NCBI RefSeq assembly: GCF_009720385.1
Contig: NZ_WARX01000006.1
Span: 248,001 to 312,000, forward strand
DNA length: 64,000 nucleotides
Direction: 5' to 3'
Source of the DNA: Catellatospora vulcania
GTDB taxonomy: Bacteria > Actinomycetota > Actinomycetes > Mycobacteriales > Micromonosporaceae
Under the pieces are notes generated by a model that saw nothing but the letters and a program-made list of their open reading frames with translations, had not been told where the DNA came from and searched no databases. The translations under genes were made by a program, and so were the position numbers. Positions 1-64,000 of this stretch are shown piece by piece (position 1 is the stretch's first letter; every line of letters begins with the position of its first letter).

Positions 1-336
1 GGCTCCGACCCCCGGGTGAAGCCCTTCTTCCAGCTCCTCTACGACCACGGCGTCGAACTCGTGCTCAACGGCCACAACCACCACTACGAGCGCTTCGCCC
101 CGCAGACCCCCGACGGCGAGCTGGACAAGGAGAAGGGTGTGCGCCAGTTCACCGTCGGCACCGGCGGCGGCGGCCTCAACGGCTTCAGCAAGGACATCGC
201 CGCCAACTCACGCGCCCGCGACTTCGAGACCTTCGGCGTCCTCAAACTGTCCCTCTACCAGGACTTCTACACCTGGAAGTTCGTCACCCCGGCCGGCAGC
301 ACCTTCCAGGACCAGGGCGTCGGCACCTGCCACTGA
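1..336 (+). CDS. Metallophosphoesterase (C-terminal end, truncated by window edge)
   Basis: The reading frame is open from the first base, so only the last 111 residues of a larger protein are visible. It carries GHNHHYERF, the C-terminal metal-binding block of calcineurin-like phosphoesterases of the purple acid phosphatase / PhoD type, where the histidines bind the dinuclear metal centre. A glycine-rich stretch (VGTGGGGLNGF) and a short beta-rich tail follow, as in secreted alkaline or acid phosphatases of actinomycetes. Substrate and signal peptide cannot be judged without the upstream part. The next gene converges from the minus strand only 13 bases away. Confidence 0.8.
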   Translation, partial: GSDPRVKPFFQLLYDHGVELVLNGHNHHYERFAPQTPDGELDKEKGVRQFTVGTGGGGLNGFSKDIAANSRARDFETFGVLKLSLYQDFYTWKFVTPAGSTFQDQGVGTCH

Positions 337-349
337 CCGCGGCGCACCG

Positions 350-2293
350 TCACGGCCCGCAGTTCGCCACACATATCGTGACCTGTCCGTCGCCGGTGAC
401 CTGCACGACGACCGCGCCGCGCGGGCCGGTGGCGATCAGCAATGGCGGCGCGCCGGTGCGGCCCAGGGGCAGCAGCGGCGCCTCGGCGGTTCGCGCGGAG
501 CAGTCGGCGAACCGGCACCGCACGATCGACAGCGTCTTCGGATCGAGTGACGGTATGGCCAGGCACCACTCCTTGCAGCTGAGGCTGCCCGGCCGGGACA
601 CCGCCGCCAGTGGGCTGCCGCGATCGTCCAGACCCACGTAGACCAGGTCGTACTCGCCGGGCAGGTCCTGCCAAAGGGGCGGCACGGGCCGCACGAACAC
701 CCGGTCGCATTCCCGCGTCTCGCAGAAGGCACGGTAGGCGTCGGTCGTGTCGTCGTAGATGTCGTCGGACCACATGATGACCGGGCCACCGCCCCAGTCG
801 TGGCCGGTCACGAATGACGAGGGCCGGGACAGGATCTTCTTGTCCGGGCTGTCCAGGGCCACCTCGACGCAGGTCGCGGTGCATCGCCAGGCGGCCATGC
901 CCCGGCTGCCGCCCGACGGCTCGCGCCGCTCGTAGACCGCGGCGAGCAGGAGCACCCCGCCCGTCGGCAGGACCGCAACCGACACGGCCCCCAGGTCGAC
1001 CTGGGGCGCGTCGAGCCGCAGCAGCCGCTCGGCGCAGCGGTCGGCGGCGTCGCACTCGGTGAGCATGAGCGTCGGCAACGGCAACGGCGACGGCGACGGC
1101 GACTCGCCGTAGCCCTTTCCGGGTAGGTGCAGCGCGACGACACCGCCGTCCGGGGTGACCGACGCGGCGTCGATCCGCCTGCCGGTGATCTCCGTCGTGG
1201 TCCGCACCTCGCACCGCACGTCGCGGCACCGCGTCACCGTCGACTGGGCGACGATCACGGGCAGGCCACGCGGGTCGAGCCCGAGCACCTTCGGCCACGG
1301 TGCCGCGTCCACGGTCACCAGTTCCGGCAGCCCGCCGGGGTTGCCGAGGGCGGCCGCGGCGAGCAGGACCACCGGGAGGGCGTATGCGGCGAGCCAGGCG
1401 CGGTGCACGGGTTTCGGTCGCGGCGCGGCCAGCCGGGACAGGGTGGCGTCGACCTGGGCCAGGTCGGCCACGCGCCCCGGGTCGCCGTCGGCGCGTGGCC
1501 GCAGGTAGTGCTCCGCCGTCGCCCCTGCCTGCCGCGCGACCAGCACCGAGACGACCAGCAGCAGGGCCGCCGACATGACGCCCGCGAACAGCGCCTGGAC
1601 CGCCGACGTCGCACCCGCGAACAGCGGCGCGACCGCTGCGGGCGGCACGGCCTCCGGCAGCTTCCCGACCAGGCCCGCCAGCACGGCCGCCAGCAGCGTC
1701 CAGGCCATGCTCAGCAGCAGTGCGACGGGGAGCGGCGCGGCCAGCGGCCACACCAGGTCGGCGGCGGAATCCCGGCGGTTCTTGCGCAACTCGACCGCGT
1801 GGGTGGCCGCGCGCCGGCCGGCGTTCTCGAACAGCAGCAGCGGCAGCGCGGGAAACCGCCGGAACAGCAGCCAGGCAGGCAGGACGAGCGCCGGGGAGGC
1901 CAGGACCGCCAGGACCACGACGAAGAAGAAGGTGCCGTAGGACAACCAGTCCAGCACCGCGTAGAGCGCCGCGGCGGTGATCGCGAACGGGACCAGCCAG
2001 CACAGGACGGCGACGGCCCGGCGAGCCGCTTCGCGCAGCGCGGCCGCCGGCGCGACGTGAAGGCCGCGCCTGCGCCCCGACTCCACCAATACGCCCGCCG
2101 CCAGGGCCAGCGCCCACAGCGGCAGCCAGATGAGGATGCGCACGCCCAGGCCCGTGCCGGGCAGGAGCTCGCCCCGCAGGACGAAGCCCGCCTCGGCGAG
2201 CGCGATCCCGTGGTCGATCAGCCACGCCAGGGCCAGCGGCACCCCGGCGGCGAGCAGCGCGGCACCCTGGTCGGGGCGGACGGTGGCAGCCAT
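350..2293 (-). CDS. Membrane protein with cysteine-paired extracytoplasmic repeat domain, function unknown
   Basis: 647 residues with an ATG start. The first ~320 residues hold about seven hydrophobic segments (near 10-25, 48-72, 88-112, 120-147, 180-208, 228-255, 300-320). The remaining ~325 residues are hydrophilic. They carry seven short paired-cysteine motifs spaced through the domain: CRDVRC, CDAADRC, CTATC, CETREC, CKEWC, CRFADC and CVANC. One close cysteine pair per ~35-60 residues suggests a repeat fold, possibly a beta-propeller with a disulfide in each blade; the fold is inference. A Pro/Ser-rich patch (SPSPSPLPLP) lies in the middle. I do not recognise the family. It converges with the phosphoesterase fragment. 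Confidence 0.75.
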   Translation of the reverse strand: MAATVRPDQGAALLAAGVPLALAWLIDHGIALAEAGFVLRGELLPGTGLGVRILIWLPLWALALAAGVLVESGRRRGLHVAPAAALREAARRAVAVLCWLVPFAITAAALYAVLDWLSYGTFFFVVVLAVLASPALVLPAWLLFRRFPALPLLLFENAGRRAATHAVELRKNRRDSAADLVWPLAAPLPVALLLSMAWTLLAAVLAGLVGKLPEAVPPAAVAPLFAGATSAVQALFAGVMSAALLLVVSVLVARQAGATAEHYLRPRADGDPGRVADLAQVDATLSRLAAPRPKPVHRAWLAAYALPVVLLAAAALGNPGGLPELVTVDAAPWPKVLGLDPRGLPVIVAQSTVTRCRDVRCEVRTTTEITGRRIDAASVTPDGGVVALHLPGKGYGESPSPSPLPLPTLMLTECDAADRCAERLLRLDAPQVDLGAVSVAVLPTGGVLLLAAVYERREPSGGSRGMAAWRCTATCVEVALDSPDKKILSRPSSFVTGHDWGGGPVIMWSDDIYDDTTDAYRAFCETRECDRVFVRPVPPLWQDLPGEYDLVYVGLDDRGSPLAAVSRPGSLSCKEWCLAIPSLDPKTLSIVRCRFADCSARTAEAPLLPLGRTGAPPLLIATGPRGAVVVQVTGDGQVTICVANCGP

Positions 2294-2390
2294 ATATCGA
2301 CGCTACGAAATCAATCGATCACGCGCTGCCCGCGCCGGCCACGGTTCGGCATCGGCCCGGCTACGAATCGAGCCGGACCGATGCCGCGCT

Positions 2391-3956
2391 TCAGTCGCGC
2401 CAGCCGGAGATGTCGACGCCCTTGGCGGACTCGACCCGCAGGGCGAAGTGGATCTCCTGGGTGGCGTTGGGGGCCAGCGCCAGTTTCCAGGTGTAGACGC
2501 CCAGGTCGGAGCGCTCCGCGGGCTCCGGCTTGGCACTCAGCTCCTTGACCGTGATCTGGGCGTCGCGGGAGACCGGGAGCTGGTCGAGGACCGTCACAGA
2601 GACCGGTCGGGGGCTGTGGTTGGCGACCGTGATCTTGTATTCGGCGTCGGTGCGCCGCGACGAGCCCAGCGTGGCCTTGCTCGCCGTGCGGCGGACCAGC
2701 TCGCGTTCGACGCGGACCCGGTCGTCGACGCCGAGGGCCAGTTCGCGCTCCTCCTGGGGGGCCCAGGGTTCGAGGCGGGTGGAGCCGACGAAGTCGCCCT
2801 CGTGGAACAGCGCCGCCGCGCCGCCGGGCAGGGTGTGCCCGGACGTGTTGAGCACGGTGGCGCGCAGGGTCGCCTCCTCGGCGCGGACCGGCGCGGTGAT
2901 GTGGTCCAGGCGGGCGGCCAGGTCGAAGCGCGCGATGAGGGTGCGGTGCGTGGTGCCGTCGGCGGGCACGGCCACCGGCTTGAGCGGGGTGTACGTCGCC
3001 GCGACCGGCCCCTCCTCGACGCTCGCGCTGGTGTCGCGCACGGCGGCCCGCGCCTTGGGCATCATCGTCTGCATCGGCGCGGCCCCCGGAGCGGGCGGCG
3101 GCGGGGCGGACATCGCCATCGCCGCGGCCGCGTAGACGATCGGTCGCTCCACATCGACATACCAGGGGTCCAGCTCGGGCACCTCCAGCGCGCCGGAGGG
3201 GCGGGCCGTGGACAGCTTGAGCGCGCACTCCGGCCAGTCCTCGCCGGTCCGCTGGGTGATCATGCCGTGCCAGGTCAGCGTCAGGTTGTCGCCGGCCAGC
3301 CGCAGGTCGTAGCCGCTGCTCCAGCTCGCACCGGGCACCACGTACGACAGCTCCAGCTCGATCTCGCCGTCGCCGTCGACCTCCAGCAGCACCTCGGCGA
3401 CCAGCCGGTCCGGGCGGGTGCTGCCGCGCAGGTCCATCAGCCGCCGCTCGGCCGCCTCCCGGCGGCGGTGCAGGTCCAGCCGTTCCCGTTCACGGGCACG
3501 CCGGGCCGCGTGGATCGCGGTGAGCTGCTCGTCCAGGCCGTCGGCGAACCGGACCGCGGCCGTGGGCTCGCCGGTGGCCAGGGCCCCCGCGCCGCGCATC
3601 GCCAGGCGGCCCAGGAAACGTTCGCGGGCCGCGGCGACCGTGTCGGCGTCGTTGAGGACCGCGATCGCCGCCTCGATCTCGCGCAGCTCCGCCTCCAGCG
3701 CGGTGACGGCGGCGTCCGAGGTCACCGGCTCGCGCCGGGTCACCACGTTCACCCCGGCCACCGTCGCCGGGCCGTGCCCGGACACCCGTACCGAGTCGCG
3801 CAGCAGGTTGAGCGGCAGGGGTCCATACGGGACGCGGTGCTCGCCGGGGGCCAGGGTGACCGTGCCGCGCCGGGTCACCCGTGCCCGGTCCGGGAACACC
3901 GTGACGGCGACGATCGGGGCGTCGACGGGGTCGGGACCGTCCGTGCTTGAAGTCAT
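2391..3956 (-). CDS. MuiA-like DUF4140/DUF4139 domain protein
   Basis: 521 residues with an ATG start. The N-terminal ~100 residues (VTVFPDRARVTRRGTVTL) match the DUF4140 beta domain. A coiled-coil-like Glu/Arg-rich helix follows (about 100-185, rich in LEAELREIEAA and RRAREREKL-like runs). The C-terminal half matches DUF4139 of the mucoidy inhibitor A (MuiA) family, with the characteristic SYVVPGASWSSGYDLRL block and a repeating beta architecture. Family proteins are 500-600 residues, so the length fits. Biochemical function is unknown; one member suppresses mucoidy in Shigella when overexpressed. There is no signal peptide. It stands alone, 97 bases upstream of the membrane protein gene on the same strand. 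Confidence 0.85.
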   Translation of the reverse strand: MTSSTDGPDPVDAPIVAVTVFPDRARVTRRGTVTLAPGEHRVPYGPLPLNLLRDSVRVSGHGPATVAGVNVVTRREPVTSDAAVTALEAELREIEAAIAVLNDADTVAAARERFLGRLAMRGAGALATGEPTAAVRFADGLDEQLTAIHAARRARERERLDLHRRREAAERRLMDLRGSTRPDRLVAEVLLEVDGDGEIELELSYVVPGASWSSGYDLRLAGDNLTLTWHGMITQRTGEDWPECALKLSTARPSGALEVPELDPWYVDVERPIVYAAAAMAMSAPPPPAPGAAPMQTMMPKARAAVRDTSASVEEGPVAATYTPLKPVAVPADGTTHRTLIARFDLAARLDHITAPVRAEEATLRATVLNTSGHTLPGGAAALFHEGDFVGSTRLEPWAPQEERELALGVDDRVRVERELVRRTASKATLGSSRRTDAEYKITVANHSPRPVSVTVLDQLPVSRDAQITVKELSAKPEPAERSDLGVYTWKLALAPNATQEIHFALRVESAKGVDISGWRD

Positions 3957-4003
3957 GAACTGAGGCTACCCACACCCGGCCGGGGGCAGCCGCCCAAATG
4001 GGG

Positions 4004-4040
4004 CGGGGCGGCCGCGGCAGGGTGTGCCGCGACCGCCCCG
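4004..4040. terminator. Terminator hairpin of the GH9 cellulase gene
   Basis: Arms 4004-4019 and 4025-4040 pair over 16 bases with one mismatch around a 5-base loop. The hairpin lies 14 bases beyond the cellulase stop codon. No T-run follows, as is common for actinomycete terminators. Confidence 0.7.
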
Positions 4041-4053
4041 TCGGGGAGGGGGG

Positions 4054-6618
4054 TTACGAGCAGGCGGCGCCGTTCAGGGTGAACAGGGCCGGGTTCGGGT
4101 TCGGGCCGCTCGCGGCGTCACCGATGAACCCGAAGGTCACCGACTTGCCGGGTGCGATGACCTTGTTAAAGGCCAGGTTCGTCGCGCTGACGGTCGCGCC
4201 CGACTGCACGGCCGAGGCGCTCCAGATGTCGTCGACGGACTGGCCGGCCAGGAACGACCAGCGCAGCGTCCACCCGTTGACCGCGGTGGAGCCGGTGTTC
4301 TTGACGGTGATCTGGGTGTTGAACCCGGCGGGCCACTGCGCGTGCTTGGTGTAGGTCACCTGGCAGGTGGGCGCGGGCACGGACGCGCCGTCGCCCTGGC
4401 CCGCGAGGAAGGCGGCCACCCAGGCCAGCGGGGCGTTCCAGTTGATGGTCAGCTCGTTGGTGGACCACGAGTCGATCTCGTCCAGGTAGCAGAACTGCCC
4501 GGTGCAGCCGGTCAGCTTCTGCTGCGCCAGCGGGTCCTGGATGGACGAGTTCGGGCCGCCGGACAGGGTGCCCTTCGGCGGGTTCGGCAGCTCCGGGTTG
4601 AGCTGGTGGGCGTACCAGCGGCTGTGCTGGTTGTGCGAGTTGACCTCGCCGTAGCCGGTCACGTAGGACATGTTCAGCGCGTTGCGGCCGAACAGGTAGT
4701 CCGCGCCCTGGGTCACCGCGTCGGCGAACCGGTCCTGGCCGGTGAGGTCGTACGCCGTCGACAGCACCACCAGGTTGTTGGCGATCGCGCTGTTGGAGCC
4801 CCAGTCGTAGGAGTTGTTCGCCGGCTGGTACGGCACGCCGTACGGGTGTGCCTCGATCGCGGCCAGGTACTCCTCCGCGCCGGTCACCACCGAGGCGCGC
4901 ACCGCGGCCCGGCCGGGCAGCGCGCTGGGCACCGTGGCCAGGTCGAGACGGCCCAGCGCGGCCAGCGACTGCCAGCCGAAGCCGTTGCTGCTCCACACGT
5001 CGGCGGTGTGCAGCGGCGAACCGGTCACCGCGGACAGGAACTGGCTCTCCCCCGTGGTCAGGTAGAGCTCGGCGGCCGCCCAGTAGAACTCGTCGCTCAC
5101 CACGACGTCGTCGTACGTGCCGCCGCCGGTGCCGTCGGACGGGCTCGCGTAGATCGCCGGGTGGGCCAGCGCCGCCGCGTACGCGGTGCGGGCCGCGGCC
5201 AGGTTGCGGGCCGCGAAGGCCGCGTCGTACGGGGCGTACACGCGGGCCGCCTGCGCCGCCGCGGCGGCCAGGTTCAGCGTCGCCGCGGTCGACGGCGGGT
5301 GCAGCTCGCGCTGCTTGTCGTCGAGGTTCGGCAGCAGCGGCAGGCCGGTCCACTCGCTGTCGTGGATCTTGTGGTGGGCCATGCCGGCCAGCGGCTTACC
5401 GGCCGGGACCTGCATCTTCAGCAGGAACTCCAGCTGCCAGCGGGCCTCGTCGAGGATGTCCGGCACGCCGTTGCCGCTCTCCGGCAGGTTCAGCTGGCCG
5501 TCGGGGAACGGCTGGGCGGTGGCCGCCCACTTGCCCCGCTCGAACTCGTTCACCAGCTGGAACACCGAGATACCACCGTTGACGACGTACTTGCCGTGGT
5601 CACCGGCGTCGTACCAGCCGCCGGAGACGTCCAGCGAGTAGTCGCAGACGCCCGGCTGGCAGGGCACCGAGGTGTCGCCCTTGTTCGGCGCGACACCGAC
5701 GTGGCCCGCCGGGCGGCCGTAGCCGGGCCGCAGGGCGTCGGAGATCGCGATGCCGGAGCGCTGGGTGTAGAACATCTTCAGCGCGTCGTCACGCAGGCCC
5801 GCGTAGAGGTTGCCGGCCAGGTCGAACGGGCGGCTGGTCTCGCCGTCGGCGACCAGGGTGTAGCCGGCGCCCGCGACCGCGTACCCGCTGAAGTCGATCG
5901 AGTGGACGTTCTGGCCGGAGCTGGCGTCCACGCCGCGCGGGGTGGTGTTCCCGCTGGCGACGACGTCACCGCCGGCGTTCTTGAGCTGCCACGGCAGGGC
6001 CGTCGTCGCCTCGGTGACCACGGTGGCGTTCTTCGGGCCCTTGGTCAGGTAGCCGACCTGGTTGACCCGCACCCGCGGGCCGGTGTCGGGCACGTAGACC
6101 TCGGGGGCAGCCCCGCCCTTGAGGGAGATGTCGTCGAGGCAGATCCGCCAGGGGGAGGCACTGCCACCGATCTGAAACGCCACCTGCGCGTTCGGAAGGG
6201 AGACGGGCGCGGTGAAGGTGTACGAGTAGCCGGTGGCAGTGCCGGTCATCAGCGGATTCGCGGCCAGGAACTGCGTCCACGGGTCCACCGGGAGCTGGAT
6301 GAGCGCCTTGCCGACCTTGTCGGGAGTCGCGCTCGCGGTGAAGGTGTAGCTGTAGGTCTCCCCCGCGACCAGCGGGATGTTGTCCTGCCCGATGATCACG
6401 TCCCACGGGTTCACGGTGCCGCCGGGGATGTCGGCGCACAGCTGCCCGCCGCTGGAGTCGAGCGTGATGTTGGAGGTCCCCCACCAGGGGGCGTGGCCGG
6501 AGGTGAAGGTGCCGTTGACGATCTGCTCGGGGGGATCGGCCGAGGCGGCGGCCGAGGTCAGGCTCGTCGACACGAGCCCGGCCACGGCGGCCAGCGCGAT
6601 CAGCACGGGTCTACGCAC
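4054..6618 (-). CDS. Secreted glycoside hydrolase family 9 cellulase (CBM4 - Ig - GH9 - CBM2)
   Basis: 854 residues from the GTG at 6618, chosen because AAAGGA lies ~8 bases upstream and the protein then begins with a clean signal peptide ([17 protein letters not shown]..., cleavage near ASA|DPP). Domains in order: CBM4/9-type carbohydrate-binding module (~30-165, starting QIVNGTF), cellulase Ig-like domain (~175-260, RVNQVGYL), GH9 catalytic domain (~265-720) and C-terminal CBM2 (last ~105). GH9 motifs are [13 protein letters not shown] (catalytic Asp pair), NSHNQHSR and [13 protein letters not shown] (proton-donor Glu). It hydrolyses beta-1,4-glucan outside the cell. A perfect CebR/CelR operator lies 75 bases upstream, so induction by cello-oligosaccharides is expected. 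It is monocistronic. Confidence 0.95.
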
Positions 6619-6692
6619 TGGGGGGTCCTTTCGATGGAGCGATCGGTGTTGCATCGAAAGCGGGGCTGAGCAGCCAAAACGCGCGAGGGATC

Positions 6693-6706
6693 TGGGAGCG
6701 CTCCCA
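6693..6706. promoter_or_regulatory. CebR/CelR operator upstream of the GH9 cellulase
   Basis: TGGGAGCGCTCCCA, a perfect 14-bp palindrome identical to the established binding site of CebR (Streptomyces) and CelR (Thermobifida), LacI-family cellobiose-responsive repressors. It sits 75 bases upstream of the cellulase GTG, where a repressor would block its promoter. No cebR gene is visible in the window. Confidence 0.93.
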
Positions 6707-6777
6707 TCTGCGCCCATGAATTATTGCCGCCGCGTTTCCGGAGTGTCAATCGCCCCTTCAGCGGGGGCGTGGAAGTT

Positions 6778-7182
6778 TCAGCCCGCGAGGAAGGACAGGC
6801 GGACCTGGCGGGTGGGGTTGTCCCCATTGGTGTCGACCAGGCAGATCGACTGCCACGTGCCCAGAGCGATGCGTCCGTTAAGGACCGGCAGGCTGGCATA
6901 CGGGGCCACGAAAGCCGGCAGCACGTGGTCGCGCCCGTGGCCGGGCGAGCCGTGCCGGTGCTGCCAGCGGTTGTCGGCGGGCAGCACGTGCTCCAGCGCC
7001 GTGAGCAGGTCGTCGTCACTGCCCGCGCCGGTCTCGATGATCGCGATCCCGGCCGTCGCGTGCGGCACGAACACGTGCACCAGCCCGTCCCCCTGCTCAC
7101 GCACGAACGCGGCCACCTCGTCGGTGATGTCCACGACGGTCGCCCGATTCCCCGTCCGCACCGTCAGCACTTCGCTACGCAT
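6778..7182 (-). CDS. YjbQ / UPF0047 family protein
   Basis: 134 residues, the usual length for the UPF0047 (YjbQ) family, with an ATG start. Family hallmarks are the N-terminal GNRATVVDITDEVAAFV, VFVPHATAGIAIIE (conserved His), the central HRHGSPGHGRDHVLPAF histidine-rich segment and the C-terminal LGTWQSICLVD. E. coli YjbQ has weak thiamine phosphate synthase activity in vivo, but the physiological role of the family is unsettled. The protein is a small cytosolic enzyme, probably trimeric. A 65-nt hairpin (7241-7305) separates it from the upstream membrane protein gene on the same strand. Confidence 0.92.
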   Translation of the reverse strand: MRSEVLTVRTGNRATVVDITDEVAAFVREQGDGLVHVFVPHATAGIAIIETGAGSDDDLLTALEHVLPADNRWQHRHGSPGHGRDHVLPAFVAPYASLPVLNGRIALGTWQSICLVDTNGDNPTRQVRLSFLAG

Positions 7183-7240
7183 CCGCCCACCCTAAGCGCG
7201 CCGCCGCCGCGCCGCGCCGCCGCGCCGTGGGCCACTGAGA

Positions 7241-7305
7241 AAGATCGGCGTCTCGTGTCGAAAAGTGGGGTCCGACCGCACTTTCTGACACGAGACGCCG
7301 ATCTT
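7241..7305. repeat. Family B hairpin, copy 1 (65 nt)
   Basis: Arms 7241-7259 and 7287-7305 pair perfectly over 19 bases (AAGATCGGCGTCTCGTGTC and its complement). The stem continues through AAAGTG / CACTTT around a centre GGTCCGACCGCA. Copies 2 and 3 are at 10994-11058 and 12500-12564 and have the same 65-nt length and centre. It lies between two same-strand genes, downstream of the 7375-7926 gene. Confidence 0.9.
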
Positions 7306-7374
7306 GGCAAGCGGACCGGGTGAGCCGGACCGGGGGTGGACCGGGGGCGGACCGCGGGGCGGACCGGGGGCGGG

Positions 7375-7926
7375 TCAGTCGCCGCCGCCTCCGTCGCCGC
7401 CGCCGTCTCCGCCGGAGTCGCCCGAGTCGCCGGAGTCGCTGTCGTCGCTGTCGTAGTCGTCGTCATCGTCGTGGTCGTGGTCGTGGTGGCCGTGCGAGTG
7501 GCCGCCGCTGCGGCGCCGGCGGCGCTTGCGCGGGGCGAACAGCAGGATGAGGCCGAAGACGATCACCAGCGGGGCGGCGAAGCCGGCGACGCGCTCCAGG
7601 CCCGCGGGGGGCAGGAAGGCGTACCCCTCCATCCCGGTGATCGCGACCGCGGGGACCGCGGTCTTGTTCGCGTCGACGGCGTCGGCGACACCCGGGCCGA
7701 CGACCCGGCCGCTGTCGCGCAGCGGACCGTTCACCCAGCTGAGCTCGCAGTTGCCGTAGATGCCCGCGTAGGGCGGGGCCAGGAAGTCCTGGTTACAGGT
7801 CCACTCATCACCGGTTATCCCTGCCGTCACCTTTTCCCCGCCCAGATCGGCCAGGAGGGGGAAGGTCGTGTTGACAGCCAGCAGGAAGCCGTATGCGATG
7901 AGTAGGAGACCGAGGAGTCGTCGCAT
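7375..7926 (-). CDS. Small membrane protein with His/Asp-rich cytoplasmic tail, unknown
   Basis: 183 residues from the ATG at 7926; an in-frame TTG three codons earlier is a weaker alternative, and neither has a clear ribosome site. There is an N-terminal transmembrane segment (~2-20, LLGLLLIAYGFLLAVN). An outer loop of ~90 residues has two cysteines (CNQDF and NCELSW), and a second membrane helix follows (~112-132, VAGFAAPLVIVFGLILLFA). A basic stop (RKRRRRR) leads into a low-complexity tail: HSHGHHDHDHDDDDD, then Asp/Ser/Gly repeats ending in GDGGGGD. The His/Asp tail looks metal-binding (Zn, Ni or Ca), which is inference. Family not recognised. Confidence 0.75.
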   Translation of the reverse strand: MRRLLGLLLIAYGFLLAVNTTFPLLADLGGEKVTAGITGDEWTCNQDFLAPPYAGIYGNCELSWVNGPLRDSGRVVGPGVADAVDANKTAVPAVAITGMEGYAFLPPAGLERVAGFAAPLVIVFGLILLFAPRKRRRRRSGGHSHGHHDHDHDDDDDYDSDDSDSGDSGDSGGDGGGDGGGGD

Positions 7927-7991
7927 GGGCGGCAATCTAATCGGCGCACGCCACTGAAGCGGTCACCCGGTCGTGAAGCCGACCGAAATGT

Positions 7992-8003
7992 TACTGGTCA
8001 GTA
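7992..8003. promoter_or_regulatory. Inverted repeat TACTG-GT-CAGTA upstream of aceE
   Basis: Perfect 5-bp arms around GT, 126 bases upstream of the aceE start and 66 bases upstream of the divergent membrane protein gene. Position and symmetry make it a candidate operator; no regulator is assigned. Confidence 0.4.
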
Positions 8004-8076
8004 TGCGTGTCGCGTGTCGCATCGGACGGCGGTACGCGTGACGAATCCCCCACCGGAGGGGCAGGATGGGTCGAAC

Positions 8077-8093
8077 AGACAAACTCTGTGTCT
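8077..8093. promoter_or_regulatory. Inverted repeat AGACA-N7-TGTCT in the aceE leader
   Basis: Perfect 5-bp arms (8077-8081 and 8089-8093), 36 bases before the aceE start. It could be an operator or a short leader hairpin. No other structure was found in this leader. Confidence 0.35.
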
Positions 8094-8128
8094 AGACCGA
8101 TCATCACTACAACTACGAGGGAACGCCT

Positions 8129-10864
8129 GTGGCCACCGAACGCAAGCGCCCGGTGATCAGCGACGGCCTACCGAGCCAGCTCCCGGACATCGATCCCGAG
8201 GAGACGGCCGAGTGGGTGGAGTCGCTCGACGGAGTGATCGACGAGCGAGGCGCCAAGCGCGCCCGGTACGTCATGTTGCGCCTGCTGGAGCGGGCTCGTG
8301 AGCGGCAGGTCGGCGTCCCCCCGCTGACCACGACCGACTACATCAACACGATCCCCAGCGAGCGGGAGCCGTGGTTCCCCGGCGACGAGCACATCGAGCG
8401 CCGGCTGCGCGCGTACATCCGGTGGAACGCGGCGATGACCGTGCACCGGGCGCAGCGCCCCGGTGTCGGCGTCGGCGGGCACATCTCGACGTACGCGTCC
8501 TCCGCGTCGCTGTACGAGGTCGGCTTCAACCACTTCTTCCGGGGCAAGAACCACCCGGGTGGCGGCGACCACATCTACTACCAGGGGCATGCCTCCCCCG
8601 GTATGTACGCGCGCGCGTACCTGGAGGGCCGGCTCACCGAGCACGACCTCGACGGGTTCCGCCAGGAGCTGACGCACCCGGGCGGCGGCCTGCCGTCGTA
8701 CCCGCACCCGCGCCTGATGCCGGACTTCTGGGAGTTCCCGACGGTGTCCATGGGCCTGGGCGGCCTGAACGCGATCTACCAGGCGCGGTTCAACCGCTAC
8801 CTGCACCACCGCGGCATCAAGGACACCTCGGACCAGCGAGTATGGTCCTTCCTCGGCGACGGCGAGATGGACGAGCCGGAGACCCTGGGCGCGATCGGGC
8901 TGGCCGCGCGCGAGGAGCTGGACAACCTCACCTTCGTGATCAACTGCAACCTGCAGCGCCTCGACGGCCCGGTCCGCGGCAACGGCAAGGTCATGCAGGA
9001 GCTGGAGGCGTTCTTCCGGGGCGCCGGCTGGAACGTCATCAAGGTCGTCTGGGGCCGCGAGTGGGACCCGCTGCTGGCCCAGGACACCGACGGCGCGCTG
9101 GTCAACCTGATGAACGTGACGCCCGACGGTGACTACCAGACCTACAAGGCGGAGTCCGGCGGCTACGTGCGCGAGCACTTCTTCGGCCGCGACGCGCGCA
9201 CCCGCAAGATGGTCGAGCACATGTCCGACGACGAGATCTGGGGTCTCAAGCGCGGCGGCCACGACTACCGCAAGCTCTACGCCGCCTACAAGGCCGCGAC
9301 CGAGCACACCGGTCAGCCGACGGTCATCCTCGCCAAGACCATCAAGGGCTGGACGCTGGGCTCGCACTTCGAGGGCCGCAACGCCACCCACCAGATGAAG
9401 AAGCTGACGCTCGACGACCTCAAGGGCTTCCGCGACCGCCTCTTCCTCGACATCCCGGACTCGGCCCTGGAGTCGAACCCGTACGAGCCGCCCTACTTCC
9501 ACCCCGGTGCGAAGAGCGACGAGATCGGGTACCTGATGGAGCGGCGTGCGGCGCTGGGCGGCTCGCTGCCCTCGCGCAACACCAAGCACGTGCCGCTGCA
9601 GCTGCCCGAGCACAAGGTCTACGCGGACCTGAAGAAGGGCTCCGGCAAGCAGAAGATCGCCACCACGATGGCCTTCGTCCGGCTCTTCAAGGACCTGATG
9701 AAGGACAAGGTGATCGGCCACCGCTGGGTGCCGATCATCCCCGACGAGGCGCGCACCTTCGGCATGGACTCGCTGTTCCCGACCGCGAAGATCTACTCGC
9801 CGCACGGGCAGCAGTACACCTCGGTGGACCGGGAGCTGTTCCTGTCCTACAAGGAGTCCACCGCCGGGCAGATCCTGCACGAGGGCATCAACGAGGCCGG
9901 CTCGATCGCCTCGTTCACCGCCGCGGGCAGCGCGTACGCCACGCACGGCGAGCCGATGATCCCGGTGTACATCTTCTACTCGATGTTCGGGTGGCAGCGT
10001 ACGGCCGACGGCCTGTGGGCTGCGGCGGACCAGATGACGCGCGGCTTCCTGCTCGGCGCGACCGCGGGCCGCACCACGCTCAACGGCGAGGGCCTGCAGC
10101 ACGAGGACGGGCACTCGCACCTCATCGCGGCGACCAACCCGGCCGCGGTGGCGTACGACCCGGCGTTCGGCTTCGAGATCTCGTACATCGTCGAGGACGG
10201 CCTGAAGAGGATGTACGGCGAGACGCCGGAGGACATCTTCTACTACATGACCGTCTACAACGAGCCGTACGTGCACCCGGCGGAGCCCGCCGACGTGGAC
10301 GCGGCCGGCCTGCTCAAGGGCCTGTACCGGTACAAGCCGGCGACGGTCGAGGGCCCGCGGGCGCAGATCATGGCCTCCGGTGTCGGCATGCAGTGGGCGC
10401 TGCGCGCCCAGCAGCTGCTGGCCGAGGACTGGGGCGTGGCCGCCGACGTGTGGTCCGCGACCAGCTGGACCGAGCTGCGCCGCGACGCGGTGGAGACGGA
10501 GCGGCACAACCTGCTGCACCCGGACCAGCCCGCCAAGGTGCCGTACGTGACCCGCGCCCTGGAGAACGCGCCGGGCCCGAAGGTGGCCGTGTCCGACTGG
10601 ATGCGCGCCGTCCCGGACCTGATCTCCCGCTGGGTCCCGGGCGACTACACCTCGCTCGGCACCGACGGCTTCGGCATGTCGGACACCCGCTCGGCCCTGC
10701 GCCGCCACTTCAACGTGGACGCGGAGTCGGTCGTGGTGGCCGTGCTCGCCCAGCTCGCCCGCGCCGGAGAGGTCCCCACGACCGCCCCGGCCGAAGCGGC
10801 CCGCAAGTACGCCATCGACGACGTCATGGCAGCCCCCGCCGGCGAAACCGGCGGCGACTCCTGA
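8129..10864 (+). CDS. aceE: Pyruvate dehydrogenase E1 component, homodimeric type
   Basis: 911 residues, the normal size for the single-chain E1 (AceE). GTG start with GAGGGAA ~6 bases upstream. It decarboxylates pyruvate with thiamine diphosphate and passes the acetyl group to lipoyl-E2, feeding acetyl-CoA to the TCA cycle and to fatty-acid synthesis. Visible marks are [21 protein letters not shown] near the N-terminus, the ThDP/Mg motif [12 protein letters not shown] ending at [11 protein letters not shown] (~residues 245-290), and the transketolase-like central and C-terminal domains ([20 protein letters not shown]). No E2 or E3 gene is adjacent, which is usual in actinomycetes where AceE is encoded apart. 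Two inverted repeats precede it and a terminator (10925-10963) follows. Confidence 0.97.
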
Positions 10865-10875
10865 GTTGACGTTAA

Positions 10876-10919
10876 GAAGGGCACCTTCACATCGCTCCGC
10901 GATATAGAAGGTGCCCTTC
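10876..10919. repeat. Family A hairpin, copy 1 (44 nt)
   Basis: GAAGGGCACCTTC (10876-10888), an 18-nt spacer and GAAGGTGCCCTTC (10907-10919). The arms pair over 13 bases. Each arm is also a small palindrome (GAAGG-N3-CCTTC). The spacer contains ATCGC-TCC-GCGAT. Other copies: 36535, 37833, 54947, 58942. Lies just after the aceE stop. Confidence 0.92.
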
Positions 10920-10924
10920 CTAAC

Positions 10925-10963
10925 CACGAAGGCCCCGTGACCTGCCGTCACGGGGCCTTCGTG
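10925..10963. terminator. aceE terminator hairpin
   Basis: Perfect 16-bp arms (10925-10940 and 10948-10963) around a 7-base loop, directly after the family A element. The 309-base gap between aceE and the M48 gene is almost filled by three hairpins: family A, this one, and family B copy 2. Confidence 0.85.
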
Positions 10964-10993
10964 CTGTCCCGGTCAGGTCGGCGGCGGCGGATG

Positions 10994-11058
10994 AAGATCG
11001 CTGTTTCGTGTCGATACCTGAGGTCTGACCGCAGGTATCGACACGAAACAGCGATCTT
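10994..11058. repeat. Family B hairpin, copy 2 (65 nt)
   Basis: Perfect 27-bp arms (10994-11020 and 11032-11058) around an 11-nt centre. The element shares AAGATCG-N2-GT-N-TCGTGTCGA with copy 1. Three differences from copy 1 in the left arm are each matched by complementary differences in the right arm. Centre GGTCTGACCGCA. Confidence 0.92.
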
Positions 11059-11173
11059 GGAGGCTGGCAGGGGCCGCAGGGGGCGCAGGGCCGCAGGGCC
11101 GCAGGGGCCGCAGGGCCTCTGGGGGCGATTTGTGCCGTTGACGCGGTGGGGACGGGCTGGCACGATCCCCGCC

Positions 11174-12472
11174 GTGTCGATCACCTCCACGGCCGTCCAA
11201 GGCGGCCTCTGCCCGCAGTGTCAGAGCAGTCTCGCTGTGGAGCCCGGCGAGGCGCCGTGGTGCGAGCGATGTGAGTGGAACCTCGACGCCTTCCGGCCCG
11301 ACCCGCTGGTGGGCCGGCTGGCGAACCTCCAGGAGCGATGGGCGCACCGGATCGGGTACAAGCTCGACCAGGACCTGTTCGCGCAGTTGTCGGACCGGCC
11401 GCTGACCCGGCCCGGATCGGGTGTCGTGGGCGTGGCGCTGACGACCGTCTCCCTGGTGCTCGCCGGGCTGCTGATCGGGCTCGCGGCGGGCGGGGTCTGG
11501 CTGATGATCGCGGGCCCTTTCCTGGTCAAGCTGGTCGGCCTGGTCATGGTCGGCATCGCCGTGCTGTGCCGGCCCCGCCTGGGCCGCCTGCGTGACGTGC
11601 ACAGCTCGTACGACGAGGTCACGCGCGAGCGGCAGCCGCACCTGTTCGCGCTCGTCGACCGCGTGGCCGCGACCGTCGGCGCGCCCCTGCCGCACGTGCT
11701 GGTGCTCAGCCACGAGTGGAACGCCTCCGCCACGATCGTCGGGTTCGCACGGCGGCGGGTGCTGACGCTCGGCCTGCCGTTGTGGACGGCGCTGCGCCCG
11801 CAGGAGCGGGTGGCGCTGCTCAGCCACGAGCTGGGCCATTTCATCAACAACGACAACCGCCGCAACCTGCGTACGCAGACCGCGCTGACCTTCTTCGCGC
11901 ACCTCGCCCACCTGCTGGACCCCCGCGAACTGCTGGGCGGCGCGGAGTTCGAAGGGCTGATGGGACTGGCCGTCAAGCTGATCGAGCTGCTGGTGACGCC
12001 CCTGTTCTGGCTGGTCTCCCGGTTCTGCTGGCTGCTGCACCTCGCCCTGAACGTGCTCGGCGCGCGGGACTCCCAGCGCGCCGAGTACTACGCCGACGAC
12101 CTCGCGAGCCGGGCCGCGGGCAGCACGGCCGCGCTCGCGCTGACCGATGTGGTGAGCTGCTCCGGCATCTACCTCGCGATCGTCGGGAGCCGGGCCCGCG
12201 GTGGGGCCGGTATGCAGGGCTGGCGGGAGGCGGTCGAGTCGGCCCGCGCCGGGATCGCGCCGCGGCAGGCCCGGCTGCGCCAGCTCACGCTGCGCCGCGA
12301 GGCGTCGCCGTTCGCCTCCCATCCCCCGGCCGAGCTGCGCCACCGCGTCATCGCGGCCCAGCCGCACCGCGACCCGCAGGTCGTGCTGGGCGAGGCCGAG
12401 GCGGCGGCGATCGACGCCGAGCTGGCCCCGTTCGAGGAACGCTACCGCCGCGTCATCGCCGCCGCCTGGTAG
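11174..12472 (+). CDS. M48-family membrane zinc metalloprotease with N-terminal zinc ribbon
   Basis: 432 residues from the GTG at 11174 (MSITSTAVQGG), the first plausible start after the family B hairpin; the frame stays open further upstream but runs through that hairpin. Near the N-terminus, CPQC and CERC (~15 residues apart) form a zinc-ribbon-like pair of CxxC motifs. Two membrane helices follow (~80-125). The catalytic zinc motif HELGHFIN is near residue 220, and a second glutamate region, RAEYYADDLASR, is near 310, as in M48 (HtpX/Ste24-like) peptidases. Probable role: membrane or envelope protein quality control. It stands alone between two family B hairpins. Confidence 0.88.
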   Translation: MSITSTAVQGGLCPQCQSSLAVEPGEAPWCERCEWNLDAFRPDPLVGRLANLQERWAHRIGYKLDQDLFAQLSDRPLTRPGSGVVGVALTTVSLVLAGLLIGLAAGGVWLMIAGPFLVKLVGLVMVGIAVLCRPRLGRLRDVHSSYDEVTRERQPHLFALVDRVAATVGAPLPHVLVLSHEWNASATIVGFARRRVLTLGLPLWTALRPQERVALLSHELGHFINNDNRRNLRTQTALTFFAHLAHLLDPRELLGGAEFEGLMGLAVKLIELLVTPLFWLVSRFCWLLHLALNVLGARDSQRAEYYADDLASRAAGSTAALALTDVVSCSGIYLAIVGSRARGGAGMQGWREAVESARAGIAPRQARLRQLTLRREASPFASHPPAELRHRVIAAQPHRDPQVVLGEAEAAAIDAELAPFEERYRRVIAAAW

Positions 12473-12499
12473 CCCGGAAGGCGGGCGCGGCAGCGGACG

Positions 12500-12564
12500 A
12501 AGATCGCTGTTTGCGGTCAGAAACTGCGGTCGGACCTGACTATCTGACCTCAAACAGCGATCTT
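12500..12564. repeat. Family B hairpin, copy 3 (65 nt, inverted)
   Basis: Arms 12499-12521 and 12543-12565 pair over 23 bases with one mismatch. Read on the minus strand the centre is GGTCCGACCGCA, as in copies 1 and 2, so this copy is inverted. It lies between the convergent M48 and ThuA-like genes. Confidence 0.9.
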
Positions 12565-12619
12565 CGGGCCTAGCGGCGTCCGGAAGCGGCACCGCGGACG
12601 AGGTGGGCCGCGATGGCGG

Positions 12620-13279
12620 TCAGGGGCGGGCGGCCCAGAGCAGGCCGCGTTCGGTGAGCGTGCGGATCTCGGGGATGTCGAGGTCGGGCAGGTGGTGTCC
12701 GACGGTGGAGACGAAGATCCGGCCCTGGCCCCACTGCCGGGTGTACACCGCCGGGTGGGTCACCGGCTCGTGCCACGGCTCACCGTCCTCGACCGGGAAC
12801 GTGATCGTGGCCAGGACGTCGTTGAGCGGGTCGGCGAGCATCCAGTAGCGCTCGGTGTGCAGGGCGACGGTGCTGATCCCGGCCACGATGGGGTGGTCGG
12901 CGCGTTCGGGCAGCACGGTGAGGGTGTGCTGCACGAAGTTGCCCGGGTGACAGGTGAACCAGCCGCCGGTGAGCCACTGGTAGCGGCGTTCGGTGAACGC
13001 GGCGACGATGCCGCCGTGCCAGCCGCCCAGGCCGGTGCCGGCGCGGACGGCGTCGTCGAGGTTGCGGGCGCGGTCGGGAGTGAGTTCGTCGCCGCCCGCG
13101 GTCCAGCAGTTGACGATCAGGTCGGTGCGGGCTAGCAGGGCCGCGTCGTCGTACACGGCGAGGTCGTCGGCGGTCTCGACGGTGAAGCCCTGGTCCTTGA
13201 GGAACGGCAGGAAGCTGTCGGTGGTGCCGACGGGGTCGTGGAAGTCGGCCCCGCCCCGGACGATCAACGCGCTACGCAT
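12620..13279 (-). CDS. ThuA-like domain protein
   Basis: 219 residues with an ATG start. It matches the ThuA (trehalose utilisation) family, which has a class I glutamine amidotransferase-like fold: N-terminal RSALIVRGGADFHDP, a central LGGWHGGIVAAF turn and the C-terminal GQGRIFVSTVGHHLPDL. The motif order and length fit the bacterial ThuA domain (~210-240). In rhizobia ThuA acts with ThuB in oxidation of trehalose-type disaccharides, but most actinobacterial homologues are uncharacterised and no sugar genes flank it here. Cytosolic, no signal peptide. Only 42 bases separate it from the end of the upstream MFS gene on the same strand, so co-transcription is possible. Confidence 0.85.
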   Translation of the reverse strand: MRSALIVRGGADFHDPVGTTDSFLPFLKDQGFTVETADDLAVYDDAALLARTDLIVNCWTAGGDELTPDRARNLDDAVRAGTGLGGWHGGIVAAFTERRYQWLTGGWFTCHPGNFVQHTLTVLPERADHPIVAGISTVALHTERYWMLADPLNDVLATITFPVEDGEPWHEPVTHPAVYTRQWGQGRIFVSTVGHHLPDLDIPEIRTLTERGLLWAARP

Positions 13280-13321
13280 GGCGAACAGGGTAAACGTTTT
13301 CCTTCCGAGCGGCGAGACCGG

Positions 13322-14560
13322 TCACCGGGCAGCGCCGACGACCGCCGGAGCCGCCGGGGCGGGCACGGGCACGGGCAGGCCGATCCGGCGCACCCCGGGC
13401 GCGAACACGGTGCCGAGGCAGGCGGCGGCCACCACGACCGCTCCGGCGAGCAGCGGGACCCGCGGCGACCAGGCCGCGGCGGCCAGCGGCGCGAGCGTGT
13501 AGCCCACCGGGGTGGCCGCCAGCGAGCACAACCAGTCGTATGACGTCACCCGGGCCAGCGCCTGCGGCGGGATCTCGGCCTGCACGACCGTCTCCCACAC
13601 CGGGTTGAGGAAGCCGAGTGCCGCCATGGCCAGGCCGTACGCGCCGATGACGGCCGGGGCCGGGGCGGCGACCGCCAGCAGCGCCAGCGGCAGCGCGTAG
13701 GTGGCCAGGCCCAGGTTCGCCACCAGCACCGGGCGGCGTGGCCGGACCCGGCTCGCGACCAGGGAGCCGAGCAGCAGGCCCACCGCACCGGCCTCCAGCA
13801 CGAGCACCCAGGTCGCGTCGCCGCCGAGCCGGTCGACGGCGATGGCCGGGCCCAGCGTGATCAGCACGGCCGCGACGCCGTTCCAGGCGGCGTGGGCGAT
13901 GAGGCTGGTCCAGTACCAGTCGCGGGAGCGGACCTCGGCCCAGCCCGCCGCCAGGTCGGCGAGCAGGGTGCGGCGCTCGACCGGCACCCGGCGCACCCGG
14001 ATGACCGCCAGCAGGACGGCGCTGACCGCGAACGACGCCCCGTCGAGCAGGAACGCCCAGCCTGCTCCGGCGGTCAGGATCAGCACCCCGGCCAACGCGG
14101 GTCCGGCCAGCCGGGTGACGCCGGTGGCGACGGCCATCGCGGCGTTGGCCGCCTGCCGCTGCGGCCCGTCCACCACCCCGGCGACCAGCGGTGACGTGGT
14201 GGGGATGGCGAACGCGGAGGCGACTCCGCCGACCGCGGACGCCACCGCCAGGTGGGCGAGTTCCGGGTCGCCGCCGAGGAGCGCGCACCCGACGAACACC
14301 TGCGCGGCGCACCGGACGAGGTCGGCCGACAGTGCCACCAGGCGCGGGTCGTGCCGGTCGGCGAGCACCCCGCCCAGCGGCAGCAGCACCAGCCGGGGCA
14401 CCATCGCGCAGCCCAGCACCAGGGCCAGCGCGCCGCTGGATCCGGTGGCGTGGTGCACGGCGATGGCGAGCGCCGCGGGGATCACGAAGTCGCCGAGCGA
14501 GGACAGGGTGCGGCCGATGAACAGCAGCCGGAACGCGCGGTGGCGCAGAGGGTGGGCCAT
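13322..14560 (-). CDS. MFS transporter (EntS/MFS_3 type)
   Basis: 412 residues, about 12 hydrophobic helices, ATG start. The N-terminus (HRAFRLLFIGRTLSSLGDFVIP) and the loop GGVLADRHDPR are typical of the MFS_3 / enterobactin-exporter-like group, which exports siderophores, macrolides or other small molecules. The gene is divergent from a MarR regulator, with 84 bases between the starts. An inverted repeat TTCGG-AA-CCGAA lies 15 bases in front of this start. The likely logic is MarR repression relieved by a ligand, with this pump and the ABC exporter behind marR as targets. The substrate is unknown. Confidence 0.9.
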   Translation of the reverse strand: MAHPLRHRAFRLLFIGRTLSSLGDFVIPAALAIAVHHATGSSGALALVLGCAMVPRLVLLPLGGVLADRHDPRLVALSADLVRCAAQVFVGCALLGGDPELAHLAVASAVGGVASAFAIPTTSPLVAGVVDGPQRQAANAAMAVATGVTRLAGPALAGVLILTAGAGWAFLLDGASFAVSAVLLAVIRVRRVPVERRTLLADLAAGWAEVRSRDWYWTSLIAHAAWNGVAAVLITLGPAIAVDRLGGDATWVLVLEAGAVGLLLGSLVASRVRPRRPVLVANLGLATYALPLALLAVAAPAPAVIGAYGLAMAALGFLNPVWETVVQAEIPPQALARVTSYDWLCSLAATPVGYTLAPLAAAAWSPRVPLLAGAVVVAAACLGTVFAPGVRRIGLPVPVPAPAAPAVVGAAR

Positions 14561-14574
14561 GCCGACGAAGATAT

Positions 14575-14586
14575 TTCGGAACCGAA
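14575..14586. promoter_or_regulatory. Candidate MarR operator in the MFS/marR divergent gap
   Basis: TTCGG-AA-CCGAA, 5-bp arms with a 2-base centre, in the 84-base gap between the divergent MFS and MarR starts. A second symmetry TTGT-N6-ACAA lies at 14591-14604. MarR proteins usually bind such short palindromes in their own divergent promoters. Confidence 0.5.
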
Positions 14587-14644
14587 CTTTTTGTCAACGA
14601 ACAATACGACACCGAAGGATCGGCATCGTCATAGGATCACCGGC

Positions 14645-15181
14645 ATGGAGTCCCGCGACCGGGTCGACGATCATGTCGACCGCTGGCTGCCCGTGCTGCC
14701 CGGCCTCGACCCCGACGTCGAGGGCGCGGTGACGCGAATGAAAAAGCTGTCCGACCACCTGCGGCGGGTACGCGAGCAGTCCCTCGTCGACTTCGACCTG
14801 CAGCGCCACGAGTTCGACACGCTGCACTCGCTGGCCGGGCGGGGCGGGCGCGCGGCGCCCTCCGAACTGGCCGGCGACCTGGGCATGGCGCCCGCAACGG
14901 TCACCGGCCGGCTCGACGGCCTGGAGCAGCGCGGCTACATCCGGCGCGCCCCCTCCACCGCGGACCGGCGGCGGGTCGACATCGAGCTCACCGACGCCGG
15001 CCGGGCCGCCTGGCTCGGCGCGATGGACGTGCTGGGCGACGAGGAATACCGGCTGCTCGGCGCGCTGAACGCGGACGAGCGCCGGACGCTGGCCGATCTG
15101 CTGCGCCGGATGATGCTCGCCGCCGAGCAGCCGGCACCGCCGAGCAGCAGCTCAGGACGCTGGTTGCGGCACGGCGGCTAG
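14645..15181 (+). CDS. MarR-family transcriptional regulator
   Basis: 178 residues from the ATG at 14645 (MESRDRVDDHVDRW). The winged-helix region is centred on residues 55-125: LQRHEFDTLHSLAG, PSELAGDLGMAPATVTGRLDGL (recognition helix) and the wing IRRAPSTADRRRVDIELT. This is the MarR signature, with the DRR motif in the wing. The C-terminal helices (ERRTLADLLRRMMLAAEQ) form the dimer interface. The gene is divergent from an MFS exporter and ends 9 bases before an ABC exporter, so it probably represses both. Ligand unknown. Confidence 0.92.
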   Translation: MESRDRVDDHVDRWLPVLPGLDPDVEGAVTRMKKLSDHLRRVREQSLVDFDLQRHEFDTLHSLAGRGGRAAPSELAGDLGMAPATVTGRLDGLEQRGYIRRAPSTADRRRVDIELTDAGRAAWLGAMDVLGDEEYRLLGALNADERRTLADLLRRMMLAAEQPAPPSSSSGRWLRHGG

Positions 15182-15190
15182 TGTCGGGGC

Positions 15191-17059
15191 ATGCCCCCGG
15201 AAGACCCCGCCGCCACCATGCCCAAGGTGGGGCTGCGCACCCTCTGGCCGTACCTGCGCGCCCACCGCTCCTCGCTGCTCCTCGTCGCCGCGCTGTCGCT
15301 GGTCACCACCGCCGGCACGCTGCTGCAACCCGTGCTGACCCGCAACGTGCTCGACGGGCTCGGCGCGGGCACGCCGATCGGCCCGAGCGTGGCCGCGCTG
15401 GTGGTCACCCTGGTCGCCGTCGCCGCGGTCGACGGCTTCCGGCACTTCCTGCTCCAGCGCACCGCGGAGGGCCTGGTCCTCACGTCGCGCCGCCGGCTGG
15501 CCGGGCACCTGCTGCGCCTGCCGATCGCCGAGTACGACCAGCGCCGCACCGGTGACCTGCTGTCCCGCGTCGGCGCGGACACCACGCTGCTGCGCGCCGT
15601 GGTCACCTCCGGCCTGTTCGACACCGTCAGCGGCGCGATCATGGTGGTCGGCGCGGCGACGGCGATGGTGCTGCTGGACCCGCTGCTGTTCGGTGTCACC
15701 CTGATCGGCCTGGTCATCGGGCTGTCCGGCGGCATCTTCTTCGCCCGCAAGGTGCGCGGCATGTCCCGCGACGCGCAGGCGCGCATCGGCGACATGACCG
15801 CCGCGGTCGAGCGGTCCATCACCGCGGCCCGCACCATCCGGGCCAGCCGCGCCGAGACCCGCGAGACCGAGACCGTGGCGCACAGCGCCGAGCAGGCGTA
15901 CCACGCCGGAGTGCGGATCGCCCGGCTGCAGGCGATCGTGCAGCCCGCCATGGTGACCACCATCCAGGGCTCGTTCCTGCTGGTGCTGGGCGTCGGCGGG
16001 GCACGGGTCGCCTCCGGCGCGATCACGGTCGGGGACCTGGTCGCCTTCGTGCTGTTCGTTTTCTTCCTGGTAATGCCGCTGGGCCAGGCGCTCAACGCGT
16101 ACACCCAGCTGCAGGCGGGTCTGGGCGCGTTGCAGCGCATGGAGGAGGTACTGGTCATCCCACTGGAAGGCGCCGGCGGCGGCCCGGCGACCGCGCCGGC
16201 AGGGAGCGCGAAGGCTCCGGTGGGCGCACAGCCGTCGTCCGGCTCAGCCAGGTCGGCCGATGCGGCGACGCCAACAGTCGCCGCGGTGGCCGGGGCTCCC
16301 GCGATCGAGTTCGACCGGGTCGGCTTCGGCTACACCGACGCCGAGGGCCGGGTGGGCGAGCCGGTGCTGCGCGAGGTCAGCTTCCAGGCCCCGGTGGGTA
16401 CGCGCACCGCGCTGGTCGGGCCGTCCGGGGCGGGCAAGTCCACGCTGCTGTCGCTGGTCGAACGGTTCTACGAGGTGACCTCGGGCAGCCTGCGCGTCGA
16501 CGGCGTGGACGTGCGCGAGCTGAGCCACCAGGCGCTGCGGTCCCGGCTCGGCTACGTCGAGCAGGAGTCGCCGGTGCTGGCCGGCACGCTACGCGAGAAC
16601 CTGCGCCTGGCCACGCCCGACGCGACCGAGGAGCAGATGCGGGCGGTGCTGGTCGCGGTCAACCTCGACGAGCTGGTCGACCGCACCCCGCTGGGGCTGG
16701 ACGCGCAGGTCGGCGAGGGCGGCGTGCTGCTGTCCGGCGGGGAGCGCCAGCGGCTGGCCATCGCCCGTACGCTGCTGGCCGCCCCGCCGATCCTGCTGCT
16801 CGACGAGCCGACCAGCAACCTCGACGCGCGCAACGAGGCGGCCCTGCGCTCCGCCATCGACACCGTCGCCCAGGGGCGCACACTGCTGATCGTCGCGCAC
16901 CGGCTGTCCACCGTCGTGGACGCCGACCAGATCGTGGTCCTGGAGCACGGCCGCGTGGTGGCCACCGGCCCCCACACCGAACTCCTCGACACCAGCCCCC
17001 TCTACCGCGAACTGGCCGCCCACCAGTTCCTCGTCGACCCCGCCCCCGACCCGGCCTGA
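15191..17059 (+). CDS. ABC exporter, fused membrane and ATPase domains
   Basis: 622 residues. The N-terminal half (~30-310) is a six-helix type IV (MsbA-like) exporter domain. A low-complexity linker (~325-365, AGSAKAPVGAQPSSGSARSA) precedes the ATPase. ATPase motifs are Walker A GPSGAGKST, Q-loop YVEQES, signature LLSGGERQRL, Walker B ILLLDEPTS and the H-loop histidine in IVAHRLST. It functions as a homodimer or heterodimer in the cytoplasmic membrane and exports drugs, lipids or peptides; the substrate is not evident. It follows marR by 9 bases (same transcript) and is followed by a 65-nt hairpin in the convergent gap. Confidence 0.95.
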   Translation: MPPEDPAATMPKVGLRTLWPYLRAHRSSLLLVAALSLVTTAGTLLQPVLTRNVLDGLGAGTPIGPSVAALVVTLVAVAAVDGFRHFLLQRTAEGLVLTSRRRLAGHLLRLPIAEYDQRRTGDLLSRVGADTTLLRAVVTSGLFDTVSGAIMVVGAATAMVLLDPLLFGVTLIGLVIGLSGGIFFARKVRGMSRDAQARIGDMTAAVERSITAARTIRASRAETRETETVAHSAEQAYHAGVRIARLQAIVQPAMVTTIQGSFLLVLGVGGARVASGAITVGDLVAFVLFVFFLVMPLGQALNAYTQLQAGLGALQRMEEVLVIPLEGAGGGPATAPAGSAKAPVGAQPSSGSARSADAATPTVAAVAGAPAIEFDRVGFGYTDAEGRVGEPVLREVSFQAPVGTRTALVGPSGAGKSTLLSLVERFYEVTSGSLRVDGVDVRELSHQALRSRLGYVEQESPVLAGTLRENLRLATPDATEEQMRAVLVAVNLDELVDRTPLGLDAQVGEGGVLLSGGERQRLAIARTLLAAPPILLLDEPTSNLDARNEAALRSAIDTVAQGRTLLIVAHRLSTVVDADQIVVLEHGRVVATGPHTELLDTSPLYRELAAHQFLVDPAPDPA

Positions 17060-17114
17060 CCGGCCCCCTCAGCGGCGCCCGCCCGGCCGCCCCGCCCGGC
17101 CCAGCCCGGCCTAA

Positions 17115-17179
17115 ATAGACGCCGGCCTATCTGATGGAGAAATAGTAGATCATTCTCCATCAGATAGGCCGGCGTCTAT
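17115..17179. repeat. Orphan 65-nt perfect hairpin in a convergent gap
   Basis: Arms 17115-17141 and 17153-17179 pair perfectly over 27 bases around an 11-nt loop rich in A and T. Its total length is the same as family B (65 nt) but the sequence is unrelated. It lies between the convergent ABC exporter and Stealth genes, where it can act as a two-way terminator. Confidence 0.9.
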
Positions 17180-17219
17180 GAAAAGCGGAGCGGAGCGGGC
17201 GCGGCCCGGCGGGGACGGA

Positions 17220-18893
17220 TCAGCCGGATACCGGCGCCGCGATGGCGGGTTCGGCGGTGCGCTGGGCGAGGTCCATGCGGCCGGTGAGTTCCCAGGGGGC
17301 CCGGAACGGGAAGTACGCCTCCATGAAGTCGCGCACCATCGCGGTCTGCTCGTCCATCTCGCCGTCGGACGAGTTGGTGTCGTTGAGGCAGAACACGTCG
17401 ACGTTGCGCTGCCGCACCAGCCGGGCCAGCATGATCGGGGCGACCAGGCGGCCCAGGTCGATGTACACGTGGCTGATCGAGCCGGGCACCGAGCGCCCGG
17501 TGCTGTGCGCCCAGTAGTGCGCCAGCGACGACGGGATCGACAGGTCGCCGCGGTCGCGGAACTGGTGCGAGGCGGTCGCGTGCGACTCCTCGCGCAGTTC
17601 GTTCTCGATCTCCTCCAGCACCCCGCGCAGCAGCGGGTACGGCACGTGCCGCATCTTCTGGTAGAGCTGGGTGCCGAAGCGCGTCTGGAGCAGCCGCCGG
17701 TTGTTCTTCGCGGCGACGTCGACGGGCGCGTCGGCGGGCGCGGGCGGGTTGACGTCGACCAGCGAGCTGGACGGGAAGAACTTGGCCACCCCGTTGGCGA
17801 AGAAGAACTGGGTCGGCAGCACCGGGCGGCCCAGGATCATGTCGTCGTTGAAGTAGAGGAAGTGCTCCGACAGGCCGGACACCTTGTGCAGCCGCGACTC
17901 GATGGCGTGCGAGTTGAAGGTCGGCAGCACGCCGACGTCGCCGAAGATCTCCTTGTGCGAGACCAGCGTGACGTACGGCGAGGTCGGGTCGAGCCAGGAC
18001 GGCGTCTGGTCGTCGGTCACCAGGTAGATGTGGTTGACCCAGGGCGCGAAGGCGTGCAGCGAGCGCATCGAGTAGAGCAGCTCGTCGCGTGAGGTGAACC
18101 GGGAGGCGTTGGTGGCCAGACCGGCGAACGAGTCGTCCTCGTCCTCCCCCAGCGCCTGTGCCTTGCGGCTGCGCCAGGCGGGGTCGTCGCCGTCGACCCA
18201 GGTGTAGACGACGTCGATGGGGAACTGAACGTCGTTGGGGCCGGGCTCGGCGTAGACGGCGCGGCTGCGGTAGCGGGGTTCGGCGTCGCGCGGGACGAAC
18301 GCGGACAGCCGGGCGGCGGCGACGTACTGCGTGGGGTTGTCGACGCTGACGACGGTGCCGACCTTGTGGTTGCGCGGCCCGACCTGGCGCGGGGCCTGCC
18401 AGCCCTGCTGCTTCACGGTCGACCAGAACTCGATCTCGCAGGCGTACGCGTCCTCGGTCAGCGGCAGGTTCGCCGAGCTCGCGGCGGACCGGTAGACCTG
18501 CACGATCGCGCAGCGCTGCGGGCTGACCCGGCGGCCGGCGGTGTCCAGGGTCCGGATGACCTTGTCCCCGCCGGACCTGCCGCGCAGCAGGCGCAGCACC
18601 TGGGCGCGGTGCTCGACCGCGACGGCGACCGCGCTGCGGCGGGGGTCGGTGTGCGGCACGCAGAAGTAGTCGACACCGTCGGCTTCCAGCAGCCCGACCA
18701 CGGTCTGCAGATTGTCGTGCCACGCATGGGCGGGCGACGACCCGCCGGACGGCGCGGCCGGGCCGGCGGACCGGGTCCGGGACGGTCCACCGACGAGCAG
18801 CTTGGCGATGCGGACCCGCTGGCGCAGCGGGAGCCGGTAGGCGGCGGCGCGCAGTGCCGGTCTCGGCAGGAGGCGTTTGACAATCTGCTTCAC
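17220..18893 (-). CDS. Stealth-family sugar-phosphate transferase
   Basis: 557 residues, GTG start with only a weak ribosome site. The four conserved regions of Stealth proteins appear in order: CR1 PIDVVYTWVDGDDPAW (~225), CR2 RDELLYSMRSLHAFAPWVNH with YLVTDDQTPSWL (~265-310), CR3 with HFLYFNDDMILGRPV (~345), and CR4 near the C-terminus (DVFCLNDTNSSD). The family transfers sugar-1-phosphate to build phosphodiester-linked capsule-like or cell-wall polymers. The ~220-residue N-terminal extension is basic and unlike the core. It is divergent from a GT-C membrane glycosyltransferase, so a role in cell-surface glycan assembly is likely. Confidence 0.9.
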   Translation of the reverse strand: MKQIVKRLLPRPALRAAAYRLPLRQRVRIAKLLVGGPSRTRSAGPAAPSGGSSPAHAWHDNLQTVVGLLEADGVDYFCVPHTDPRRSAVAVAVEHRAQVLRLLRGRSGGDKVIRTLDTAGRRVSPQRCAIVQVYRSAASSANLPLTEDAYACEIEFWSTVKQQGWQAPRQVGPRNHKVGTVVSVDNPTQYVAAARLSAFVPRDAEPRYRSRAVYAEPGPNDVQFPIDVVYTWVDGDDPAWRSRKAQALGEDEDDSFAGLATNASRFTSRDELLYSMRSLHAFAPWVNHIYLVTDDQTPSWLDPTSPYVTLVSHKEIFGDVGVLPTFNSHAIESRLHKVSGLSEHFLYFNDDMILGRPVLPTQFFFANGVAKFFPSSSLVDVNPPAPADAPVDVAAKNNRRLLQTRFGTQLYQKMRHVPYPLLRGVLEEIENELREESHATASHQFRDRGDLSIPSSLAHYWAHSTGRSVPGSISHVYIDLGRLVAPIMLARLVRQRNVDVFCLNDTNSSDGEMDEQTAMVRDFMEAYFPFRAPWELTGRMDLAQRTAEPAIAAPVSG

Positions 18894-18991
18894 AACAACC
18901 CAACATAGGGTATAAGCCGCATAGGACTGTGTATTTGGTTAATAAGGACATTCATGTTGACTGCCGTTTTCAGCCGTCAGGGGGTCAACGC

Positions 18992-20698
18992 TTGACCCGC
19001 CCACAACCGCACGCTCTGGAGCCGGCCCCGCTCGGCTCCCGGCTCGCCCGCAGCCTGCCGATCACGGTTCCGGCGCTGGTGACCCTGTTCGTCGTGCTGG
19101 TCGGACACGACCGGCGCGCGCTCTGGCGCGACGAGTACGCCACCTGGTGGGCCGCCTCGCTCACCACCGACCAGCTGCAACTCCTGCTGTCCAAGGTAGA
19201 TGCGGTGTTCGCGCCGTTCTACCTGTTCACCCGGGCGTGGGTCGCCCTGTTCGGGGACAGCCTGACCAGCCTGCGACTGCCCTCGGCACTGGCCATGGCC
19301 GCGGCCGCGGGCCTGATCGGCGCGCTCGGCCGCAAACTGTTCTCCCCCGGCGCCGGGCTGGTCGCCGGGCTGCTGTTCGCGCTGCTGCCCGCGGTGTCCC
19401 GCTACGGCGAGGAGGCCCGGCCGTACGCGTTCGCGCTGGCGTTCACCGTGGCGGGCGCGCTCGCGCTGCTGCGCGCCCTGGAGCAGCCGGAGCAGTGGCG
19501 GCGCTGGGTGCCGTACGCACTGGTGGTTGCCGCCATCGGCTGGTCGCACCTGGTCGCGCTGACGATGCTCGCCGTGTACGCGGTGGCCGTGGTCGGCGCG
19601 GCAGGGCTGCGCTCGGTCGCGCTGCGAAACTGGCTGGTCGCCACCGCGGTCGGCGGGCTGCCCGTGCTGCCGCTGCTGTGGCTGGGCAAGCGGCAGACCG
19701 GTCAGATCGGCTGGATCGGCGACCGCGGCGAGGAGTCGGTCCGCGAGTTCATCACCAGCATCTTCGGCTCGCTGTGGATCGGCCTCGCGGTGCTGGCGCT
19801 GGCGCTGCTGTCGGTGCGCCTGGCCGAGCCGCGCCGGCGTTTCCTGCTGGCCTGGGCGCTGCTGCCGCCCGCCGCGGTGCTCGCGCTCACCCCCGTGATC
19901 AACATGATGCTCTCCCGGTACCTGCTGTTCACGGTGCCGGCCTGGGTGCTGCTCGCCGCGTGCACGCTGCGCCAGGCGTCGGCCCGGGTGGCCGCGCTGA
20001 CCCCGGCGGCCCGCGCGGCGGCGGCCCGCGTCGCGTCCCCCGTCCCGCCGACCACGGCGGCACGTAGCGCGGCCGCCGCGAACCCGCGCAGCGCGAAGGC
20101 GGTCCTGGGCGGCGCGGGCTCCGACGTCGGCGGATCGGCGCAGCGCGGCGCGGGCGCGACGGGCCGGGTCCGGCCGCGGCGGGCGCTGGCCGGGGACGGG
20201 CCCGCCTGGGCGGTGTCGCTGGGCACGCTCGCGGTGCTGGCCCTGGTCGGCCTGCCGGGGCAGGTCGAGGCGCGCACGCTGCCCGCCGGCAACCAGGCGG
20301 ATCTGCGTACCGCCGCGGAGATCATGCGGCCGCGCCTGCTGCCGGGCGACGCCATCGCCTACGGCGGCGAGTCCTACGGCGGCCCGCGGACCTTCCGTCG
20401 CGGAATGACCTTCGAGCTGCGCGGACTCGACGGGCCGAAGGACGTCTTCGTCGCCGAGCGTGGCCAGGACCGGGGCAGTTTCGAGGCCGTCGAGTGCGCC
20501 GACCCGGCCGAGTGCGCCAAGGGCGTCGCCCGGATCTGGCTGGTGACCTCCGCGCCCGACCGGGACCTGTTCGCGGACATGCCGGTGGCCCGCGCCGAGC
20601 TGCTGCGCGACGAGTTCACCACGGTGTTCGCCCAGCGCACCCAGGGTGTCGCGGTGGCCCTGCTGGTCCGCGAGCAGCCGTCGCCCTCGCAGCCGTAG
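18992..20698 (+). CDS. GT-C type membrane glycosyltransferase (family 39-like)
   Basis: 568 residues from the TTG at 18992 ([11 protein letters not shown]), chosen for the GGGGG run ~8 bases upstream and because base use before it is not coding-like; an in-frame GTG at 18929 would add 21 residues. About 10 membrane helices. The first outer loop carries WRDEY, the acidic motif of polyprenyl-phosphate-dependent GT-C enzymes, and [10 protein letters not shown] is typical of PMT/GT39-like proteins of actinomycetes. A Gly/Ala/Arg-rich linker (~350-420) precedes one more helix and a soluble C-terminal domain of ~150 residues. It probably transfers mannose or another sugar from a polyprenyl phosphate on the outer face. 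Terminator at 20711-20745. Confidence 0.82.
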
Positions 20699-20710
20699 CG
20701 GGGAGCGTCG

Positions 20711-20745
20711 CGCGAATGGCCCACCCGGCGGGTGGGCCATTCGCG
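20711..20745. terminator. Perfect terminator hairpin between GT-C gene and gltX
   Basis: 16-bp perfect arms (20711-20726 and 20730-20745) with a 3-base loop GGC, 12 bases after the glycosyltransferase stop. The gltX promoter must lie in the remaining 66 bases before its start. Confidence 0.88.
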
Positions 20746-20811
20746 TATCCGGGGACACCCCCGGCAAACCTGGTGGCGCAGGCCCCCGGGTCGCGCCGTA
20801 CCCTGGAGGTC

Positions 20812-22239
20812 GTGACGGTACGTGTGCGATTCGCCCCTTCCCCGACCGGTATGTTCCACGTCGGCGGCGCCCGCTCGGCGCTGCAGAACGCGGTCTTCGC
20901 CAAGCAGCAGGGCGGGGTGTTCGTGTTGCGCATCGAGGACACCGACGCCGCGCGCAACCGCCCCGAGTGGACCGAGGGCATCCTCTCCGCCCTGGAGTGG
21001 ATCGGCATCGCCCGCGACACCTACGAGGGCCCGCTGTTCCAGTCGTCCTACCACGCGGAGCACACCAAGGCCGCCCAGCAGCTGTTCGACGCGGGCAAGG
21101 CCTACTACTGCGACTGCACCCGCGACGACGTGCAGGCCCGCACCGACAACAAGTACTCCGGCTACGACGGCTTCTGCCGCGACCGGGGCCTGAGCGCGGG
21201 CGAGGGCCGGGCGCTGCGCTTCCGTACGCCGGACGAGGGCGTCACCAAGGTCGTCGACCTGATCCGCGGCGAGCCGACCTTCGAGAACAAGCTGCTGGAG
21301 GACTTCGTCATCGCCCGCGGCGACGGCTCGCCGGTGTTCCTGCTGGCCAACGTCGTCGACGACATGACCATGGGCATCACCCACGTGATCCGCGCCGAGG
21401 AGCACCTGCCCAACACGCCCAAGCAGCAGCTGCTCTGGGAGGCGCTGGGCAAGACCCCGCCGGTGTGGGCGCACGTGCCGGTCGTGGTGAACGAGAAGCG
21501 GCAGAAGCTGTCCAAGCGCCGCGACAAGGTCGCCCTGGAGATGTACCGCGACGAGGGCTACCTCGCCGCCGCCATGCGCAACTACCTGATGCTGCTCGGC
21601 TGGGCGCCCAGCGGCGACCGGGAGATCGTGCCCTGGTCGGTGATCGAGGACGAGTTCCGCCTGGACGAGGTCAACCCCTCCCCCGCGTTCTTCGACGAGA
21701 AGAAGCTGCGCTCGTTCAACGGCGAGTACATCCGGGCACTGTCGGTGGCGGAGTTCACCGAGATCTGCGCGCCGTGGCTGACCGGGCCGTTCCCGAGCGA
21801 GGAGGAGCGGGCCGAGCGGGGGTACGGCACCACGCCGCCGCCGTGGTCGCCGGACGCCTACGACCCGGCCGTGTTCGCGCAGGTCGCCGAGCTGGTGCAG
21901 ACCCGCATCGCGGTGCTGTCCGAGGTGCCGTCCTACGTGGACTTCCTGTTCCTCGACGAGCCCCTGCTCGACGAGGCGTCCTGGGCCAAGGCGTCCAAGG
22001 ACGCGGGCATCCTGCCCGACGTCATCGCCGCGCTGCGCGACCTGGCCTCGTGGGACGCCGAGTCGCTGAAGAACACGCTGGTCACCGTCGGTGAGGCGCA
22101 CGGGCTGAAGCTGGGCAAGGCGCAGGCCCCGGTCCGCGTCGCGGTCACCGGCCGCTCGGTGGGCCTGCCGCTGTTCGAGTCCCTGGAGGTGCTCGGCCGC
22201 GAGCGCACGCTGCGCCGCCTCGAGGCCGCCGCGGCCTGA
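20812..22239 (+). CDS. gltX: Glutamyl-tRNA synthetase
   Basis: 475 residues from the GTG at 20812, with GGAGG 5 bases upstream; the longer open frame upstream crosses the terminator and is not coding. It charges tRNA-Glu (and in most actinomycetes tRNA-Gln, which is later amidated). The class I signature is [18 protein letters not shown] (HIGH-type HVGG) and the KMSKR-type loop is [10 protein letters not shown] near residue 230. The IEDTD motif follows the nucleotide site. The C-terminal anticodon-binding domain ends in [11 protein letters not shown]. Length and motif order are normal. A hairpin terminator follows at 22253-22286. Confidence 0.98.
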
Positions 22240-22252
22240 CCCAGATACGAAG

Positions 22253-22286
22253 ACGCCGCCCCTGCCGTGCTCGGCGGGGGCGGCGT
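22253..22286. terminator. gltX / copC convergent terminator
   Basis: 15-base arms (22253-22267 and 22272-22286) with one mismatch (a wobble pair in the transcript) and a 4-base loop, in the 58-base gap between convergent gltX and the CopC gene. Confidence 0.85.
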
Positions 22287-22297
22287 GCGTTTGCGTA

Positions 22298-22903
22298 TCA
22301 GGCCTGTGCGCGGCGCTTCTTGACGAGGTTGATGACCCCGCCGACCAGCAGGCCGGCCACGGCCGCCCCGCCGACCCAGGGCCACCACGGATCGCCGGTG
22401 TCCGATCCAGCAACCGGGGCGGTGCTCGCCGCGACCGGGCTGGCCGACGGGCTGACCTGCGCCGACTCGGTCAGCGGGGACGGGCTCGGCGCGGCGCTCT
22501 CGGCGATCGCCAGCGTGAACGTGTAGGAGCCCTTCACCAGGTGACCGTCCTTTGACAGCACCTCGTACGCCACGGTGTAGGTCCCGCCCGCGGAGCCGGT
22601 GAACGGCGCGGAGACAGTCTTGCCGCTCACGGTGACCGGGCCTGCCGCCGCGGCCGCGTCCGGGCCGGTGACCGTGAGCTTCGTCCCATCGCTCTTCAGC
22701 GTGGCCAGGAACGACAGCTTGACCGCCGATGGCACCGCCTTCAATGTGGCGTTCTTCGCCGGAGAGGCCGCCACCAGGGCGTTGTGCGCCCAGGCGGGCG
22801 TCGCGCCGAGCAGCAGCGCGCCCAGTCCCACCAGGACGGCGAGCACCGCCGCGCCACGTCGTGCCGCCCGGTGCTCCCCGGTCCGCCGCCGACTGTCCCC
22901 CAC
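22298..22903 (-). CDS. CopC-domain copper-binding protein, membrane anchored
   Basis: 201 residues from the GTG at 22903, preferred because GGAGG lies ~5 bases upstream; a GTG nine codons earlier is possible. A basic N-terminus and signal peptide end at PAWA, so mature residue 1 is the histidine of HNALVAASP. This His is the N-terminal Cu(II) ligand of CopC proteins. SKDGHLVKGSYTF supplies the conserved Asp/His pair near residue 125. A Ser/Pro/Thr linker (~140-165) leads to one C-terminal membrane helix and KKRR. The family binds copper outside the membrane; it often pairs with a CopD importer domain, which is absent here. Divergent from the 23129 gene. Confidence 0.92.
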   Translation of the reverse strand: MGDSRRRTGEHRAARRGAAVLAVLVGLGALLLGATPAWAHNALVAASPAKNATLKAVPSAVKLSFLATLKSDGTKLTVTGPDAAAAAGPVTVSGKTVSAPFTGSAGGTYTVAYEVLSKDGHLVKGSYTFTLAIAESAAPSPSPLTESAQVSPSASPVAASTAPVAGSDTGDPWWPWVGGAAVAGLLVGGVINLVKKRRAQA

Positions 22904-23128
22904 GATCGCCTCCGCCTCGTTATGATCCACCGCAATCCGCAGTTGGTCGACGTTACCGGCCTGTTCGGTTCCCGGCGAATCCCGCGTGTTGCTCCACCGA
23001 ACGGACAGCGCTGCTTCCGTGTCCGAAACGTGACTATGCGAGTAGCAACCCGACAGGTTTCTCGCGGGTCTAGAAGAGGTACCACCAGTCACACTGGCAC
23101 CAGGTGACGCAGCGAAACGGGGCGGGCC

Positions 23129-23791
23129 ATGCAGGGCACCATCGTGAGGGGCACCATAGTGAAGGTCGTGGCTGGACTGTTCGCCGCAGCCCTGCTGCTG
23201 CTCGGCGCGCCCGCGTTCGGCGCGCCGACGCCGTCGCCCAAGCCCAGCCCGTCGCCGACGGTACGCAGCATCACCATCACCGCGGACATGCTGTCCGCGC
23301 CCATCGTGCTGCGCTCCGATCAGCACCAGCGCGCGTTCACCGCGATGGCCGGCGAGGTCGACTGGCTGGCCGGCGGGACCTCCCCGCTCAAGGCCCCGGC
23401 CGCGGACAAGCTCGGCCCGAAGTTCGTCGTGGTCAGTGCCGTCAACGGCGAGGACAAGCAGACCTACGACCTCTACCCGCTGGCCGACGGCGGTCCCCGG
23501 GTCTTCCGCCCGGCCGCGCAGCCCGACAAGCGCAAGGTCACCGCGGCCTGGTTCCTGGGCCGGTTCAGCATGGACGCCTCGCTGCGCGGTGCCGGGGTGC
23601 TGCTGGGCCCGGCCGCGCCGGTCGAGGGCGGCGGCGTGGGCGGCGGGCTGGTGGAGTCGGCGACCGCCGAGCCGGACATCCGTGCCATGGTCGGCGACTG
23701 GCAGCGCTTCGTGGGACTCAACGGCGCGGTCGTCGTGGTCATCGCGCTCGGGGTGTTCGCCATCGCGTACGCGTTCCGCCGCACCATCTGA
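23129..23791 (+). CDS. Secreted, membrane-anchored protein of unknown family
   Basis: 220 residues. It starts at the ATG at 23129 or at a GTG ten codons later that has GAGGGG in front of it; either gives a signal peptide (VVAGLFAAALLLLGAPAFGA). A short Pro/Ser/Lys linker (PTPSPKPSPSPTV) follows, then a ~130-residue extracytoplasmic domain with no cysteines (core ITITADMLSAPIVLRSDQ and KVTAAWFLGRFSMD). One C-terminal helix (VVVVIALGVFAIAYAF) ends in RRTI, leaving almost nothing in the cytoplasm. Family not recognised. It is divergent from copC across a 225-base gap, and the lipoprotein gene follows at 57 bases, so the two may be co-transcribed. Confidence 0.75.
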   Translation: MQGTIVRGTIVKVVAGLFAAALLLLGAPAFGAPTPSPKPSPSPTVRSITITADMLSAPIVLRSDQHQRAFTAMAGEVDWLAGGTSPLKAPAADKLGPKFVVVSAVNGEDKQTYDLYPLADGGPRVFRPAAQPDKRKVTAAWFLGRFSMDASLRGAGVLLGPAAPVEGGGVGGGLVESATAEPDIRAMVGDWQRFVGLNGAVVVVIALGVFAIAYAFRRTI

Positions 23792-23848
23792 CGTCAGTGC
23801 CCGGTGCCCCGGCTTCCCGCTGGGGCACAGGTGCCACATACTGGCCCG

Positions 23849-24664
23849 ATGCGACCTGCCCGCAAACCCCTGCGCACCCTCGCCGTACTGGCCCTGGCGG
23901 CCTTCAGCCTCACCGGCTGCATGAAGCTCGACATGAACATGACCGTCAACAGTGACGACACCCTGGACGGCACGGTCATCATGGCGCTGGACAAGTCGGT
24001 GCTGCAGCTGAGCGGCAAGAGCGCCGAGGAGGCGTTCGCGTCGGCCGGCGAGAGCCTGACGGATCTGCCGAAGGGCACCCGCACCGAGGTCTACGACGAC
24101 GGCAAGTACTACGGCAAGAAGATCATCTACGACGACCTGCCGCTGACCGAGTTCAACACCGGTGAGAAGGGCGCCCCTTCGATCACCCACGCGAACGGGA
24201 AGTACCTGTTCACGGCCGATCTCGACACGGGCGCGAACGGTCTCGGGCCGCAGGCCGAGATGGTCAAGCCGTTCCTGAGCAGCCTGCAGATCACCTTCGC
24301 GGTCACCTTCCCGGGCAAGGTCGTCGAGCACGACGACAAGGCGGTCGTGGACGGCGACACCGTGCGCTGGAACGTGGCGCTGGGCGGCAAGAACGAGCTG
24401 CGTGCCGTGGCCGAGGAGGGCAGCGCCTTCCCGTGGCTGGTCGTCGCGGTGGTCGGCGGCATCCTTGGCCTCGCCGTGATCGTCGGCATCGTGTTCCTGG
24501 CGGTCTGGCTCACCCGCCGCAAGACGCCCGCCGCCGCCCCGGCCGACCCGTACGCGACCTCGTTCGACCCGCCGACCGTGGGCGGGCCCGCCGGCACCCA
24601 CCCCGCGACGCAGTCTTACCCCACATCGCAGCACAGCGGGGCGGACGGACACCCGCAGCCGTGA
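23849..24664 (+). CDS. LppM-like lipoprotein
   Basis: 271 residues from the ATG at 23849. The lipobox SLTGC places the lipidated cysteine at residue 24. The outer domain (~25-195, MKLDMNMTVNSDDTLDGTVI and KGTRTEVYDDGKYYGKKI) matches the LppM / DUF3153 family of actinobacterial lipoproteins; M. tuberculosis LppM is linked to phagosome manipulation and surface lipid content. A transmembrane helix (~198-222, WLVVAVVGGILGLAVIVGI) and a Pro/Thr/Ser-rich cytoplasmic tail follow. Having both a lipid anchor and a helix is normal for the family. It lies 57 bases after another membrane-anchored gene. Biochemical role unknown. Confidence 0.85.
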   Translation: MRPARKPLRTLAVLALAAFSLTGCMKLDMNMTVNSDDTLDGTVIMALDKSVLQLSGKSAEEAFASAGESLTDLPKGTRTEVYDDGKYYGKKIIYDDLPLTEFNTGEKGAPSITHANGKYLFTADLDTGANGLGPQAEMVKPFLSSLQITFAVTFPGKVVEHDDKAVVDGDTVRWNVALGGKNELRAVAEEGSAFPWLVVAVVGGILGLAVIVGIVFLAVWLTRRKTPAAAPADPYATSFDPPTVGGPAGTHPATQSYPTSQHSGADGHPQP

Positions 24665-24818
24665 CACCACGCGCCGGCATCGCCGCCCCCGGAGCCGGGT
24701 CGCCCGCGCCGGGGACGGCGCGCCACGCGAGCGCTCCCGCGGCCGGTCCGGGCCGGTCACGGGGGCGTGCCGCGTGAGCCGGGGTGCCGGAGCCCGCAGG
24801 CTCCCTAATATGGGGCAC

Positions 24819-26018
24819 ATGACCGACGGCGAACCGCTGGCCGCGACGCTGCGGCAGATCGAGCGGTCCGCCGGTGCCCTGGCCACCGCCAGCGTGTCGC
24901 GCATGGACGAGTCCCTGCCGTGGTTCCGCGAGCTGCCGGCCGACCAGCGGTCGTGGGTCATGCTGGTGGCCCAGGCCGGTGTCCAGTCGCTGGTGCAGTG
25001 GCTGCGCACGGGGGCCGGCACGCGCGGCGGGCCGCAGGCCGTCTCCGACGAGGTGTTCGACGTGGCGCCGCGGGCGCTGGCGCGCAGCATCAACCTGCAG
25101 CAGACGGTCGCCCTCATCAAGGTCACCATCGACGTCGTCGAGGAGCAGGTGCCGCACCTGGCCGCCCCCGGTGAGGAGCAGCAGCTGCGCGAGGCGGTGC
25201 TGCGCTACTCCCGCGAGGTCGCGTTCGCCGCCGCCCGGGTGTACGCCCGCGCGGCCGAGTCGCGCGGCGCGTGGGACGCCCGGCTGCAGGCCCTGCTGGT
25301 CGACGCGCTGCTGCGGGGCGACTCGGCGGACGTGCTGGCCAGCCGCGCGGCCGCGCTCGGCTGGACCGACGCGCCGCCGGTCGCGGTGGTGGTGGGCCGC
25401 TCCCCCGGCGGCGAGGCCGCGATCGTGCTGCACGGCGTGCACCGGGCCGCCCGGCGCGCCGACGTCGAGGTGCTCGGCGGCGTGCACGGCGACCGGCTGG
25501 TCGTGGTGATGGGCGGGGCGGCCGACCCGGTGTCGGTGGCCGAGCGGCTGCTGCCCGCGTTCGGCGATGGCCCGGTGGTGGTCGGCCCGGCGGTGCCGTC
25601 GCTGGAGGCGGCCACCGAGTCGGCCCGTTCGGCGATGGCCGGCTACCGCGCCGCCCCCGCCTGGCCCGGCGCGCCCCGGCCGGTGGCCGCCGACGACCTG
25701 CTGCCCGAACGGGCCCTGGCCGGCGACGGGGAGGCCCGTCGCATCCTGCGCCACTCGGCGTACGGGGCGCTCGCGCGGACCAGCGGGGAGCTGCTGGAGA
25801 CGCTGGACGCGTTCCTCATCCACGGTGGCGCCCTGGAGGCGACAGCGCGGGCGCTGTTCGTTCACCCGAACACGGTGCGTTACCGGCTGCGTCGAGTGGC
25901 CGAGGTCACAGGCTTCGGGCCGCTGACTCCGCGTGACGCGTTCACTCTCAAGATCGCGCTGGCGTTGGGCCGCCTTGAGCCCGGTACGCAGGGCGAACAG
26001 CTCACCAAGCCGACATGA
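24819..26018 (+). CDS. fasR: FasR-like PucR/CdaR-type activator of fatty-acid synthesis
   Basis: 399 residues from the ATG at 24819 (an ATG three codons earlier is possible). The N-terminal ~150 residues are helical. The middle holds a GGDEF-related CdaR region (PPVAVVVGRSPGG, VLGGVHGDRLVVVMGG). The C-terminus carries the PucR helix-turn-helix: LLETLDAFLIHGGALEATAR, then FVHPNTVRYRLRRVAEVTG. Such a gene directly before fabD is the arrangement of Streptomyces FasR, which activates fabD-fabH-acpP-fabF. I use the symbol on the basis of both domain order and position. The 118-base gap to fabD contains a 17-bp inverted repeat that is the obvious candidate target. Confidence 0.87.
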   Translation: MTDGEPLAATLRQIERSAGALATASVSRMDESLPWFRELPADQRSWVMLVAQAGVQSLVQWLRTGAGTRGGPQAVSDEVFDVAPRALARSINLQQTVALIKVTIDVVEEQVPHLAAPGEEQQLREAVLRYSREVAFAAARVYARAAESRGAWDARLQALLVDALLRGDSADVLASRAAALGWTDAPPVAVVVGRSPGGEAAIVLHGVHRAARRADVEVLGGVHGDRLVVVMGGAADPVSVAERLLPAFGDGPVVVGPAVPSLEAATESARSAMAGYRAAPAWPGAPRPVAADDLLPERALAGDGEARRILRHSAYGALARTSGELLETLDAFLIHGGALEATARALFVHPNTVRYRLRRVAEVTGFGPLTPRDAFTLKIALALGRLEPGTQGEQLTKPT

Positions 26019-26051
26019 ACAGGACATAATTCCGCCACTGTCCGCCGATCT

Positions 26052-26068
26052 TTGTGGGGTACCCACAA
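26052..26068. promoter_or_regulatory. Inverted repeat upstream of fabD, candidate FasR site
   Basis: TTGTGGG-GTA-CCCACAA, perfect 7-bp arms with a 3-base centre, 69 bases before the fabD start. It is the only strong symmetry in the fasR-fabD gap. Assigning it to FasR is inference from position. Confidence 0.55.
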
Positions 26069-26136
26069 CTTCGGTAGGAGGATTTAGTCATCCCCGGCAA
26101 CGGCGCGCCGGAGGTTGATCCCTCAGGGTTGAATAC

Positions 26137-27093
26137 GTGCTCGCCGTACTCTCCCCGGGCCAGGGTGCCCAGAAACCAGGATTCCTCACGCCGTGGCTCG
26201 ACCTCGACGGCGCCGCTGACCGTCTGCGCTGGTGGTCCAACCTCGCCGGAGTCGACCTGGTGCACCTGGGCACCGCGGCGGACGCCGAGGAGATCAAGGA
26301 CACCGCGAAGACCCAGCCCCTGCTGATCGCCGCCGCCCTGCTGGCCGCCGACCAGCTGCCGATGGCGGGCGTGTCGGTCGTGGCCGGGCACAGCGTCGGC
26401 GAGCTCGGCGCGGCGGCGCTGGCCGGGATGCTCACTCCCGACGCGGCGATCACGCTGGCCGGGGTACGCGGTCGCGAGATGGCCGCCGCCTGCGCCCTGG
26501 AGCCCACCGGCATGGCCGCCGTGCTCGGCGGCGACGAGGCCGAGCTGCTGGCCGCCCTGGAGGCGCACGGCCTCTACGCCGCCAACCGCAACGGCGCGGG
26601 TCAGATCGTCATCGCGGGCGCGCTCGACGCGCTGGACAAGTTCGCCGCCGCCCCGCCGGCCCGCACCCGGGTCATCAAACTGGCGGTCGCGGGCGCGTTC
26701 CACACCCCGTTCATGGCTCCGGCCGAGGCCGCGCTGGCCTCCGTCGCGAGTACCGTCGAAACTGCCGACGCCCAGCGCCCGCAGCTGTCGAACGCCGACG
26801 GCGCGGCCGTGACCGACGGACAGGAGATGCTGGGCCGGCTGGTCCGCCAGGTCACCGCACCGGTGCGGTGGGACCTGTGCATGCGTAGCCTGGCCGAGCG
26901 CGGCGTCACCGCCGTGATCGAGCTGCCGCCCGCGGGCACCCTCGCCGGGCTGGTCAAGCGCGAGCTGAAGCCCGGCACGCCGGAGATCGTCACGTTGAAC
27001 ACGCCCGACGATCTGGCCGCCGCGAAGGACCTCATCGCCCGGCACAGCTCCGCCGAGCCCACCCCGCAAGCCGCCATCGGAGAGCAATCATGA
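26137..27093 (+). CDS. fabD: Malonyl-CoA:ACP transacylase
   Basis: 318 residues, GTG start with AGGG 9 bases upstream. It moves malonyl groups from CoA to the acyl carrier protein, the first dedicated step of FAS-II. The active-site serine is in GHSVGELGA (~residue 90), and the catalytic histidine lies in GAFHTPFM (~190). LSPGQGAQ at the N-terminus is typical of the family. Length is normal. The stop overlaps the fabH start (ATGA), showing translational coupling. Confidence 0.97.
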   Translation: MLAVLSPGQGAQKPGFLTPWLDLDGAADRLRWWSNLAGVDLVHLGTAADAEEIKDTAKTQPLLIAAALLAADQLPMAGVSVVAGHSVGELGAAALAGMLTPDAAITLAGVRGREMAAACALEPTGMAAVLGGDEAELLAALEAHGLYAANRNGAGQIVIAGALDALDKFAAAPPARTRVIKLAVAGAFHTPFMAPAEAALASVASTVETADAQRPQLSNADGAAVTDGQEMLGRLVRQVTAPVRWDLCMRSLAERGVTAVIELPPAGTLAGLVKRELKPGTPEIVTLNTPDDLAAAKDLIARHSSAEPTPQAAIGEQS

Positions 27094-28034
27094 GCGCTAA
27101 CGGCAGCAAGATCCTCGCGTTCGGGCACTACCAGCCGTCGCGCGTCGTGACCAACGACGACCTGGCGCAGATGGTCGACACCAACGACGAGTGGATCCAG
27201 TCCCGCGTCGGCATCAAGGAGCGGCGCATCGCCGACACCGAGACCGTCGCCGACATGGCCGGGTTCGCCGCGGAGAAGGCGCTGGCCGCGTCCGGCCTGA
27301 CCGCCGCCGACATCGACCTGGTGATCGTGGCGACCTGCTCCTCGATCGACCGCAGCCCGAACGTGGCCTGCCGGGTCGCCGACAAGCTCGGCATCGCCGG
27401 CGCGGCCGCGTTCGACCTGAACACCGCCTGCTCGGGCTTCTCGTACGCGCTGGCCAACGCCGACCACGCCATCCGCGCGGGAGCCGCCAAGCACGCGCTG
27501 GTGATCGGCGCGGAGAAGCTGTCGCAGATCACCGACTGGTCCGACCGGAGCACCTGCGTGATCTTCGCCGACGGCGCGGGCGCGGCGGTCCTCTCCGGCA
27601 CCGCCGAGGGCGAGGAGCCCGGCGTCGGCCCCGTGGTCTGGGGCAGCGAGCCCAGCGACGCGATCGCCATCGAGGGCTGGCAGCCCTACATCGTGCAGGA
27701 GGGCCAGAAGGTCTTCCGCTGGGCCACCGGCACCGCGCCCCAGGTCGCCCTGGCGGCCTGCGAGAAGGCCGGCGTCGCCCCGGGCGACCTGGGCGGCTTC
27801 GTGCCCCACCAGGCGAACCTGCGCATCATCGAGCCGCTGGCCCGCAAGATCGGCGTGGACCCGGCGGTGCTCTCCCGCGACATCGTGGAGTCGGGCAACA
27901 CCTCGGCCGCGAGCATCCCGCTGGCGCTGTCCAAGATGATCGAACGCGGCGAGGTGAAGTCCGGCTCGCCGGTGCTCCTCGTCGGTTTCGGCGGCGGCCT
28001 GACCTACGCCGGTCAGGTAGTCCGCTGCCCCTGA
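27090..28034 (+). CDS. fabH: Beta-ketoacyl-ACP synthase III
   Basis: 314 residues, ATG overlapping the fabD stop. It condenses a starter acyl-CoA with malonyl-ACP to begin each chain; actinomycete enzymes commonly accept branched starters, but specificity cannot be read here. The catalytic triad is visible: Cys in NTACSGFSYAL (~113), His in VPHQANLRI (~245), Asn in ESGNTSAASIP (~275). N-terminal TNDEWIQSRVGIKERRIA is a family signature. The acpP gene follows after 58 bases with its own ribosome site (GGGAAACC region). Confidence 0.97.
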   Translation: MSANGSKILAFGHYQPSRVVTNDDLAQMVDTNDEWIQSRVGIKERRIADTETVADMAGFAAEKALAASGLTAADIDLVIVATCSSIDRSPNVACRVADKLGIAGAAAFDLNTACSGFSYALANADHAIRAGAAKHALVIGAEKLSQITDWSDRSTCVIFADGAGAAVLSGTAEGEEPGVGPVVWGSEPSDAIAIEGWQPYIVQEGQKVFRWATGTAPQVALAACEKAGVAPGDLGGFVPHQANLRIIEPLARKIGVDPAVLSRDIVESGNTSAASIPLALSKMIERGEVKSGSPVLLVGFGGGLTYAGQVVRCP

Positions 28035-28092
28035 GCCCCACCCCTGGCTTGAATCCATCTGAGTTCCACCAACCGAAGGGAAACCAAGTTCC

Positions 28093-28335
28093 ATGGCTAC
28101 GCGCGAAGAGGTCGTCACCGGCCTGGCCGAGATCCTCGAAGAGGTCGCCGGCGTGAACCCCGACGACGTCTCCGAGGAGAAGTCGTTCACCGAGGACCTC
28201 GACGTCGACTCGCTCTCCATGGTCGAGGTCGTCGTGGCCGCCGAGGAGAAGTTCGGCGCGAAGATCCCGGACGACGAGGTCCAGAACCTGAAGACCGTCG
28301 GCGACGCTGTCTCCTTCATCGTCGCCAACTCCTGA
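28093..28335 (+). CDS. acpP: Acyl carrier protein
   Basis: 80 residues, acidic, ATG start. The phosphopantetheine attachment site is the serine of DVDSLSMVEVV (~residue 40), in the usual D-S-L context. It carries growing acyl chains between FabD, FabH, FabF and the reductive enzymes. Length and acidity are typical. It lies inside the fab block, 16 bases before fabF. Confidence 0.98.
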   Translation: MATREEVVTGLAEILEEVAGVNPDDVSEEKSFTEDLDVDSLSMVEVVVAAEEKFGAKIPDDEVQNLKTVGDAVSFIVANS

Positions 28336-28351
28336 AGTTGCGAGATTTGAC

Positions 28352-29578
28352 GTGACCAAGCCTGACGTTGTCGTCACCGGTCTCGGCGCCACCACCCCGC
28401 TCGGCGGGGACGTGGCGTCGACCTGGGACGCGATGCTGGCGGGCCGCTCCGGGGTCAGCAAGCTGACCCAGGAGTGGGCCGATCAGCTGACAGTGAAGAT
28501 CGCCGCCCAGCTGGCGGTGGAGCCGAGCGAGGTCATCGACCGCGTGCGGCTGCGCAAGCTGGACCGCTCCGAGGCCGTGGCGCTCATCGCCGCCGCCGAG
28601 GCGTGGGCCGACGCCGGCCTGGCCGACGCCGGCCTCGACAAAGAGCGGCTCGGCGTGGTTGTCGGCTCCGGCATCGGCGGCGCACAGACCCTGCTGGCCC
28701 AGGACGACATCCTGGAAGCCTCCGGCGCACGGCGGGTCAGCCCGCACACGGTGCCGATGCTGATGCCGAACGGTCCGGCCGCCTTCGTCGGCCTGGAGTA
28801 CGGCGCGCAGGCCGGCGTACACGCGCCGACCAGCGCGTGCGCCACCGGCGCGGAAGCGGTCGCCTGGGGTCTGGACATGATCCGGTCCGGCCGCGCCGAC
28901 GTCGTCATCGCCGGTGGCACCGAGGCCGTCATCCACCCCCTGCCGATCGCCGGTTTCGCCTCGATGCGCGCCATGTCGACGCGCAACGACGACCCGGAGA
29001 AGGCCTCCCGTCCGTGGGACAAGGGCCGTGACGGCTTCGTCCTGGGCGAGGGCGCCGGCATCCTGATCCTGGAGCGGGCGGACCACGCCGCGGCTCGCGG
29101 CGCGCGGATCTACGCGCGTCTCGCCGGCGCGGGCATGACCTCCGACGGGTACGACATCGTGCAGCCGCACCCCGAGGGCACGGGCGCGGCCCGGGCCATC
29201 GCGAAGGCACTGCGCGACGCCGACCTGGCCAAGGCCGACGTCGTGCACGTCAACGCCCACGCGACGTCGACCCCGGTCGGCGACATCGCGGAGATCGCGG
29301 CGCTGCGGTCGGCGCTGGGTGACCACCCGGTGCTGACGGCGACCAAGTCGATGACCGGGCACCTGCTCGGCGCGGCGGGCGCGCTGGAGTCGATCGCGAC
29401 GATCCTGGCGATCCGCGACAGCGTCGTGCCGCCGACGATCAACCTCGACGACCCCGACGACGCCCTGACCATGGATGTGGCGGCGCACAAGGCCCGCCCC
29501 CTCCAGATCGCGGCCGCGCTGAACAACTCGTTCGGCTTCGGCGGGCACAACGTGGCCCTGCTGTTCACGCGGCCGTGA
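28352..29578 (+). CDS. fabF: Beta-ketoacyl-ACP synthase II
   Basis: 408 residues, GTG start, weak ribosome site, closely behind acpP. It elongates acyl-ACP with malonyl-ACP. The Cys-His-His triad is visible: TSACATGAEAVAWG (~164), VNAHATSTPVGD (~300) and KSMTGHLLGAAG (~335). The C-terminal NNSFGFGGHN is a family mark. Length is normal. A hairpin terminator follows at 29619-29652, so the carboxyltransferase gene behind it may be partly uncoupled. Confidence 0.97.
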   Translation: MTKPDVVVTGLGATTPLGGDVASTWDAMLAGRSGVSKLTQEWADQLTVKIAAQLAVEPSEVIDRVRLRKLDRSEAVALIAAAEAWADAGLADAGLDKERLGVVVGSGIGGAQTLLAQDDILEASGARRVSPHTVPMLMPNGPAAFVGLEYGAQAGVHAPTSACATGAEAVAWGLDMIRSGRADVVIAGGTEAVIHPLPIAGFASMRAMSTRNDDPEKASRPWDKGRDGFVLGEGAGILILERADHAAARGARIYARLAGAGMTSDGYDIVQPHPEGTGAARAIAKALRDADLAKADVVHVNAHATSTPVGDIAEIAALRSALGDHPVLTATKSMTGHLLGAAGALESIATILAIRDSVVPPTINLDDPDDALTMDVAAHKARPLQIAAALNNSFGFGGHNVALLFTRP

Positions 29579-29618
29579 GCCGGGTCGCCGACCCGATCGC
29601 TTCCCGGCCGTAGCCAGG

Positions 29619-29652
29619 CGACGCCCAGGTGCCACCAGGCGCCTGGGCGTCG
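29619..29652. terminator. fabF terminator with T-rich tail
   Basis: 15-base arms (29619-29633 and 29638-29652) with one mismatch (wobble), followed by TTTCGTTTTC. One of the few hairpins in the window with a T-rich tail, so intrinsic termination or attenuation is likely between fabF and the carboxyltransferase gene. Confidence 0.85.
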
Positions 29653-29685
29653 TTTCGTTTTCCCGCCCCGCCCAAGGAGACCCGA

Positions 29686-31095
29686 ATGACCACGATCTCG
29701 GCAGCGGTCGGCGGGGACGTCGACCATCGCGACCCGCTGGTGCGGTTACGCGCCCTGTTCGACCAGGGCACGGTGCGTACCCTGCACGGCGCGGACGACT
29801 CGGGAGTGCTTGCCGCGCGCGGCGAGATCGACGGCATGCCCGCGGTCGCGTTCGCCACCGACGCCACCCGGATGGGCGGCGCGCTGGGGGCCGAGGGCTG
29901 CGAACACATCGTGGACGTCATCGACACCGCGGTCCGCGAGCGGATCCCCGTCGTCGGCCTGTGGCACTCCGGCGGCGCCCGCCTGGCCGAGGGCGTCGTC
30001 GCCCTGGACGGGGTGGGCCAGGTCTTCGCGGCGATGGTGCGGGCCTCCGGCCGGGTGCCGCAGATCTCCGTCGTGCTCGGCCCTGCGGCCGGCGGTGCTG
30101 CGTACGGGCCGGCGCTGACCGACATCGTGATCATGAGTAGTGCCGGCCGGATCTTCGTCACCGGGCCCGAGGTCGTCCGCTCCGTCACCGGCGAGCAGGT
30201 CGACATGGAGAGCCTGGGCGGCCCCGACGCGCACGGCCGCCGCTCCGGCGTCGTCCACATCACCTGCAAGGACGACGCCGCCGCCGTCGCCGAGGCGCGC
30301 AGGCTGGCCCGGCTGCTCGGCCGGCAGGGCCGCCTGTCCCCCGCCGACGTCGCCGACGACCGGGACCTCGGCGCGTCGATGCCGGAGCAGGCCAACCGGG
30401 CGTACGACGTAAAGCCCGTCGTCAAGGCGCTGCTCGACGAGCCCGGCGTGGAGCTGCACGCCAAGTGGGCCCCGAACGTGGTGACCGTCCTGGGCCGCTT
30501 CGCCGGACGCACCGTCGGCGTCGTGGCCAACAACCCGCTGCGCCTGGGCGGCTGCCTCGACTCGGCCGCCGCCGAGAAGGCCGCCCGCTTCGTGCGCATG
30601 TGCGACTCGCTCGGCGTGCCCCTGATCGTGCTGGTGGACGTGCCCGGTTACCTGCCCGGCCTCGGCCAGGAGTGGGACGGCGTGGTGCGCCGCGGCGCGA
30701 AGCTGCTGCACGCGTTCGCCGAGGCGGTCGTGCCACGGGTGACCCTGGTGACCCGCAAGGCGTACGGCGGGGCGTACATCGCGATGAACTCCCGCGCGCT
30801 CGGCGCGAGTGCCGTGTTCGCCTGGCCGAACGCCGAGGTCGCCGTCATGGGCGCGGGCGCGGCCGTGAACATCCTGCACCGCAGGAAGCTCGCCGCGGCC
30901 CCCGCCGACGAGCGTGAGGCGCTGCGCCTCCGGCTGGTCGAGGACCAGGCCCGCATCGCAGGCGGCGTGAACCGCGCCCTGGAGATCGGCGTCGTCGACG
31001 ACGTCATCAAACCCGCCGAATCCCGCAAACGCATCGCCGACGCCCTCGCCGCCGCCCCCACCGCCCGCGGCGCCCACGGCAACATCCCCCTCTGA
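29686..31095 (+). CDS. Acyl-CoA carboxylase carboxyltransferase (AccD6-like)
   Basis: 469 residues from the ATG at 29686, with AAGGAG 6 bases upstream. Carboxyltransferase domain in two halves: GLWHSGGARLAEGVVAL with GPAAGGAAYGPAL (oxyanion glycines), and LVDVPGYLPGLGQEWDGVVRRGAK with YGGAYIAMNSRALG. It transfers carboxyl from biotin to acetyl- or propionyl-CoA, supplying malonyl- or methylmalonyl-CoA to the FAS-II genes in front of it. Size (~470) and position after fabF match accD6 of mycobacteria; the biotin carrier/carboxylase alpha subunit must be encoded elsewhere. It ends before a family C hairpin in a convergent gap. Confidence 0.9.
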   Translation: MTTISAAVGGDVDHRDPLVRLRALFDQGTVRTLHGADDSGVLAARGEIDGMPAVAFATDATRMGGALGAEGCEHIVDVIDTAVRERIPVVGLWHSGGARLAEGVVALDGVGQVFAAMVRASGRVPQISVVLGPAAGGAAYGPALTDIVIMSSAGRIFVTGPEVVRSVTGEQVDMESLGGPDAHGRRSGVVHITCKDDAAAVAEARRLARLLGRQGRLSPADVADDRDLGASMPEQANRAYDVKPVVKALLDEPGVELHAKWAPNVVTVLGRFAGRTVGVVANNPLRLGGCLDSAAAEKAARFVRMCDSLGVPLIVLVDVPGYLPGLGQEWDGVVRRGAKLLHAFAEAVVPRVTLVTRKAYGGAYIAMNSRALGASAVFAWPNAEVAVMGAGAAVNILHRRKLAAAPADEREALRLRLVEDQARIAGGVNRALEIGVVDDVIKPAESRKRIADALAAAPTARGAHGNIPL

Positions 31096-31158
31096 CCCCA
31101 CCCCGCCACACCCTCGCCCGCCCCCGGTCGCCCCGCCCGACCCCGCCCGCCCCCGGTC

Positions 31159-31219
31159 GCAACTCTTAAAGAGTCGCGGCCTCTGGACTTCCCCGAGGCC
31201 GCGAGTCTTTAAGAGTTGC
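31159..31219. repeat. Family C hairpin, copy 1 (61 nt)
   Basis: Arms 31158-31183 and 31195-31220 pair over 26 bases with one mismatch. The left arm contains the palindrome ACTCTT-A-AAGAGT and the right arm its near copy, centres 42 nt apart. Convergent gap between the accD6-like and acyltransferase genes. Other copies: 42583, 46635, 63697. Confidence 0.92.
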
Positions 31220-31297
31220 GCCAGGTGGGGCCGCCGGGTCTGCGGCGGGTGGGGGTGGGCGGATCGGCGGGTGGGGGTGGGTCGGTGGGGCGGTGGG

Positions 31298-33406
31298 TCA
31301 GGGGGTGGGGAGGCGGTCGGTGAGGACGGGGGCGAGCAGGGCGGCGAAGGTGGCTGTCAGGTGGCTGTTGTCCTTGTAGACCAGGACGTTGCCGATGACG
31401 ACGGGGCACTTGGCGGCGGTGCACATCCACGGAAGCGGGTCGATGACGGTGACGCCGTCCAGGCCCGCCGCCTCGGCGACCAGGGCCCGGCGGCGGCCGT
31501 CGCCGATCGCGGCCTGGGTCGGCCGGTGGCAGGCGTCCAGCTTGCTCAGGTGGCTCGACACGCACTCCGGGGCGTCCCCGGCGGGCCAGGCGGTGTCGCT
31601 GATCAGCACCTGCTTCAGGCCGGGCTGCGCGAGCCGGGAGAAGGTCTTGCGCCACGCCGAGGCCCAGCCGGTGGCCTGGTCGGGGCCGACGTCGAGGGCG
31701 TCGCCGTTGCCGTTGGACGACATCACCACCATGGCCGGGTTCAGCGACCGGATGTACTCCACCGCGGCGTCGCGCCAGCGCACGCACTCCTCGTACGGCC
31801 GCTTCAGGTTGGTCATGTAGATCAGGGTGCTCGCGGCCGAGCAGGCCGATTTGGTGACCACGGCCAGCCGCCAGCCGCGCTGCTTGGCGACGGCGTCCAG
31901 TGGCGGGAACCAGTGCCCGGCGTGCGAGTCGCCGAACAGCACCATCGTGGTGCTGCTGTCGGTGTCGCCGTACATGCAGGGTTTGCGCACCTCGGACTCG
32001 CTGAACGCCGGGTCGCAGCCGTCGAGGTAGAGCCGGGGCACGTCCACCTCGGCCTTGTCGACGGACGGGGTGAGGTTGGCGGGCACCGTCGTCGACGCCG
32101 CGCCCGCCGCGACCAGGTTGATCAGCTCACGCTCGGCCCCGGTGGCGTTGGCCAGCGCGGACGCCACGTCGAGCGCCTGGCCGGAGCCGGAGCTGGGCGG
32201 TGGCACGTACACCGGCGCGGCGACGGCGACGGCGGCCAGTGAGGTCGACAGGGCCAGGCCGAGCGCGATGCCGTGCCAGGGGCGGCGGCGCAGCCGGGGC
32301 GCGGAGCGCACCGGGTCCTCGACCTTGACCAGCGTCGTCGCGGCCAGCAGGTACGACAGCCCGGCCAGCACCACCAGGCGGCCGGTGCTCAGCTCGCCGA
32401 ACACGTACGGCCCGACCACCAGCACCGGCCAGTGCCACAGGTACCAGCCGTACGACAGCCGCCCCGTGAGCTGCACCGGGGCCAGGCCCAGCACCCGGGA
32501 GTCGGGACGCGCGCAGCCCGCCCCGAGCACGAGCGCGGTCGCCAGCACGGGCAGCGCGGCGGCGTACCCGGGGAAGGCGGTCTGCTCGGTGAAGGTGAAC
32601 GCGGCCAGCAGGATGCCGGCCAGGCCGACCCACCGCCCGATGATCGCGAGTTGCCCCGGCAGCCGCTCCCAGTGCACGGCCGTCGCCGCGACCAGGCCGC
32701 CGACGGCCAGCTCCCAGGCCCGGGTCTGCATGCCGAAGTACGCCCACGGCGCGGACACGCCGGTCTGCCACACCGACAGCCCGAACGAGACGACCACGAT
32801 CGCGGAGAACAGGGCCAGCACGGTCCGGTGGCGGCGGTGCGGGCGGCGGCGGGTCAGCAGCACGGCCCCGATGAGCAGCAGCGGCCATACGAAGTAGAAC
32901 TGCTCCTCGACGGCGAGGCTCCAGAAGTGCTGCAGTGGCGACGGCGTCTGCGCCGACCCCAGGTAGTCGGTGCCCACGATGGCGAGCCGGTAGTTCATGC
33001 CGTAGAAGGTCGTCGCCAGGGCGTCGCCGGCGATGGCGGCGAAGCGCACCGGCGGCAGCCACAGCCAGGCGACGCCGACGGTCACCGCGGTGACGAAGGT
33101 GGCCGCGGGCAGCAGCCTGATCGCGCGCCGGGCGTAGAACGAGCCGATCGAGATGGTCCCGGTCTTGTCGACCTCGCGCAGCAGGTGTCCGGTGATCAGG
33201 AAGCCGGAGATGACGAAGAAGACGTCCACTCCGACGTAGCCGCCGCTGAGCACCTCCACTCCCGCGTGGAACAGCACCACGACGGTGACCGCCAGGGCGC
33301 GCAGGCCCTCCACGTCGGGCCGGAAGCCGGACCGGGCCTGCTTGCGAGTGGCCGTTGGTGGCGGGACGGCGGACGGGACGGGCGCGCGGGTGTCTGTGAC
33401 GGTCAT
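31298..33406 (-). CDS. Acyltransferase-3 / SGNH fusion, surface glycan O-acyltransferase
   Basis: 702 residues from the ATG at 33406 (MTVTDTRAPVPS), with AGGA ~7 bases upstream; the open frame continues 20 codons further without a better start. N-terminal acyltransferase-3 domain (~30-390) has about ten helices and the conserved RPDVEGLRALAV start, FFVISGFLI and QHFWSLAVEEQFYFVWPLLL. A second, extracytoplasmic SGNH hydrolase-like domain (~460-700) has block I FGDSHAGHW (Ser ~494) and block V DNSHLT (Asp/His ~679-682). This is the OafA/PatB-like arrangement that O-acetylates polysaccharides outside the membrane. It is divergent from the GT2/acyltransferase locus across a 434-base gap. Confidence 0.92.
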   Translation of the reverse strand: MTVTDTRAPVPSAVPPPTATRKQARSGFRPDVEGLRALAVTVVVLFHAGVEVLSGGYVGVDVFFVISGFLITGHLLREVDKTGTISIGSFYARRAIRLLPAATFVTAVTVGVAWLWLPPVRFAAIAGDALATTFYGMNYRLAIVGTDYLGSAQTPSPLQHFWSLAVEEQFYFVWPLLLIGAVLLTRRRPHRRHRTVLALFSAIVVVSFGLSVWQTGVSAPWAYFGMQTRAWELAVGGLVAATAVHWERLPGQLAIIGRWVGLAGILLAAFTFTEQTAFPGYAAALPVLATALVLGAGCARPDSRVLGLAPVQLTGRLSYGWYLWHWPVLVVGPYVFGELSTGRLVVLAGLSYLLAATTLVKVEDPVRSAPRLRRRPWHGIALGLALSTSLAAVAVAAPVYVPPPSSGSGQALDVASALANATGAERELINLVAAGAASTTVPANLTPSVDKAEVDVPRLYLDGCDPAFSESEVRKPCMYGDTDSSTTMVLFGDSHAGHWFPPLDAVAKQRGWRLAVVTKSACSAASTLIYMTNLKRPYEECVRWRDAAVEYIRSLNPAMVVMSSNGNGDALDVGPDQATGWASAWRKTFSRLAQPGLKQVLISDTAWPAGDAPECVSSHLSKLDACHRPTQAAIGDGRRRALVAEAAGLDGVTVIDPLPWMCTAAKCPVVIGNVLVYKDNSHLTATFAALLAPVLTDRLPTP

Positions 33407-33840
33407 CCGGATTCCTGTTCGCGTGCCAGCGCGGCGGCTGGGGGTCGGCGGGCTCACGAGAGGCATCGGGGCACGGCCCGTATCGGATGTGCCCGCAGCG
33501 GCATCCCGGCGAAGATCCGCCCGAACCGGGTAGGCCGACCGGGCAGCCGCTCCCGGCCGCGCGGAGGCGGCGGCGCGACGTTCATTCCCGGGGTAGGAAA
33601 ACCGAGGTCAGCGCAACTTTGACACTCCGGCCGACCGGGCCATGCCCTACGGCACCTCACGTGCTCATTCACCGTTCGGCGGACTAATCCCCCCGGCTGG
33701 TCCTGCCGTCACGGCGTTGCCGCGGGCGGGGCACGCGAGTTGGGGCCGTTAGATTTCCGGTCCACTCCGGATCACTTCGTCCGATCCGGACGGACGTCCG
33801 CTGCGCGCCATCCCCCGGCGCGTTCACAGGGGAGCCCTCG
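33407..33840. other. 434-base gap between divergent surface-glycan genes
   Basis: No convincing gene: short frames on both strands lack ribosome sites and family matches. It must hold the promoters of both flanking transcripts. The notable structure is the paired symmetry at 33766-33800, described separately. The stretch before 33600 is GC-rich and without repeats. Confidence 0.6.
33766..33800. promoter_or_regulatory. Inverted repeat TCCGGATC-N9-GATCCGGA plus adjacent palindrome
   Basis: Perfect 8-bp arms (33766-33773 and 33783-33790) separated by 9 bases, followed directly by the 10-bp palindrome CGGACGTCCG (33791-33800). It lies 41-75 bases upstream of the LPVTG microprotein start, so it is a candidate operator for the GT2/acyltransferase transcript. 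Confidence 0.5.
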
Positions 33841-34068
33841 ATGGCCTTCGGCTCAAGCCAGCACATCCTGCCCGTGACGGGAGTGAGCATGCTGCTCGCG
33901 CCCGGCGTGGTTCTCAAAGTCGTCTCCGCGGCGCTGACCGCGATCCTGGTCGGCATCGTGCTGCTGCGCATGTCCGGCCGGCAGGAGCGGTTCGCGGGCC
34001 GCATCCCGCGCCCGCGCGGCCGGCACCGCGCCCGCCCGGACGGCGGGTGGCGCTCCGATGCGCTCTGA
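33841..34068 (+). CDS. Microprotein with LPVTG motif and one membrane helix
   Basis: 75 residues, ATG start with GGGGAG 6 bases upstream. Only nine residues precede LPVTG (10-14). A hydrophobic helix (~16-42, VVSAALTAILVGIVLLRM) and a basic tail follow (RQERFAGRIPRPRGRHRARP). This is the order of a sortase sorting signal, but there is no signal peptide and no surface domain for it to anchor. It overlaps the next gene by 11 bases, so translation is coupled to the glycan synthase. Possibly a small membrane partner of that enzyme. No sortase gene is in the window. Confidence 0.7.
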   Translation: MAFGSSQHILPVTGVSMLLAPGVVLKVVSAALTAILVGIVLLRMSGRQERFAGRIPRPRGRHRARPDGGWRSDAL

Positions 34069-36463
34069 CAATCGCTGGGCGCGGCTGGTCGCCGCGCTGG
34101 TCTGCGTCGCCGTCATCGTGGCGTACGTCGAGTTCGTCGGCGTCGACTCCGCCGAGCGGGTGCTGTCGCTGGTGGTGCTGCTCTACTCGCTGGGCATCCT
34201 GCTCGCCGGGCTGCTGCGCCGCCACCGGGAGCAGCCGCTGCCGGAAGGGCGCATCATCGCGGTGGTGCCGGCGTACAACGAGGACCCGGAGATGCTGCAC
34301 GACACCGTGCGCAGCCTGCTCAACGGCACGGTCGTGCCGGATGTCATCCACGTCGTCGACGACGGTTCGGCCTCCGAGCTGCCGCCGTTCCAGCACGCCC
34401 GGGTCGTCTGGCACCAGCGGGAGAACGGCGGCAAGCACCACGCGCAGGCCACCGCGCTGGTCGCCGAGCTGGCCGACTTCGACTTCGTGGTGACCGTCGA
34501 CAGCGACTCCGTGGTCGACCGGCACGCCGTGGAGCGCTGCCTGCGCCGCTTCGCCGACCCGAAGATCCAGGGCGTGACCGGCGTGGTGTACGCCATGAAC
34601 CGCGCCGAGAACCTCATCACCAAGGTCACCGACCTGCACTACCTGCACAGCTGCCTGGTGATCCGGGACGGCCTGTCGGCCACCGGCGACATCTTCACCG
34701 CCTCCGGCGCGCTGGCGGTGTGGCGCTCGGCCGTGGTGATGGACAACCTCACCGAGTACCTGCGCCGGGGCGTCGCCGACGACCGGCACCTGACCCACTT
34801 CGCGCAGCGGCGCGGCACCACCGCGGCGGTCGCCGACGCGATCGTGCACACCGCCGTGCCCGACAACGCGCCCGACCTGTTCCGGCAGCGCATCCGCTGG
34901 GCGCGGGACTACTACCGGGTCACCGCGCTGGACATCCGCTACCTGACCGGGTGGTCGTTCTGGCTGCGCACGTTCGACTTCGCGCTGATGTGCCTGGCCC
35001 CGATCTTCATCATGGGCGCGCTGATGGTGTTCCCGTTCGCGCAGTGGCGGGTGCCGTGGGTGGGCGTCGGCCTGTGGGTGGCGTTCCTGTACGCGCAGAC
35101 CACCGTGTACCTGTTCGACCGGCGCGGCGTGCCGTTGGGTGAACGGCTCAGCACCTGGCTGCTGCTCACCCCGGCGCTGTACGTCTTCCAGCTGGTCGTG
35201 GTCGGGCCGGCGGTGCTCGCCGGGCTGGCCAACCTGCGGCACAAGTCCTGGCAGACCCGAAACGAGGCCAAGGAGGCGGCGGCCCCGAGAACCGCCGAGC
35301 CGGTGCCCGCGCCCCGCGAGGGACGCTCGTTCTTCCTCGACCTGCTGCGGGCGCTGGCGATGGCCCGCGTCGTGGCGTTCCACGCCACCGGCTTCGTCTG
35401 GCTCGGCTTCGCGCTGCCGTCCATGGGCGTCATGTTCGCGCTGGCCGGGTCGCTGATGGCGCGGTCCATGATGAAGGCCAAGGACCGGCCCGAGATCGCC
35501 GTGTGGAGCCGGTTCCGCCGGGTCATGCCCGCGGTGTGGGCGGCGGGGCTGGTGCTCGTACCGCTGATGTGGGTGATGGGCTGGGACGGCGCCGACGCCC
35601 GGCCGTTCAACGAGACCGCGGTGCTGGCCTGGGTGTTCCCGCTGTCGGACCCGCCGGGCAACGACTGGGGCGTGCCGATCACGGGTGTGCTCTGGTACAT
35701 CCGCACCTACCTGTGGCTGACGCTGCTGGCCCCGCTGCTGTGGGCCTGCTACCGCCGCCGCCCGCTGCTGACCGCCCTCGCGCCGCTGACGCTGCTGGCC
35801 GTGTCGCCGCTCATCGGCTTCAGCTCGTGGCTGGCCGACGTCACCGAGATGCTCGGCATCTACGCCCCGTGCTGGGTGCTCGGCTACTGGCACGCCAGCG
35901 GGCGCCTGCAGCGCGCGAACCGCAAGGTGGTGCTGATCCTGTCCATCGTCATGGTCGGCGCGGCGCTGGGCTGGCTGAACGCCTTCCCACCCGCGGGCGG
36001 GCTGCTCCAGGCCAGTCCCGTCGGCCAGGTGCTGTGGTGCGCCGCGTTCGTGGTGCCGCTGCTGCACTGGGACCCGGAGCTGGCCTGGCTGTCGGCCCGC
36101 CGGCGGTTCCGCCGCCTCGTCGAGTGGATCAGCGGCCGCTCGCTGACCATGTTCCTGTGGCACCAGCTCGCGGTGCTGACGACCATCTTCATCCTCGGCA
36201 AGGCCAGGATCTGGGCGCTGGACAACGAGCCGCTGCTCATCGCGATCAAACTCGCGCTGTCGTGCGTCTTCATCGCCGGCGCCTGCTGGCTGCTCGGCTG
36301 GGTCGAGGACCTGCCCCGCCGCCGTCGCCGGGCCCGCCCCCGCGTCGGCCGCCACCACCCGGAGGTCGTAGCCGTCATCGCCCCGGCCCCCGAACTCGAC
36401 CAGACGATGGTCATGTCCACCATCACCGCCCGCACCATCCGCGCCACCGCCCCCGTCCCCTGA
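34058..36463 (+). CDS. Fused processive GT2 glycan synthase and acyltransferase-3
   Basis: 801 residues, ATG overlapping the microprotein gene. Two N-terminal helices (~10-55) precede a GT2 domain (~65-290) with VPAYNEDPEM, DSDS (148-151, UDP-sugar/metal), DDRHLT (241-246) and RQRIRW (276-281, the Q/RxxRW motif of processive synthases). These resemble hyaluronan, chitin and poly-GlcNAc synthases. Helices at ~300-400 form the export channel. After a Pro/Ala linker (~405-422), an acyltransferase-3 domain (~425-765) begins with RSFFLDLLRALAMARVVAFHATG (His 442). One polypeptide could therefore polymerise, export and acylate a glycan. An SGNH acyltransferase is encoded divergently. The basic C-terminal tail is not conserved-looking. 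Confidence 0.9.
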   Translation: MRSDNRWARLVAALVCVAVIVAYVEFVGVDSAERVLSLVVLLYSLGILLAGLLRRHREQPLPEGRIIAVVPAYNEDPEMLHDTVRSLLNGTVVPDVIHVVDDGSASELPPFQHARVVWHQRENGGKHHAQATALVAELADFDFVVTVDSDSVVDRHAVERCLRRFADPKIQGVTGVVYAMNRAENLITKVTDLHYLHSCLVIRDGLSATGDIFTASGALAVWRSAVVMDNLTEYLRRGVADDRHLTHFAQRRGTTAAVADAIVHTAVPDNAPDLFRQRIRWARDYYRVTALDIRYLTGWSFWLRTFDFALMCLAPIFIMGALMVFPFAQWRVPWVGVGLWVAFLYAQTTVYLFDRRGVPLGERLSTWLLLTPALYVFQLVVVGPAVLAGLANLRHKSWQTRNEAKEAAAPRTAEPVPAPREGRSFFLDLLRALAMARVVAFHATGFVWLGFALPSMGVMFALAGSLMARSMMKAKDRPEIAVWSRFRRVMPAVWAAGLVLVPLMWVMGWDGADARPFNETAVLAWVFPLSDPPGNDWGVPITGVLWYIRTYLWLTLLAPLLWACYRRRPLLTALAPLTLLAVSPLIGFSSWLADVTEMLGIYAPCWVLGYWHASGRLQRANRKVVLILSIVMVGAALGWLNAFPPAGGLLQASPVGQVLWCAAFVVPLLHWDPELAWLSARRRFRRLVEWISGRSLTMFLWHQLAVLTTIFILGKARIWALDNEPLLIAIKLALSCVFIAGACWLLGWVEDLPRRRRRARPRVGRHHPEVVAVIAPAPELDQTMVMSTITARTIRATAPVP

Positions 36464-36534
36464 CGCGCATAGCAGCCGCGTCGCCGCGCACCGCCTCGCG
36501 CCCGCTTCGCGCCCGCAGAGCGCCAGAGGCGAAG

Positions 36535-36578
36535 GAAGGGCACCTTCTTATCGCTATGCGTATAGGAAGGTGCCCTTC
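36535..36578. repeat. Family A hairpin, copy 2 (44 nt)
   Basis: Arms 36535-36547 and 36566-36578, spacer 18 nt starting TTATCGCTATGCG. Convergent gap between the GT2/acyltransferase gene and the P-loop kinase gene. GTTAAG-type flank on the right side (TTAAC at 36579-36583). Confidence 0.92.
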
Positions 36579-36602
36579 TTAACTTCGCGCATGGCTTGAC
36601 CT

Positions 36603-36687
36603 GCGGTCAGACGCGAGCTGTGGTCAGAGGCGAGCTGTGGCCAGAGGTGAGCTGCGGTCAGACTCGGCCTGTGGTCAGACGTGGCCT
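36603..36687. repeat. Five 17-bp direct tandem repeats
   Basis: Five consecutive 17-bp units, GYGGYCAGASBBGRSCT in consensus (for example GTGGTCAGAGGCGAGCT), with 2-5 differences between units. The last unit runs into the final codons and stop (36675-36677) of the minus-strand kinase gene. The units share the 12-mer GTCTGACCGCAG (minus strand) with the centre of family B copy 2. Confidence 0.85.
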
Positions 36688-37220
36688 TCGGTCCAGACGC
36701 GGGAGAGGACCTCGTCGACGGTCTGGTCGGCGGTCTGCTCGGAGGTGTCCAGCCACAGGCCGACGCGGGGGGTGTGTTCGCGCAGGTAGCGGTCGAGGTC
36801 GGCGACGCCCTCGTCACCCGGCTTGTACGCGACCTTGCCGCGCCGTGCGCGGCGCTCGTCGTCGCGGGCCTGCACGGCATCCGCCCGCGGCGCGAGCACC
36901 ACCGCGTACAGCGGCCGGTGCCGGATCGCCGCCAGCATCTCGGTCAGATCCTCGCCCAGCACGATGTCCTGCAGCACGACGTCGAACCCGGCCTCGGCGT
37001 ACCCGTCGGCGACCGTCGCCGCCAGCGCGTACCGCAGCCGCAGCTGGCGCAGCGCCTCGGCGGGCGGATCCGCCGGCCCCATGTCCACCCGGCCGTTGAC
37101 CACCATCCGCCGGAACAGGTCGCCGCGCAGGTGCACCGAGCGCTCCAGCCGCTCGGCGAGGCCCTGGGCCACCGTCGACTTGCCCGCGGCCTGGATGCCC
37201 GTCACCACGATCACCGCCAC
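36675..37220 (-). CDS. P-loop kinase of the AAA_33 / zeta-toxin-like group
   Basis: 181 residues from the GTG at 37220, with GGGGAGAG ~6 bases upstream; the long open frame upstream overlaps the divergent gene and is not coding. Walker A is GIQAAGKST (residues ~7-15). VHLRGDLFRRMVVNGR supplies the substrate Asp/Arg region and YAVVLAPRADAVQARDDERRARR the lid arginines, as in chloramphenicol phosphotransferase-like and zeta-like kinases. Substrate not known; a toxin role is unlikely without an antitoxin gene. It is divergent from the XdhC-domain gene with 54 bases between starts. Its 3' end overlaps 17-bp tandem repeats. Confidence 0.82.
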   Translation of the reverse strand: MAVIVVTGIQAAGKSTVAQGLAERLERSVHLRGDLFRRMVVNGRVDMGPADPPAEALRQLRLRYALAATVADGYAEAGFDVVLQDIVLGEDLTEMLAAIRHRPLYAVVLAPRADAVQARDDERRARRGKVAYKPGDEGVADLDRYLREHTPRVGLWLDTSEQTADQTVDEVLSRVWTEGHV

Positions 37221-37274
37221 TGTGCTCTCCCCCGCTGCCGCCGGAAACGGACGCCACAGTACTAGGCTGGGCGG

Positions 37275-37805
37275 GTGGCACATCAGCACACGGATCCGGC
37301 ATGCGCGGCGGCCCATGGCACCCCGCCCGTCCAGGACGGCACGCGCACCCTGGTCGCCGTGTTCGCGTCCCCGGTCGCCGAGCACCTGCTGCACTTCGCG
37401 CGCGACCTGGGCTACCGCACCGTGCTGGTCGAGCCCGACCTGCACCGGATCGAGTCCGTGTCCCGGCCCGAGAACCTGCGGCTGGCCAGCACCGTCGACC
37501 CTTCGTTCGCCGACGGCGACGTCGACGTGGTGGTCACCGACCACGACCGGCCCGAGCTCGGCGCGGTGCTGGACGCGGCGCTGCAGACCCGGGCCCGCTG
37601 GATCGGCGTGATGGGCAGCCTCCGGCACACCGCCCCGCATGTGGCGGCGCTGCGCGAGCGCGGGGTGGACGAGGCGGCGGTGGCGCGGGTGCACCGGCCG
37701 ATCGGGTTGAACATCGGCTCGCGTACGCCCGCGGAGATCGCCGTCGCGACGCTGGCCGGGCTGATCGCCGACCGCAACGACCGCCCCGGCGGCTTCGCCT
37801 TCTGA
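37275..37805 (+). CDS. XdhC C-terminal (Rossmann) domain protein
   Basis: 176 residues, GTG start. It contains the XdhC_C Rossmann domain: RTLVAVFASPVAEHLLHFARDLGYRTVLVEPD, then VDVVVTDHDRPE, WIGVMGSLRHTAPHV and GLNIGSRTPAEIAVA. The N-terminal CoxI/XdhC domain of full-length proteins is absent. Full-length XdhC inserts sulfurated molybdenum cofactor into xanthine dehydrogenase; stand-alone C-terminal domains occur next to molybdoenzymes or alone. No molybdoenzyme gene is in this window, so the partner is unknown. A family A hairpin follows. Confidence 0.85.
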   Translation: MAHQHTDPACAAAHGTPPVQDGTRTLVAVFASPVAEHLLHFARDLGYRTVLVEPDLHRIESVSRPENLRLASTVDPSFADGDVDVVVTDHDRPELGAVLDAALQTRARWIGVMGSLRHTAPHVAALRERGVDEAAVARVHRPIGLNIGSRTPAEIAVATLAGLIADRNDRPGGFAF

Positions 37806-37832
37806 CCTGCGGAAAAGCTCGCACGATGTTAA

Positions 37833-37876
37833 GAAGGGCACCTTCCTCTACGCATAGCGATGGGAAGGTGCCCTTC
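37833..37876. repeat. Family A hairpin, copy 3 (44 nt, inverted)
   Basis: Arms 37833-37845 and 37864-37876, spacer 18 nt. Read on the minus strand the spacer begins CCATCGCTATGCG, so it is inverted relative to copy 2. Left flank GTTAA. Between the tandem XdhC and YCII genes. Confidence 0.92.
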
Positions 37877-37960
37877 CTTCGAACTTTTCTTGCGGGGGCT
37901 GTCCGGAACGTGGTCTGCCGTTCGTCACTGCGGTGAACCTCGAACAAGGAGAGCAACGCG

Positions 37961-38299
37961 ATGAAGTATCTGATGTTCGTCTGCACCGACACCGAGCCGG
38001 ACACCGACCCCACGCCCGAACCCGACGTCGACGGCTGGGTGGACAAGCACGACGCCAGCGGGCAGCGGCTGATGGGTATGGGACTCGCGCCGAAGTCGAC
38101 GGCGACGACCGTGCGCGTGCGCAACGGGCAGACCATGATCTCGGACGGGCCGTTCGCCGAGACCAAGGAGCTGATCGTGGGCTTCGACCTGCTGGAGTGC
38201 GCCGATCTCGACGAGGCGATCGAGGTCGCCCGCGCGCACCCGATGGCCCGCAACGGCCGCATCGAGATCCGGCCGCAGGCCGACTGGGATCGGTCTTGA
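37961..38299 (+). CDS. YCII / DGPF-domain protein, ECF42 partner
   Basis: 112 residues, ATG start with AAGGAG 9 bases upstream. YCII-related fold (MKYLMFVCTD at the start). It carries the namesake DGPF motif in ISDGPFAETKELIVGFDLLEC and ends PQADWDRS. DGPF proteins are the genetic partners of ECF42 sigma factors, and here the stop codon overlaps the sigma start (TTGA), so the pair is translationally coupled. Known work describes ECF42 as lacking an anti-sigma factor and controlling dgpf genes; the DGPF protein's biochemical role is unknown. Confidence 0.92.
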   Translation: MKYLMFVCTDTEPDTDPTPEPDVDGWVDKHDASGQRLMGMGLAPKSTATTVRVRNGQTMISDGPFAETKELIVGFDLLECADLDEAIEVARAHPMARNGRIEIRPQADWDRS

Positions 38300-39537
38300 C
38301 CGACGCACGGGCCGCGGCGGCGCAGGCCGCCGCGGCCGCGGCCACCGAGGCGTACCAGCGCATCGTGGCCGCCCTGATCCGGATCACCGGCGACTGGACG
38401 CTGGCCGAGGACTGCGCCCAGGAGGCGCTGGCGCTGGCGCTCGACCGCTGGCCGGCCGACGGCGTGCCGGACAACCCGGGCGGCTGGCTGATGACGGTGG
38501 CCCGCAACCGTGCCCTCGACGTGCTCCGGCGCGGCACCGTCGAACGCCGCAAGCTGCGTGACCTGGCCGTGCTGGCGCTGACCGCGGCCACCGCCGAACC
38601 GGAGCCGGAGGAGATCGTGGACGACCGGCTGCGGCTGATCTTCACCTGCTGCCATCCGGCGCTGCCGCTGGAGGCCCGGGTGGCGCTGACGCTGCGCACC
38701 ATCTGCGCGGTCGCGACCGCCGACATCGCGCGGGCGTTCCTGGTCAGCGAGTCCACCATGACCCGGCGGCTGACCAGGGCCAAAACCAAGATCACCGAAG
38801 CCCGCATCCCGTATCGGGTGCCGACCGGCCCGGCCCTGGCGCAGCGGCTGCCCGGCGTGCTGGCCGTGCTGTACCTGCTGTTCACGCACGGCTACAACGC
38901 CGACGGGGAGCCCGCGTTCGCCGACGAGGCGATCCGGCTGACCCGGCTGCTCGCCCGGCTCATGCCGGACCAGGCCGAGGCCGCTGCCCTGCTCGCGTTG
39001 TTCCTGCTGCAGCACTCGCGGCGGCACACCCGTCGCGACGCGGCCGGCGATCTGGTCCCGCTGGACCGGCAGGACCGATCACGCTGGGACCACGCCGCGA
39101 TCGGCGAAGCCGTCGGCATCCTCTCCGAACTGCCGGAGTCCGAGCTGCCGCAGGCCGGGCCGTACGCGCTGCAGGCGCAGATCGCGGCCTGCCACGCCAC
39201 CGCCCCGTCCGTCGAGGACACCGACTGGCCCCGGATCGCGGACTGCTACGACCGGCTCGCCGAGCTGCAGCCGAGTCCCGTCATCGAACTCAACCGGGCG
39301 GTCGCGCACGGCTACGCCTACGGACCCGCGGCCGGACTCGACCTGCTCGCCAAAGCCCGCGCGAGCGGCGCGCTCGACGACTATCCGCTGGCCACCGCCG
39401 CGGAGGCGGACCTCACGGCCCGGGCCGGCGACCGGGTACACGCCGCCGCCCTGTTCCGCACGGCGGCCGAGCGCGCCCATGGCGCGTCCGAGCGGCGCGC
39501 GCTGCTCGACCGCGCCGACGAAGTCCAGGCCGGCTAG
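38296..39537 (+). CDS. ECF42-type RNA polymerase sigma factor with DUF6596 extension
   Basis: 413 residues from a TTG that overlaps the stop of the DGPF gene. Sigma region 2 (~10-75, EAYQRIVAALIRITGDWTLAEDCAQEALALAL) and region 4 (~110-170, TICAVATADIARAFLVSESTMTRRLTRAKTKI) are followed by a ~240-residue helical C-terminal extension (TPR-like, DUF6596) ending ASERRALLDRADEVQAG. Such an extension instead of an anti-sigma factor defines group ECF42. The extension is thought to be needed for activity. A convergent terminator follows at 39590-39632. It probably autoregulates the dgpf-sigma pair. Confidence 0.93.
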   Translation: MTDARAAAAQAAAAAATEAYQRIVAALIRITGDWTLAEDCAQEALALALDRWPADGVPDNPGGWLMTVARNRALDVLRRGTVERRKLRDLAVLALTAATAEPEPEEIVDDRLRLIFTCCHPALPLEARVALTLRTICAVATADIARAFLVSESTMTRRLTRAKTKITEARIPYRVPTGPALAQRLPGVLAVLYLLFTHGYNADGEPAFADEAIRLTRLLARLMPDQAEAAALLALFLLQHSRRHTRRDAAGDLVPLDRQDRSRWDHAAIGEAVGILSELPESELPQAGPYALQAQIAACHATAPSVEDTDWPRIADCYDRLAELQPSPVIELNRAVAHGYAYGPAAGLDLLAKARASGALDDYPLATAAEADLTARAGDRVHAAALFRTAAERAHGASERRALLDRADEVQAG

Positions 39538-39589
39538 CCGAGGACGCGGCCGGCCGCGGCTCGTGCCTGGTGGCGCGATTGCCGCACAG

Positions 39590-39632
39590 CGAGACGCCCG
39601 CTGCGGCCACGGGGGGCGCAGCGGGCGTCTCG
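39590..39632. terminator. Bidirectional terminator, sigma / NagZ-like convergent gap
   Basis: Perfect 16-bp arms (39590-39605 and 39617-39632) around an 11-base G-rich loop, between the ends of two convergent genes. Its sequence is unrelated to families A-C. Confidence 0.88.
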
Positions 39633-39637
39633 GCGGA

Positions 39638-41335
39638 TCAGGCGCAGGTGGTACGCGGCAGGCCGGTGACCTCGACCGGCGAGCGCCCGCTCGGCTTGGC
39701 CTTGCCGGTCAGCACCGCGGCCAGCCCGTCCATGGACAGGTCACTGGAGGAGTACGTCGCCACCAGCACCTTCGACGTCGACTTGGCCAGCAGCGTGGGC
39801 ACGTCCATGTGGACGGTGACCGCCGCGCCCGCGGCCAGGTCGTCGGCGGTGTCGCCGTACCCGACGAGGTGCACGACGCTGCCGCCGGTCTCGACGACCG
39901 TCGCCCCGGCCTTCTGGAGCGCCTCGGTCAGCCGGGTGCGGGCCTTGTCGCGGCCCGCCGAGGTGGTCACCCGCACCGGCCCGGTCACCAGCGGCTTGCC
40001 GCACGTGCCGCGCAGCAGCGTGACCGCGGCCGCGGCGAGCGGGGCGACGTCGGACTGGTGGGTGCCCACGGTGGACAGCGCGGGCGCCGCCGCCTGGCCG
40101 AAGCCCAGCTTGAGGGACAGGATCCGGCTGACGGCCTCGACCAGCCGTGCCCGCGGCAGGGTGCCTGCCTTCACCGCGTCGACGATGCCGGCGTGCGCCT
40201 GGCCCACGTTCGGCGGCATGAGGATCAGGTCGTTGCCGGCCAGCAGTGCCTTCACGGCCGCCTCGCCCGGCGGCGCCTTCATCGCCGGCGCCATGTTCAT
40301 GCCGTCGGTCACCACGACACCCTGGAAGCCCAGCTCGGTGCGGAGCAGGTCGGTGAGCACCTTCTTGGAGAACGTCGCCGCCACGCCCGGGTCGACGGCC
40401 TGCACGTCCAGGTGCCCGGACATGATGAGCGGCGCCCCGGCCTTGATGCCGGCCTTGAAGGTGGCCAGGTCGTCGGTGTCGAGCAGCTGCCGGGACTGGT
40501 TCACGACCGGCAGCTCGGTGTGGCTGTCCGCGGCGGTGTGACCGTGTCCCGGGAAGTGCTTGAGCGTCGCGGCGACGCCGCCCGCCCGCATGCCCTTGAC
40601 CGCGGCGACGACCTGCTCACCGGCCGCGCGCGGGTCCGACCCGTACGACCGGGAGCCGATCACGTTGCTGCCCGCCGGGCCGAGCACGTCGGCGACCGGC
40701 GCGAAGTTCACGTTCACGCCCACCGCGGCCAGTTCCAGGCCGGCCGCGCGCCAGGCCACCTCGGTCAGCTTCGGGTCGGCGGCCGCCCCGAACGTCATCG
40801 CGCTGGGCAGCACCGTCACCCCGGTGGTGAGCCGGGTGACCACGCCGAACTCCTGGTCCATGCCGATCAGCAGCGGCACGTCGGCGGGCAGCCGGGCGGC
40901 GGCGGCCTGCAGACCGCCGGTCAGCGCCCGCACCTGCTCCGGGGACTGCACGTTGTTCACCGGCTGGTTGGCCGCGGTCGGGTCGTTGCCGCCGAACCCG
41001 ATCAGGATCATGCCGCCGAGCCGGTACTTCTCGACCATCTGCGCGGGGGTGTCCACACCCGCCAGCGCCTTGTTGCCCGCCGCGGTGCCGGCGGAGACGT
41101 CGGTGGCCGAACGCCCGTAGGCGAACGGCATCAGCACCTGGCCGGCGAGGTCCGCGTCGGACATCTTCTTGATGATCCCGGCGACCTTGGCGGAGGCGTC
41201 GGCCGGATCCTGCATCGGCAGTGTTCCCCCGTTGTCGGGCGCCGTGCCGCACGCACTTGCCACGACCGCCACCGTGCACAGCCCGGACACGACAGAGCCG
41301 AGCCCGCGGAACCACTTCTGCGTTGACGAGGTCAC
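39638..41335 (-). CDS. GH3 beta-N-acetylhexosaminidase lipoprotein (NagZ-like)
   Basis: 565 residues, GTG start. Signal peptide with lipobox VASAC (Cys29), so the enzyme is lipid-anchored outside the membrane. The GH3 domain covers ~55-400. Visible are KHFPGHGHTAADSHTELP (the His/Asp loop special to NagZ-type enzymes), GMDQEFGVVTRL and the nucleophile aspartate in VVVTDGMNM. A C-terminal domain (~410-565) is unlike single-domain NagZ of enterobacteria but common in actinomycetes. Likely role: trimming GlcNAc from peptidoglycan fragments or chitin oligomers. It converges with the ECF42 sigma gene. Confidence 0.93.
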   Translation of the reverse strand: MTSSTQKWFRGLGSVVSGLCTVAVVASACGTAPDNGGTLPMQDPADASAKVAGIIKKMSDADLAGQVLMPFAYGRSATDVSAGTAAGNKALAGVDTPAQMVEKYRLGGMILIGFGGNDPTAANQPVNNVQSPEQVRALTGGLQAAAARLPADVPLLIGMDQEFGVVTRLTTGVTVLPSAMTFGAAADPKLTEVAWRAAGLELAAVGVNVNFAPVADVLGPAGSNVIGSRSYGSDPRAAGEQVVAAVKGMRAGGVAATLKHFPGHGHTAADSHTELPVVNQSRQLLDTDDLATFKAGIKAGAPLIMSGHLDVQAVDPGVAATFSKKVLTDLLRTELGFQGVVVTDGMNMAPAMKAPPGEAAVKALLAGNDLILMPPNVGQAHAGIVDAVKAGTLPRARLVEAVSRILSLKLGFGQAAAPALSTVGTHQSDVAPLAAAAVTLLRGTCGKPLVTGPVRVTTSAGRDKARTRLTEALQKAGATVVETGGSVVHLVGYGDTADDLAAGAAVTVHMDVPTLLAKSTSKVLVATYSSSDLSMDGLAAVLTGKAKPSGRSPVEVTGLPRTTCA

Positions 41336-41424
41336 GCGGGTATCCCACCAGCCGTACGGGGCGGGGTCAACCGTTACACGCGCCCGCCTCCTCCTTACGG
41401 CCGATCAGGCCACCCACGCTCGGG

Positions 41425-41919
41425 CTACCCGGCCCTGGTCAGCAGGGTCACCGGCGCACCTTCGGCGGCGTAGCGATACGGCTCGAGCTCGGCGTCCCAG
41501 GGGGTGCCCATCGCCATGTCGAGGGCATGCGCCAGCGCCTCCGGGCTGCGGCTGCCCGTGATCAGCGCGCGCAGCCGGTCCTCACCGAGCTGGATGTCGC
41601 CGGCCGCGCCCATCGCGGCCCGGAACAGGCCCCGGCCGGGCACATGCATGAACCGCTCACCGTCGACACCGGGGCTGGGCTCCTCGGTGATCTCGAAGCG
41701 CAGCATCGGCCACTGGCGCAGCTCAGCCGCGATCTCCGCCGCGGTGCCGGGCCGGCCGGACCAGTCGCACTCGGCGCGGCGGGCGCTCGGTTCGAGCGGC
41801 TGCACCGTCCAGTGCAGGTTTGCCGCGCCGCTTTTCAGGGCGCGCGAAATTGCCCACTCGACGTGAGGACACACGGCAAGCGGGCTCGAGTGGACGTGTA
41901 CGACGCCACGCGTGGGCAC
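41425..41919 (-). CDS. DUF3145 family protein
   Basis: 164 residues from the GTG at 41919 (MPTRGVVHVHSSPLAVCPHVEWAI), with GGAGG ~6 bases upstream. This N-terminus, the central RFEITEEPSPGVDGERFMHVPGRGLFRA and the end GTPWDAELEPYRYAAEG are highly characteristic of DUF3145, a conserved protein family restricted to actinobacteria. Its function is not known. No membrane segment or signal. It lies 89 bases from the NagZ-like gene on the same strand, with no terminator between. Confidence 0.93.
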   Translation of the reverse strand: MPTRGVVHVHSSPLAVCPHVEWAISRALKSGAANLHWTVQPLEPSARRAECDWSGRPGTAAEIAAELRQWPMLRFEITEEPSPGVDGERFMHVPGRGLFRAAMGAAGDIQLGEDRLRALITGSRSPEALAHALDMAMGTPWDAELEPYRYAAEGAPVTLLTRAG

Positions 41920-42154
41920 GGTGACCTCCCGAGACGGACAGGCTCGTCTTCCCCTACGGCCTGGCGACGCGGACGATCTCACCCATGATGACGTCTGGGG
42001 CGGATGTGGCGCCAGAGAATCGCGAAACTCGCCGGATGAATTGTCCGACCGGCCCGCGACGACGTGTCCGTCACACCGGAAGGCGACGCCGATCAGGGTC
42101 TGCTCAGGGGTCGTGTAGAGTTCCTAAGTCAACCAGACTTTCAAGGAGTACGTC

Positions 42155-42481
42155 GTGGCGAGCAACACCTCCAAGACCGCGCGCGCGTCTGTCCGGGCCG
42201 GTGAGGCCAAGGGTGGCGCGCTGAGCGTGCTCGGTGAGTTCAAGTACATCATTCCGCTGAACAACGGCAAGCACGCCTACGTGCGGAACCTCACCAACGG
42301 CAAGACCGTGCACCTGAGCACCACCTCGGACGCTTTCGTCGAGGAGATCCGCGTGCTCGCGGGCGCCGGCCACGCCGCCAAGATCCGTGCCGAGCTGGTC
42401 GCTCTCAACAGCACCCACCCCGGTCACGGGTGGGACGCCACCGAGAAGCGCCTGGCCGAGGCCGGCATCTTCGAGGGCTGA
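42155..42481 (+). CDS. Small basic/soluble protein of unknown family
   Basis: 108 residues, GTG start with AAGGAG 6 bases upstream. The N-terminal ~25 residues are Ala/Ser/Lys-rich and probably flexible (SNTSKTARASVRAGEAKGG). A compact domain follows: GEFKYIIPLNNGKHAYVRNL, then TTSDAFVEEIRVLAGAGHAAKIRAELVAL and a C-terminal HPGHGWDATEKRLAEAGIF. No cysteine, no membrane segment. I do not recognise it. The strong ribosome site, a 235-base upstream gap that may hold a promoter (TAGAGT at 42114-42119 resembles a -10) and a clear terminator suggest an independently expressed gene. Confidence 0.8.
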   Translation: MASNTSKTARASVRAGEAKGGALSVLGEFKYIIPLNNGKHAYVRNLTNGKTVHLSTTSDAFVEEIRVLAGAGHAAKIRAELVALNSTHPGHGWDATEKRLAEAGIFEG

Positions 42482-42498
42482 GCCCCTCTGTCTCGCAC

Positions 42499-42532
42499 TG
42501 AGGCCCCGTCCGCTCCGCGGCCGGGGCCTCAG
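42499..42532. terminator. Terminator of the 42155 gene
   Basis: Ten-base perfect arms CTGAGGCCCC / GGGGCCTCAG (42499-42508 and 42523-42532), 17 bases after the stop. Family C copy 2 follows 50 bases later. Confidence 0.8.
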
Positions 42533-42582
42533 CCATGCCCCCCACCCTGACGCGCCACGCCCGGCGTGCCGGCCAACGTGCG

Positions 42583-42643
42583 GCAACTCTTAAAGACTTG
42601 CGGCCTCAGAGATGCTCTGAGGCCGCAAGTCTTTAAGAGTTGT
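42583..42643. repeat. Family C hairpin, copy 2 (61 nt)
   Basis: Perfect 28-bp arms (42584-42611 and 42615-42642) with a 3-base loop. Arm palindrome centres are 42 nt apart. Convergent gap between the 42155 gene and carbonic anhydrase. Confidence 0.93.
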
Positions 42644-42711
42644 GCCAGGTGGGTGAAGGGCGGTGGCCGCGCGGGCCGCGCCGGGCCCGGGTCGGGCGGG
42701 GTGGGGTGGGG

Positions 42712-43347
42712 TCAGAGGAGGTCGACGACGCCGGTGTCGAGGTCGTAGACGGCGCCGACGATCTGGACGCGGCCGGCCGCGGCGGCGGCGGCGAGCCGGT
42801 CGGCCAGGCGGAGCTGCTCGACGGTGCGCTCGACGTGGCGGCGCAGCGCCTTCGCGTTGACCTGCGGGTCCTGCAGGCCGACCTCGGTCACCGCGGGTGC
42901 GATCTGGTCCACCAGGTATCCCATGAACCCGTCGGGGCGGCTGCCGGTGCGCAGCCCGTCGACGGTCGCGGCGACGGCCCCGCAGCGCTCGTGCCCGAGC
43001 ACCATCACCAGCGAGGCGTGCAGCTCCGAGACGGCGAACTCGACCGAGCCCACCACCGAACGGTCCAGCACGTGGGCGCCGGAGCGGACCACGCACATGT
43101 CGCCGAAGTTCTGGTCGAACACGGCCTCCAGCGGCACCCGCGAGTCGATGCAGCCCAGCACGACGGCGTACGGCTCCTGGCTGCTGGACTGGGCGGCCGC
43201 CTCGCCGACATGGTGGCCGTATCGGGGACGTCCGGCTGCGAAGCGGCGGTTGCCCGCCATCAGGTCGGCCAGCGCCTCTGCGGGCCCTCGACGGTTGCCG
43301 GTCATGGTCACATCAGAATCCGACGGCGCGGTCCTCGACTGCGTCAT
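42712..43347 (-). CDS. Beta-carbonic anhydrase
   Basis: 211 residues, ATG start. It interconverts CO2 and bicarbonate, supplying bicarbonate to carboxylases such as the acyl-CoA carboxylase. Zinc ligands are visible: Cys in GCIDSRVPLE with the active-site Asp-Arg dyad, then His and Cys in LGHERCGAV. The segment RFAAGRPRYGHHVGE is typical of the actinobacterial plant-type (clade B) branch. Length is normal and there is no signal peptide. It is divergent from the DedA gene, with 270 bases between starts that hold no further gene. Confidence 0.95.
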   Translation of the reverse strand: MTQSRTAPSDSDVTMTGNRRGPAEALADLMAGNRRFAAGRPRYGHHVGEAAAQSSSQEPYAVVLGCIDSRVPLEAVFDQNFGDMCVVRSGAHVLDRSVVGSVEFAVSELHASLVMVLGHERCGAVAATVDGLRTGSRPDGFMGYLVDQIAPAVTEVGLQDPQVNAKALRRHVERTVEQLRLADRLAAAAAAGRVQIVGAVYDLDTGVVDLL

Positions 43348-43617
43348 GGGTTCAGAATCGCTGGTGATAGGCCGCCACGGGAAGGTTACTCGGAAGTAGT
43401 GCGACCCTTCTCACGACCGGAGCGGGCGGACCCGCCGAGCCGCCCGGTCGACCCGGCCTCGCGGGATCCGCGCCACGCCGCCGGGTGAGGCCGTGATCCG
43501 ACAACTCCGGTGGTCCCTTAGGGGCTTCAGCCGGGTGCAGCGGGGTGCGGCGTCGGGTATCTTTCGAGCGTCCCGTGCGGTCACTGCGGGCGATGGTGCT
43601 CGCGAAAGGGGTGGCCG

Positions 43618-44340
43618 GTGGAGTTCGTCGGAACATGGCTGGAGACGCTCCCCGCGTTCGCCATCTACCTCCTCGTCGGCCTGGTCATCGGGACCGAGAG
43701 CATGGGCATCCCGCTGCCCGGCGAGATCGTGCTGGTCAGCGCATCCCTGCTGGCCGCCACCACGGATCACATCTCCCCGTGGGGCGTGGCCGCCGCCGCC
43801 GCGATCGGCGCGATCGTCGGCGACTCCATTGGATACGCGGTCGGCAAGCGCGGCGGACGCCCGCTGCTGGAGCGCCTGGGCCGCCGGTTCCCGAAGCACC
43901 TGGGCCCGGAGCAGATCGTGCGGGCCGAGGCGATGTTCGGGCGCTGGGGCACCTGGGCGGTCTTCTTCGGCCGCTTCATCGCCCTGCTGCGCATCCTGGC
44001 CGGGCCGATGGCCGGCGCGCTGAAGGTGCCGTACCGCAAGTTCCTGCTGGCCAACGCGGGTGGCGGGCTGGTGTGGGCGTTCGGCACCACGTTCGCCATC
44101 TACGCCCTGGGCGCGGTGGCCGAGGCCTGGCTGAAGCGCTTCTCCTGGGCGGCGCTGGCCCTGGCCGTTGTCTTCGGCCTGGGCACCACCTGGTGGTTCA
44201 AGCACCGGGCGAAGAAGTCGCTGGCCGCAGCCGCCGCGGACGAGACGGTCGCCGTGCTCGGCGCCGACGAGATCGACCACCCCACCGACAGTGCGGCGAC
44301 GGGCGCCGCGAAGCCTTCGGTCGAGGAGCGGGTCGGCTGA
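43618..44340 (+). CDS. DedA-family membrane protein
   Basis: 240 residues, GTG start with AAAGGGG ~8 bases upstream. The DedA/SNARE-associated (VTT) domain covers ~20-180, with the family motifs GIPLPGEIVL, GDSIGYAVGKRGG and FFGRFIALLRILAGPMAGAL, the last with the conserved F-x-R-x-x-x-x-R. It is an inner-membrane protein of five or so helices. DedA proteins act in membrane lipid recycling (undecaprenyl phosphate or phospholipid scrambling) and envelope homeostasis. The last ~40 residues are an acidic cytoplasmic tail. The HelD-like gene begins 117 bases later. Confidence 0.93.
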   Translation: MEFVGTWLETLPAFAIYLLVGLVIGTESMGIPLPGEIVLVSASLLAATTDHISPWGVAAAAAIGAIVGDSIGYAVGKRGGRPLLERLGRRFPKHLGPEQIVRAEAMFGRWGTWAVFFGRFIALLRILAGPMAGALKVPYRKFLLANAGGGLVWAFGTTFAIYALGAVAEAWLKRFSWAALALAVVFGLGTTWWFKHRAKKSLAAAAADETVAVLGADEIDHPTDSAATGAAKPSVEERVG

Positions 44341-44457
44341 GTTCCAGCCTATCCGGTGGGGCCGCGCGTCACATCGGCCCGGTGAACGATCTTCCGGTCG
44401 GGGGCAGCCCGTACCCTATCGGGGCACCATCGCCGCCATACCCGGCCCGGGAGACGC

Positions 44458-46620
44458 ATGTCTGACAACACCCTGCACGACGAGATCGCCATCGAGCAGC
44501 AGCACGTGGACCGTGTCTACGTGCGGCTGGCCCGACTGCGCGCCGACGCCGCGAAGGCCGAGGCCGACGGCTATCAACTCGCCCGGGTCGGCACGTACGG
44601 GTCCCTGGTCGAGCGCGACGCGATGGTGTTCCACGCCGCGCGGCGCCGGCAGGCCTTCGACAGCGAGCATGAGGGCCTGGTCTTCGGCCGCCTGGACATG
44701 CACCCCAGCCGTATCGAGCCGGACGAGGCCGCGGCCGACCCGGAGGCGGCGGGCTGGGACGAGCGCCCCCGCTACATCGGCCGCCTGGGGGTGCGTACCG
44801 AGACAGCGGAGCCGCTGCTCATCGACTGGCGCGCGCCGGCCGCGGCGGCCTTCTACCGGGCCACCGCAGCGCAGCCGCTGGGGGTGATCCGCCGCCGCAT
44901 GATCTCCTCGTTCGGCGAGAAGGTCACCGGCCTGGAGGACGACCTGCTCGACCCGTCGGCCGCACCCGAGGGCATGCGCGTGGTCGGTGACGGCGCGCTG
45001 CTGGCGGCGCTGAGCCGGGCCAAGGGCACCGGCATGCGCGACATCGTGGCGACCATCCAGCACGAGCAGGACCTGGCGATCCGCTCGCCCGCGTCCGGGG
45101 TGACCGTGGTCGAGGGCGGCCCCGGCACCGGCAAGACCGCGGTGGCCCTGCACCGGGCGGCGTACCTGCTGTACTCCGACCGGTCCCGGTTCGCCGGCGG
45201 CGGCGTGCTGATCGTCGGCCCGTCCCCGGTGTTCGTCGAGTACATCGAGACGGTGCTGCCCTCGCTCGGCGAGGACACCGCGACGCTGAAGTCGCTCGGC
45301 CAGCTCGTGCCCGGGTTCAGCGCCACCCGCGAGGAGACGGCCGTGGTCCGGGCGGTCAAGGGCTCGACCCGGATGCGGCGGGTGCTGCGCCGAGCGTCCG
45401 AGGACGCCCCGCCCGGCTGCCCCGACGGCCTGCGGCTGCGCTACCGCGGCGAGTGGCTGGAGCTGAGCTGGCGCCAAGGCGAGGAGATCCGGCGGCGGAT
45501 CGGGCGCGGCAACCGGCGCAATGAGATCCGCGCCAAGGCGTTCGGCGCGGTGCTGGACCTGCTCTGGGAGCAGATGAAGGCCAAGCAGCCGCAGCTGGAG
45601 CAGGCCCGCTTCGACGAGGAGCTGACCGAGCACGAGGGTTTCCGCGACTTCCTCAAGGCCTGGTGGCCGCTGGTGCGCCCGGTGCAGGTGCTGGGCTGGC
45701 TGGCGGACCCGCAGCGGCTGCGCCGCCACGCCGAGGGCACGCTGTCGAACGAGGAGCAGCGCACCCTGGTCCGGGCCCTGGCGCCGCTGCGCGAGCAGGG
45801 CCCCAGCATCGACGACGTGCCGCTGCTCGACGAGCTGCAGGAACTGCTCGGCGACAAGCCCAAGCCCCGGGTACGCCGGCGCGAGGCGTACACGGTGGGC
45901 GGGGTGCGCGAGGTGGCGACCTCGTACGAGCGTTCGCGAGCAGCCCAGGCGGCCGCCCCGCGGGAGAACGACTACCGCGACTACGCCCACGTGGTGGTGG
46001 ACGAGGCGCAGGACGTCACGCCCATGCAGTGGCGCATGATCGGGCGGCGCGGGCACGCGGCCAGCTGGACCGTGGTCGGCGACCCGGCGCAGTCGGCGTG
46101 GATCGGCAGCGCGGGCGAGGTGGCCCGCGCCCGCGACGAGGCCCTCGGCGGCCGCAAGCGCTACCCGCACCAGCTCACCACGAACTACCGCAACTCGACG
46201 GAGATCTTCGAGGTCGCCGCCGAGGTGATCCGGAAGGTGTCCCCGGACCTGCCCCTGCCCACGGCGGTACGCACCACCGGCGTCAACCCGGTGCACCGGA
46301 TCGTGGACCGGGCCGACCTGGACGACGCGGTCCGCGACGCCGTCGCGGCGCTGCTCGGCGAGGTCGAGGGCACTGTAGGCGTCATCACCCCCGACGCCCG
46401 CATCCGCGACCGCATCACCGCCCGCCTGTCCGAGTGGGACACCGAGCGCCTGCGCGTCGTCACCGCCCTCGCCGCCAAGGGCATGGAGTACGACGCCGTG
46501 GTCCTCGTCGAACCCGGCCTCATCGACGGCGGCACCGACGCCGGCCGCCGCACCCTCTACGTGGCCCTCTCCCGCGCCACCCAACGCCTCACCACCCTCA
46601 CCACCCGCCCCTGGCGCTGA
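44458..46620 (+). CDS. HelD/HelR-family RNA polymerase-recycling ATPase
   Basis: 720 residues, ATG start. Superfamily 1 (UvrD/Rep-like) fold with Walker A GGPGTGKTAVALHRAAYLLY (~218), Walker B region VVVDEAQDVTPMQWRMIG (~515), VVGDPAQSAWIG and the C-terminal LYVALSRATQRL. A coiled N-terminal arm (EIAIEQQHVDRVYVRLARLR) is typical of HelD, which binds RNA polymerase, pries it off DNA and, in actinomycetes (HelR), protects it from rifamycins. It lacks a nuclease domain. The 117-base upstream gap shows no obvious rifamycin-associated element. A family C hairpin follows in the convergent gap. Confidence 0.9.
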   Translation: MSDNTLHDEIAIEQQHVDRVYVRLARLRADAAKAEADGYQLARVGTYGSLVERDAMVFHAARRRQAFDSEHEGLVFGRLDMHPSRIEPDEAAADPEAAGWDERPRYIGRLGVRTETAEPLLIDWRAPAAAAFYRATAAQPLGVIRRRMISSFGEKVTGLEDDLLDPSAAPEGMRVVGDGALLAALSRAKGTGMRDIVATIQHEQDLAIRSPASGVTVVEGGPGTGKTAVALHRAAYLLYSDRSRFAGGGVLIVGPSPVFVEYIETVLPSLGEDTATLKSLGQLVPGFSATREETAVVRAVKGSTRMRRVLRRASEDAPPGCPDGLRLRYRGEWLELSWRQGEEIRRRIGRGNRRNEIRAKAFGAVLDLLWEQMKAKQPQLEQARFDEELTEHEGFRDFLKAWWPLVRPVQVLGWLADPQRLRRHAEGTLSNEEQRTLVRALAPLREQGPSIDDVPLLDELQELLGDKPKPRVRRREAYTVGGVREVATSYERSRAAQAAAPRENDYRDYAHVVVDEAQDVTPMQWRMIGRRGHAASWTVVGDPAQSAWIGSAGEVARARDEALGGRKRYPHQLTTNYRNSTEIFEVAAEVIRKVSPDLPLPTAVRTTGVNPVHRIVDRADLDDAVRDAVAALLGEVEGTVGVITPDARIRDRITARLSEWDTERLRVVTALAAKGMEYDAVVLVEPGLIDGGTDAGRRTLYVALSRATQRLTTLTTRPWR

Positions 46621-46634
46621 CCCCCTCTCTTTCC

Positions 46635-46695
46635 GCAACTCTTGAAGACTCGCGCCCTCAGGAGGTTCCTGAGGGCGCGAGTCTTTAAGAGTTGC
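46635..46695. repeat. Family C hairpin, copy 3 (61 nt)
   Basis: 29-base arms (46635-46663 and 46667-46695) with one mismatch and a 3-base loop. Arm palindrome centres 42 nt apart. Convergent gap between the HelD-like and alpha-amylase genes. Confidence 0.92.
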
Positions 46696-46705
46696 CGCAG
46701 GCCGG

Positions 46706-48913
46706 CTAGCGCCAGGTGTCGGGGTAGGTGGCGGTGCAGGGGGTGGTGGGGGTGGTGCGGGTGCGGTTGGGGTCGCTTTCCCAGGTGATGGTGCCGGAGG
46801 CGTCCTTCTTTATGTACTTGTAGGTGAAGGTCGTGTTGGTGGGCAGGGTGATGGTGGCGGTCCAGACCGGGTAGGTCGCGCTGGACAGGGGCACGGCGTT
46901 CGCGGTGTTCCAGCTGCCGAGGGCGGGCAGCGAGCCGATCACGTAGACGTTCTGGCCCCAGGTCGTGGTCGCGTTGACCGAGAATGCCGCCGCGATGGAG
47001 GCGCAGGTCGAGCCGGTGGGCGACGGGCTCGGCGAGGGCGACGGCGACGGGGAGGTCGTCGGGGAGGCGCTGGGCGACGGGGTCGTGCCGCCGGGCACGT
47101 TCCAGGTCTCGGCGTAGGTCACGGCGCAGACGCCGGTCGGCACGGTACGGCTGCGGTTGGCGATGCTCTCCCAGGTGACCGCGCCGGCGGCGTCCTTCTT
47201 GATGTACTTGTACTCGAACGCCGTGCCCGCCGGCAGGTTCACGGTCACCCGCCAGACCGGGTACGCCGTGCCGGACATGGCCACCGCGTTGGCCGTGTTC
47301 CAGGAGCCGAGCTGGGTGACGCTGCCGGCGACGAAGACGTTCTGGCCGCTGGTCGTGGTGGTGTTGGACGCCAGGGTGACCGCGACGGTGGTACAGGCGG
47401 TGCCGCTGGGCGTCGGCGACGGGGTGCCCGTCGGGGACGGCGGGTTGCCGACCAGCGCGCCGGTGTAGATCGCCAGTGCGGCGTTGGCCGCGACGGTGAC
47501 GGTGGCCTGGCCGGAGCCGTTCACGGTGACGGTGCTGCCGGTGCAGACCCCCGCGGCGAAGTCGCCGGTGGCCACGTTGCAGTACACACCCGCGGGCAGC
47601 CCGGTGCTGAACGTGGTGCTCCAGGCCGCGCCGTCGCGGTTGAACGCGGCGAAGCCGACGCTGCCGCGGCCGAAAGCGATCCGCGACGCCGACGGCGAGG
47701 TCCAGTTGGTGACGCCGGTGCCGTTGACCGCGTTGTGGAAGCCGACGAGGTTGGCGACCACGGTCTTGCGGTGCTCGCACTCCCAGCCCGAGCCGCAGCT
47801 GACCTGGCTGGTGACGCCGTTGCTCGCGGGCGGCCCGGCCTCGTTGTTGCTGAACGTGAAGCTGCTCATCAGCTGCGGCGTGCCGTACGGGTAGACCAGG
47901 CTGAACGCCGCGGCGAGCGCGTGGGTCTGCCCGTTCTTGTAGGTGAGCCGGGCGCGGCCGTTGCGCTGCGTGTCGTGGTTGTCGATGAAGTTGACCGCGT
48001 CGCCGCTGGACAAAGCCATCTGCGAGGTGAGGTTGTTCAGATTCGACAGGTTCGCGTCGCGGAACGCGTTGCCGACGACGTCGCCGTAGCGGAACTCGGT
48101 GACGTCGCCGATCCCGGCGTACTCCCCCGGCGGGAACGCGCTGTCCTCGATCACCTCATGGAAGACGTACGGCGAGCCGCTGACGCCGCCCAGGATCGCC
48201 TGCAGGTCGGCGACGGGCATGTGCTTGGCCGCGTCGACCCGGAACCCGTCCACGCCCAGCGTGACCAGGTCGTTGAGGTAGGCGGTGACCTTGCCGCGCA
48301 CGTAGGCGGACTCGGTGGCCAGGTCGGACAGGTCGACCAGCTCGCAGTTCTGCACCTCCCACCGGTCGCCCCAGGCCACGATGTCGTCGTTGCCGTTGCG
48401 GCCGCAGTGGTGGAAGTCCTGGTTCTGGTAGACGCCGGGGTAGCTGTAGTGCGAGTACGTCGAGCCGGCCGAGCCGGTGCCGCTGGACGCGCCGCCGGCC
48501 ATGTGGTTGACCACCGCGTCCACATAGATCTTCACGCCCGCGTTGTGGCAGGCGGTGACCATGTTCGCGAAGGCGGCGCGGTCGCCGCGGCGGCTGACGA
48601 GCTGGTAGCTGACCGGCTGGTAGTCCTGCCACCAGGGGTAGGCCTGGCCGCTGAGCACCACGTGCTCCTGCGGCGGGGAGACCTGCACGGCGCCGAAGCC
48701 CTTCGGGCCGAGCACGTTCGTGCACTCGTTGGCGACCGAGGCCCAGGGCCACTGGAACAGGTGCACGATGACGTCGCGGTTGCCCGGGTTGGCGTCTGCC
48801 TTGGCCGGGACGAGGTCGGGGGCGGCGGGTCGCAGGAGCACGACCGCGGAGAGCGCGGCGGCCAGCAGCACCGAGGCGAGGGCTGCGGCTAGGGGGCGGG
48901 TGCGGGTGGACAC
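46706..48913 (-). CDS. Secreted alpha-amylase with two CBM20 starch-binding domains
   Basis: 735 residues, GTG start with GGAGGAG 6 bases upstream. Signal peptide (LAAALASVLLAAALSAVVLL). GH13 barrel ~45-390: VYVDAVVNHM (region I), GFRVDAAKHM (region II, nucleophile Asp), FHEVIE (region III, proton-donor Glu) and FIDNHD (region IV). A C-terminal beta domain (~395-485) follows. Two CBM20 modules (~505-600 and ~640-735), each containing QNV(F/Y)V and LGSWNTANAV, are joined by Ser/Pro/Thr linkers with SPSPSPSPSPSP runs. It degrades starch outside the cell. A TTGCGCAA-centred palindrome lies 42 bases upstream. Divergent from a flavin oxidoreductase gene. Confidence 0.96.
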   Translation of the reverse strand: MSTRTRPLAAALASVLLAAALSAVVLLRPAAPDLVPAKADANPGNRDVIVHLFQWPWASVANECTNVLGPKGFGAVQVSPPQEHVVLSGQAYPWWQDYQPVSYQLVSRRGDRAAFANMVTACHNAGVKIYVDAVVNHMAGGASSGTGSAGSTYSHYSYPGVYQNQDFHHCGRNGNDDIVAWGDRWEVQNCELVDLSDLATESAYVRGKVTAYLNDLVTLGVDGFRVDAAKHMPVADLQAILGGVSGSPYVFHEVIEDSAFPPGEYAGIGDVTEFRYGDVVGNAFRDANLSNLNNLTSQMALSSGDAVNFIDNHDTQRNGRARLTYKNGQTHALAAAFSLVYPYGTPQLMSSFTFSNNEAGPPASNGVTSQVSCGSGWECEHRKTVVANLVGFHNAVNGTGVTNWTSPSASRIAFGRGSVGFAAFNRDGAAWSTTFSTGLPAGVYCNVATGDFAAGVCTGSTVTVNGSGQATVTVAANAALAIYTGALVGNPPSPTGTPSPTPSGTACTTVAVTLASNTTTTSGQNVFVAGSVTQLGSWNTANAVAMSGTAYPVWRVTVNLPAGTAFEYKYIKKDAAGAVTWESIANRSRTVPTGVCAVTYAETWNVPGGTTPSPSASPTTSPSPSPSPSPSPTGSTCASIAAAFSVNATTTWGQNVYVIGSLPALGSWNTANAVPLSSATYPVWTATITLPTNTTFTYKYIKKDASGTITWESDPNRTRTTPTTPCTATYPDTWR

Positions 48914-49304
48914 GAGTCTCCTCCTGGGTCAGGGAGGGGCGGGGGATGGAAACTCTTGCGCAAGTTTCAAGGATGTTAGCCCCGCGTTGACACGGCGTGA
49001 AGAGCGTCTATGCGCCGGATTTACCGTACAAATCAGAGCTGGTGGGGGTTCCATTTGCACCGACGACCGGCAGTCGGTCACCCCTGAACCACATCGGCGC
49101 ACGCCGGGACCGGCGGCCGCGCACATCGCCTTGAAATATCTTTCAAAGATTCTTCCAGCCGCGCACCGTCAATCTCCTGACAGCTCCCACGCTATGCGCG
49201 TGAGCGGGCACACAGTGTCATCTACTGGACCGCATATTCGGTTTCATGATTGTGTCGTCCCTTCTTACGGTGTGTGCACACCTCACACCGAGACGGAGAA
49301 AACC
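48914..49304. other. 391-base AT-richer divergent promoter region
   Basis: No gene is supported here. It separates the amylase start from the flavin oxidoreductase start and is visibly less GC-rich than its surroundings. It holds three symmetries: 48955-48964 (listed separately), TTGAAA-TATC-TTTCAA at 49131-49146, and GTGTGCACAC at 49272-49281, 24 bases before the oxidoreductase start. Confidence 0.65.
48955..48964. promoter_or_regulatory. CTTGCGCAAG operator upstream of the amylase gene
   Basis: Perfect 10-bp palindrome with a central CpG, 42 bases before the amylase GTG, flanked by GAAACT on the left and TTTC on the right. The form is typical of LacI-family sites, and MalR-type repressors control actinomycete amylases, so a maltose-responsive repressor is the likely ligand-sensing partner (inference). 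Confidence 0.55.
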
Positions 49305-50699
49305 TTGTCTGCCAAGGAAAAGTCCGGGCACGCGATCGTGCTCGGCGCCAGCATCGGCGGCCTGCTGGCTGCCCGCGTGCTGAGCGAGTCGTACGCGAAG
49401 GTCACCATCTTCGACCGCGACGCGCTGCCCACCGACGGCGTCACCGGCCGCAAGGGGGTGCCGCAGGGCGATCACACGCACGGCCTGCTCGCCCGCGGCC
49501 GCCAGGTGCTGGAGGAGCTGTTCCCCGGGTTCGCCGCCGACATGGCCGCGGCCGGAGCCGTGCCCCTTGACGTGCAGCACGACGTCGTCTGGATCAACGA
49601 CGGCCACCGGCTCGCTCCGAAGGCCACCGGCCTGCAGGGCCTGGGCGTCACCCGGGTCGCCCTGGAGGCGTACGTGCGCCGCCGCCTGGCCGAACTGCCC
49701 GGCATCACGCTGCACCCGCGCCACGAGGCCGTCGGCCTGATCGCGTCCGCGGACGGCAGCCGGGTCGTCGGCGCACGGGTGCTGCCCGTCGGCGGCGACA
49801 CCGAGCAGCGGCTCGACGCCGACCTGGTCGTCGACGCCACCGGCCGGGGCAACCGCGGCCCGACCTGGCTCGCCGAGCTGGGCTTCGACAAGCCGGCCGA
49901 GGAGCACGTGGACCCGCACACGGTCTACGTCTCGCGCGCCTACCGCCGTACGCCCGGCCAGCTGAATTTCAGCGCGGCCGTGATCAGCCCGTCGCCGCAG
50001 ACACCGTTCGGCGGCATCGCGGTGCCGGTCGAGGGCGACCGCTGGATGGTCACCCTGGTCGGGGTCGGCAAGGCGGGCACCCCGCCGACCGATCCGGACG
50101 CCTACGCCGGGTTCGCGAGCCAGCTGCCCGGTGACGAGCTGTTCCAGCTCCTCAGCAAGTGCGAGCCGGCCGGTCCGGCGCTGCGCCTGCGGCTGCCGGT
50201 CAGCGTGCGCCGCCGCTACGAGCGGATGACCCGGCTGCCCGAGGGCTTCGTCGCCGTCGCCGACGCGATGTGCAGCTTCAACCCGGCGTACGGCCAGGGC
50301 ATGACGGTCGCCGCGGTCGAGTCGATCGTGCTGCGGGACAGCCTGCGTGCGGGCCGCGACGGCCTGCCCAAGCGCTTCTACGCCGCCGCCTCGAAGGTCA
50401 TCGACGTGCCGTGGGACATCGCGGTCGGCGCGGACCTGCGCTACCCCGAGGTCGACGGGGCCCGCACCGGCAAGGTCAACTTCCTCAACGGGTACGTCGG
50501 CCGCCTGCACCGCGCCGCCGCCCGGCACCCCGAGGTCGGTCACGCGTTCCTGGCCGTGGCGAACCTGATGGCCCCGCCGCAGCGGCTCTTCTCGCCGGGC
50601 GTGCTGGCCCGCGTGCTGTGGTCCGGCCGGGCAGGCAGGGCCCGCACCGCGCCGATCGCGCAGGCCGCCCAGGTCACACTGGCCGAACCGGCCGGCTGA
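49305..50699 (+). CDS. FAD-dependent monooxygenase-like oxidoreductase
   Basis: 464 residues from the TTG at 49305, chosen for GGAG 7 bases upstream; an in-frame GTG at 49272 is possible but sits in a palindrome and has no ribosome site. FAD-binding fold: AIVLGASIGGLLAARVL (dinucleotide loop near the N-terminus), IFDRDALP (ribose-binding acid), DLVVDATGRGNRGPTWL, and the late VADAMCSFNPAYGQGMTVAAVE (GDA-P-G motif). This is the aromatic hydroxylase / halogenase-like superfamily. The marked GDHTHGLLARGRQVLEEL block occurs in actinomycete oxidoreductases of secondary metabolism. Substrate unknown; no biosynthetic genes adjoin. Confidence 0.85.
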   Translation: MSAKEKSGHAIVLGASIGGLLAARVLSESYAKVTIFDRDALPTDGVTGRKGVPQGDHTHGLLARGRQVLEELFPGFAADMAAAGAVPLDVQHDVVWINDGHRLAPKATGLQGLGVTRVALEAYVRRRLAELPGITLHPRHEAVGLIASADGSRVVGARVLPVGGDTEQRLDADLVVDATGRGNRGPTWLAELGFDKPAEEHVDPHTVYVSRAYRRTPGQLNFSAAVISPSPQTPFGGIAVPVEGDRWMVTLVGVGKAGTPPTDPDAYAGFASQLPGDELFQLLSKCEPAGPALRLRLPVSVRRRYERMTRLPEGFVAVADAMCSFNPAYGQGMTVAAVESIVLRDSLRAGRDGLPKRFYAAASKVIDVPWDIAVGADLRYPEVDGARTGKVNFLNGYVGRLHRAAARHPEVGHAFLAVANLMAPPQRLFSPGVLARVLWSGRAGRARTAPIAQAAQVTLAEPAG

Positions 50700-50880
50700 C
50701 CTTCGTCAGCCCGCCGGCGGACGGTCGATCCGGGGTGCGACCGAATCGACCGAGCCGCCGGCGGGTGACGGCCGTCCGCAGCCTCTCGTCCGGGAGGCGC
50801 CCGCCCTCAGGGGAGCGGCCGCGCGGCGGACGCGGTTTCCCCGAAAGCCCGCGCTTCAAACCTCGGTCACCCGGTCGGGC

Positions 50881-51669
50881 TCACAACGTGGCGATGAGCC
50901 CGCCGTCGATGACGAAGTCGGCGCCGGTCACGTTGCCCGCGCGCGCACTCGCCAGCAGCACCACCAGGTCGGCGACCTCCTCGGCCTCGGTGAACCGGCC
51001 GGTCACCGCCTGCGCGGCGACCTGCTTGGCCACCTCCTCCGCCGACACCCCGCTCGCCATGCCGAACGACTTCGCGACGCCGTCGACGCCCACCCACAGC
51101 GGGGTGCGGACCGGGCCGGGGCTGACCGTGTTGACCCGGATGCCCTTCGGCCCGACCTCCTTGGACAGCGCCTTGGAGAAGTTCGTCAGCGCGGCCTTCG
51201 ACGCGGTGTAGTCGATGATCGCCGGGTCGGGCAGGAACGCGTTGATCGAGCTCACCGTCACGATGCTGCCCCGGCCCCGGGCCAGCAGGTGCGGCAGCGC
51301 GGCGCGGGTGGCGCGTATCGCGGAGAGCAGGTTGACGTTCAGCGACCACAGCCAGTCCTCGTCGGTGACCGAGACGAACCCGCCCAGCCGGGGTTTCACC
51401 CCACCCACGTTGTTGACCAGGACGTCCAGCCCGCCGTGGGCGGCCACCGCCTCGTCGATCAGGTGCTGCGGACCGGCCGGGTCGGCCAGGTCGACGGCGA
51501 CGGTGCGCACCGGGCCGCTCGCCGCGATCTCGGCGAGCTCACCGGCGGTGTCGCGGGCCGCGGCGACGACGCTCGCGCCCTCGGCGACCAGCGACTTCAC
51601 CACCGCCAGGCCGATACCCTTGCTCGCCCCGGTGACCACCGCGACCTTGCCGCCCAGGTGCAGATCCAT
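50881..51669 (-). CDS. Short-chain dehydrogenase/reductase (oxidoreductase)
   Basis: 262 residues, ATG start, classical SDR. NAD(P)-binding TGASKGIGLAV near the N-terminus, NNVGG (NNAG variant), catalytic Ser in VTVSSINAFLP, and Tyr-x3-Lys in DYTASKAAL. VSPGPVRTPLW follows, and it ends FVIDGGLIATL. Arginine in the AARD loop suggests NADP(H) preference (weak inference). Substrate not known. The 181-base gap to the convergent oxidoreductase gene contains no clear hairpin or gene. The DinB gene upstream on the same strand ends 70 bases before this start. Confidence 0.92.
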   Translation of the reverse strand: MDLHLGGKVAVVTGASKGIGLAVVKSLVAEGASVVAAARDTAGELAEIAASGPVRTVAVDLADPAGPQHLIDEAVAAHGGLDVLVNNVGGVKPRLGGFVSVTDEDWLWSLNVNLLSAIRATRAALPHLLARGRGSIVTVSSINAFLPDPAIIDYTASKAALTNFSKALSKEVGPKGIRVNTVSPGPVRTPLWVGVDGVAKSFGMASGVSAEEVAKQVAAQAVTGRFTEAEEVADLVVLLASARAGNVTGADFVIDGGLIATL

Positions 51670-51739
51670 GACGCCTCCCCCGACGCGCTCCGGTTCAGGC
51701 TACGCGCGCCGGGCCTGCTCCATCCGGGGAACGGGCAGC

Positions 51740-52258
51740 TCAGTCGCCCTTGGTGCCGTCGACGAGTTCGCGCACCACGTCGAGGTGGCCGTTGTGACGG
51801 GCGATCTCCTCGACGAGGTGGAACAGGATCCAGCGCAGCGTCGCGGGCCGCCCGGCCCGGCCCAGGTTGCGCTGGGCGAGGGTGTCCAGGTCGAGCGAGG
51901 CGACCAGCTCGCGGTAGCGGGCGCTCTGCGCGTCGTACTCGTCGAGCAACTGCTCGATCGGGGTGTCCAGGGCGTAGGTGAACTCGCGGTCCGGCTCCTC
52001 CTTCGTCCACGGCCCGGCGTCCTCCTCGCCCAGCAGCACCACCTGGAACCAGGAGTACTCCACCCAGCGCACGTGACTGACCAGGCCCTTCATGGTCATC
52101 AGCGGCGAGTCCGGCAGCGGCGCCCGGCGTGCGTCCTCGTCCGAGACGCCCTCGCACTTGGCCCGCACGGTGGCCCGGGTGTAGTCGAGGAAGGTGGTCA
52201 GGGTGGCTCGTTCGTCCCAGGTGGCGGGCACGTCGGTTCGCGTCATGCCTGCGATCAT
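51740..52258 (-). CDS. DinB-family (DUF664) protein
   Basis: 172 residues from the ATG at 52258; an ATG four codons later is equally possible, both with weak ribosome sites. DinB four-helix bundle with the three expected metal-ligand histidines in context: LVSHVRWVEYSWF, then FHLVEEIARHNGHLDVVREL. TTFLDYTRATVRAKCEGV opens the first helix. DinB proteins bind Ni or Zn; actinobacterial members include thiol (mycothiol or bacillithiol) transferases and many of unknown function. Cytosolic. It lies in a run of minus-strand genes from 53030 to 50881. Confidence 0.88.
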   Translation of the reverse strand: MIAGMTRTDVPATWDERATLTTFLDYTRATVRAKCEGVSDEDARRAPLPDSPLMTMKGLVSHVRWVEYSWFQVVLLGEEDAGPWTKEEPDREFTYALDTPIEQLLDEYDAQSARYRELVASLDLDTLAQRNLGRAGRPATLRWILFHLVEEIARHNGHLDVVRELVDGTKGD

Positions 52259-52340
52259 GCTGGCCCGCCGAGGTCGTGTCGAACCGATAAGGAGCGCGCC
52301 GCCCACCCGTGACGGGCGCGGCGGCCGTGCGCCGGACAGG

Positions 52341-53030
52341 TCAGGCCAGCGCCGCCCGGAGCACCGCAGCCGTGTCGGCGAGCGACGGCAGCACCACGCC
52401 CGCGCCCGCCTCGGCCAGCTCTTCGGCGGTGCACGAGCCCGTCGCCACGCCGACGGCGAACGCGCCGTTCGCGCGCGCCGCCTCGATGTCGTGCGTGGTG
52501 TCGCCGATGACGACGACCTGCCGGGCAGGCACCGCCGCGGCGTATTTGGCCTGCGCTCGCTCGTGCGCCAGCCGCACCAGCACCGAGCGCACCCCGTCGT
52601 CGCAGCCGTACCCGCCGACCTCCAGGTCGATCGGCCCGAGCAGGTCGAACGCGGCCAGCTTCTCGTACGCGGCCGCCCGGATGTTGCCGGTGACCACCGA
52701 CTGCACCACCCCGGTCTCACCTGCCAGGGCCGACAGTGCCTGGGCCGCCCCGGTCAGCGCCGCGCCGCGGGCCACCAGCTGCGGCCGGTGCGCCCGGGTG
52801 TGCTCGGCCAGGTGCGCGAAGAACTCGGCCAGGATGTCCGCGTTCGCCTCGCGGCCGTGCCACTCCAGCGCCGTCGTGAACAGCCAGTGGTCGGTACGCC
52901 CGCCGAAGTCCGGCAGGCGCGGCGGCTCACTGCCCACCACCGCCAGGTACGCGGCGATGAACACGTCCCGGCCGACCTTGCCGCCGTCGATCAGCGTGCG
53001 GTCGATGTCCCAGAGCACCAGCCGTTGCAT
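52341..53030 (-). CDS. HAD-superfamily hydrolase (phosphatase-like)
   Basis: 229 residues, ATG start. HAD motifs: I LWDIDRTLID (nucleophile Asp and general-acid Asp), II in SVVTGNIR (Thr), III the lysine near AQAKYAAAV, and IV VVIGDTTHDIEAARANG (metal-binding Asp pair). A helical C1-type cap sits between I and II (~20-90), as in phosphoglycolate phosphatase-like enzymes. It likely hydrolyses a small phosphorylated metabolite; substrate not assigned. A terminator at 53071-53101 separates it from the upstream gene. Confidence 0.92.
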   Translation of the reverse strand: MQRLVLWDIDRTLIDGGKVGRDVFIAAYLAVVGSEPPRLPDFGGRTDHWLFTTALEWHGREANADILAEFFAHLAEHTRAHRPQLVARGAALTGAAQALSALAGETGVVQSVVTGNIRAAAYEKLAAFDLLGPIDLEVGGYGCDDGVRSVLVRLAHERAQAKYAAAVPARQVVVIGDTTHDIEAARANGAFAVGVATGSCTAEELAEAGAGVVLPSLADTAAVLRAALA

Positions 53031-53070
53031 CCCCCGACCGCATCACGCGGCCGCGACCGGTGTCAAGCCG

Positions 53071-53101
53071 CAGGCCGGGCGTGTGTTCCACGCCCGGCCT
53101 G
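53071..53101. terminator. Terminator after the sigma-coupled membrane protein gene
   Basis: Perfect 13-bp arms CAGGCCGGGCGTG / CACGCCCGGCCTG (53071-53083 and 53089-53101) with a 5-base loop, 6 bases beyond the stop of the 53108-54331 gene. Confidence 0.87.
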
Positions 53102-53107
53102 CGAGGG

Positions 53108-54331
53108 TCACCGGCAGGTCCAGCTCAGCACCCGACGTGCCGGGACGCCCTGCGCCACGGTCATCTGGTTCCCGGCCAGGGTGCGGCCGTCCGAGCTGAT
53201 CACGGATACCCGCGGCCAGTCCAGGAAATTCTCGGCCGTGGACGTGAAGCCGGGCGGTGCGGGCACCGCGACGGACGTCTGCCCGCGCGCCAGGATCAAC
53301 CCGGTCGTGCCCCGGTAGACGGCCCAGCCCTGCGGGTTGCTCGCCTGCGGGTTGGTCGTCGTCGCGTCGCCAGGGCCGGCAGACCACTCGATCTTGCCGG
53401 TGTCCAGCCTCCAGCGTGCCGCGTACCGGTGCACCGTCGTTTCGGTGCGCGCTTCGATCGTGCCGGAGATCCAGCCGTCCGCGATCCGACCGCCGTAGGA
53501 ATCGAGCACCGCGATGCCGTCGATCGTGGCAGGCAGTTCGAGCGGGCGGGGCGGGGCACCCGGTGGCCACAGCTGCAGCCGGGTGTGGCCGCCCTGGTTG
53601 AGCGGCGCGACGACCGATCCGTCGTCGGCGATCGCCATCGTCCCCTCGCCGGTCGAACCCGCCGGTTTGGGCAGCCGGACCGGCTCGGCGGTCGCGTCCT
53701 GCCAGACCACCGGGTCCTTGCCGACCAGGCCCACGATCGCGCCGGCCGCGTTGATCCCGGAGCCGTGGGCGTCCGTCCCCTTGAGCCGGGTCAACACGCC
53801 GTTCCGGTACACCCAGGCCAGCGACGTGTAGCGCACCTCGCCCCGCCCGTCCTTCGCCTGACGGCCGGACAGCACCAGGGCACCGGTCGTGCTCACCGCG
53901 GTGACCCCGTCGACCGTCTCCGGCACCGCGACCACCCCGCTGGGCCGACCGTCGGTCCAGATCACCACGACGGGGCCCACGGGCCCCCGGCCGCGCGAGG
54001 CCAGGATGCGCCCGGTGGGGTCGCCGGCCGCGCCCTGGAACTCGCCCGGCCGAACCCCGTCGGGTGTCGGCAGCTCCGCGACCGTGCACGCCGACAGCGC
54101 GACTGCCGAGGGGGACGGCGACGGCGTGATCGCCGGTTCGGGCGCGGGCCCGGCGAAGGGCAGGTTCACCGCCACCAGCAGGGCCGTGACCGCCACGGCC
54201 CCGGTCGTCACGGCGAACGCCGCGCGGTGCCTGGTGCGCCGCCGTCGGCCCCGCACCAGGGCCTGTTCGGTGACGTCGTAGATCCGGGCACGGTCGCCGA
54301 TGTCGGCCAGCAGCTCGTTCAGGTCGCTCAT
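53108..54331 (-). CDS. Membrane-anchored beta-repeat protein coupled to an ECF sigma factor
   Basis: 407 residues, ATG with AGGAGG 7 bases upstream. Short cytoplasmic N-terminus (~1-40: MSDLNELLADIGDRARIYDV, then RGRRRRTRHR), one membrane helix (~41-62, VTTGAVAVTALLVAVNLPFAG), a Pro/Ser linker, then a ~320-residue outer domain of repeated beta-strand pairs resembling a propeller (for example AIADDGSVVAPLNQGG, GVLTRLKGTDAHGS). It overlaps the SigE-type sigma stop by 4 bases (ATGA). That coupling, with one helix and a cytoplasmic tail, suggests it senses or modulates the sigma factor, but no classical anti-sigma zinc motif (HxxxCxxC) is present. Family not recognised. Confidence 0.8.
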   Translation of the reverse strand: MSDLNELLADIGDRARIYDVTEQALVRGRRRRTRHRAAFAVTTGAVAVTALLVAVNLPFAGPAPEPAITPSPSPSAVALSACTVAELPTPDGVRPGEFQGAAGDPTGRILASRGRGPVGPVVVIWTDGRPSGVVAVPETVDGVTAVSTTGALVLSGRQAKDGRGEVRYTSLAWVYRNGVLTRLKGTDAHGSGINAAGAIVGLVGKDPVVWQDATAEPVRLPKPAGSTGEGTMAIADDGSVVAPLNQGGHTRLQLWPPGAPPRPLELPATIDGIAVLDSYGGRIADGWISGTIEARTETTVHRYAARWRLDTGKIEWSAGPGDATTTNPQASNPQGWAVYRGTTGLILARGQTSVAVPAPPGFTSTAENFLDWPRVSVISSDGRTLAGNQMTVAQGVPARRVLSWTCR

Positions 54332-54855
54332 GCTCGGGCCTCCTTTGGCTCCCTGACGAGCACGTGAAGTTCGGGGGCCAGTTCGCGCAGCCGCTTGAGG
54401 GCGTACGACGTCTGGCTCTTGACCGTGCCCACGGAGACGCCGAGCGCCGATGCGGCGTCGGCCTCGGACAGGTCCTCGAAGAAGCGCAGCACGATGACCG
54501 CGCGCTGCTTGCGGGTGAGCTTGCTGAGGGCCTGCTCCAGCAGCACGCGGCGGACCGTGTCGGCAGCCATGTCCCGGCCGCCGCCGCCCTCGGGAAGCTC
54601 TGCCGTGGTCCACTCGGCACGGAGATGGCGGTTGCGCCGCCAGGCGGACACGTGCTCGTGGTAGAGAATCTTGCGCAGGTACGCGTCAGGCGCGCCCTCA
54701 GCCGACACCTTCGGCCACCGCGACGCGAGCTTGACCAGCGCATTCTGCAGCAGGTCCTCGGCCGCGTGATGGTCGCCGGTGAGCAGGTACGCGATCCGCG
54801 ACAGCCTGCTCAGCCGCGCGTGCACGAACTCGCGGAACCCGTCGTCGTCCGCCAC
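54328..54855 (-). CDS. ECF sigma factor, SigE family of actinomycetes
   Basis: 175 residues from the GTG at 54855, with GGAGG 8 bases upstream. Region 2: DGFREFVHARLSRLSRIAYLL, then GDHHAAEDLLQNALVKLASRWPKV. Region 4: LSKLTRKQRAVIVLRFFEDL, then SEADAASALGVSVGTVKSQTSYALKRLREL. This is the SigE-family pattern of Streptomyces-type ECF factors. It directs RNA polymerase to stress or surface-response promoters. Its target is not known; the co-translated membrane protein is the most likely regulatory partner. The upstream gap holds family A copy 4. Confidence 0.94.
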   Translation of the reverse strand: MADDDGFREFVHARLSRLSRIAYLLTGDHHAAEDLLQNALVKLASRWPKVSAEGAPDAYLRKILYHEHVSAWRRNRHLRAEWTTAELPEGGGGRDMAADTVRRVLLEQALSKLTRKQRAVIVLRFFEDLSEADAASALGVSVGTVKSQTSYALKRLRELAPELHVLVREPKEARA

Positions 54856-54946
54856 ATGACACCTCCCCGTTCGTCTTGCCGACCTTCCGCCCCACCTACA
54901 CGGCGGCAGGCTGCGCACGGGTTGGAAAACCTACCGGGGAAGTTGA

Positions 54947-54990
54947 GAAGGGCACCTTCCACGACGGAATCCGATGTGAAGGTGCCCTTC
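54947..54990. repeat. Family A hairpin, copy 4 (44 nt)
   Basis: Arms 54947-54959 and 54978-54990, spacer 18 nt. Its spacer is the most divergent of the five (minus strand ACATCGGATTCCG). It lies 3 bases beyond the stop of the acyl-CoA ligase gene and 92 bases before the sigma factor start. Confidence 0.9.
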
Positions 54991-54993
54991 CTT

Positions 54994-56529
54994 TCAGTCG
55001 GCGAGGAGGCGGCGGAGCTCGCGTTTGAGGATCTTGTGGCTGGGGCCCATCGGCAGCTCGGGAAGGAAGCGCACCTGCCGGGGGTACTTGTGCTTGCCGA
55101 GCTGGTCGCGGGACCAGGTGATGAGGGCTTCCTCGGTGACCGGGTCGGTGTCGGGGCGCAGCACGACGACGGCGCAGATCTCCTCGCCGTGCACGTCGTC
55201 GGGGACGCCGATGACCGAGACCAGTTCGATGGACGGGTGGCGGGCCAGGACCTCCTCGACCTCGCGAGGGTACACGTTGAAGCCGCCGCGGATGACGATG
55301 TCCTTCTTGCGGTCCACGATGGACACGAAACCTTCGGCGTCCTTGGTGCCCAAGTCCCCGGTGCGGAACCAGCCGTCGACGAGGGCCTGCTCGGTCGCGG
55401 CGGGGTTGCCGAGGTAACCGGCGAACACGTTGTGGCCCCGGATGACGATCTCGCCGAGTTCGCCGGTGCCGAGCAGCTCGACGCGGTCGTCGACCTCGGC
55501 GCGGGCGATCTCGACCTCGACGCCCCACAGGGCGTGGCCGACGGTGCCGGCGCGCACCCCGAAGTGCGGCTGGTTGGTGGTCGCGCTGGGCGAGGTCTCC
55601 GACAGGCCGTAGCCCTCGAAGACCGTGGTCCGGAACGCGGCGTTGAAGCGTTCCAGCACCGCGACGGGCAGCGACGCCCCACCGGAGATGCAGATCCGCA
55701 GCGCGGGCAGGGTGGCACGGCCGGCGGCGGCCTCCAGCAGTCCGATGTACATGGTGGGCACGCCGTGGAAGACGTCGACCTTCTCTTTCAGCATCAGGTC
55801 GAGCGCGGCCTCGCCGGTGAACCGGGCGAGCAGGACCAGGGTCGCGCCGACGCGGAAGGCGCCGTTCATGCCGACGGTCTGCCCGAACGTGTGGAACAGC
55901 GGCAGGCAGCCCAGGACGACGTCGGACTGCCGGGCGTCGTTGGCGTCGAACACGTTGACGGTCGCGTTCATCACCAGGTTGAAATGGGTGAGCACGGCGC
56001 CCTTGGGCTTGCCGGTGGTCCCGCTGGTGTAGAAGATCACGGCCGGGTCGTCGGGGCGTCGGCTCTCGTACGAGCGCAGCGCCGGCACCCGGGAGCTGAT
56101 CTGCTCCAGCCGCTCCGGTCCGCCCTCGTCGGGGCGCGGGCCGACGCTGACGATCGGGACGCCTGCCTCGGCCGCGGCGGGCGCGCCGAGCGCGAGCAGG
56201 CCGCTGTGGCAGACGACCAGCTTCGCCCCGCTGTCGCGCAGCACGTACGCCGCCTCGGTCGGGGTGAGCAGCAGGTGTACCGGGACGACGACGCCGCCCG
56301 CGGCGAGGATGCCGTAGTAGGCGCGCGGGAAGTCGGTCACGTTCGGCGCGACGAGCGCGACGGCGTCGCCCGGCTGGATGCCGAGTTCGCGCAGGCCCGC
56401 GGCGTACGCGAGCGCCTGCCGCCACAGGTCGGCGTAGGTCTCGCGGCCGAACGCGTCGACCACGGCGGTCTTGCCGGGATGGCGGCGCGCGGCCTCGGCC
56501 AGGACGGCGGCCAGGGAAAGCGTGCTCAC
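54994..56529 (-). CDS. Long-chain acyl-CoA synthetase (AMP-forming)
   Basis: 511 residues from the GTG at 56529, which overlaps the MaoC-like stop (GTGA) and has GGAGGAG upstream. ANL-family motifs: P-loop FYTSGTTGKPKGAVLTH (~170), GYGLSETSP (~300), WFRTGDLG (~385), DRKKDIVIRGGFNVYPREVEE (hinge and lid) and the late catalytic lysine in SHKILKRELR. It activates a carboxylic acid to acyl-AMP and then acyl-CoA, feeding the acyl-CoA dehydrogenases upstream. Chain length cannot be read. A family A hairpin follows at once. Confidence 0.95.
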   Translation of the reverse strand: MSTLSLAAVLAEAARRHPGKTAVVDAFGRETYADLWRQALAYAAGLRELGIQPGDAVALVAPNVTDFPRAYYGILAAGGVVVPVHLLLTPTEAAYVLRDSGAKLVVCHSGLLALGAPAAAEAGVPIVSVGPRPDEGGPERLEQISSRVPALRSYESRRPDDPAVIFYTSGTTGKPKGAVLTHFNLVMNATVNVFDANDARQSDVVLGCLPLFHTFGQTVGMNGAFRVGATLVLLARFTGEAALDLMLKEKVDVFHGVPTMYIGLLEAAAGRATLPALRICISGGASLPVAVLERFNAAFRTTVFEGYGLSETSPSATTNQPHFGVRAGTVGHALWGVEVEIARAEVDDRVELLGTGELGEIVIRGHNVFAGYLGNPAATEQALVDGWFRTGDLGTKDAEGFVSIVDRKKDIVIRGGFNVYPREVEEVLARHPSIELVSVIGVPDDVHGEEICAVVVLRPDTDPVTEEALITWSRDQLGKHKYPRQVRFLPELPMGPSHKILKRELRRLLAD

Positions 56530-56957
56530 AGCTCCTCCTCGAAGTAGATACGGCTGACGGTCTCGGCCACGCAGCACGGTTTGTCCTCGCCGTCGGCGCG
56601 GACGGTGAGCTGCGCGACCAGTTGCACGCCGCCGTCGACGGGCTCGACCTCGGCGATGCGGGCGGTGAGGCGCACCTGGGCGCCGACCGGGATCGGGGCC
56701 GGGAAGCGGACCCGGTTCACCCCGTAGTTGACGCCCAGGCGCACGTTGTCGAACCGGTACACGTCGCGGACCAGCAACGGCAGCATCGACAGGGTCAGCC
56801 AGCCGGGTGTGGCCGCCCCGATGCCGATGCAGTCGACGCCGCCGGTGGCGTCGGTGTACGCGTCCACCCGCGACCGGTCGACGCGCTGCCAGGGCCCCGG
56901 GCCGATGCACTGGCCGACCGCGGCGGCCAGCTCCTGGGCGGACGCGAACACTCTCAT
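56526..56957 (-). CDS. MaoC-like hot-dog protein lacking the catalytic Asp/His segment
   Basis: 143 residues, ATG overlapping the acyl-CoA dehydrogenase stop (ATGA), and its own stop overlaps the ligase start. The frame of an actinobacterial MaoC dehydratase is clear: ELAAAVGQCIGPGPWQRVDRSRVDAYTDATG at the start, then WLTLSMLPLLVRDV and GVNYGVNRVRFPAPIPVGAQVR. Where active enzymes have roughly GDxQWIHxDPxxA...GGTIAHG, this protein has GGVDCIGIGAATPG, about 14 residues shorter and without the Asp or His. It may be inactive, have a binding role, or use other residues. It is retained inside a tightly overlapping operon, so it is not an obvious pseudogene. Confidence 0.82.
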   Translation of the reverse strand: MRVFASAQELAAAVGQCIGPGPWQRVDRSRVDAYTDATGGVDCIGIGAATPGWLTLSMLPLLVRDVYRFDNVRLGVNYGVNRVRFPAPIPVGAQVRLTARIAEVEPVDGGVQLVAQLTVRADGEDKPCCVAETVSRIYFEEEL

Positions 56958-58126
56958 GCCAGGTGGCCCCCGATCTTCGTGTACCCGCGCAGCAGGTCCC
57001 GCGAGATGATCAGGCGCTGCATCTCGTCGGTGCCCTCGTAGATGCGCAGCAGCCGGACCTGGCGGTACCAGCGCTCGATGGGCAGCTCGCGGGTGTAGCC
57101 CATGCCGCCGTGGATCTGCATGACCCGGTCCACCAGCCGGTTGATCATCCCGGCGCCGTAGAGCTTCGCCATCGACGACGAGTGGCGCGGGTCCTGTCCC
57201 TGGTCGACCGTCCACGCGGCGCGCAGCACCAGCCAGCGGGCCGCCTCCAGCTCGGTCTCCGAGTCCGCGATCATCCACTGGATGGCCTGGTTGTCGCCGA
57301 TCGGCTTGCCGAAGGTGACCCGGGTGTTGGCGTAGTCGACGGCCATCTGCAGGGCCCGCGCACCGATGCCCAGCGCGTGCGACGGGATGATGTAGCGGCC
57401 TTTGCCGATCCACTTCATGCCCAGCTCGAAGCCCTGGCCGATCTCGCCGAGGATGTTGCGGGCGGGGACCCGAACGTTGTCGAAGATCAGCGAGGCGGGC
57501 CCGCCGGGCCCCATGGTGGCGATGAACTCCGACCGCCAGCCCATCGCCCGGTCGACCAGGAACGCCGTGGTGCCGCCGCCGCGTACCCCCTTGTCCTTGT
57601 CGGTGACCGCGACCACGATGGCGAAGTCCGCGTCGTTGCCGTTGGTGATGAAGGTCTTCTCGCCGTTCAGGACCCAGTCGTCGCCGTCTTTGCGGGCACT
57701 GAGCTTGATGTTCGCGGCGTCGGAGCCCGCGCCCGGCTCGGTGATGGCGAAGCAGGAGATCCGGTCGCCCTCGATGGTGGGCCGCAGGTACTCCTCCTGC
57801 TGCTCCGCGTTGGCGTAGAACAGGATGTTGTCGGCCTCGCCGCCGAACCGGAACGGCACCAGGGTGTGCCCGATCTCGGTCCAGATCAGCGACTGCATCA
57901 CCGCGGGCAGGTCCATGCCGCCGTGCTCGGCCGGCGTGGCCAGCCCCCAGAAGCCGAACTTGCGGGCCTTGAGCTGGAGCTCGCGCAGCTCGGCGCGTTC
58001 GATGCCGGGCTGCCCGGCGCGCTCGCGGCGCAGCAGCTCGTGTTCGAGGGGGACGACCTCCTTGCGGATGAACGCGCGGGCGGTCTCCCGGATCGCCTGC
58101 TGCTCGTCGTCGAGCGAGAAGTCCAC
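56954..58126 (-). CDS. Acyl-CoA dehydrogenase
   Basis: 390 residues from the GTG at 58126, with AAGGGA 7 bases upstream. FAD-dependent alpha,beta-oxidation of acyl-CoA. Signatures: CFAITEPGAGSDAANI (family signature 1), GEKTFITNGNDADFAIV, the C-terminal QIHGGMGYTRELPIERWYRQVR and the flavin/catalytic region RIYEGTDEMQRLIISRDLL. The GMGYTRE context resembles members acting on medium or long chains, but this is only a hint. It overlaps the MaoC-like gene and follows the SDR gene by 32 bases, so SDR-ACAD-MaoC-ligase form one transcript. Confidence 0.96.
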   Translation of the reverse strand: MDFSLDDEQQAIRETARAFIRKEVVPLEHELLRRERAGQPGIERAELRELQLKARKFGFWGLATPAEHGGMDLPAVMQSLIWTEIGHTLVPFRFGGEADNILFYANAEQQEEYLRPTIEGDRISCFAITEPGAGSDAANIKLSARKDGDDWVLNGEKTFITNGNDADFAIVVAVTDKDKGVRGGGTTAFLVDRAMGWRSEFIATMGPGGPASLIFDNVRVPARNILGEIGQGFELGMKWIGKGRYIIPSHALGIGARALQMAVDYANTRVTFGKPIGDNQAIQWMIADSETELEAARWLVLRAAWTVDQGQDPRHSSSMAKLYGAGMINRLVDRVMQIHGGMGYTRELPIERWYRQVRLLRIYEGTDEMQRLIISRDLLRGYTKIGGHLA

Positions 58127-58158
58127 TGTGGTTCCCTTCGGTTCAGGTGCTGCTTCGC

Positions 58159-58923
58159 TTAGCGCGCGCCGCCGTTGACGTACAGGGTCTGCCCGGTCAC
58201 GAACGAGGCGTCGTCGCTGGCCAGGAACGCGACCACGGACGCGATCTCCTCGGGCTGGGCGACCCGGCGCAGCGGTGTGTGCTCGCTCGCCCACTTCTGG
58301 TGCGCCTCGGCGGACGAGCCGACCCGCTCGGCGGTGGCGGCGGTCATCGCGGTGGCCACATACCCGGGCGCGACCGCGTTGACGCAGATGTCGAACGGCC
58401 CCAGCTCGATCGACAGCGTCGCCGTCAGCCCCTGCACCCCGGCCTTCGCGGCGGCATAGTTGACCTGCCCCCGGTTCCCCAGCGCCGACCGGCTGCTCAA
58501 GTTGACGATCTTGCCGTACTTCCCCGCCACCATGTGCTTCTGCGCCGCCTGGCAGCAATAGAACATGCTGGTCAGGTTCGTGTTCAGCACCGAGTGCCAG
58601 TCCGCCGCGCTCATCTTGAACAGCAGATCGTCCCGGGTGATCCCGGCATTGTTGATCAGGATGTCCAGCCGCCCGTGATCCGCCACGACCTGCTCGACCA
58701 TCGCGTGCACCGCCGCCTCGTCGGTGACGTCGCACCCGTATCCGGCGGCCGCACCCCCCTCCGCCGTGATCTCCTTCGCGAGCGCCGCACTCTTCTCGAC
58801 GCTCAGATCCACGACCGCGACCGTCGCGCCCTCCGACGCCAGCCGCCTCGCGGTAGCCGCCCCGATCCCCTGCGCCCCACCGGTCACAATCGCAACCCGC
58901 CCGGCAAACCTGCTGCTGCTCAT
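58159..58923 (-). CDS. FabG-like 3-oxoacyl reductase / hydroxyacyl dehydrogenase (SDR)
   Basis: 254 residues from the ATG at 58923, chosen because AAAGGAG lies 6 bases upstream; the frame also runs 11 codons back through a family A hairpin, which is not coding. Classical SDR: TGGAQGIGAAT, NNAGITRDDLLFKM, catalytic Ser in VNLSSRSALGNRGQ, Tyr/Lys in NYAAAKAG, and VTGQTLYVNGGAR at the end. It is close to FabG, here most likely serving beta-oxidation as a 3-hydroxyacyl-CoA dehydrogenase given its neighbours. First gene after the family A element, with the ACAD, MaoC and ligase genes downstream. Confidence 0.94.
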   Translation of the reverse strand: MSSSRFAGRVAIVTGGAQGIGAATARRLASEGATVAVVDLSVEKSAALAKEITAEGGAAAGYGCDVTDEAAVHAMVEQVVADHGRLDILINNAGITRDDLLFKMSAADWHSVLNTNLTSMFYCCQAAQKHMVAGKYGKIVNLSSRSALGNRGQVNYAAAKAGVQGLTATLSIELGPFDICVNAVAPGYVATAMTAATAERVGSSAEAHQKWASEHTPLRRVAQPEEIASVVAFLASDDASFVTGQTLYVNGGAR

Positions 58924-58941
58924 GCTCTTCTCCTTTGAAAG

Positions 58942-58985
58942 GAAGGGCACCTTCACATCGCTATACGTAGTAGAAGGTGCCCTTC
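58942..58985. repeat. Family A hairpin, copy 5 (44 nt)
   Basis: Arms 58942-58954 and 58973-58985, spacer 18 nt beginning ACATCGCTATACG. It sits between the upstream acyl-CoA dehydrogenase stop and the SDR ribosome site, only ~10 bases from that site, so it could terminate, attenuate or shield translation. Confidence 0.92.
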
Positions 58986-59015
58986 TTAACGCCTATGCCT
59001 GTCTGAGCTGGACTT

Positions 59016-60164
59016 TCAGAACGCGTTCACGCCGGTGAGGGCGCGGCCGATCAACAACTGCTGGATCTGGCTGGTGCCCTCGTAGAGGGTGGTGACGCGG
59101 GCGTCGCGCAGGTACTTGCCGACCGGGTACTCGTCGACGTAGCCGTACCCGCCGAACACCTGCAGCGCCTTGTTCGCCGCGCGTACGGCCGCCTCGCTGG
59201 CGAACAGCTTCGCCATCGACGCCTCGGTCGCGAACGGCTGCCCGCGGTCGATCAGGTCGGCGACGCGCCACACCAGCAGCCGGGCCGCCGCGGTGTCCAC
59301 CGCGACATCCGAGATCAGCTGCTGGACCAGCTGGTACGCCGCGATCGGCTTGCCGAACTGGGTGCGCTCCTTCGCGTAGCCGACCGCCGCGTCCAGGCAG
59401 CCCTGCGCGATGCCCACGCAGCCCGCCGCGACCGACATGCGCCCCTTGTCCAGCGTGGACATGGCGAGGTGGAAGCCGCGCCCCTCCTCGCCGAGCAGCG
59501 CGTCGGCCGGCACCCGCACCCCGTCGAAGACCAGCTCCGCGGTGGGTTGCCCGCGCAGCCCGAGCTTGCCGTGGATCTCCCGCCGGGTCAGCCCGGCCGT
59601 GTCGGTCGGCACCAGGAACGCGCTGATCCCCCGCGGCCCGTCCCCGCCCGTACGGGCGAAGACCAGGGCGACATCGGCCCAGGTCCCGTTCGTGATGAAG
59701 ATCTTCGAACCGGTGATGACCCAGTCCCCGCCGTCCCGGACCGCCCGGGTGGTCAGCGAGGCCGCGTCGGAGCCGGTGCCCGGCTCGGTCAGCGCGAAGC
59801 AGCCGAGCAGGTCGCCACCGCACAGTCCGGGCAGCCACCGCTCCCGCTGCGCGGGCGTGCCGTAGCGGGCGACGCTCTTGGCGACCAGGCCCAGCGACAC
59901 CGAGACCAGCCCGCGCACCGACGAGTCGCCGCGGCCCAGTTCCTCCAGCACCAGGCAGTACGCCAGATGGTCGCCGCTGCTGCCGCCGTGCTCCTCGGCG
60001 ATGGTCAGGCCGAGGAAGCCCAGCTCGCCGAGCTGTTTGACCACGGTGCGCTCGACGCTCTCGCGCCGGTCCCACTCCGCCGCATGCGGCACGACCTCGC
60101 GATCGACGAATTCGGCGGCGAGGCGGCGGACCGCGGCGTGTTCCGGCGACAGTGTCATGTCCAC
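59016..60164 (-). CDS. Acyl-CoA dehydrogenase, second copy
   Basis: 382 residues from a GTG at 60164; the ATG two codons on is the alternative. Signatures: CFALTEPGTGSDAASL, TGSKIFITNGTWADVALVF, GGYGYVDEYPVGKYLRDARV and TLYEGTSQIQQLLIGRALTG. It differs clearly from the 56954 enzyme and resembles short-chain-specific members. TAGTTT lies 6 bases before the GTG with no ribosome site between, so a leaderless transcript is plausible. That -10-like hexamer is inside a 19-bp TetR-type operator. It is separated from the SDR operon by a family A hairpin and divergent from the TetR gene. Confidence 0.95.
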   Translation of the reverse strand: MDMTLSPEHAAVRRLAAEFVDREVVPHAAEWDRRESVERTVVKQLGELGFLGLTIAEEHGGSSGDHLAYCLVLEELGRGDSSVRGLVSVSLGLVAKSVARYGTPAQRERWLPGLCGGDLLGCFALTEPGTGSDAASLTTRAVRDGGDWVITGSKIFITNGTWADVALVFARTGGDGPRGISAFLVPTDTAGLTRREIHGKLGLRGQPTAELVFDGVRVPADALLGEEGRGFHLAMSTLDKGRMSVAAGCVGIAQGCLDAAVGYAKERTQFGKPIAAYQLVQQLISDVAVDTAAARLLVWRVADLIDRGQPFATEASMAKLFASEAAVRAANKALQVFGGYGYVDEYPVGKYLRDARVTTLYEGTSQIQQLLIGRALTGVNAF

Positions 60165-60170
60165 CGCATT

Positions 60171-60189
60171 AAACTAGCGGTGAAAGTTT
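60171..60189. promoter_or_regulatory. TetR operator site 1, ACAD/tetR divergent promoter
   Basis: AAACTAGCGGTGAAAGTTT: 5-bp arms AAACT / AGTTT with 9 bases between. Its reverse complement matches site 2 (60923-60941) at 17 of 19 positions. It overlaps the likely -10 of the minus-strand ACAD gene and lies 63 bases before the tetR start. Confidence 0.8.
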
Positions 60190-60251
60190 TATCTCGTCCA
60201 TACCTCGCTGTGGCAGAGTTTCCGGCAGCCCCGACCGAAGGAGACCCGACC

Positions 60252-60938
60252 ATGCCCCGGCCCAGCCAGGCCCTGTTGAGCCGGCAGCGCATCGTGGAGA
60301 CCGCCGCCGCGATGATCGACGCCGACGGGCTGGCCGCCTTCTCCACCCGGCGCCTGGCCGCCGAGCTGGGCGTACGCGGGCCGTCGCTGTACAACCACTT
60401 CGCCACCAAGGACGCGATCCTGGACGCGGTCGCCGACGCGGTGATCGCGGGCGTGGACGTGTCGTTCTTCACCACCCACGACTGGCGCGACGCGCTGCGG
60501 CTGTGGGGGCACTCGTACCGCGACGCGCTGACCGCCCACCCGAACATCGTCCCGTACCTGGCCCAGGGCCCCGGACGGCGGCCGGCCGCGCTGCACATGG
60601 CCGACGCGGTGTACGGCGGACTGGTCAAGGCGGGCTGGCCGCCGGCACGCGCCACGCACATCGGCGCGGTGATGCGCTACCTGGTCGCGGGCTCGTCGCT
60701 GGGCTCGTTCGCGCGCGGCTTCGTCGAGGACCCCGAGCTGTACGCCGCCCACTACCCGCACCTGTCCCAGGCCCACCGCCTGGCCGAGCACCAGCACAGC
60801 GTGGACGAGGGCGCGTTCGCGCTCGGCCTGGACGCGCTGGTCGACGGGCTGGCGCGGGAGTACGAGGCCACGGTCGGCCCACTCCCGCCTCTGGAGCCGC
60901 GGGCCGACTCGTACTACAGTCGAAACTTGCAGCGCTAG
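60252..60938 (+). CDS. TetR-family repressor of the catabolic cluster
   Basis: 228 residues, ATG with GAAGGAG 9 bases upstream. N-terminal TetR helix-turn-helix: SRQRIVETAAAMIDADGLAA, then FSTRRLAAELGVRGPSLYNHFATKDAIL (~10-60). The ligand domain (~75-220) is of the TetR_C tetracyclin-repressor-like type. It sits between a divergent acyl-CoA dehydrogenase and the co-oriented aldehyde/alcohol dehydrogenase operon. Two matching 19-bp sites flank it, the second embedded in its own last codons (SRNLQR-stop). The ligand is likely an acyl-CoA, aldehyde or alcohol of the pathway; this is inference. Confidence 0.93.
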   Translation: MPRPSQALLSRQRIVETAAAMIDADGLAAFSTRRLAAELGVRGPSLYNHFATKDAILDAVADAVIAGVDVSFFTTHDWRDALRLWGHSYRDALTAHPNIVPYLAQGPGRRPAALHMADAVYGGLVKAGWPPARATHIGAVMRYLVAGSSLGSFARGFVEDPELYAAHYPHLSQAHRLAEHQHSVDEGAFALGLDALVDGLAREYEATVGPLPPLEPRADSYYSRNLQR

Positions 60939-60941
60939 TTT
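60923..60941. promoter_or_regulatory. TetR operator site 2, inside the 3' end of tetR
   Basis: AAACTTGCAGCGCTAGTTT with the same 5-9-5 layout as site 1. It encodes the last tetR residues and its stop (TAG, 60936-60938). TAGTTT at its right end could be the -10 of the aldehyde dehydrogenase operon, which starts 122 bases downstream. Confidence 0.78.
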
Positions 60942-61062
60942 TGCGGCCCGGCCCAGTGCCGGCTGCTCGCCACGCGGCCCACGACGACGCCGTCACCCCG
61001 CCCAGTGCGGACGGCGTCCGGTGCCGCATCGCGGGCGACGCCGCCTGATGGGAAGGGACAGC

Positions 61063-62523
61063 ATGGACCTGGCAGCCGCGGCGACGCACCCGGGACGCAC
61101 CGCCCCGATCGCGGACCGCACCCAGCTCTTCATCGGCGGGAGCTGGACCGCCCCGCACGGCACCGGCGTCATCGCCGTCGAGGACCCCACCACCGAGCAG
61201 GTCATCGCCCACGTGCCCGCCGGTGACGCCGTCGACGTGGACCGCGCCGTCGCCGCCGCGAAGGCCGCGTTCGGCCCCTGGTCGGCACTGGCCCCGGCGG
61301 AACGCGCCGCCCACCTCGACCGGCTGCACGCGGCGCTGTCGGCCCGCGCCGGCGACATCGCCGCCACCGTCGCCCGCGAGCTGGGCACCCCGATGAAGAT
61401 CGCCACGAAGGTCCAGGCCGGACTGCCGCTGACCGTGCTGAAGAGCTACGTCGAGCTGGCCGGGCAGCCGGAGAGCACGCACACCGTCGGCAACTCGCTG
61501 GTCGTCGGCGAGCCCGTCGGCGTGGTCGGCGCGATCACGCCGTGGAACTACCCGCTGCACCAGATCATGGCCAAGGTCGCCGGGGCCCTGGCCGCCGGCT
61601 GCACGGTGGTGCTCAAGCCCGCCGACCTGACGCCGCTGGTGGCATACCTGCTGTTCGACGCGATCGACGAGGCCGGGCTGCCGCCGGGTGTGGCCAACCT
61701 CGTCACCGGCCCCGGCTCCGTCGTCGGCTCCGCCATCGCGGCGCACCCCGACGTGGACATGGTGTCGTTCACCGGCTCCACCGCCGTCGGCGCGCGCATC
61801 TCGCACCTGGCCGCGGACCGCATCGCCCGGGTCGCGCTGGAGCTGGGCGGCAAGTCCGCCAACGTGATCCTGGAGGACGCCGACCTGCGCCGCGCGGTGA
61901 AGGTCGGCGTCGGCAACGCGTTCCTCAACTCGGGCCAGACCTGCACCGCGTGGACCCGGATGCTGGTGCACCGCTCCCGGTACGAAGAAGCCCTGGCTAT
62001 CGCCGCGGAGGCCGCCGCCGGGCAGACGCTCGGCGACCCGTTCGACGACGGCACCCGCCTCGGCCCGCTGGCCTCGGCCGCGCAGCGCGAGACGGTACGC
62101 GGGTACATCGAGCAGGGCCTAGCCGACGGGGCACGCCTGATCGCGGGCGGGCTCGACGCGCCGGTGCCGGACCGGGGCCACTTTGTCGCGGCGACCGTGC
62201 TGGCCGATGTGGACCCCGACAGCATCGTCGCCCAGGAGGAGATCTTCGGGCCGGTGCTGGTGGTGATCCCGTTCGACTCCGACGACGAGGCCGTCGCCAT
62301 CGCCAACAACTCCCGGTACGGCCTGGCCGGGGCCGTCTGGTCCGGTGACGAGGACCGAGCGCTGGCCGTCGCGCGGCGGATGCGCACCGGGGCCGTCGAC
62401 GTCAACGGCGGGGCGTTCAACCCGCTCGCCCCGTTCGGCGGGTTCAAGCAGTCCGGCATCGGCCGCGAGCTCGGCCGCCACGGCCTGGACGAGTTCCTCG
62501 AGACGAAGGCGATCCAGCGATGA
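61063..62523 (+). CDS. Aldehyde dehydrogenase (NAD(P)+-dependent)
   Basis: 486 residues from the ATG at 61063, with GGAAGGGA ~6 bases upstream; open frame upstream is not used. It oxidises an aldehyde to the acid. Motifs: [20 protein letters not shown] (cofactor entry), [11 protein letters not shown], glutamate in [12 protein letters not shown], catalytic Cys in [24 protein letters not shown] and [15 protein letters not shown]. Length is typical. The stop overlaps the alcohol dehydrogenase start (ATGA), so alcohol to aldehyde to acid to acyl-CoA (ligase at 54994) is a coherent route. Confidence 0.95.
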
Positions 62524-63656
62524 GCGCCGCGACTGCCTCGAACGGCGCGACAGACGGCACCGGTCCTGCTGTCGACCGCCCGGTGCGCGCGCTGCTGTGG
62601 CGCGGCCCCGGATCGTCGCTGGAGATCGAGCCGATCCTGCTGCCCGCGCCGGGCCCCCGGGAGGTGCGGGTGCACATCCGCGCCGCCGGGGTGTGCCACT
62701 CCGATCTGTCCATGGTGAACGGGACGCTCGCGCCCGCGTACCCCCTGGTGTTGGGTCATGAGGCGGCAGGCGTGGTGACCGCCGCCGGGCCGGAGGCGAG
62801 CGTCGTCGTCGGCACACATGTGGTGCTGAACTGGGCCCCGCCGTGCCGGAAGTGCTGGTTCTGCGGCAACGGGCAGCCCTGGCTGTGCGAGACGGCCGGC
62901 GCGCCGACCGCCGCCCGGGGGGCGACCGCCGACGGCGAGCCGCTGCACGTCACGCTGGGCCTCGGCGCGCTCGCCGAGGAGGTCGTCGTCGGCGACCACG
63001 CCGTCATCCCGGTGCCCGCTGAGCTGCCGTTCGCCACCGCCGCCCTGCTCGGCTGCGCCGTGCTCACGGGGGTCGGCGCGGTCGACCGCACCGCCGCGGT
63101 GCGGGCCGGCGAATCCGCGGTCGTGATCGGACTCGGCGGGGTCGGGCTGTCCACCGTGATGGCGGCCCGTGCCGCCGGGGCCGACCCGCTGATCGCCGTG
63201 GACGTCTCCGACGCCAAGCGCGAGCTGGCGCTGGCCGCCGGGGCGACCCACTTCCTGGTCTCCGGCGACGACCTGAGCGCCCAGGTCCGTGGGCTGACCG
63301 AGCGCCGGGGGGCCGACCACTCCTTCGAATGCGTGGGCCGCTCGGCCACCATCCGGGCCGCGTGGCGGGCCACCCGCCGTGGCGGTCAGGTGACCGTGGT
63401 GGGCATGGGCGCGAAGGACGACATGGTCAGCCTCGCCGCGCTGGACATATTCCACTCCGCCCGCACGCTGCGCTCGTCGGTGTACGGCAACTCCGACCCC
63501 GACCGCGACGTCCCCGCCCTGGCCCGCCAGGTCCTGGACGGCGATCTCGATCCGGCCGCGCTCATCACCGACCAGATCACTCTGGACGAGTCCCCCGAGG
63601 CCTTCGCCCGCATGTCCCGGGGCGAGGGCGCCCGCTCGGTCATCCTCCTCCCCTGA
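62520..63656 (+). CDS. Zinc-dependent alcohol dehydrogenase (MDR family)
   Basis: 378 residues, ATG overlapping the aldehyde dehydrogenase stop. Catalytic zinc ligands: Cys in AAGVCHSDLS, His in LGHEAAGVV, and Cys in GCAVLTGVGAV. The structural zinc site has all four cysteines in CRKCWFCGNGQPWLC. Cofactor loop GLGGVGLSTV, then VDVSDAKRELA, indicating NAD(H). It resembles class III / NDMA-type alcohol dehydrogenases of actinomycetes. It supplies aldehyde to the neighbour enzyme. A family C hairpin follows in the convergent gap. Confidence 0.95.
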   Translation: MSAATASNGATDGTGPAVDRPVRALLWRGPGSSLEIEPILLPAPGPREVRVHIRAAGVCHSDLSMVNGTLAPAYPLVLGHEAAGVVTAAGPEASVVVGTHVVLNWAPPCRKCWFCGNGQPWLCETAGAPTAARGATADGEPLHVTLGLGALAEEVVVGDHAVIPVPAELPFATAALLGCAVLTGVGAVDRTAAVRAGESAVVIGLGGVGLSTVMAARAAGADPLIAVDVSDAKRELALAAGATHFLVSGDDLSAQVRGLTERRGADHSFECVGRSATIRAAWRATRRGGQVTVVGMGAKDDMVSLAALDIFHSARTLRSSVYGNSDPDRDVPALARQVLDGDLDPAALITDQITLDESPEAFARMSRGEGARSVILLP

Positions 63657-63696
63657 CCCTGCCCGCCCCGCGCCCACCTCGGGGCGCGGGGCGATC

Positions 63697-63757
63697 GCAA
63701 CTCTTGAAGAGTCGCGTCCTTCGGCTGGGCCGGAAGACGCGACTCTTCAAGAGTTGC
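63697..63757. repeat. Family C hairpin, copy 4 (61 nt)
   Basis: Arms 63696-63724 and 63730-63758, perfect over the outer 22 bases. Both 13-nt arm palindromes are perfect (ACTCTT-N-AAGAGT), centres 42 nt apart. Convergent gap between alcohol dehydrogenase and the LuxR-type gene. Confidence 0.92.
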
Positions 63758-63768
63758 GGCAAGCGAGG

Positions 63769-64000
63769 TCAGGCCAGGGCTTTGGCCAGCTCGATGCGGG
63801 AGCGGATGTTCAGGCGGGCGAAGATGTTGCGCATGTGGTGGTCGACGGTGCGCGGGCTGAGGAAGAGCTGCGCGGCGACCTCGCGGTTGGTGGCGCCCTC
63901 GCAGACCAGGCGGACGATCTGGAGTTGCTGGGCGGTGAGCACGTCGGCGGCGCGTACCGCGGGGGTGTCGACGGCCTCGCCGGCCGCGCGCAGTTCGGCG
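63769..64000 (-). CDS. LuxR-type regulator, C-terminal part (truncated by window edge)
   Basis: The last 77 residues are visible, read from the window edge to a TGA at 63769-63771. They hold a complete GerE/LuxR helix-turn-helix: LTAQQLQIVRLVCEGATNRE, then VAAQLFLSPRTVDHHMRNIFARLNIRSRIELAKAL. The preceding ELRAAGEAV is typical of large ATP-binding LuxR (LAL) regulators, but the sensory part lies outside the window, so the subclass is uncertain. It converges with the alcohol dehydrogenase gene. Confidence 0.9.
   Translation of the reverse strand, partial: AELRAAGEAVDTPAVRAADVLTAQQLQIVRLVCEGATNREVAAQLFLSPRTVDHHMRNIFARLNIRSRIELAKALA

What the first reader, a model, noticed from the sequence alone, without database searches (positions are those of the whole stretch)
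31159..31219. Family C: four 61-nt hairpins, all in convergent gaps, with half-sites exactly 42 nt apart
Copies at 31159-31219, 42583-42643, 46635-46695 and 63697-63757 share GCAACTCTT at the ends and have identical total length. Each arm carries a 13-nt palindrome of the form ACTCTT-N-AAGAGT (imperfect in some copies), and the centre-to-centre distance is 42 nt in every copy (four helical turns). Inner stem bases differ between copies but both sides change together (for example GCGG/CCGC, GCGC/GCGC and GCGT/ACGC; TTG/CAA versus TCG/CGA), so the pairing itself is under selection. All four lie between convergent genes, which points to two-way termination or a boundary function.
Basis: partly seen in the sequence, partly recalled or inferred. 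Interest (0 to 1): 0.82.

Follow-up and report, generated by a model that had tools for sequence, protein, structure and literature searches.

The report
Dispersed two-way gene-end hairpin repeats
A soil bacterium carries many copies of one 61-letter mirror-image DNA hairpin parked just after gene ends, mostly where two genes point at each other; it probably helps end or protect RNA from both sides, and it appears to evolve by copying one arm from the other and by flipping its middle in place.

Summary
The four 61-nt hairpins are real. They belong to a dispersed family in a Catellatospora (Micromonosporaceae) genome. In the DNA held here, 88 distinct own copies: 57 in convergent gaps, 31 co-directional, 0 divergent, 0 in genes; two relatives show the same bias, with one divergent copy each. 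So convergent gaps are favoured, not exclusive. At orthologous sites 60 stem changes are compensated, against 3-13 when the partner is slid. However, the centre is inverted in place in 6 of 90 orthologous pairs compared (about 0.3 expected) and diverges three times faster than third codon positions. That is the signature of template switching, which makes compensated changes without selection. 'Pairing is under selection' is therefore only partly supported, although arms pair better in convergent than in co-directional gaps (p 5e-5). The 42-nt spacing is not general: another genus carries the same half-sites 31-45 nt apart. Where a relative lacks the element, its gap often holds another hairpin family. 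Best reading: a REPIN-like repeat without a detectable RAYT transposase, kept as a two-way RNA 3'-end hairpin. Termination itself is untested.

The parts
31159..31219 (.). Family C element 1, convergent gap between a carboxyl-transferase gene (29686-31095 +) and an acyltransferase/SGNH gene (31298-33406 -)
   Evidence: CM bits 81.6
42583..42643 (.). Family C element 2, convergent gap between a 108-aa ORF (42155-42481 +) and a carbonic anhydrase gene (42712-43311 -); orthologous elements in L120, L122 (cut by contig end), L123 and G003, a shortened derivative in L121, a family A hairpin in L124, neither C nor A in L125 and L126
46635..46695 (.). Family C element 3, convergent gap between a helicase gene (44458-46620 +) and an alpha-amylase gene (46706-48913 -); orthologous element in L123/G001 and G003, different hairpins (GAAGGGCACCTTC type) in L120, L121, L122, L124
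63697..63757 (.). Family C element 4, convergent gap between an alcohol dehydrogenase gene (62583-63656 +) and a minus-strand gene whose stop is near 63769 (cut by the window end)
   Evidence: orthologue L224 in G003
31159..31177 (+). left half-site of element 1 (GCAACTCTTNAAGAGTCGC); the inverted right half-site is 31201-31219; the other copies have the same layout
12482..12582 (.). hairpin of another dispersed family (A, GATCGCTGTTT...) in convergent gap 12473-12619
17089..17205 (.). hairpin of family B (ATAGACGCCGGCCTATC...) in convergent gap 17060-17219
36535..36578 (.). hairpin of family D (GAAGGGCACCTTC) in convergent gap 36464-36674

Best explanation
Family C is a dispersed, lineage-specific, REPIN-like palindromic repeat: two conserved ends of about 20 nt in inverted orientation around a variable but mostly pairing centre. 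It sits just downstream of stop codons and most likely works as an RNA 3'-end hairpin for one or both flanking genes, either stopping RNA polymerase or fixing and protecting the RNA 3' end. In convergent gaps one symmetric element serves both transcripts. Shown by computation: the copy family, its position relative to genes, residence at orthologous sites, compensated arms, in-place inversion of the centre, and other hairpin families in the same gap of relatives. Inferred: that arms are kept alike by polymerase template switching, that selection also acts on pairing where two genes converge, that the conserved ends were recognised by a mobilising enzyme not found here, and that the hairpin acts on RNA ends.
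For: Own genome: 88 copies, 57 convergent, 31 co-directional, 0 divergent, 0 in genes; G003 48/19/1 of 70 and G001 27/16/1 of 48 convergent/co-directional/divergent, the rest inside a called gene or at a locus edge. In co-directional gaps the median distance is 40 nt to the upstream stop and 123 nt to the next gene. Hairpins z -9.5 to -14.7. Convergent copies pair better (arm 20.8 in 54 copies against 19.2 in 30 co-directional copies, of 22 WC pairs, p 5e-5). 93 orthologous element pairs; 60 compensatory double changes against 3-13 slid. Centre inverted in 6 of 90 pairs, null 0.37%. Divergence own-G003: positions 2-9 2.9%, centre 39.1%, third codon positions 12.5%. Families A, B, D in orthologous gaps. 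Intact half-sites occur almost only inside paired elements.
Against: No U-tract of canonical strength: the terminator scan of 30000-49900 found 8 sites, none at the three elements in that range. 201 of 344 changed pair cells are not kept paired in both genomes, and in the 18-copy alignment two of five covariation measures do not exceed column shuffles. Sequence conservation of the outer arms exceeds what a hairpin alone needs. No mobilising gene found: 0 PF01797 in the own genome and in G019. One divergent copy each in G003 and G001. No RNA data. Between the 108-aa ORF and element 2 lies another GC-rich hairpin (about 42498-42531), so element 2 may be redundant for that gene.
Confidence: 0.55

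Rival explanations
1. RNA 3'-end stop and stabiliser rather than a terminator: Rho or another process ends transcription downstream, and 3' to 5' nucleases trim back to the hairpin.
For: No canonical U-tract. The stretch from stop codon to element is C-rich and G-poor (skew 0.39-0.42 against 0.03-0.07 in gaps without the element), as expected of Rho-loading RNA (recalled).
Against: The skew is mirrored on the far side of the element also in co-directional gaps (-0.44), so it looks like a property of the element's surroundings rather than of transcribed RNA; GC is 82-84% before the element, so the RNA is not obviously unstructured.
Confidence: 0.3
2. A plain mobile repeat (REPIN or MITE type) without a host role: it accumulates after gene ends because insertions in genes and promoters are removed.
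For: Conserved ends and variable centre as in REPINs (PMC3116915, passages); REPs lie mostly between convergent or same-direction genes (PMC3733652, passages); patchy distribution, exact half-site in 7 of 354 Micromonosporaceae genomes.
Against: No RAYT; I saw no clean empty site in the nine element-lacking comparisons read; orthologous residence (in regions chosen around elements, so no retention rate) with slow outer arms; pairing depends on gene orientation.
Confidence: 0.25
3. Two binding sites for a dimeric DNA-binding protein that makes a transcription or chromatin boundary.
For: Half-site is a near-palindrome with a free middle base (position 10 diverges 23% while 2-9 diverge 2.9%); the half-site is shared with another genus while inner stem and flanks differ.
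Against: Half-sites are hardly used singly: in own held DNA 332 matches inside elements against 6 outside (4 from a solo half-site in L039 and a third half-site beside the L033 element, 2 weak ones in genes); in relatives 470 against 7. Spacing is not fixed to the helical repeat in the other genus. Only 9 of 176 own half-sites are perfect palindromes.
Confidence: 0.1
4. Covariation is wholly mutational: template switching keeps arms alike and there is no selection on pairing.
For: Centre inversion and hypervariability; the mechanism is described in PMC8794818 and PMC8604942 (passages).
Against: Arms pair better in convergent than co-directional gaps; position bias against divergent gaps; outer arm sequence is slow.
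Confidence: 0.2

Closest known systems
REPINs (REP doublets forming hairpins), Bertels and Rainey 2011, PMC3116915 (passages seen)
   Same: Two highly conserved ends in inverted orientation, variable centre with compensatory changes, extragenic, many copies.
   Different: No RAYT gene in this genome, no GTAG tag, occurs in an actinobacterium, the centre flips in place at some orthologous sites; singlets, which exist there, are almost absent here.
GTAG and CGTC REP repeats, PMC3733652 (passages seen)
   Same: Mostly between convergent and same-direction genes, close to 3' ends of genes; CGTC REPs also lack a dedicated transposase.
   Different: No GTAG or CGTC tag next to the palindrome (flank columns); the unit is the 61-nt pair, not the 20-40 bp monomer.
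Bidirectional intrinsic terminators (recalled)
   Same: GC-rich inner stem with A-rich 5' and U-containing 3' sides on both strands, between convergent genes.
   Different: No canonical U-tract; outer sequence conserved between loci and between two genera, which intrinsic termination does not require.
Template-switch hairpin evolution (PMC8794818, passages) and trnH-psbA palindrome-associated inversions of plastids (PMC2903610, start of abstract in a listing only)
   Same: Homogenised arms and inverted loops in place.
   Different: Here in a dispersed bacterial repeat family at gene ends, with many parallel loci.

Membership tests
REPIN / REP | inverted pair of conserved palindromic ends around a variable pairing centre | tested here: met
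   the half-site palindromes are mostly imperfect
REPIN / REP | extragenic, mostly convergent or co-directional gaps | tested here: met
   57 + 31 of 88, 0 divergent
REPIN / REP | RAYT (Y1_Tnp, PF01797) gene in the genome, flanked by the repeat | tested here: not met
   0 matches in G000 and G019; nine matches in six relatives of 17 genomes searched, no convincing element in the loci of about 3 kb around them, best 14.4 bits
REPIN / REP | GTAG or CGTC tag at one end | tested here: not met
   commonest flank letters read TG(C/G)C before the left end and the mirror after the right end, 88 own copies
Intrinsic terminator | GC-rich stem located downstream of stop codons | tested here: met
Intrinsic terminator | U-rich tract after the stem | tested here: not met
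   scan of 30000-49900 lists no site at the three elements there; element 4 was not scanned; only CUCUUU within the outer stem
Intrinsic terminator | RNA 3' ends at the element | not testable with these tools
   no RNA data
Rfam families | match above the gathering score | tested here: not met
   0 matches in the window
Twin protein operator | single half-sites used elsewhere and fixed helical spacing | tested here: not met
Template-switch signature | arm homogenisation and in-place spacer inversion | tested here: met
   60 double changes; 6 of 90 strict inversions, null 0.37%

The most novel reading that the evidence does not exclude
A sequence-specific two-way RNA-end module: the half-site GCAACTCTTNAAGAGTYGC is recognised by an unknown factor in two genera, which makes the inverted pair a transcription boundary that does not rely on a U-tract, while template switching keeps the pair symmetric and flips its centre so the module cannot drift into a one-way form.
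Probability: 0.13. Interest if true: 0.8.

Novelty: new variant of a known kind. Interest (0 to 1): 0.55.

Why it matters
Compensated stem changes are the standard argument that a structure is selected. Here a many-copy natural family shows compensated arms together with in-place inversion of the centre, at orthologous sites with known orientation, so the share due to mutation and the share due to selection could be measured in one genus. The family also shows that the hairpin in one gene-end gap can differ in family between sister species, which makes turnover of gene-end signals directly observable.

Tried and rejected
RAYT/IS200 mobilisation: PF01797 gave 0 hits in the own genome and in G019; nine loci in six relatives held no convincing element. 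A nuclease-like gene (DUF559/MTES_1575 match) flanked on both sides by elements (L097) looked like a REP-transposase arrangement, but 5-8 matching stretches occur in each of the 12 genomes searched, including the element-poor ones, and by comparing listed coordinates in G000, G001 and G003 I saw no other one beside a listed element: rejected. Transposase genes between close element pairs: none among 10 proteins scanned. Site-specific inversion: not pursued, since 42 bp between sites is too short for ordinary synapsis (recalled). A longer paired stem in the flanks: no position-wise covariation, only mirrored C/G composition. Rfam: no match. Paper searches listed no description of this family; that covers only the open PMC library, and I saw listings, plus passages of four papers.

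Dropped or limited rows: 3 of 93 orthologous pairs of unequal length were left out of the pair counts and of the inversion test. L123 duplicates genome G001 and was left out of the element list, so 7 of the 39 'no element' rows are L123, which does carry the element; 30 of the 39 concern named loci L120-L126 at the two window gaps. Hits weaker than E 1e-6 (three places) are not among the 88. Orthologous pairs are not all independent, because some loci appear in several genome pairs; own-G003 alone gives 24 compensatory changes in 43 pairs. An earlier count on 29 pairs gave 31 double changes and is superseded.

Full report
What is there. The window lies in an 8.83-Mb, 36-contig genome. Named relatives of the helicase gene next to element 3 are Catellatospora species at 83-97% identity, so the genome is most likely a Catellatospora (Micromonosporaceae). 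The four reported 61-nt elements are exact, fold at -45.8 to -57.2 kcal/mol with z between -9.5 and -14.7 and are not explained by chance. No Rfam family matches the window.

Genome-wide set. In the 1.64 Mb of own DNA that I held, 88 distinct copies pass E 1e-6. Gaps of at least 61 nt in the same DNA number 180 convergent, 476 co-directional and 242 divergent. Fisher tests give p 2e-22 for convergent against the rest and p 3e-13 against divergent. Most of that DNA was chosen around the elements, so these tests compare gap classes inside the same regions. Twelve random 20-kb stretches held one weak copy, co-directional, among 27 convergent, 77 co-directional and 38 divergent gaps of at least 30 nt. 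The bias repeats in G003 (48 convergent, 19 co-directional, 1 divergent, 1 inside a called gene, 1 at an edge; 70 copies) and G001 (27, 16, 1, 1, 3; 48 copies); the two divergent copies and two copies overlapping called genes are listed. In co-directional gaps the element is near the upstream stop (median 40 nt) and far from the next gene (median 123 nt).

Anatomy. Positions 2-9, 11-14, 18-20 and 22 are nearly invariant; positions 10, 15, 17, 21, 26 and 28 vary with their partner (84 copies of 61 nt). On the 18-copy alignment, 25 cells changed on both sides against 14.4 in shuffles and 2-10 when slid, and cells paired and the covariation score also exceed all 500 shuffles; but the number of pairs with a two-sided change (7 against 7.1) and of further pair types (21 against 19.9) do not. 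Outside the 61 nt there is no position-wise pairing, but the flanks are C-rich before and G-rich after the element, mirrored: skew 0.38-0.46 over the first 80 nt, against 0.07-0.15 in convergent gaps without C. Family A shows no such skew in the first 30 nt, family D a weaker one from 11 nt on, and family B a similar one in only 4 copies.

Orthologous loci. Using both flanking sequences I matched elements between genomes: 93 orthologous pairs, mainly own-G003 44, own-G001 19 and G001-G003 17. The regions of the relatives were chosen around elements, so this gives no rate of retention. Over 26 stem pairs in the 90 equal-length pairs (2340 cells) 1996 are unchanged; 60 are compensatory double changes (20 transversion-type), 83 one-sided changes that keep a pair, 167 one-sided changes that do not, and 34 two-sided changes without a pair in both. 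Sliding the partner by 1-3 gives 3-13 compensatory changes. Both sides changed at 94 pair positions against 20.5 expected if independent. So co-change at the same site is real and is not only inherited subfamilies, but pairing is far from strictly kept.

Why that is not proof of selection. The central 17 nt were compared directly and inverted, with orientation fixed by the flanking genes. In 6 of 90 pairs, at six different loci, the centre matches its orthologue only when inverted (at most 3 mismatches and at least 4 fewer than direct); random element pairs do so in 0.37%. With a looser cut 8 are inverted-like (null 1.9%), 28 direct-like and 54 neither. Examples are L031:14303 with L219, L228 with L280, and L070:11163 with L292. 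Divergence between own and G003 (43 pairs) is 2.9% at positions 2-9, 23% at position 10, 39% in the centre, and 12.5% at third codon positions. Third positions in a 72% GC genome are themselves constrained, so the factor of three is approximate. Template switching between arms of short inverted repeats homogenises arms and inverts spacers (PMC8604942 and PMC8794818, passages seen); this fits. Assembly error could mimic inversion; the element is shorter than ordinary reads, but reads were not available. Evidence that selection also acts: arm pairing is better in 54 convergent than in 30 co-directional copies (20.8 against 19.2 of 22, p 5e-5; centre p 0.05), which a purely mutational process has no obvious reason to do. 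The two half-sites also behave as direct repeats: L039 keeps a single half-site where G003 has an element, and L033 and L282 carry a third half-site beside the element.

Turnover. At the helicase gap, L123 and G003 keep a C element, while L120, L121, L122 and L124 have a GAAGGGCACCTTC-type hairpin. At the carbonic anhydrase gap, L120, L122, L123 and G003 keep C, L121 has a shortened derivative, L124 has a family A hairpin, and L125-L126 have neither C nor A. Of nine further comparisons with an element-lacking orthologue, three hold family B (one G001 site is counted twice there), one family A, one an unrelated hairpin (own L061), one a single half-site, one a decayed copy, one (own L105) an inverted repeat that I did not assign to a family, and one a 24-nt gap. 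Among the 180 own convergent gaps of at least 61 nt: C 57, D 17, A 15, B 6, A plus D 3, none of these 82.

Distribution. The exact half-site GCAACTCTTNAAGAGTYGC occurs in 7 of 354 Micromonosporaceae genomes: six of the eleven Catellatospora genomes and one of another genus, G019. The covariance model is more permissive: 35 of 250 family genomes have a match at E 1e-4, of which 9 are Catellatospora, one is G019 and 25 are others with 1-12 strand matches that I did not inspect. In 17 G019 loci read, CAACTCTTNAAGAGTTG is a perfect palindrome at the left end in 16, the inner stem begins GGTCCT in 13, the outer flank is AAGATCG(C/T)C in 15, lengths are 50-64 nt, and 4 are convergent, 13 co-directional and none divergent. 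Hence the conserved part is the half-site pair, not the inner stem or the 42-nt spacing.

Mechanism and rank. The architecture and placement are those of REPINs (PMC3116915, PMC3733652, passages seen), but the defining transposase and tag are missing, so I do not file it as a REPIN; it works like one in spread and like a gene-end hairpin in place. Whether it terminates transcription, or only sets and protects RNA 3' ends, cannot be told from sequence: the canonical U-tract is missing at the three elements scanned.

Noticed in passing
window 7241-7305, 10994-11058, 12482-12582 (family A); 17089-17205 (B); 10871-10924, 36535-36578 (D): Three further dispersed hairpin families with a similar avoidance of divergent gaps: in own held DNA A 39 places (3 divergent), B 11 (0), D 45 (1).
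   Followed up: partly
flanks of family C elements, about 80 nt each side: Mirrored composition: C-rich before and G-rich after the element on both strands, also in co-directional gaps; much weaker in gaps without C. Cause unknown.
   Followed up: partly
L056:1232-1291: Same architecture with a different half-site palindrome (GCAGTTTCGGGGAAACTGC), perhaps a sister family.
   Followed up: no
G001 contigs: At least 14 of 83 listed elements lie within 210 nt of a contig end (counted by hand from a capped list; not all contig lengths are known), so drafts seem to break at these hairpins and copies may be undercounted.
   Followed up: no
L097:9871-10985 and G001 L309:4001-5106: A nuclease-like gene (DUF559/MTES_1575 match) is flanked on both sides by elements in two species; its relatives elsewhere in G000, G001 and G003 are not beside listed elements.
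   Followed up: yes
G000 contig C2; G003 contig C1: Uneven spread: only one exact CAACTCTTNAAGA listed on C2, and no listed G003 element before 1.26 Mb or after 8.30 Mb of the 8.9-Mb contig (capped list).
   Followed up: no
L130, L131 (Hamadaea), gap after the helicase gene: Another long hairpin (GGATCAGGGTTC...GAACCCTGATCC) shared by two Hamadaea MAGs in the same gap, suggesting genus-specific families in this position.
   Followed up: no
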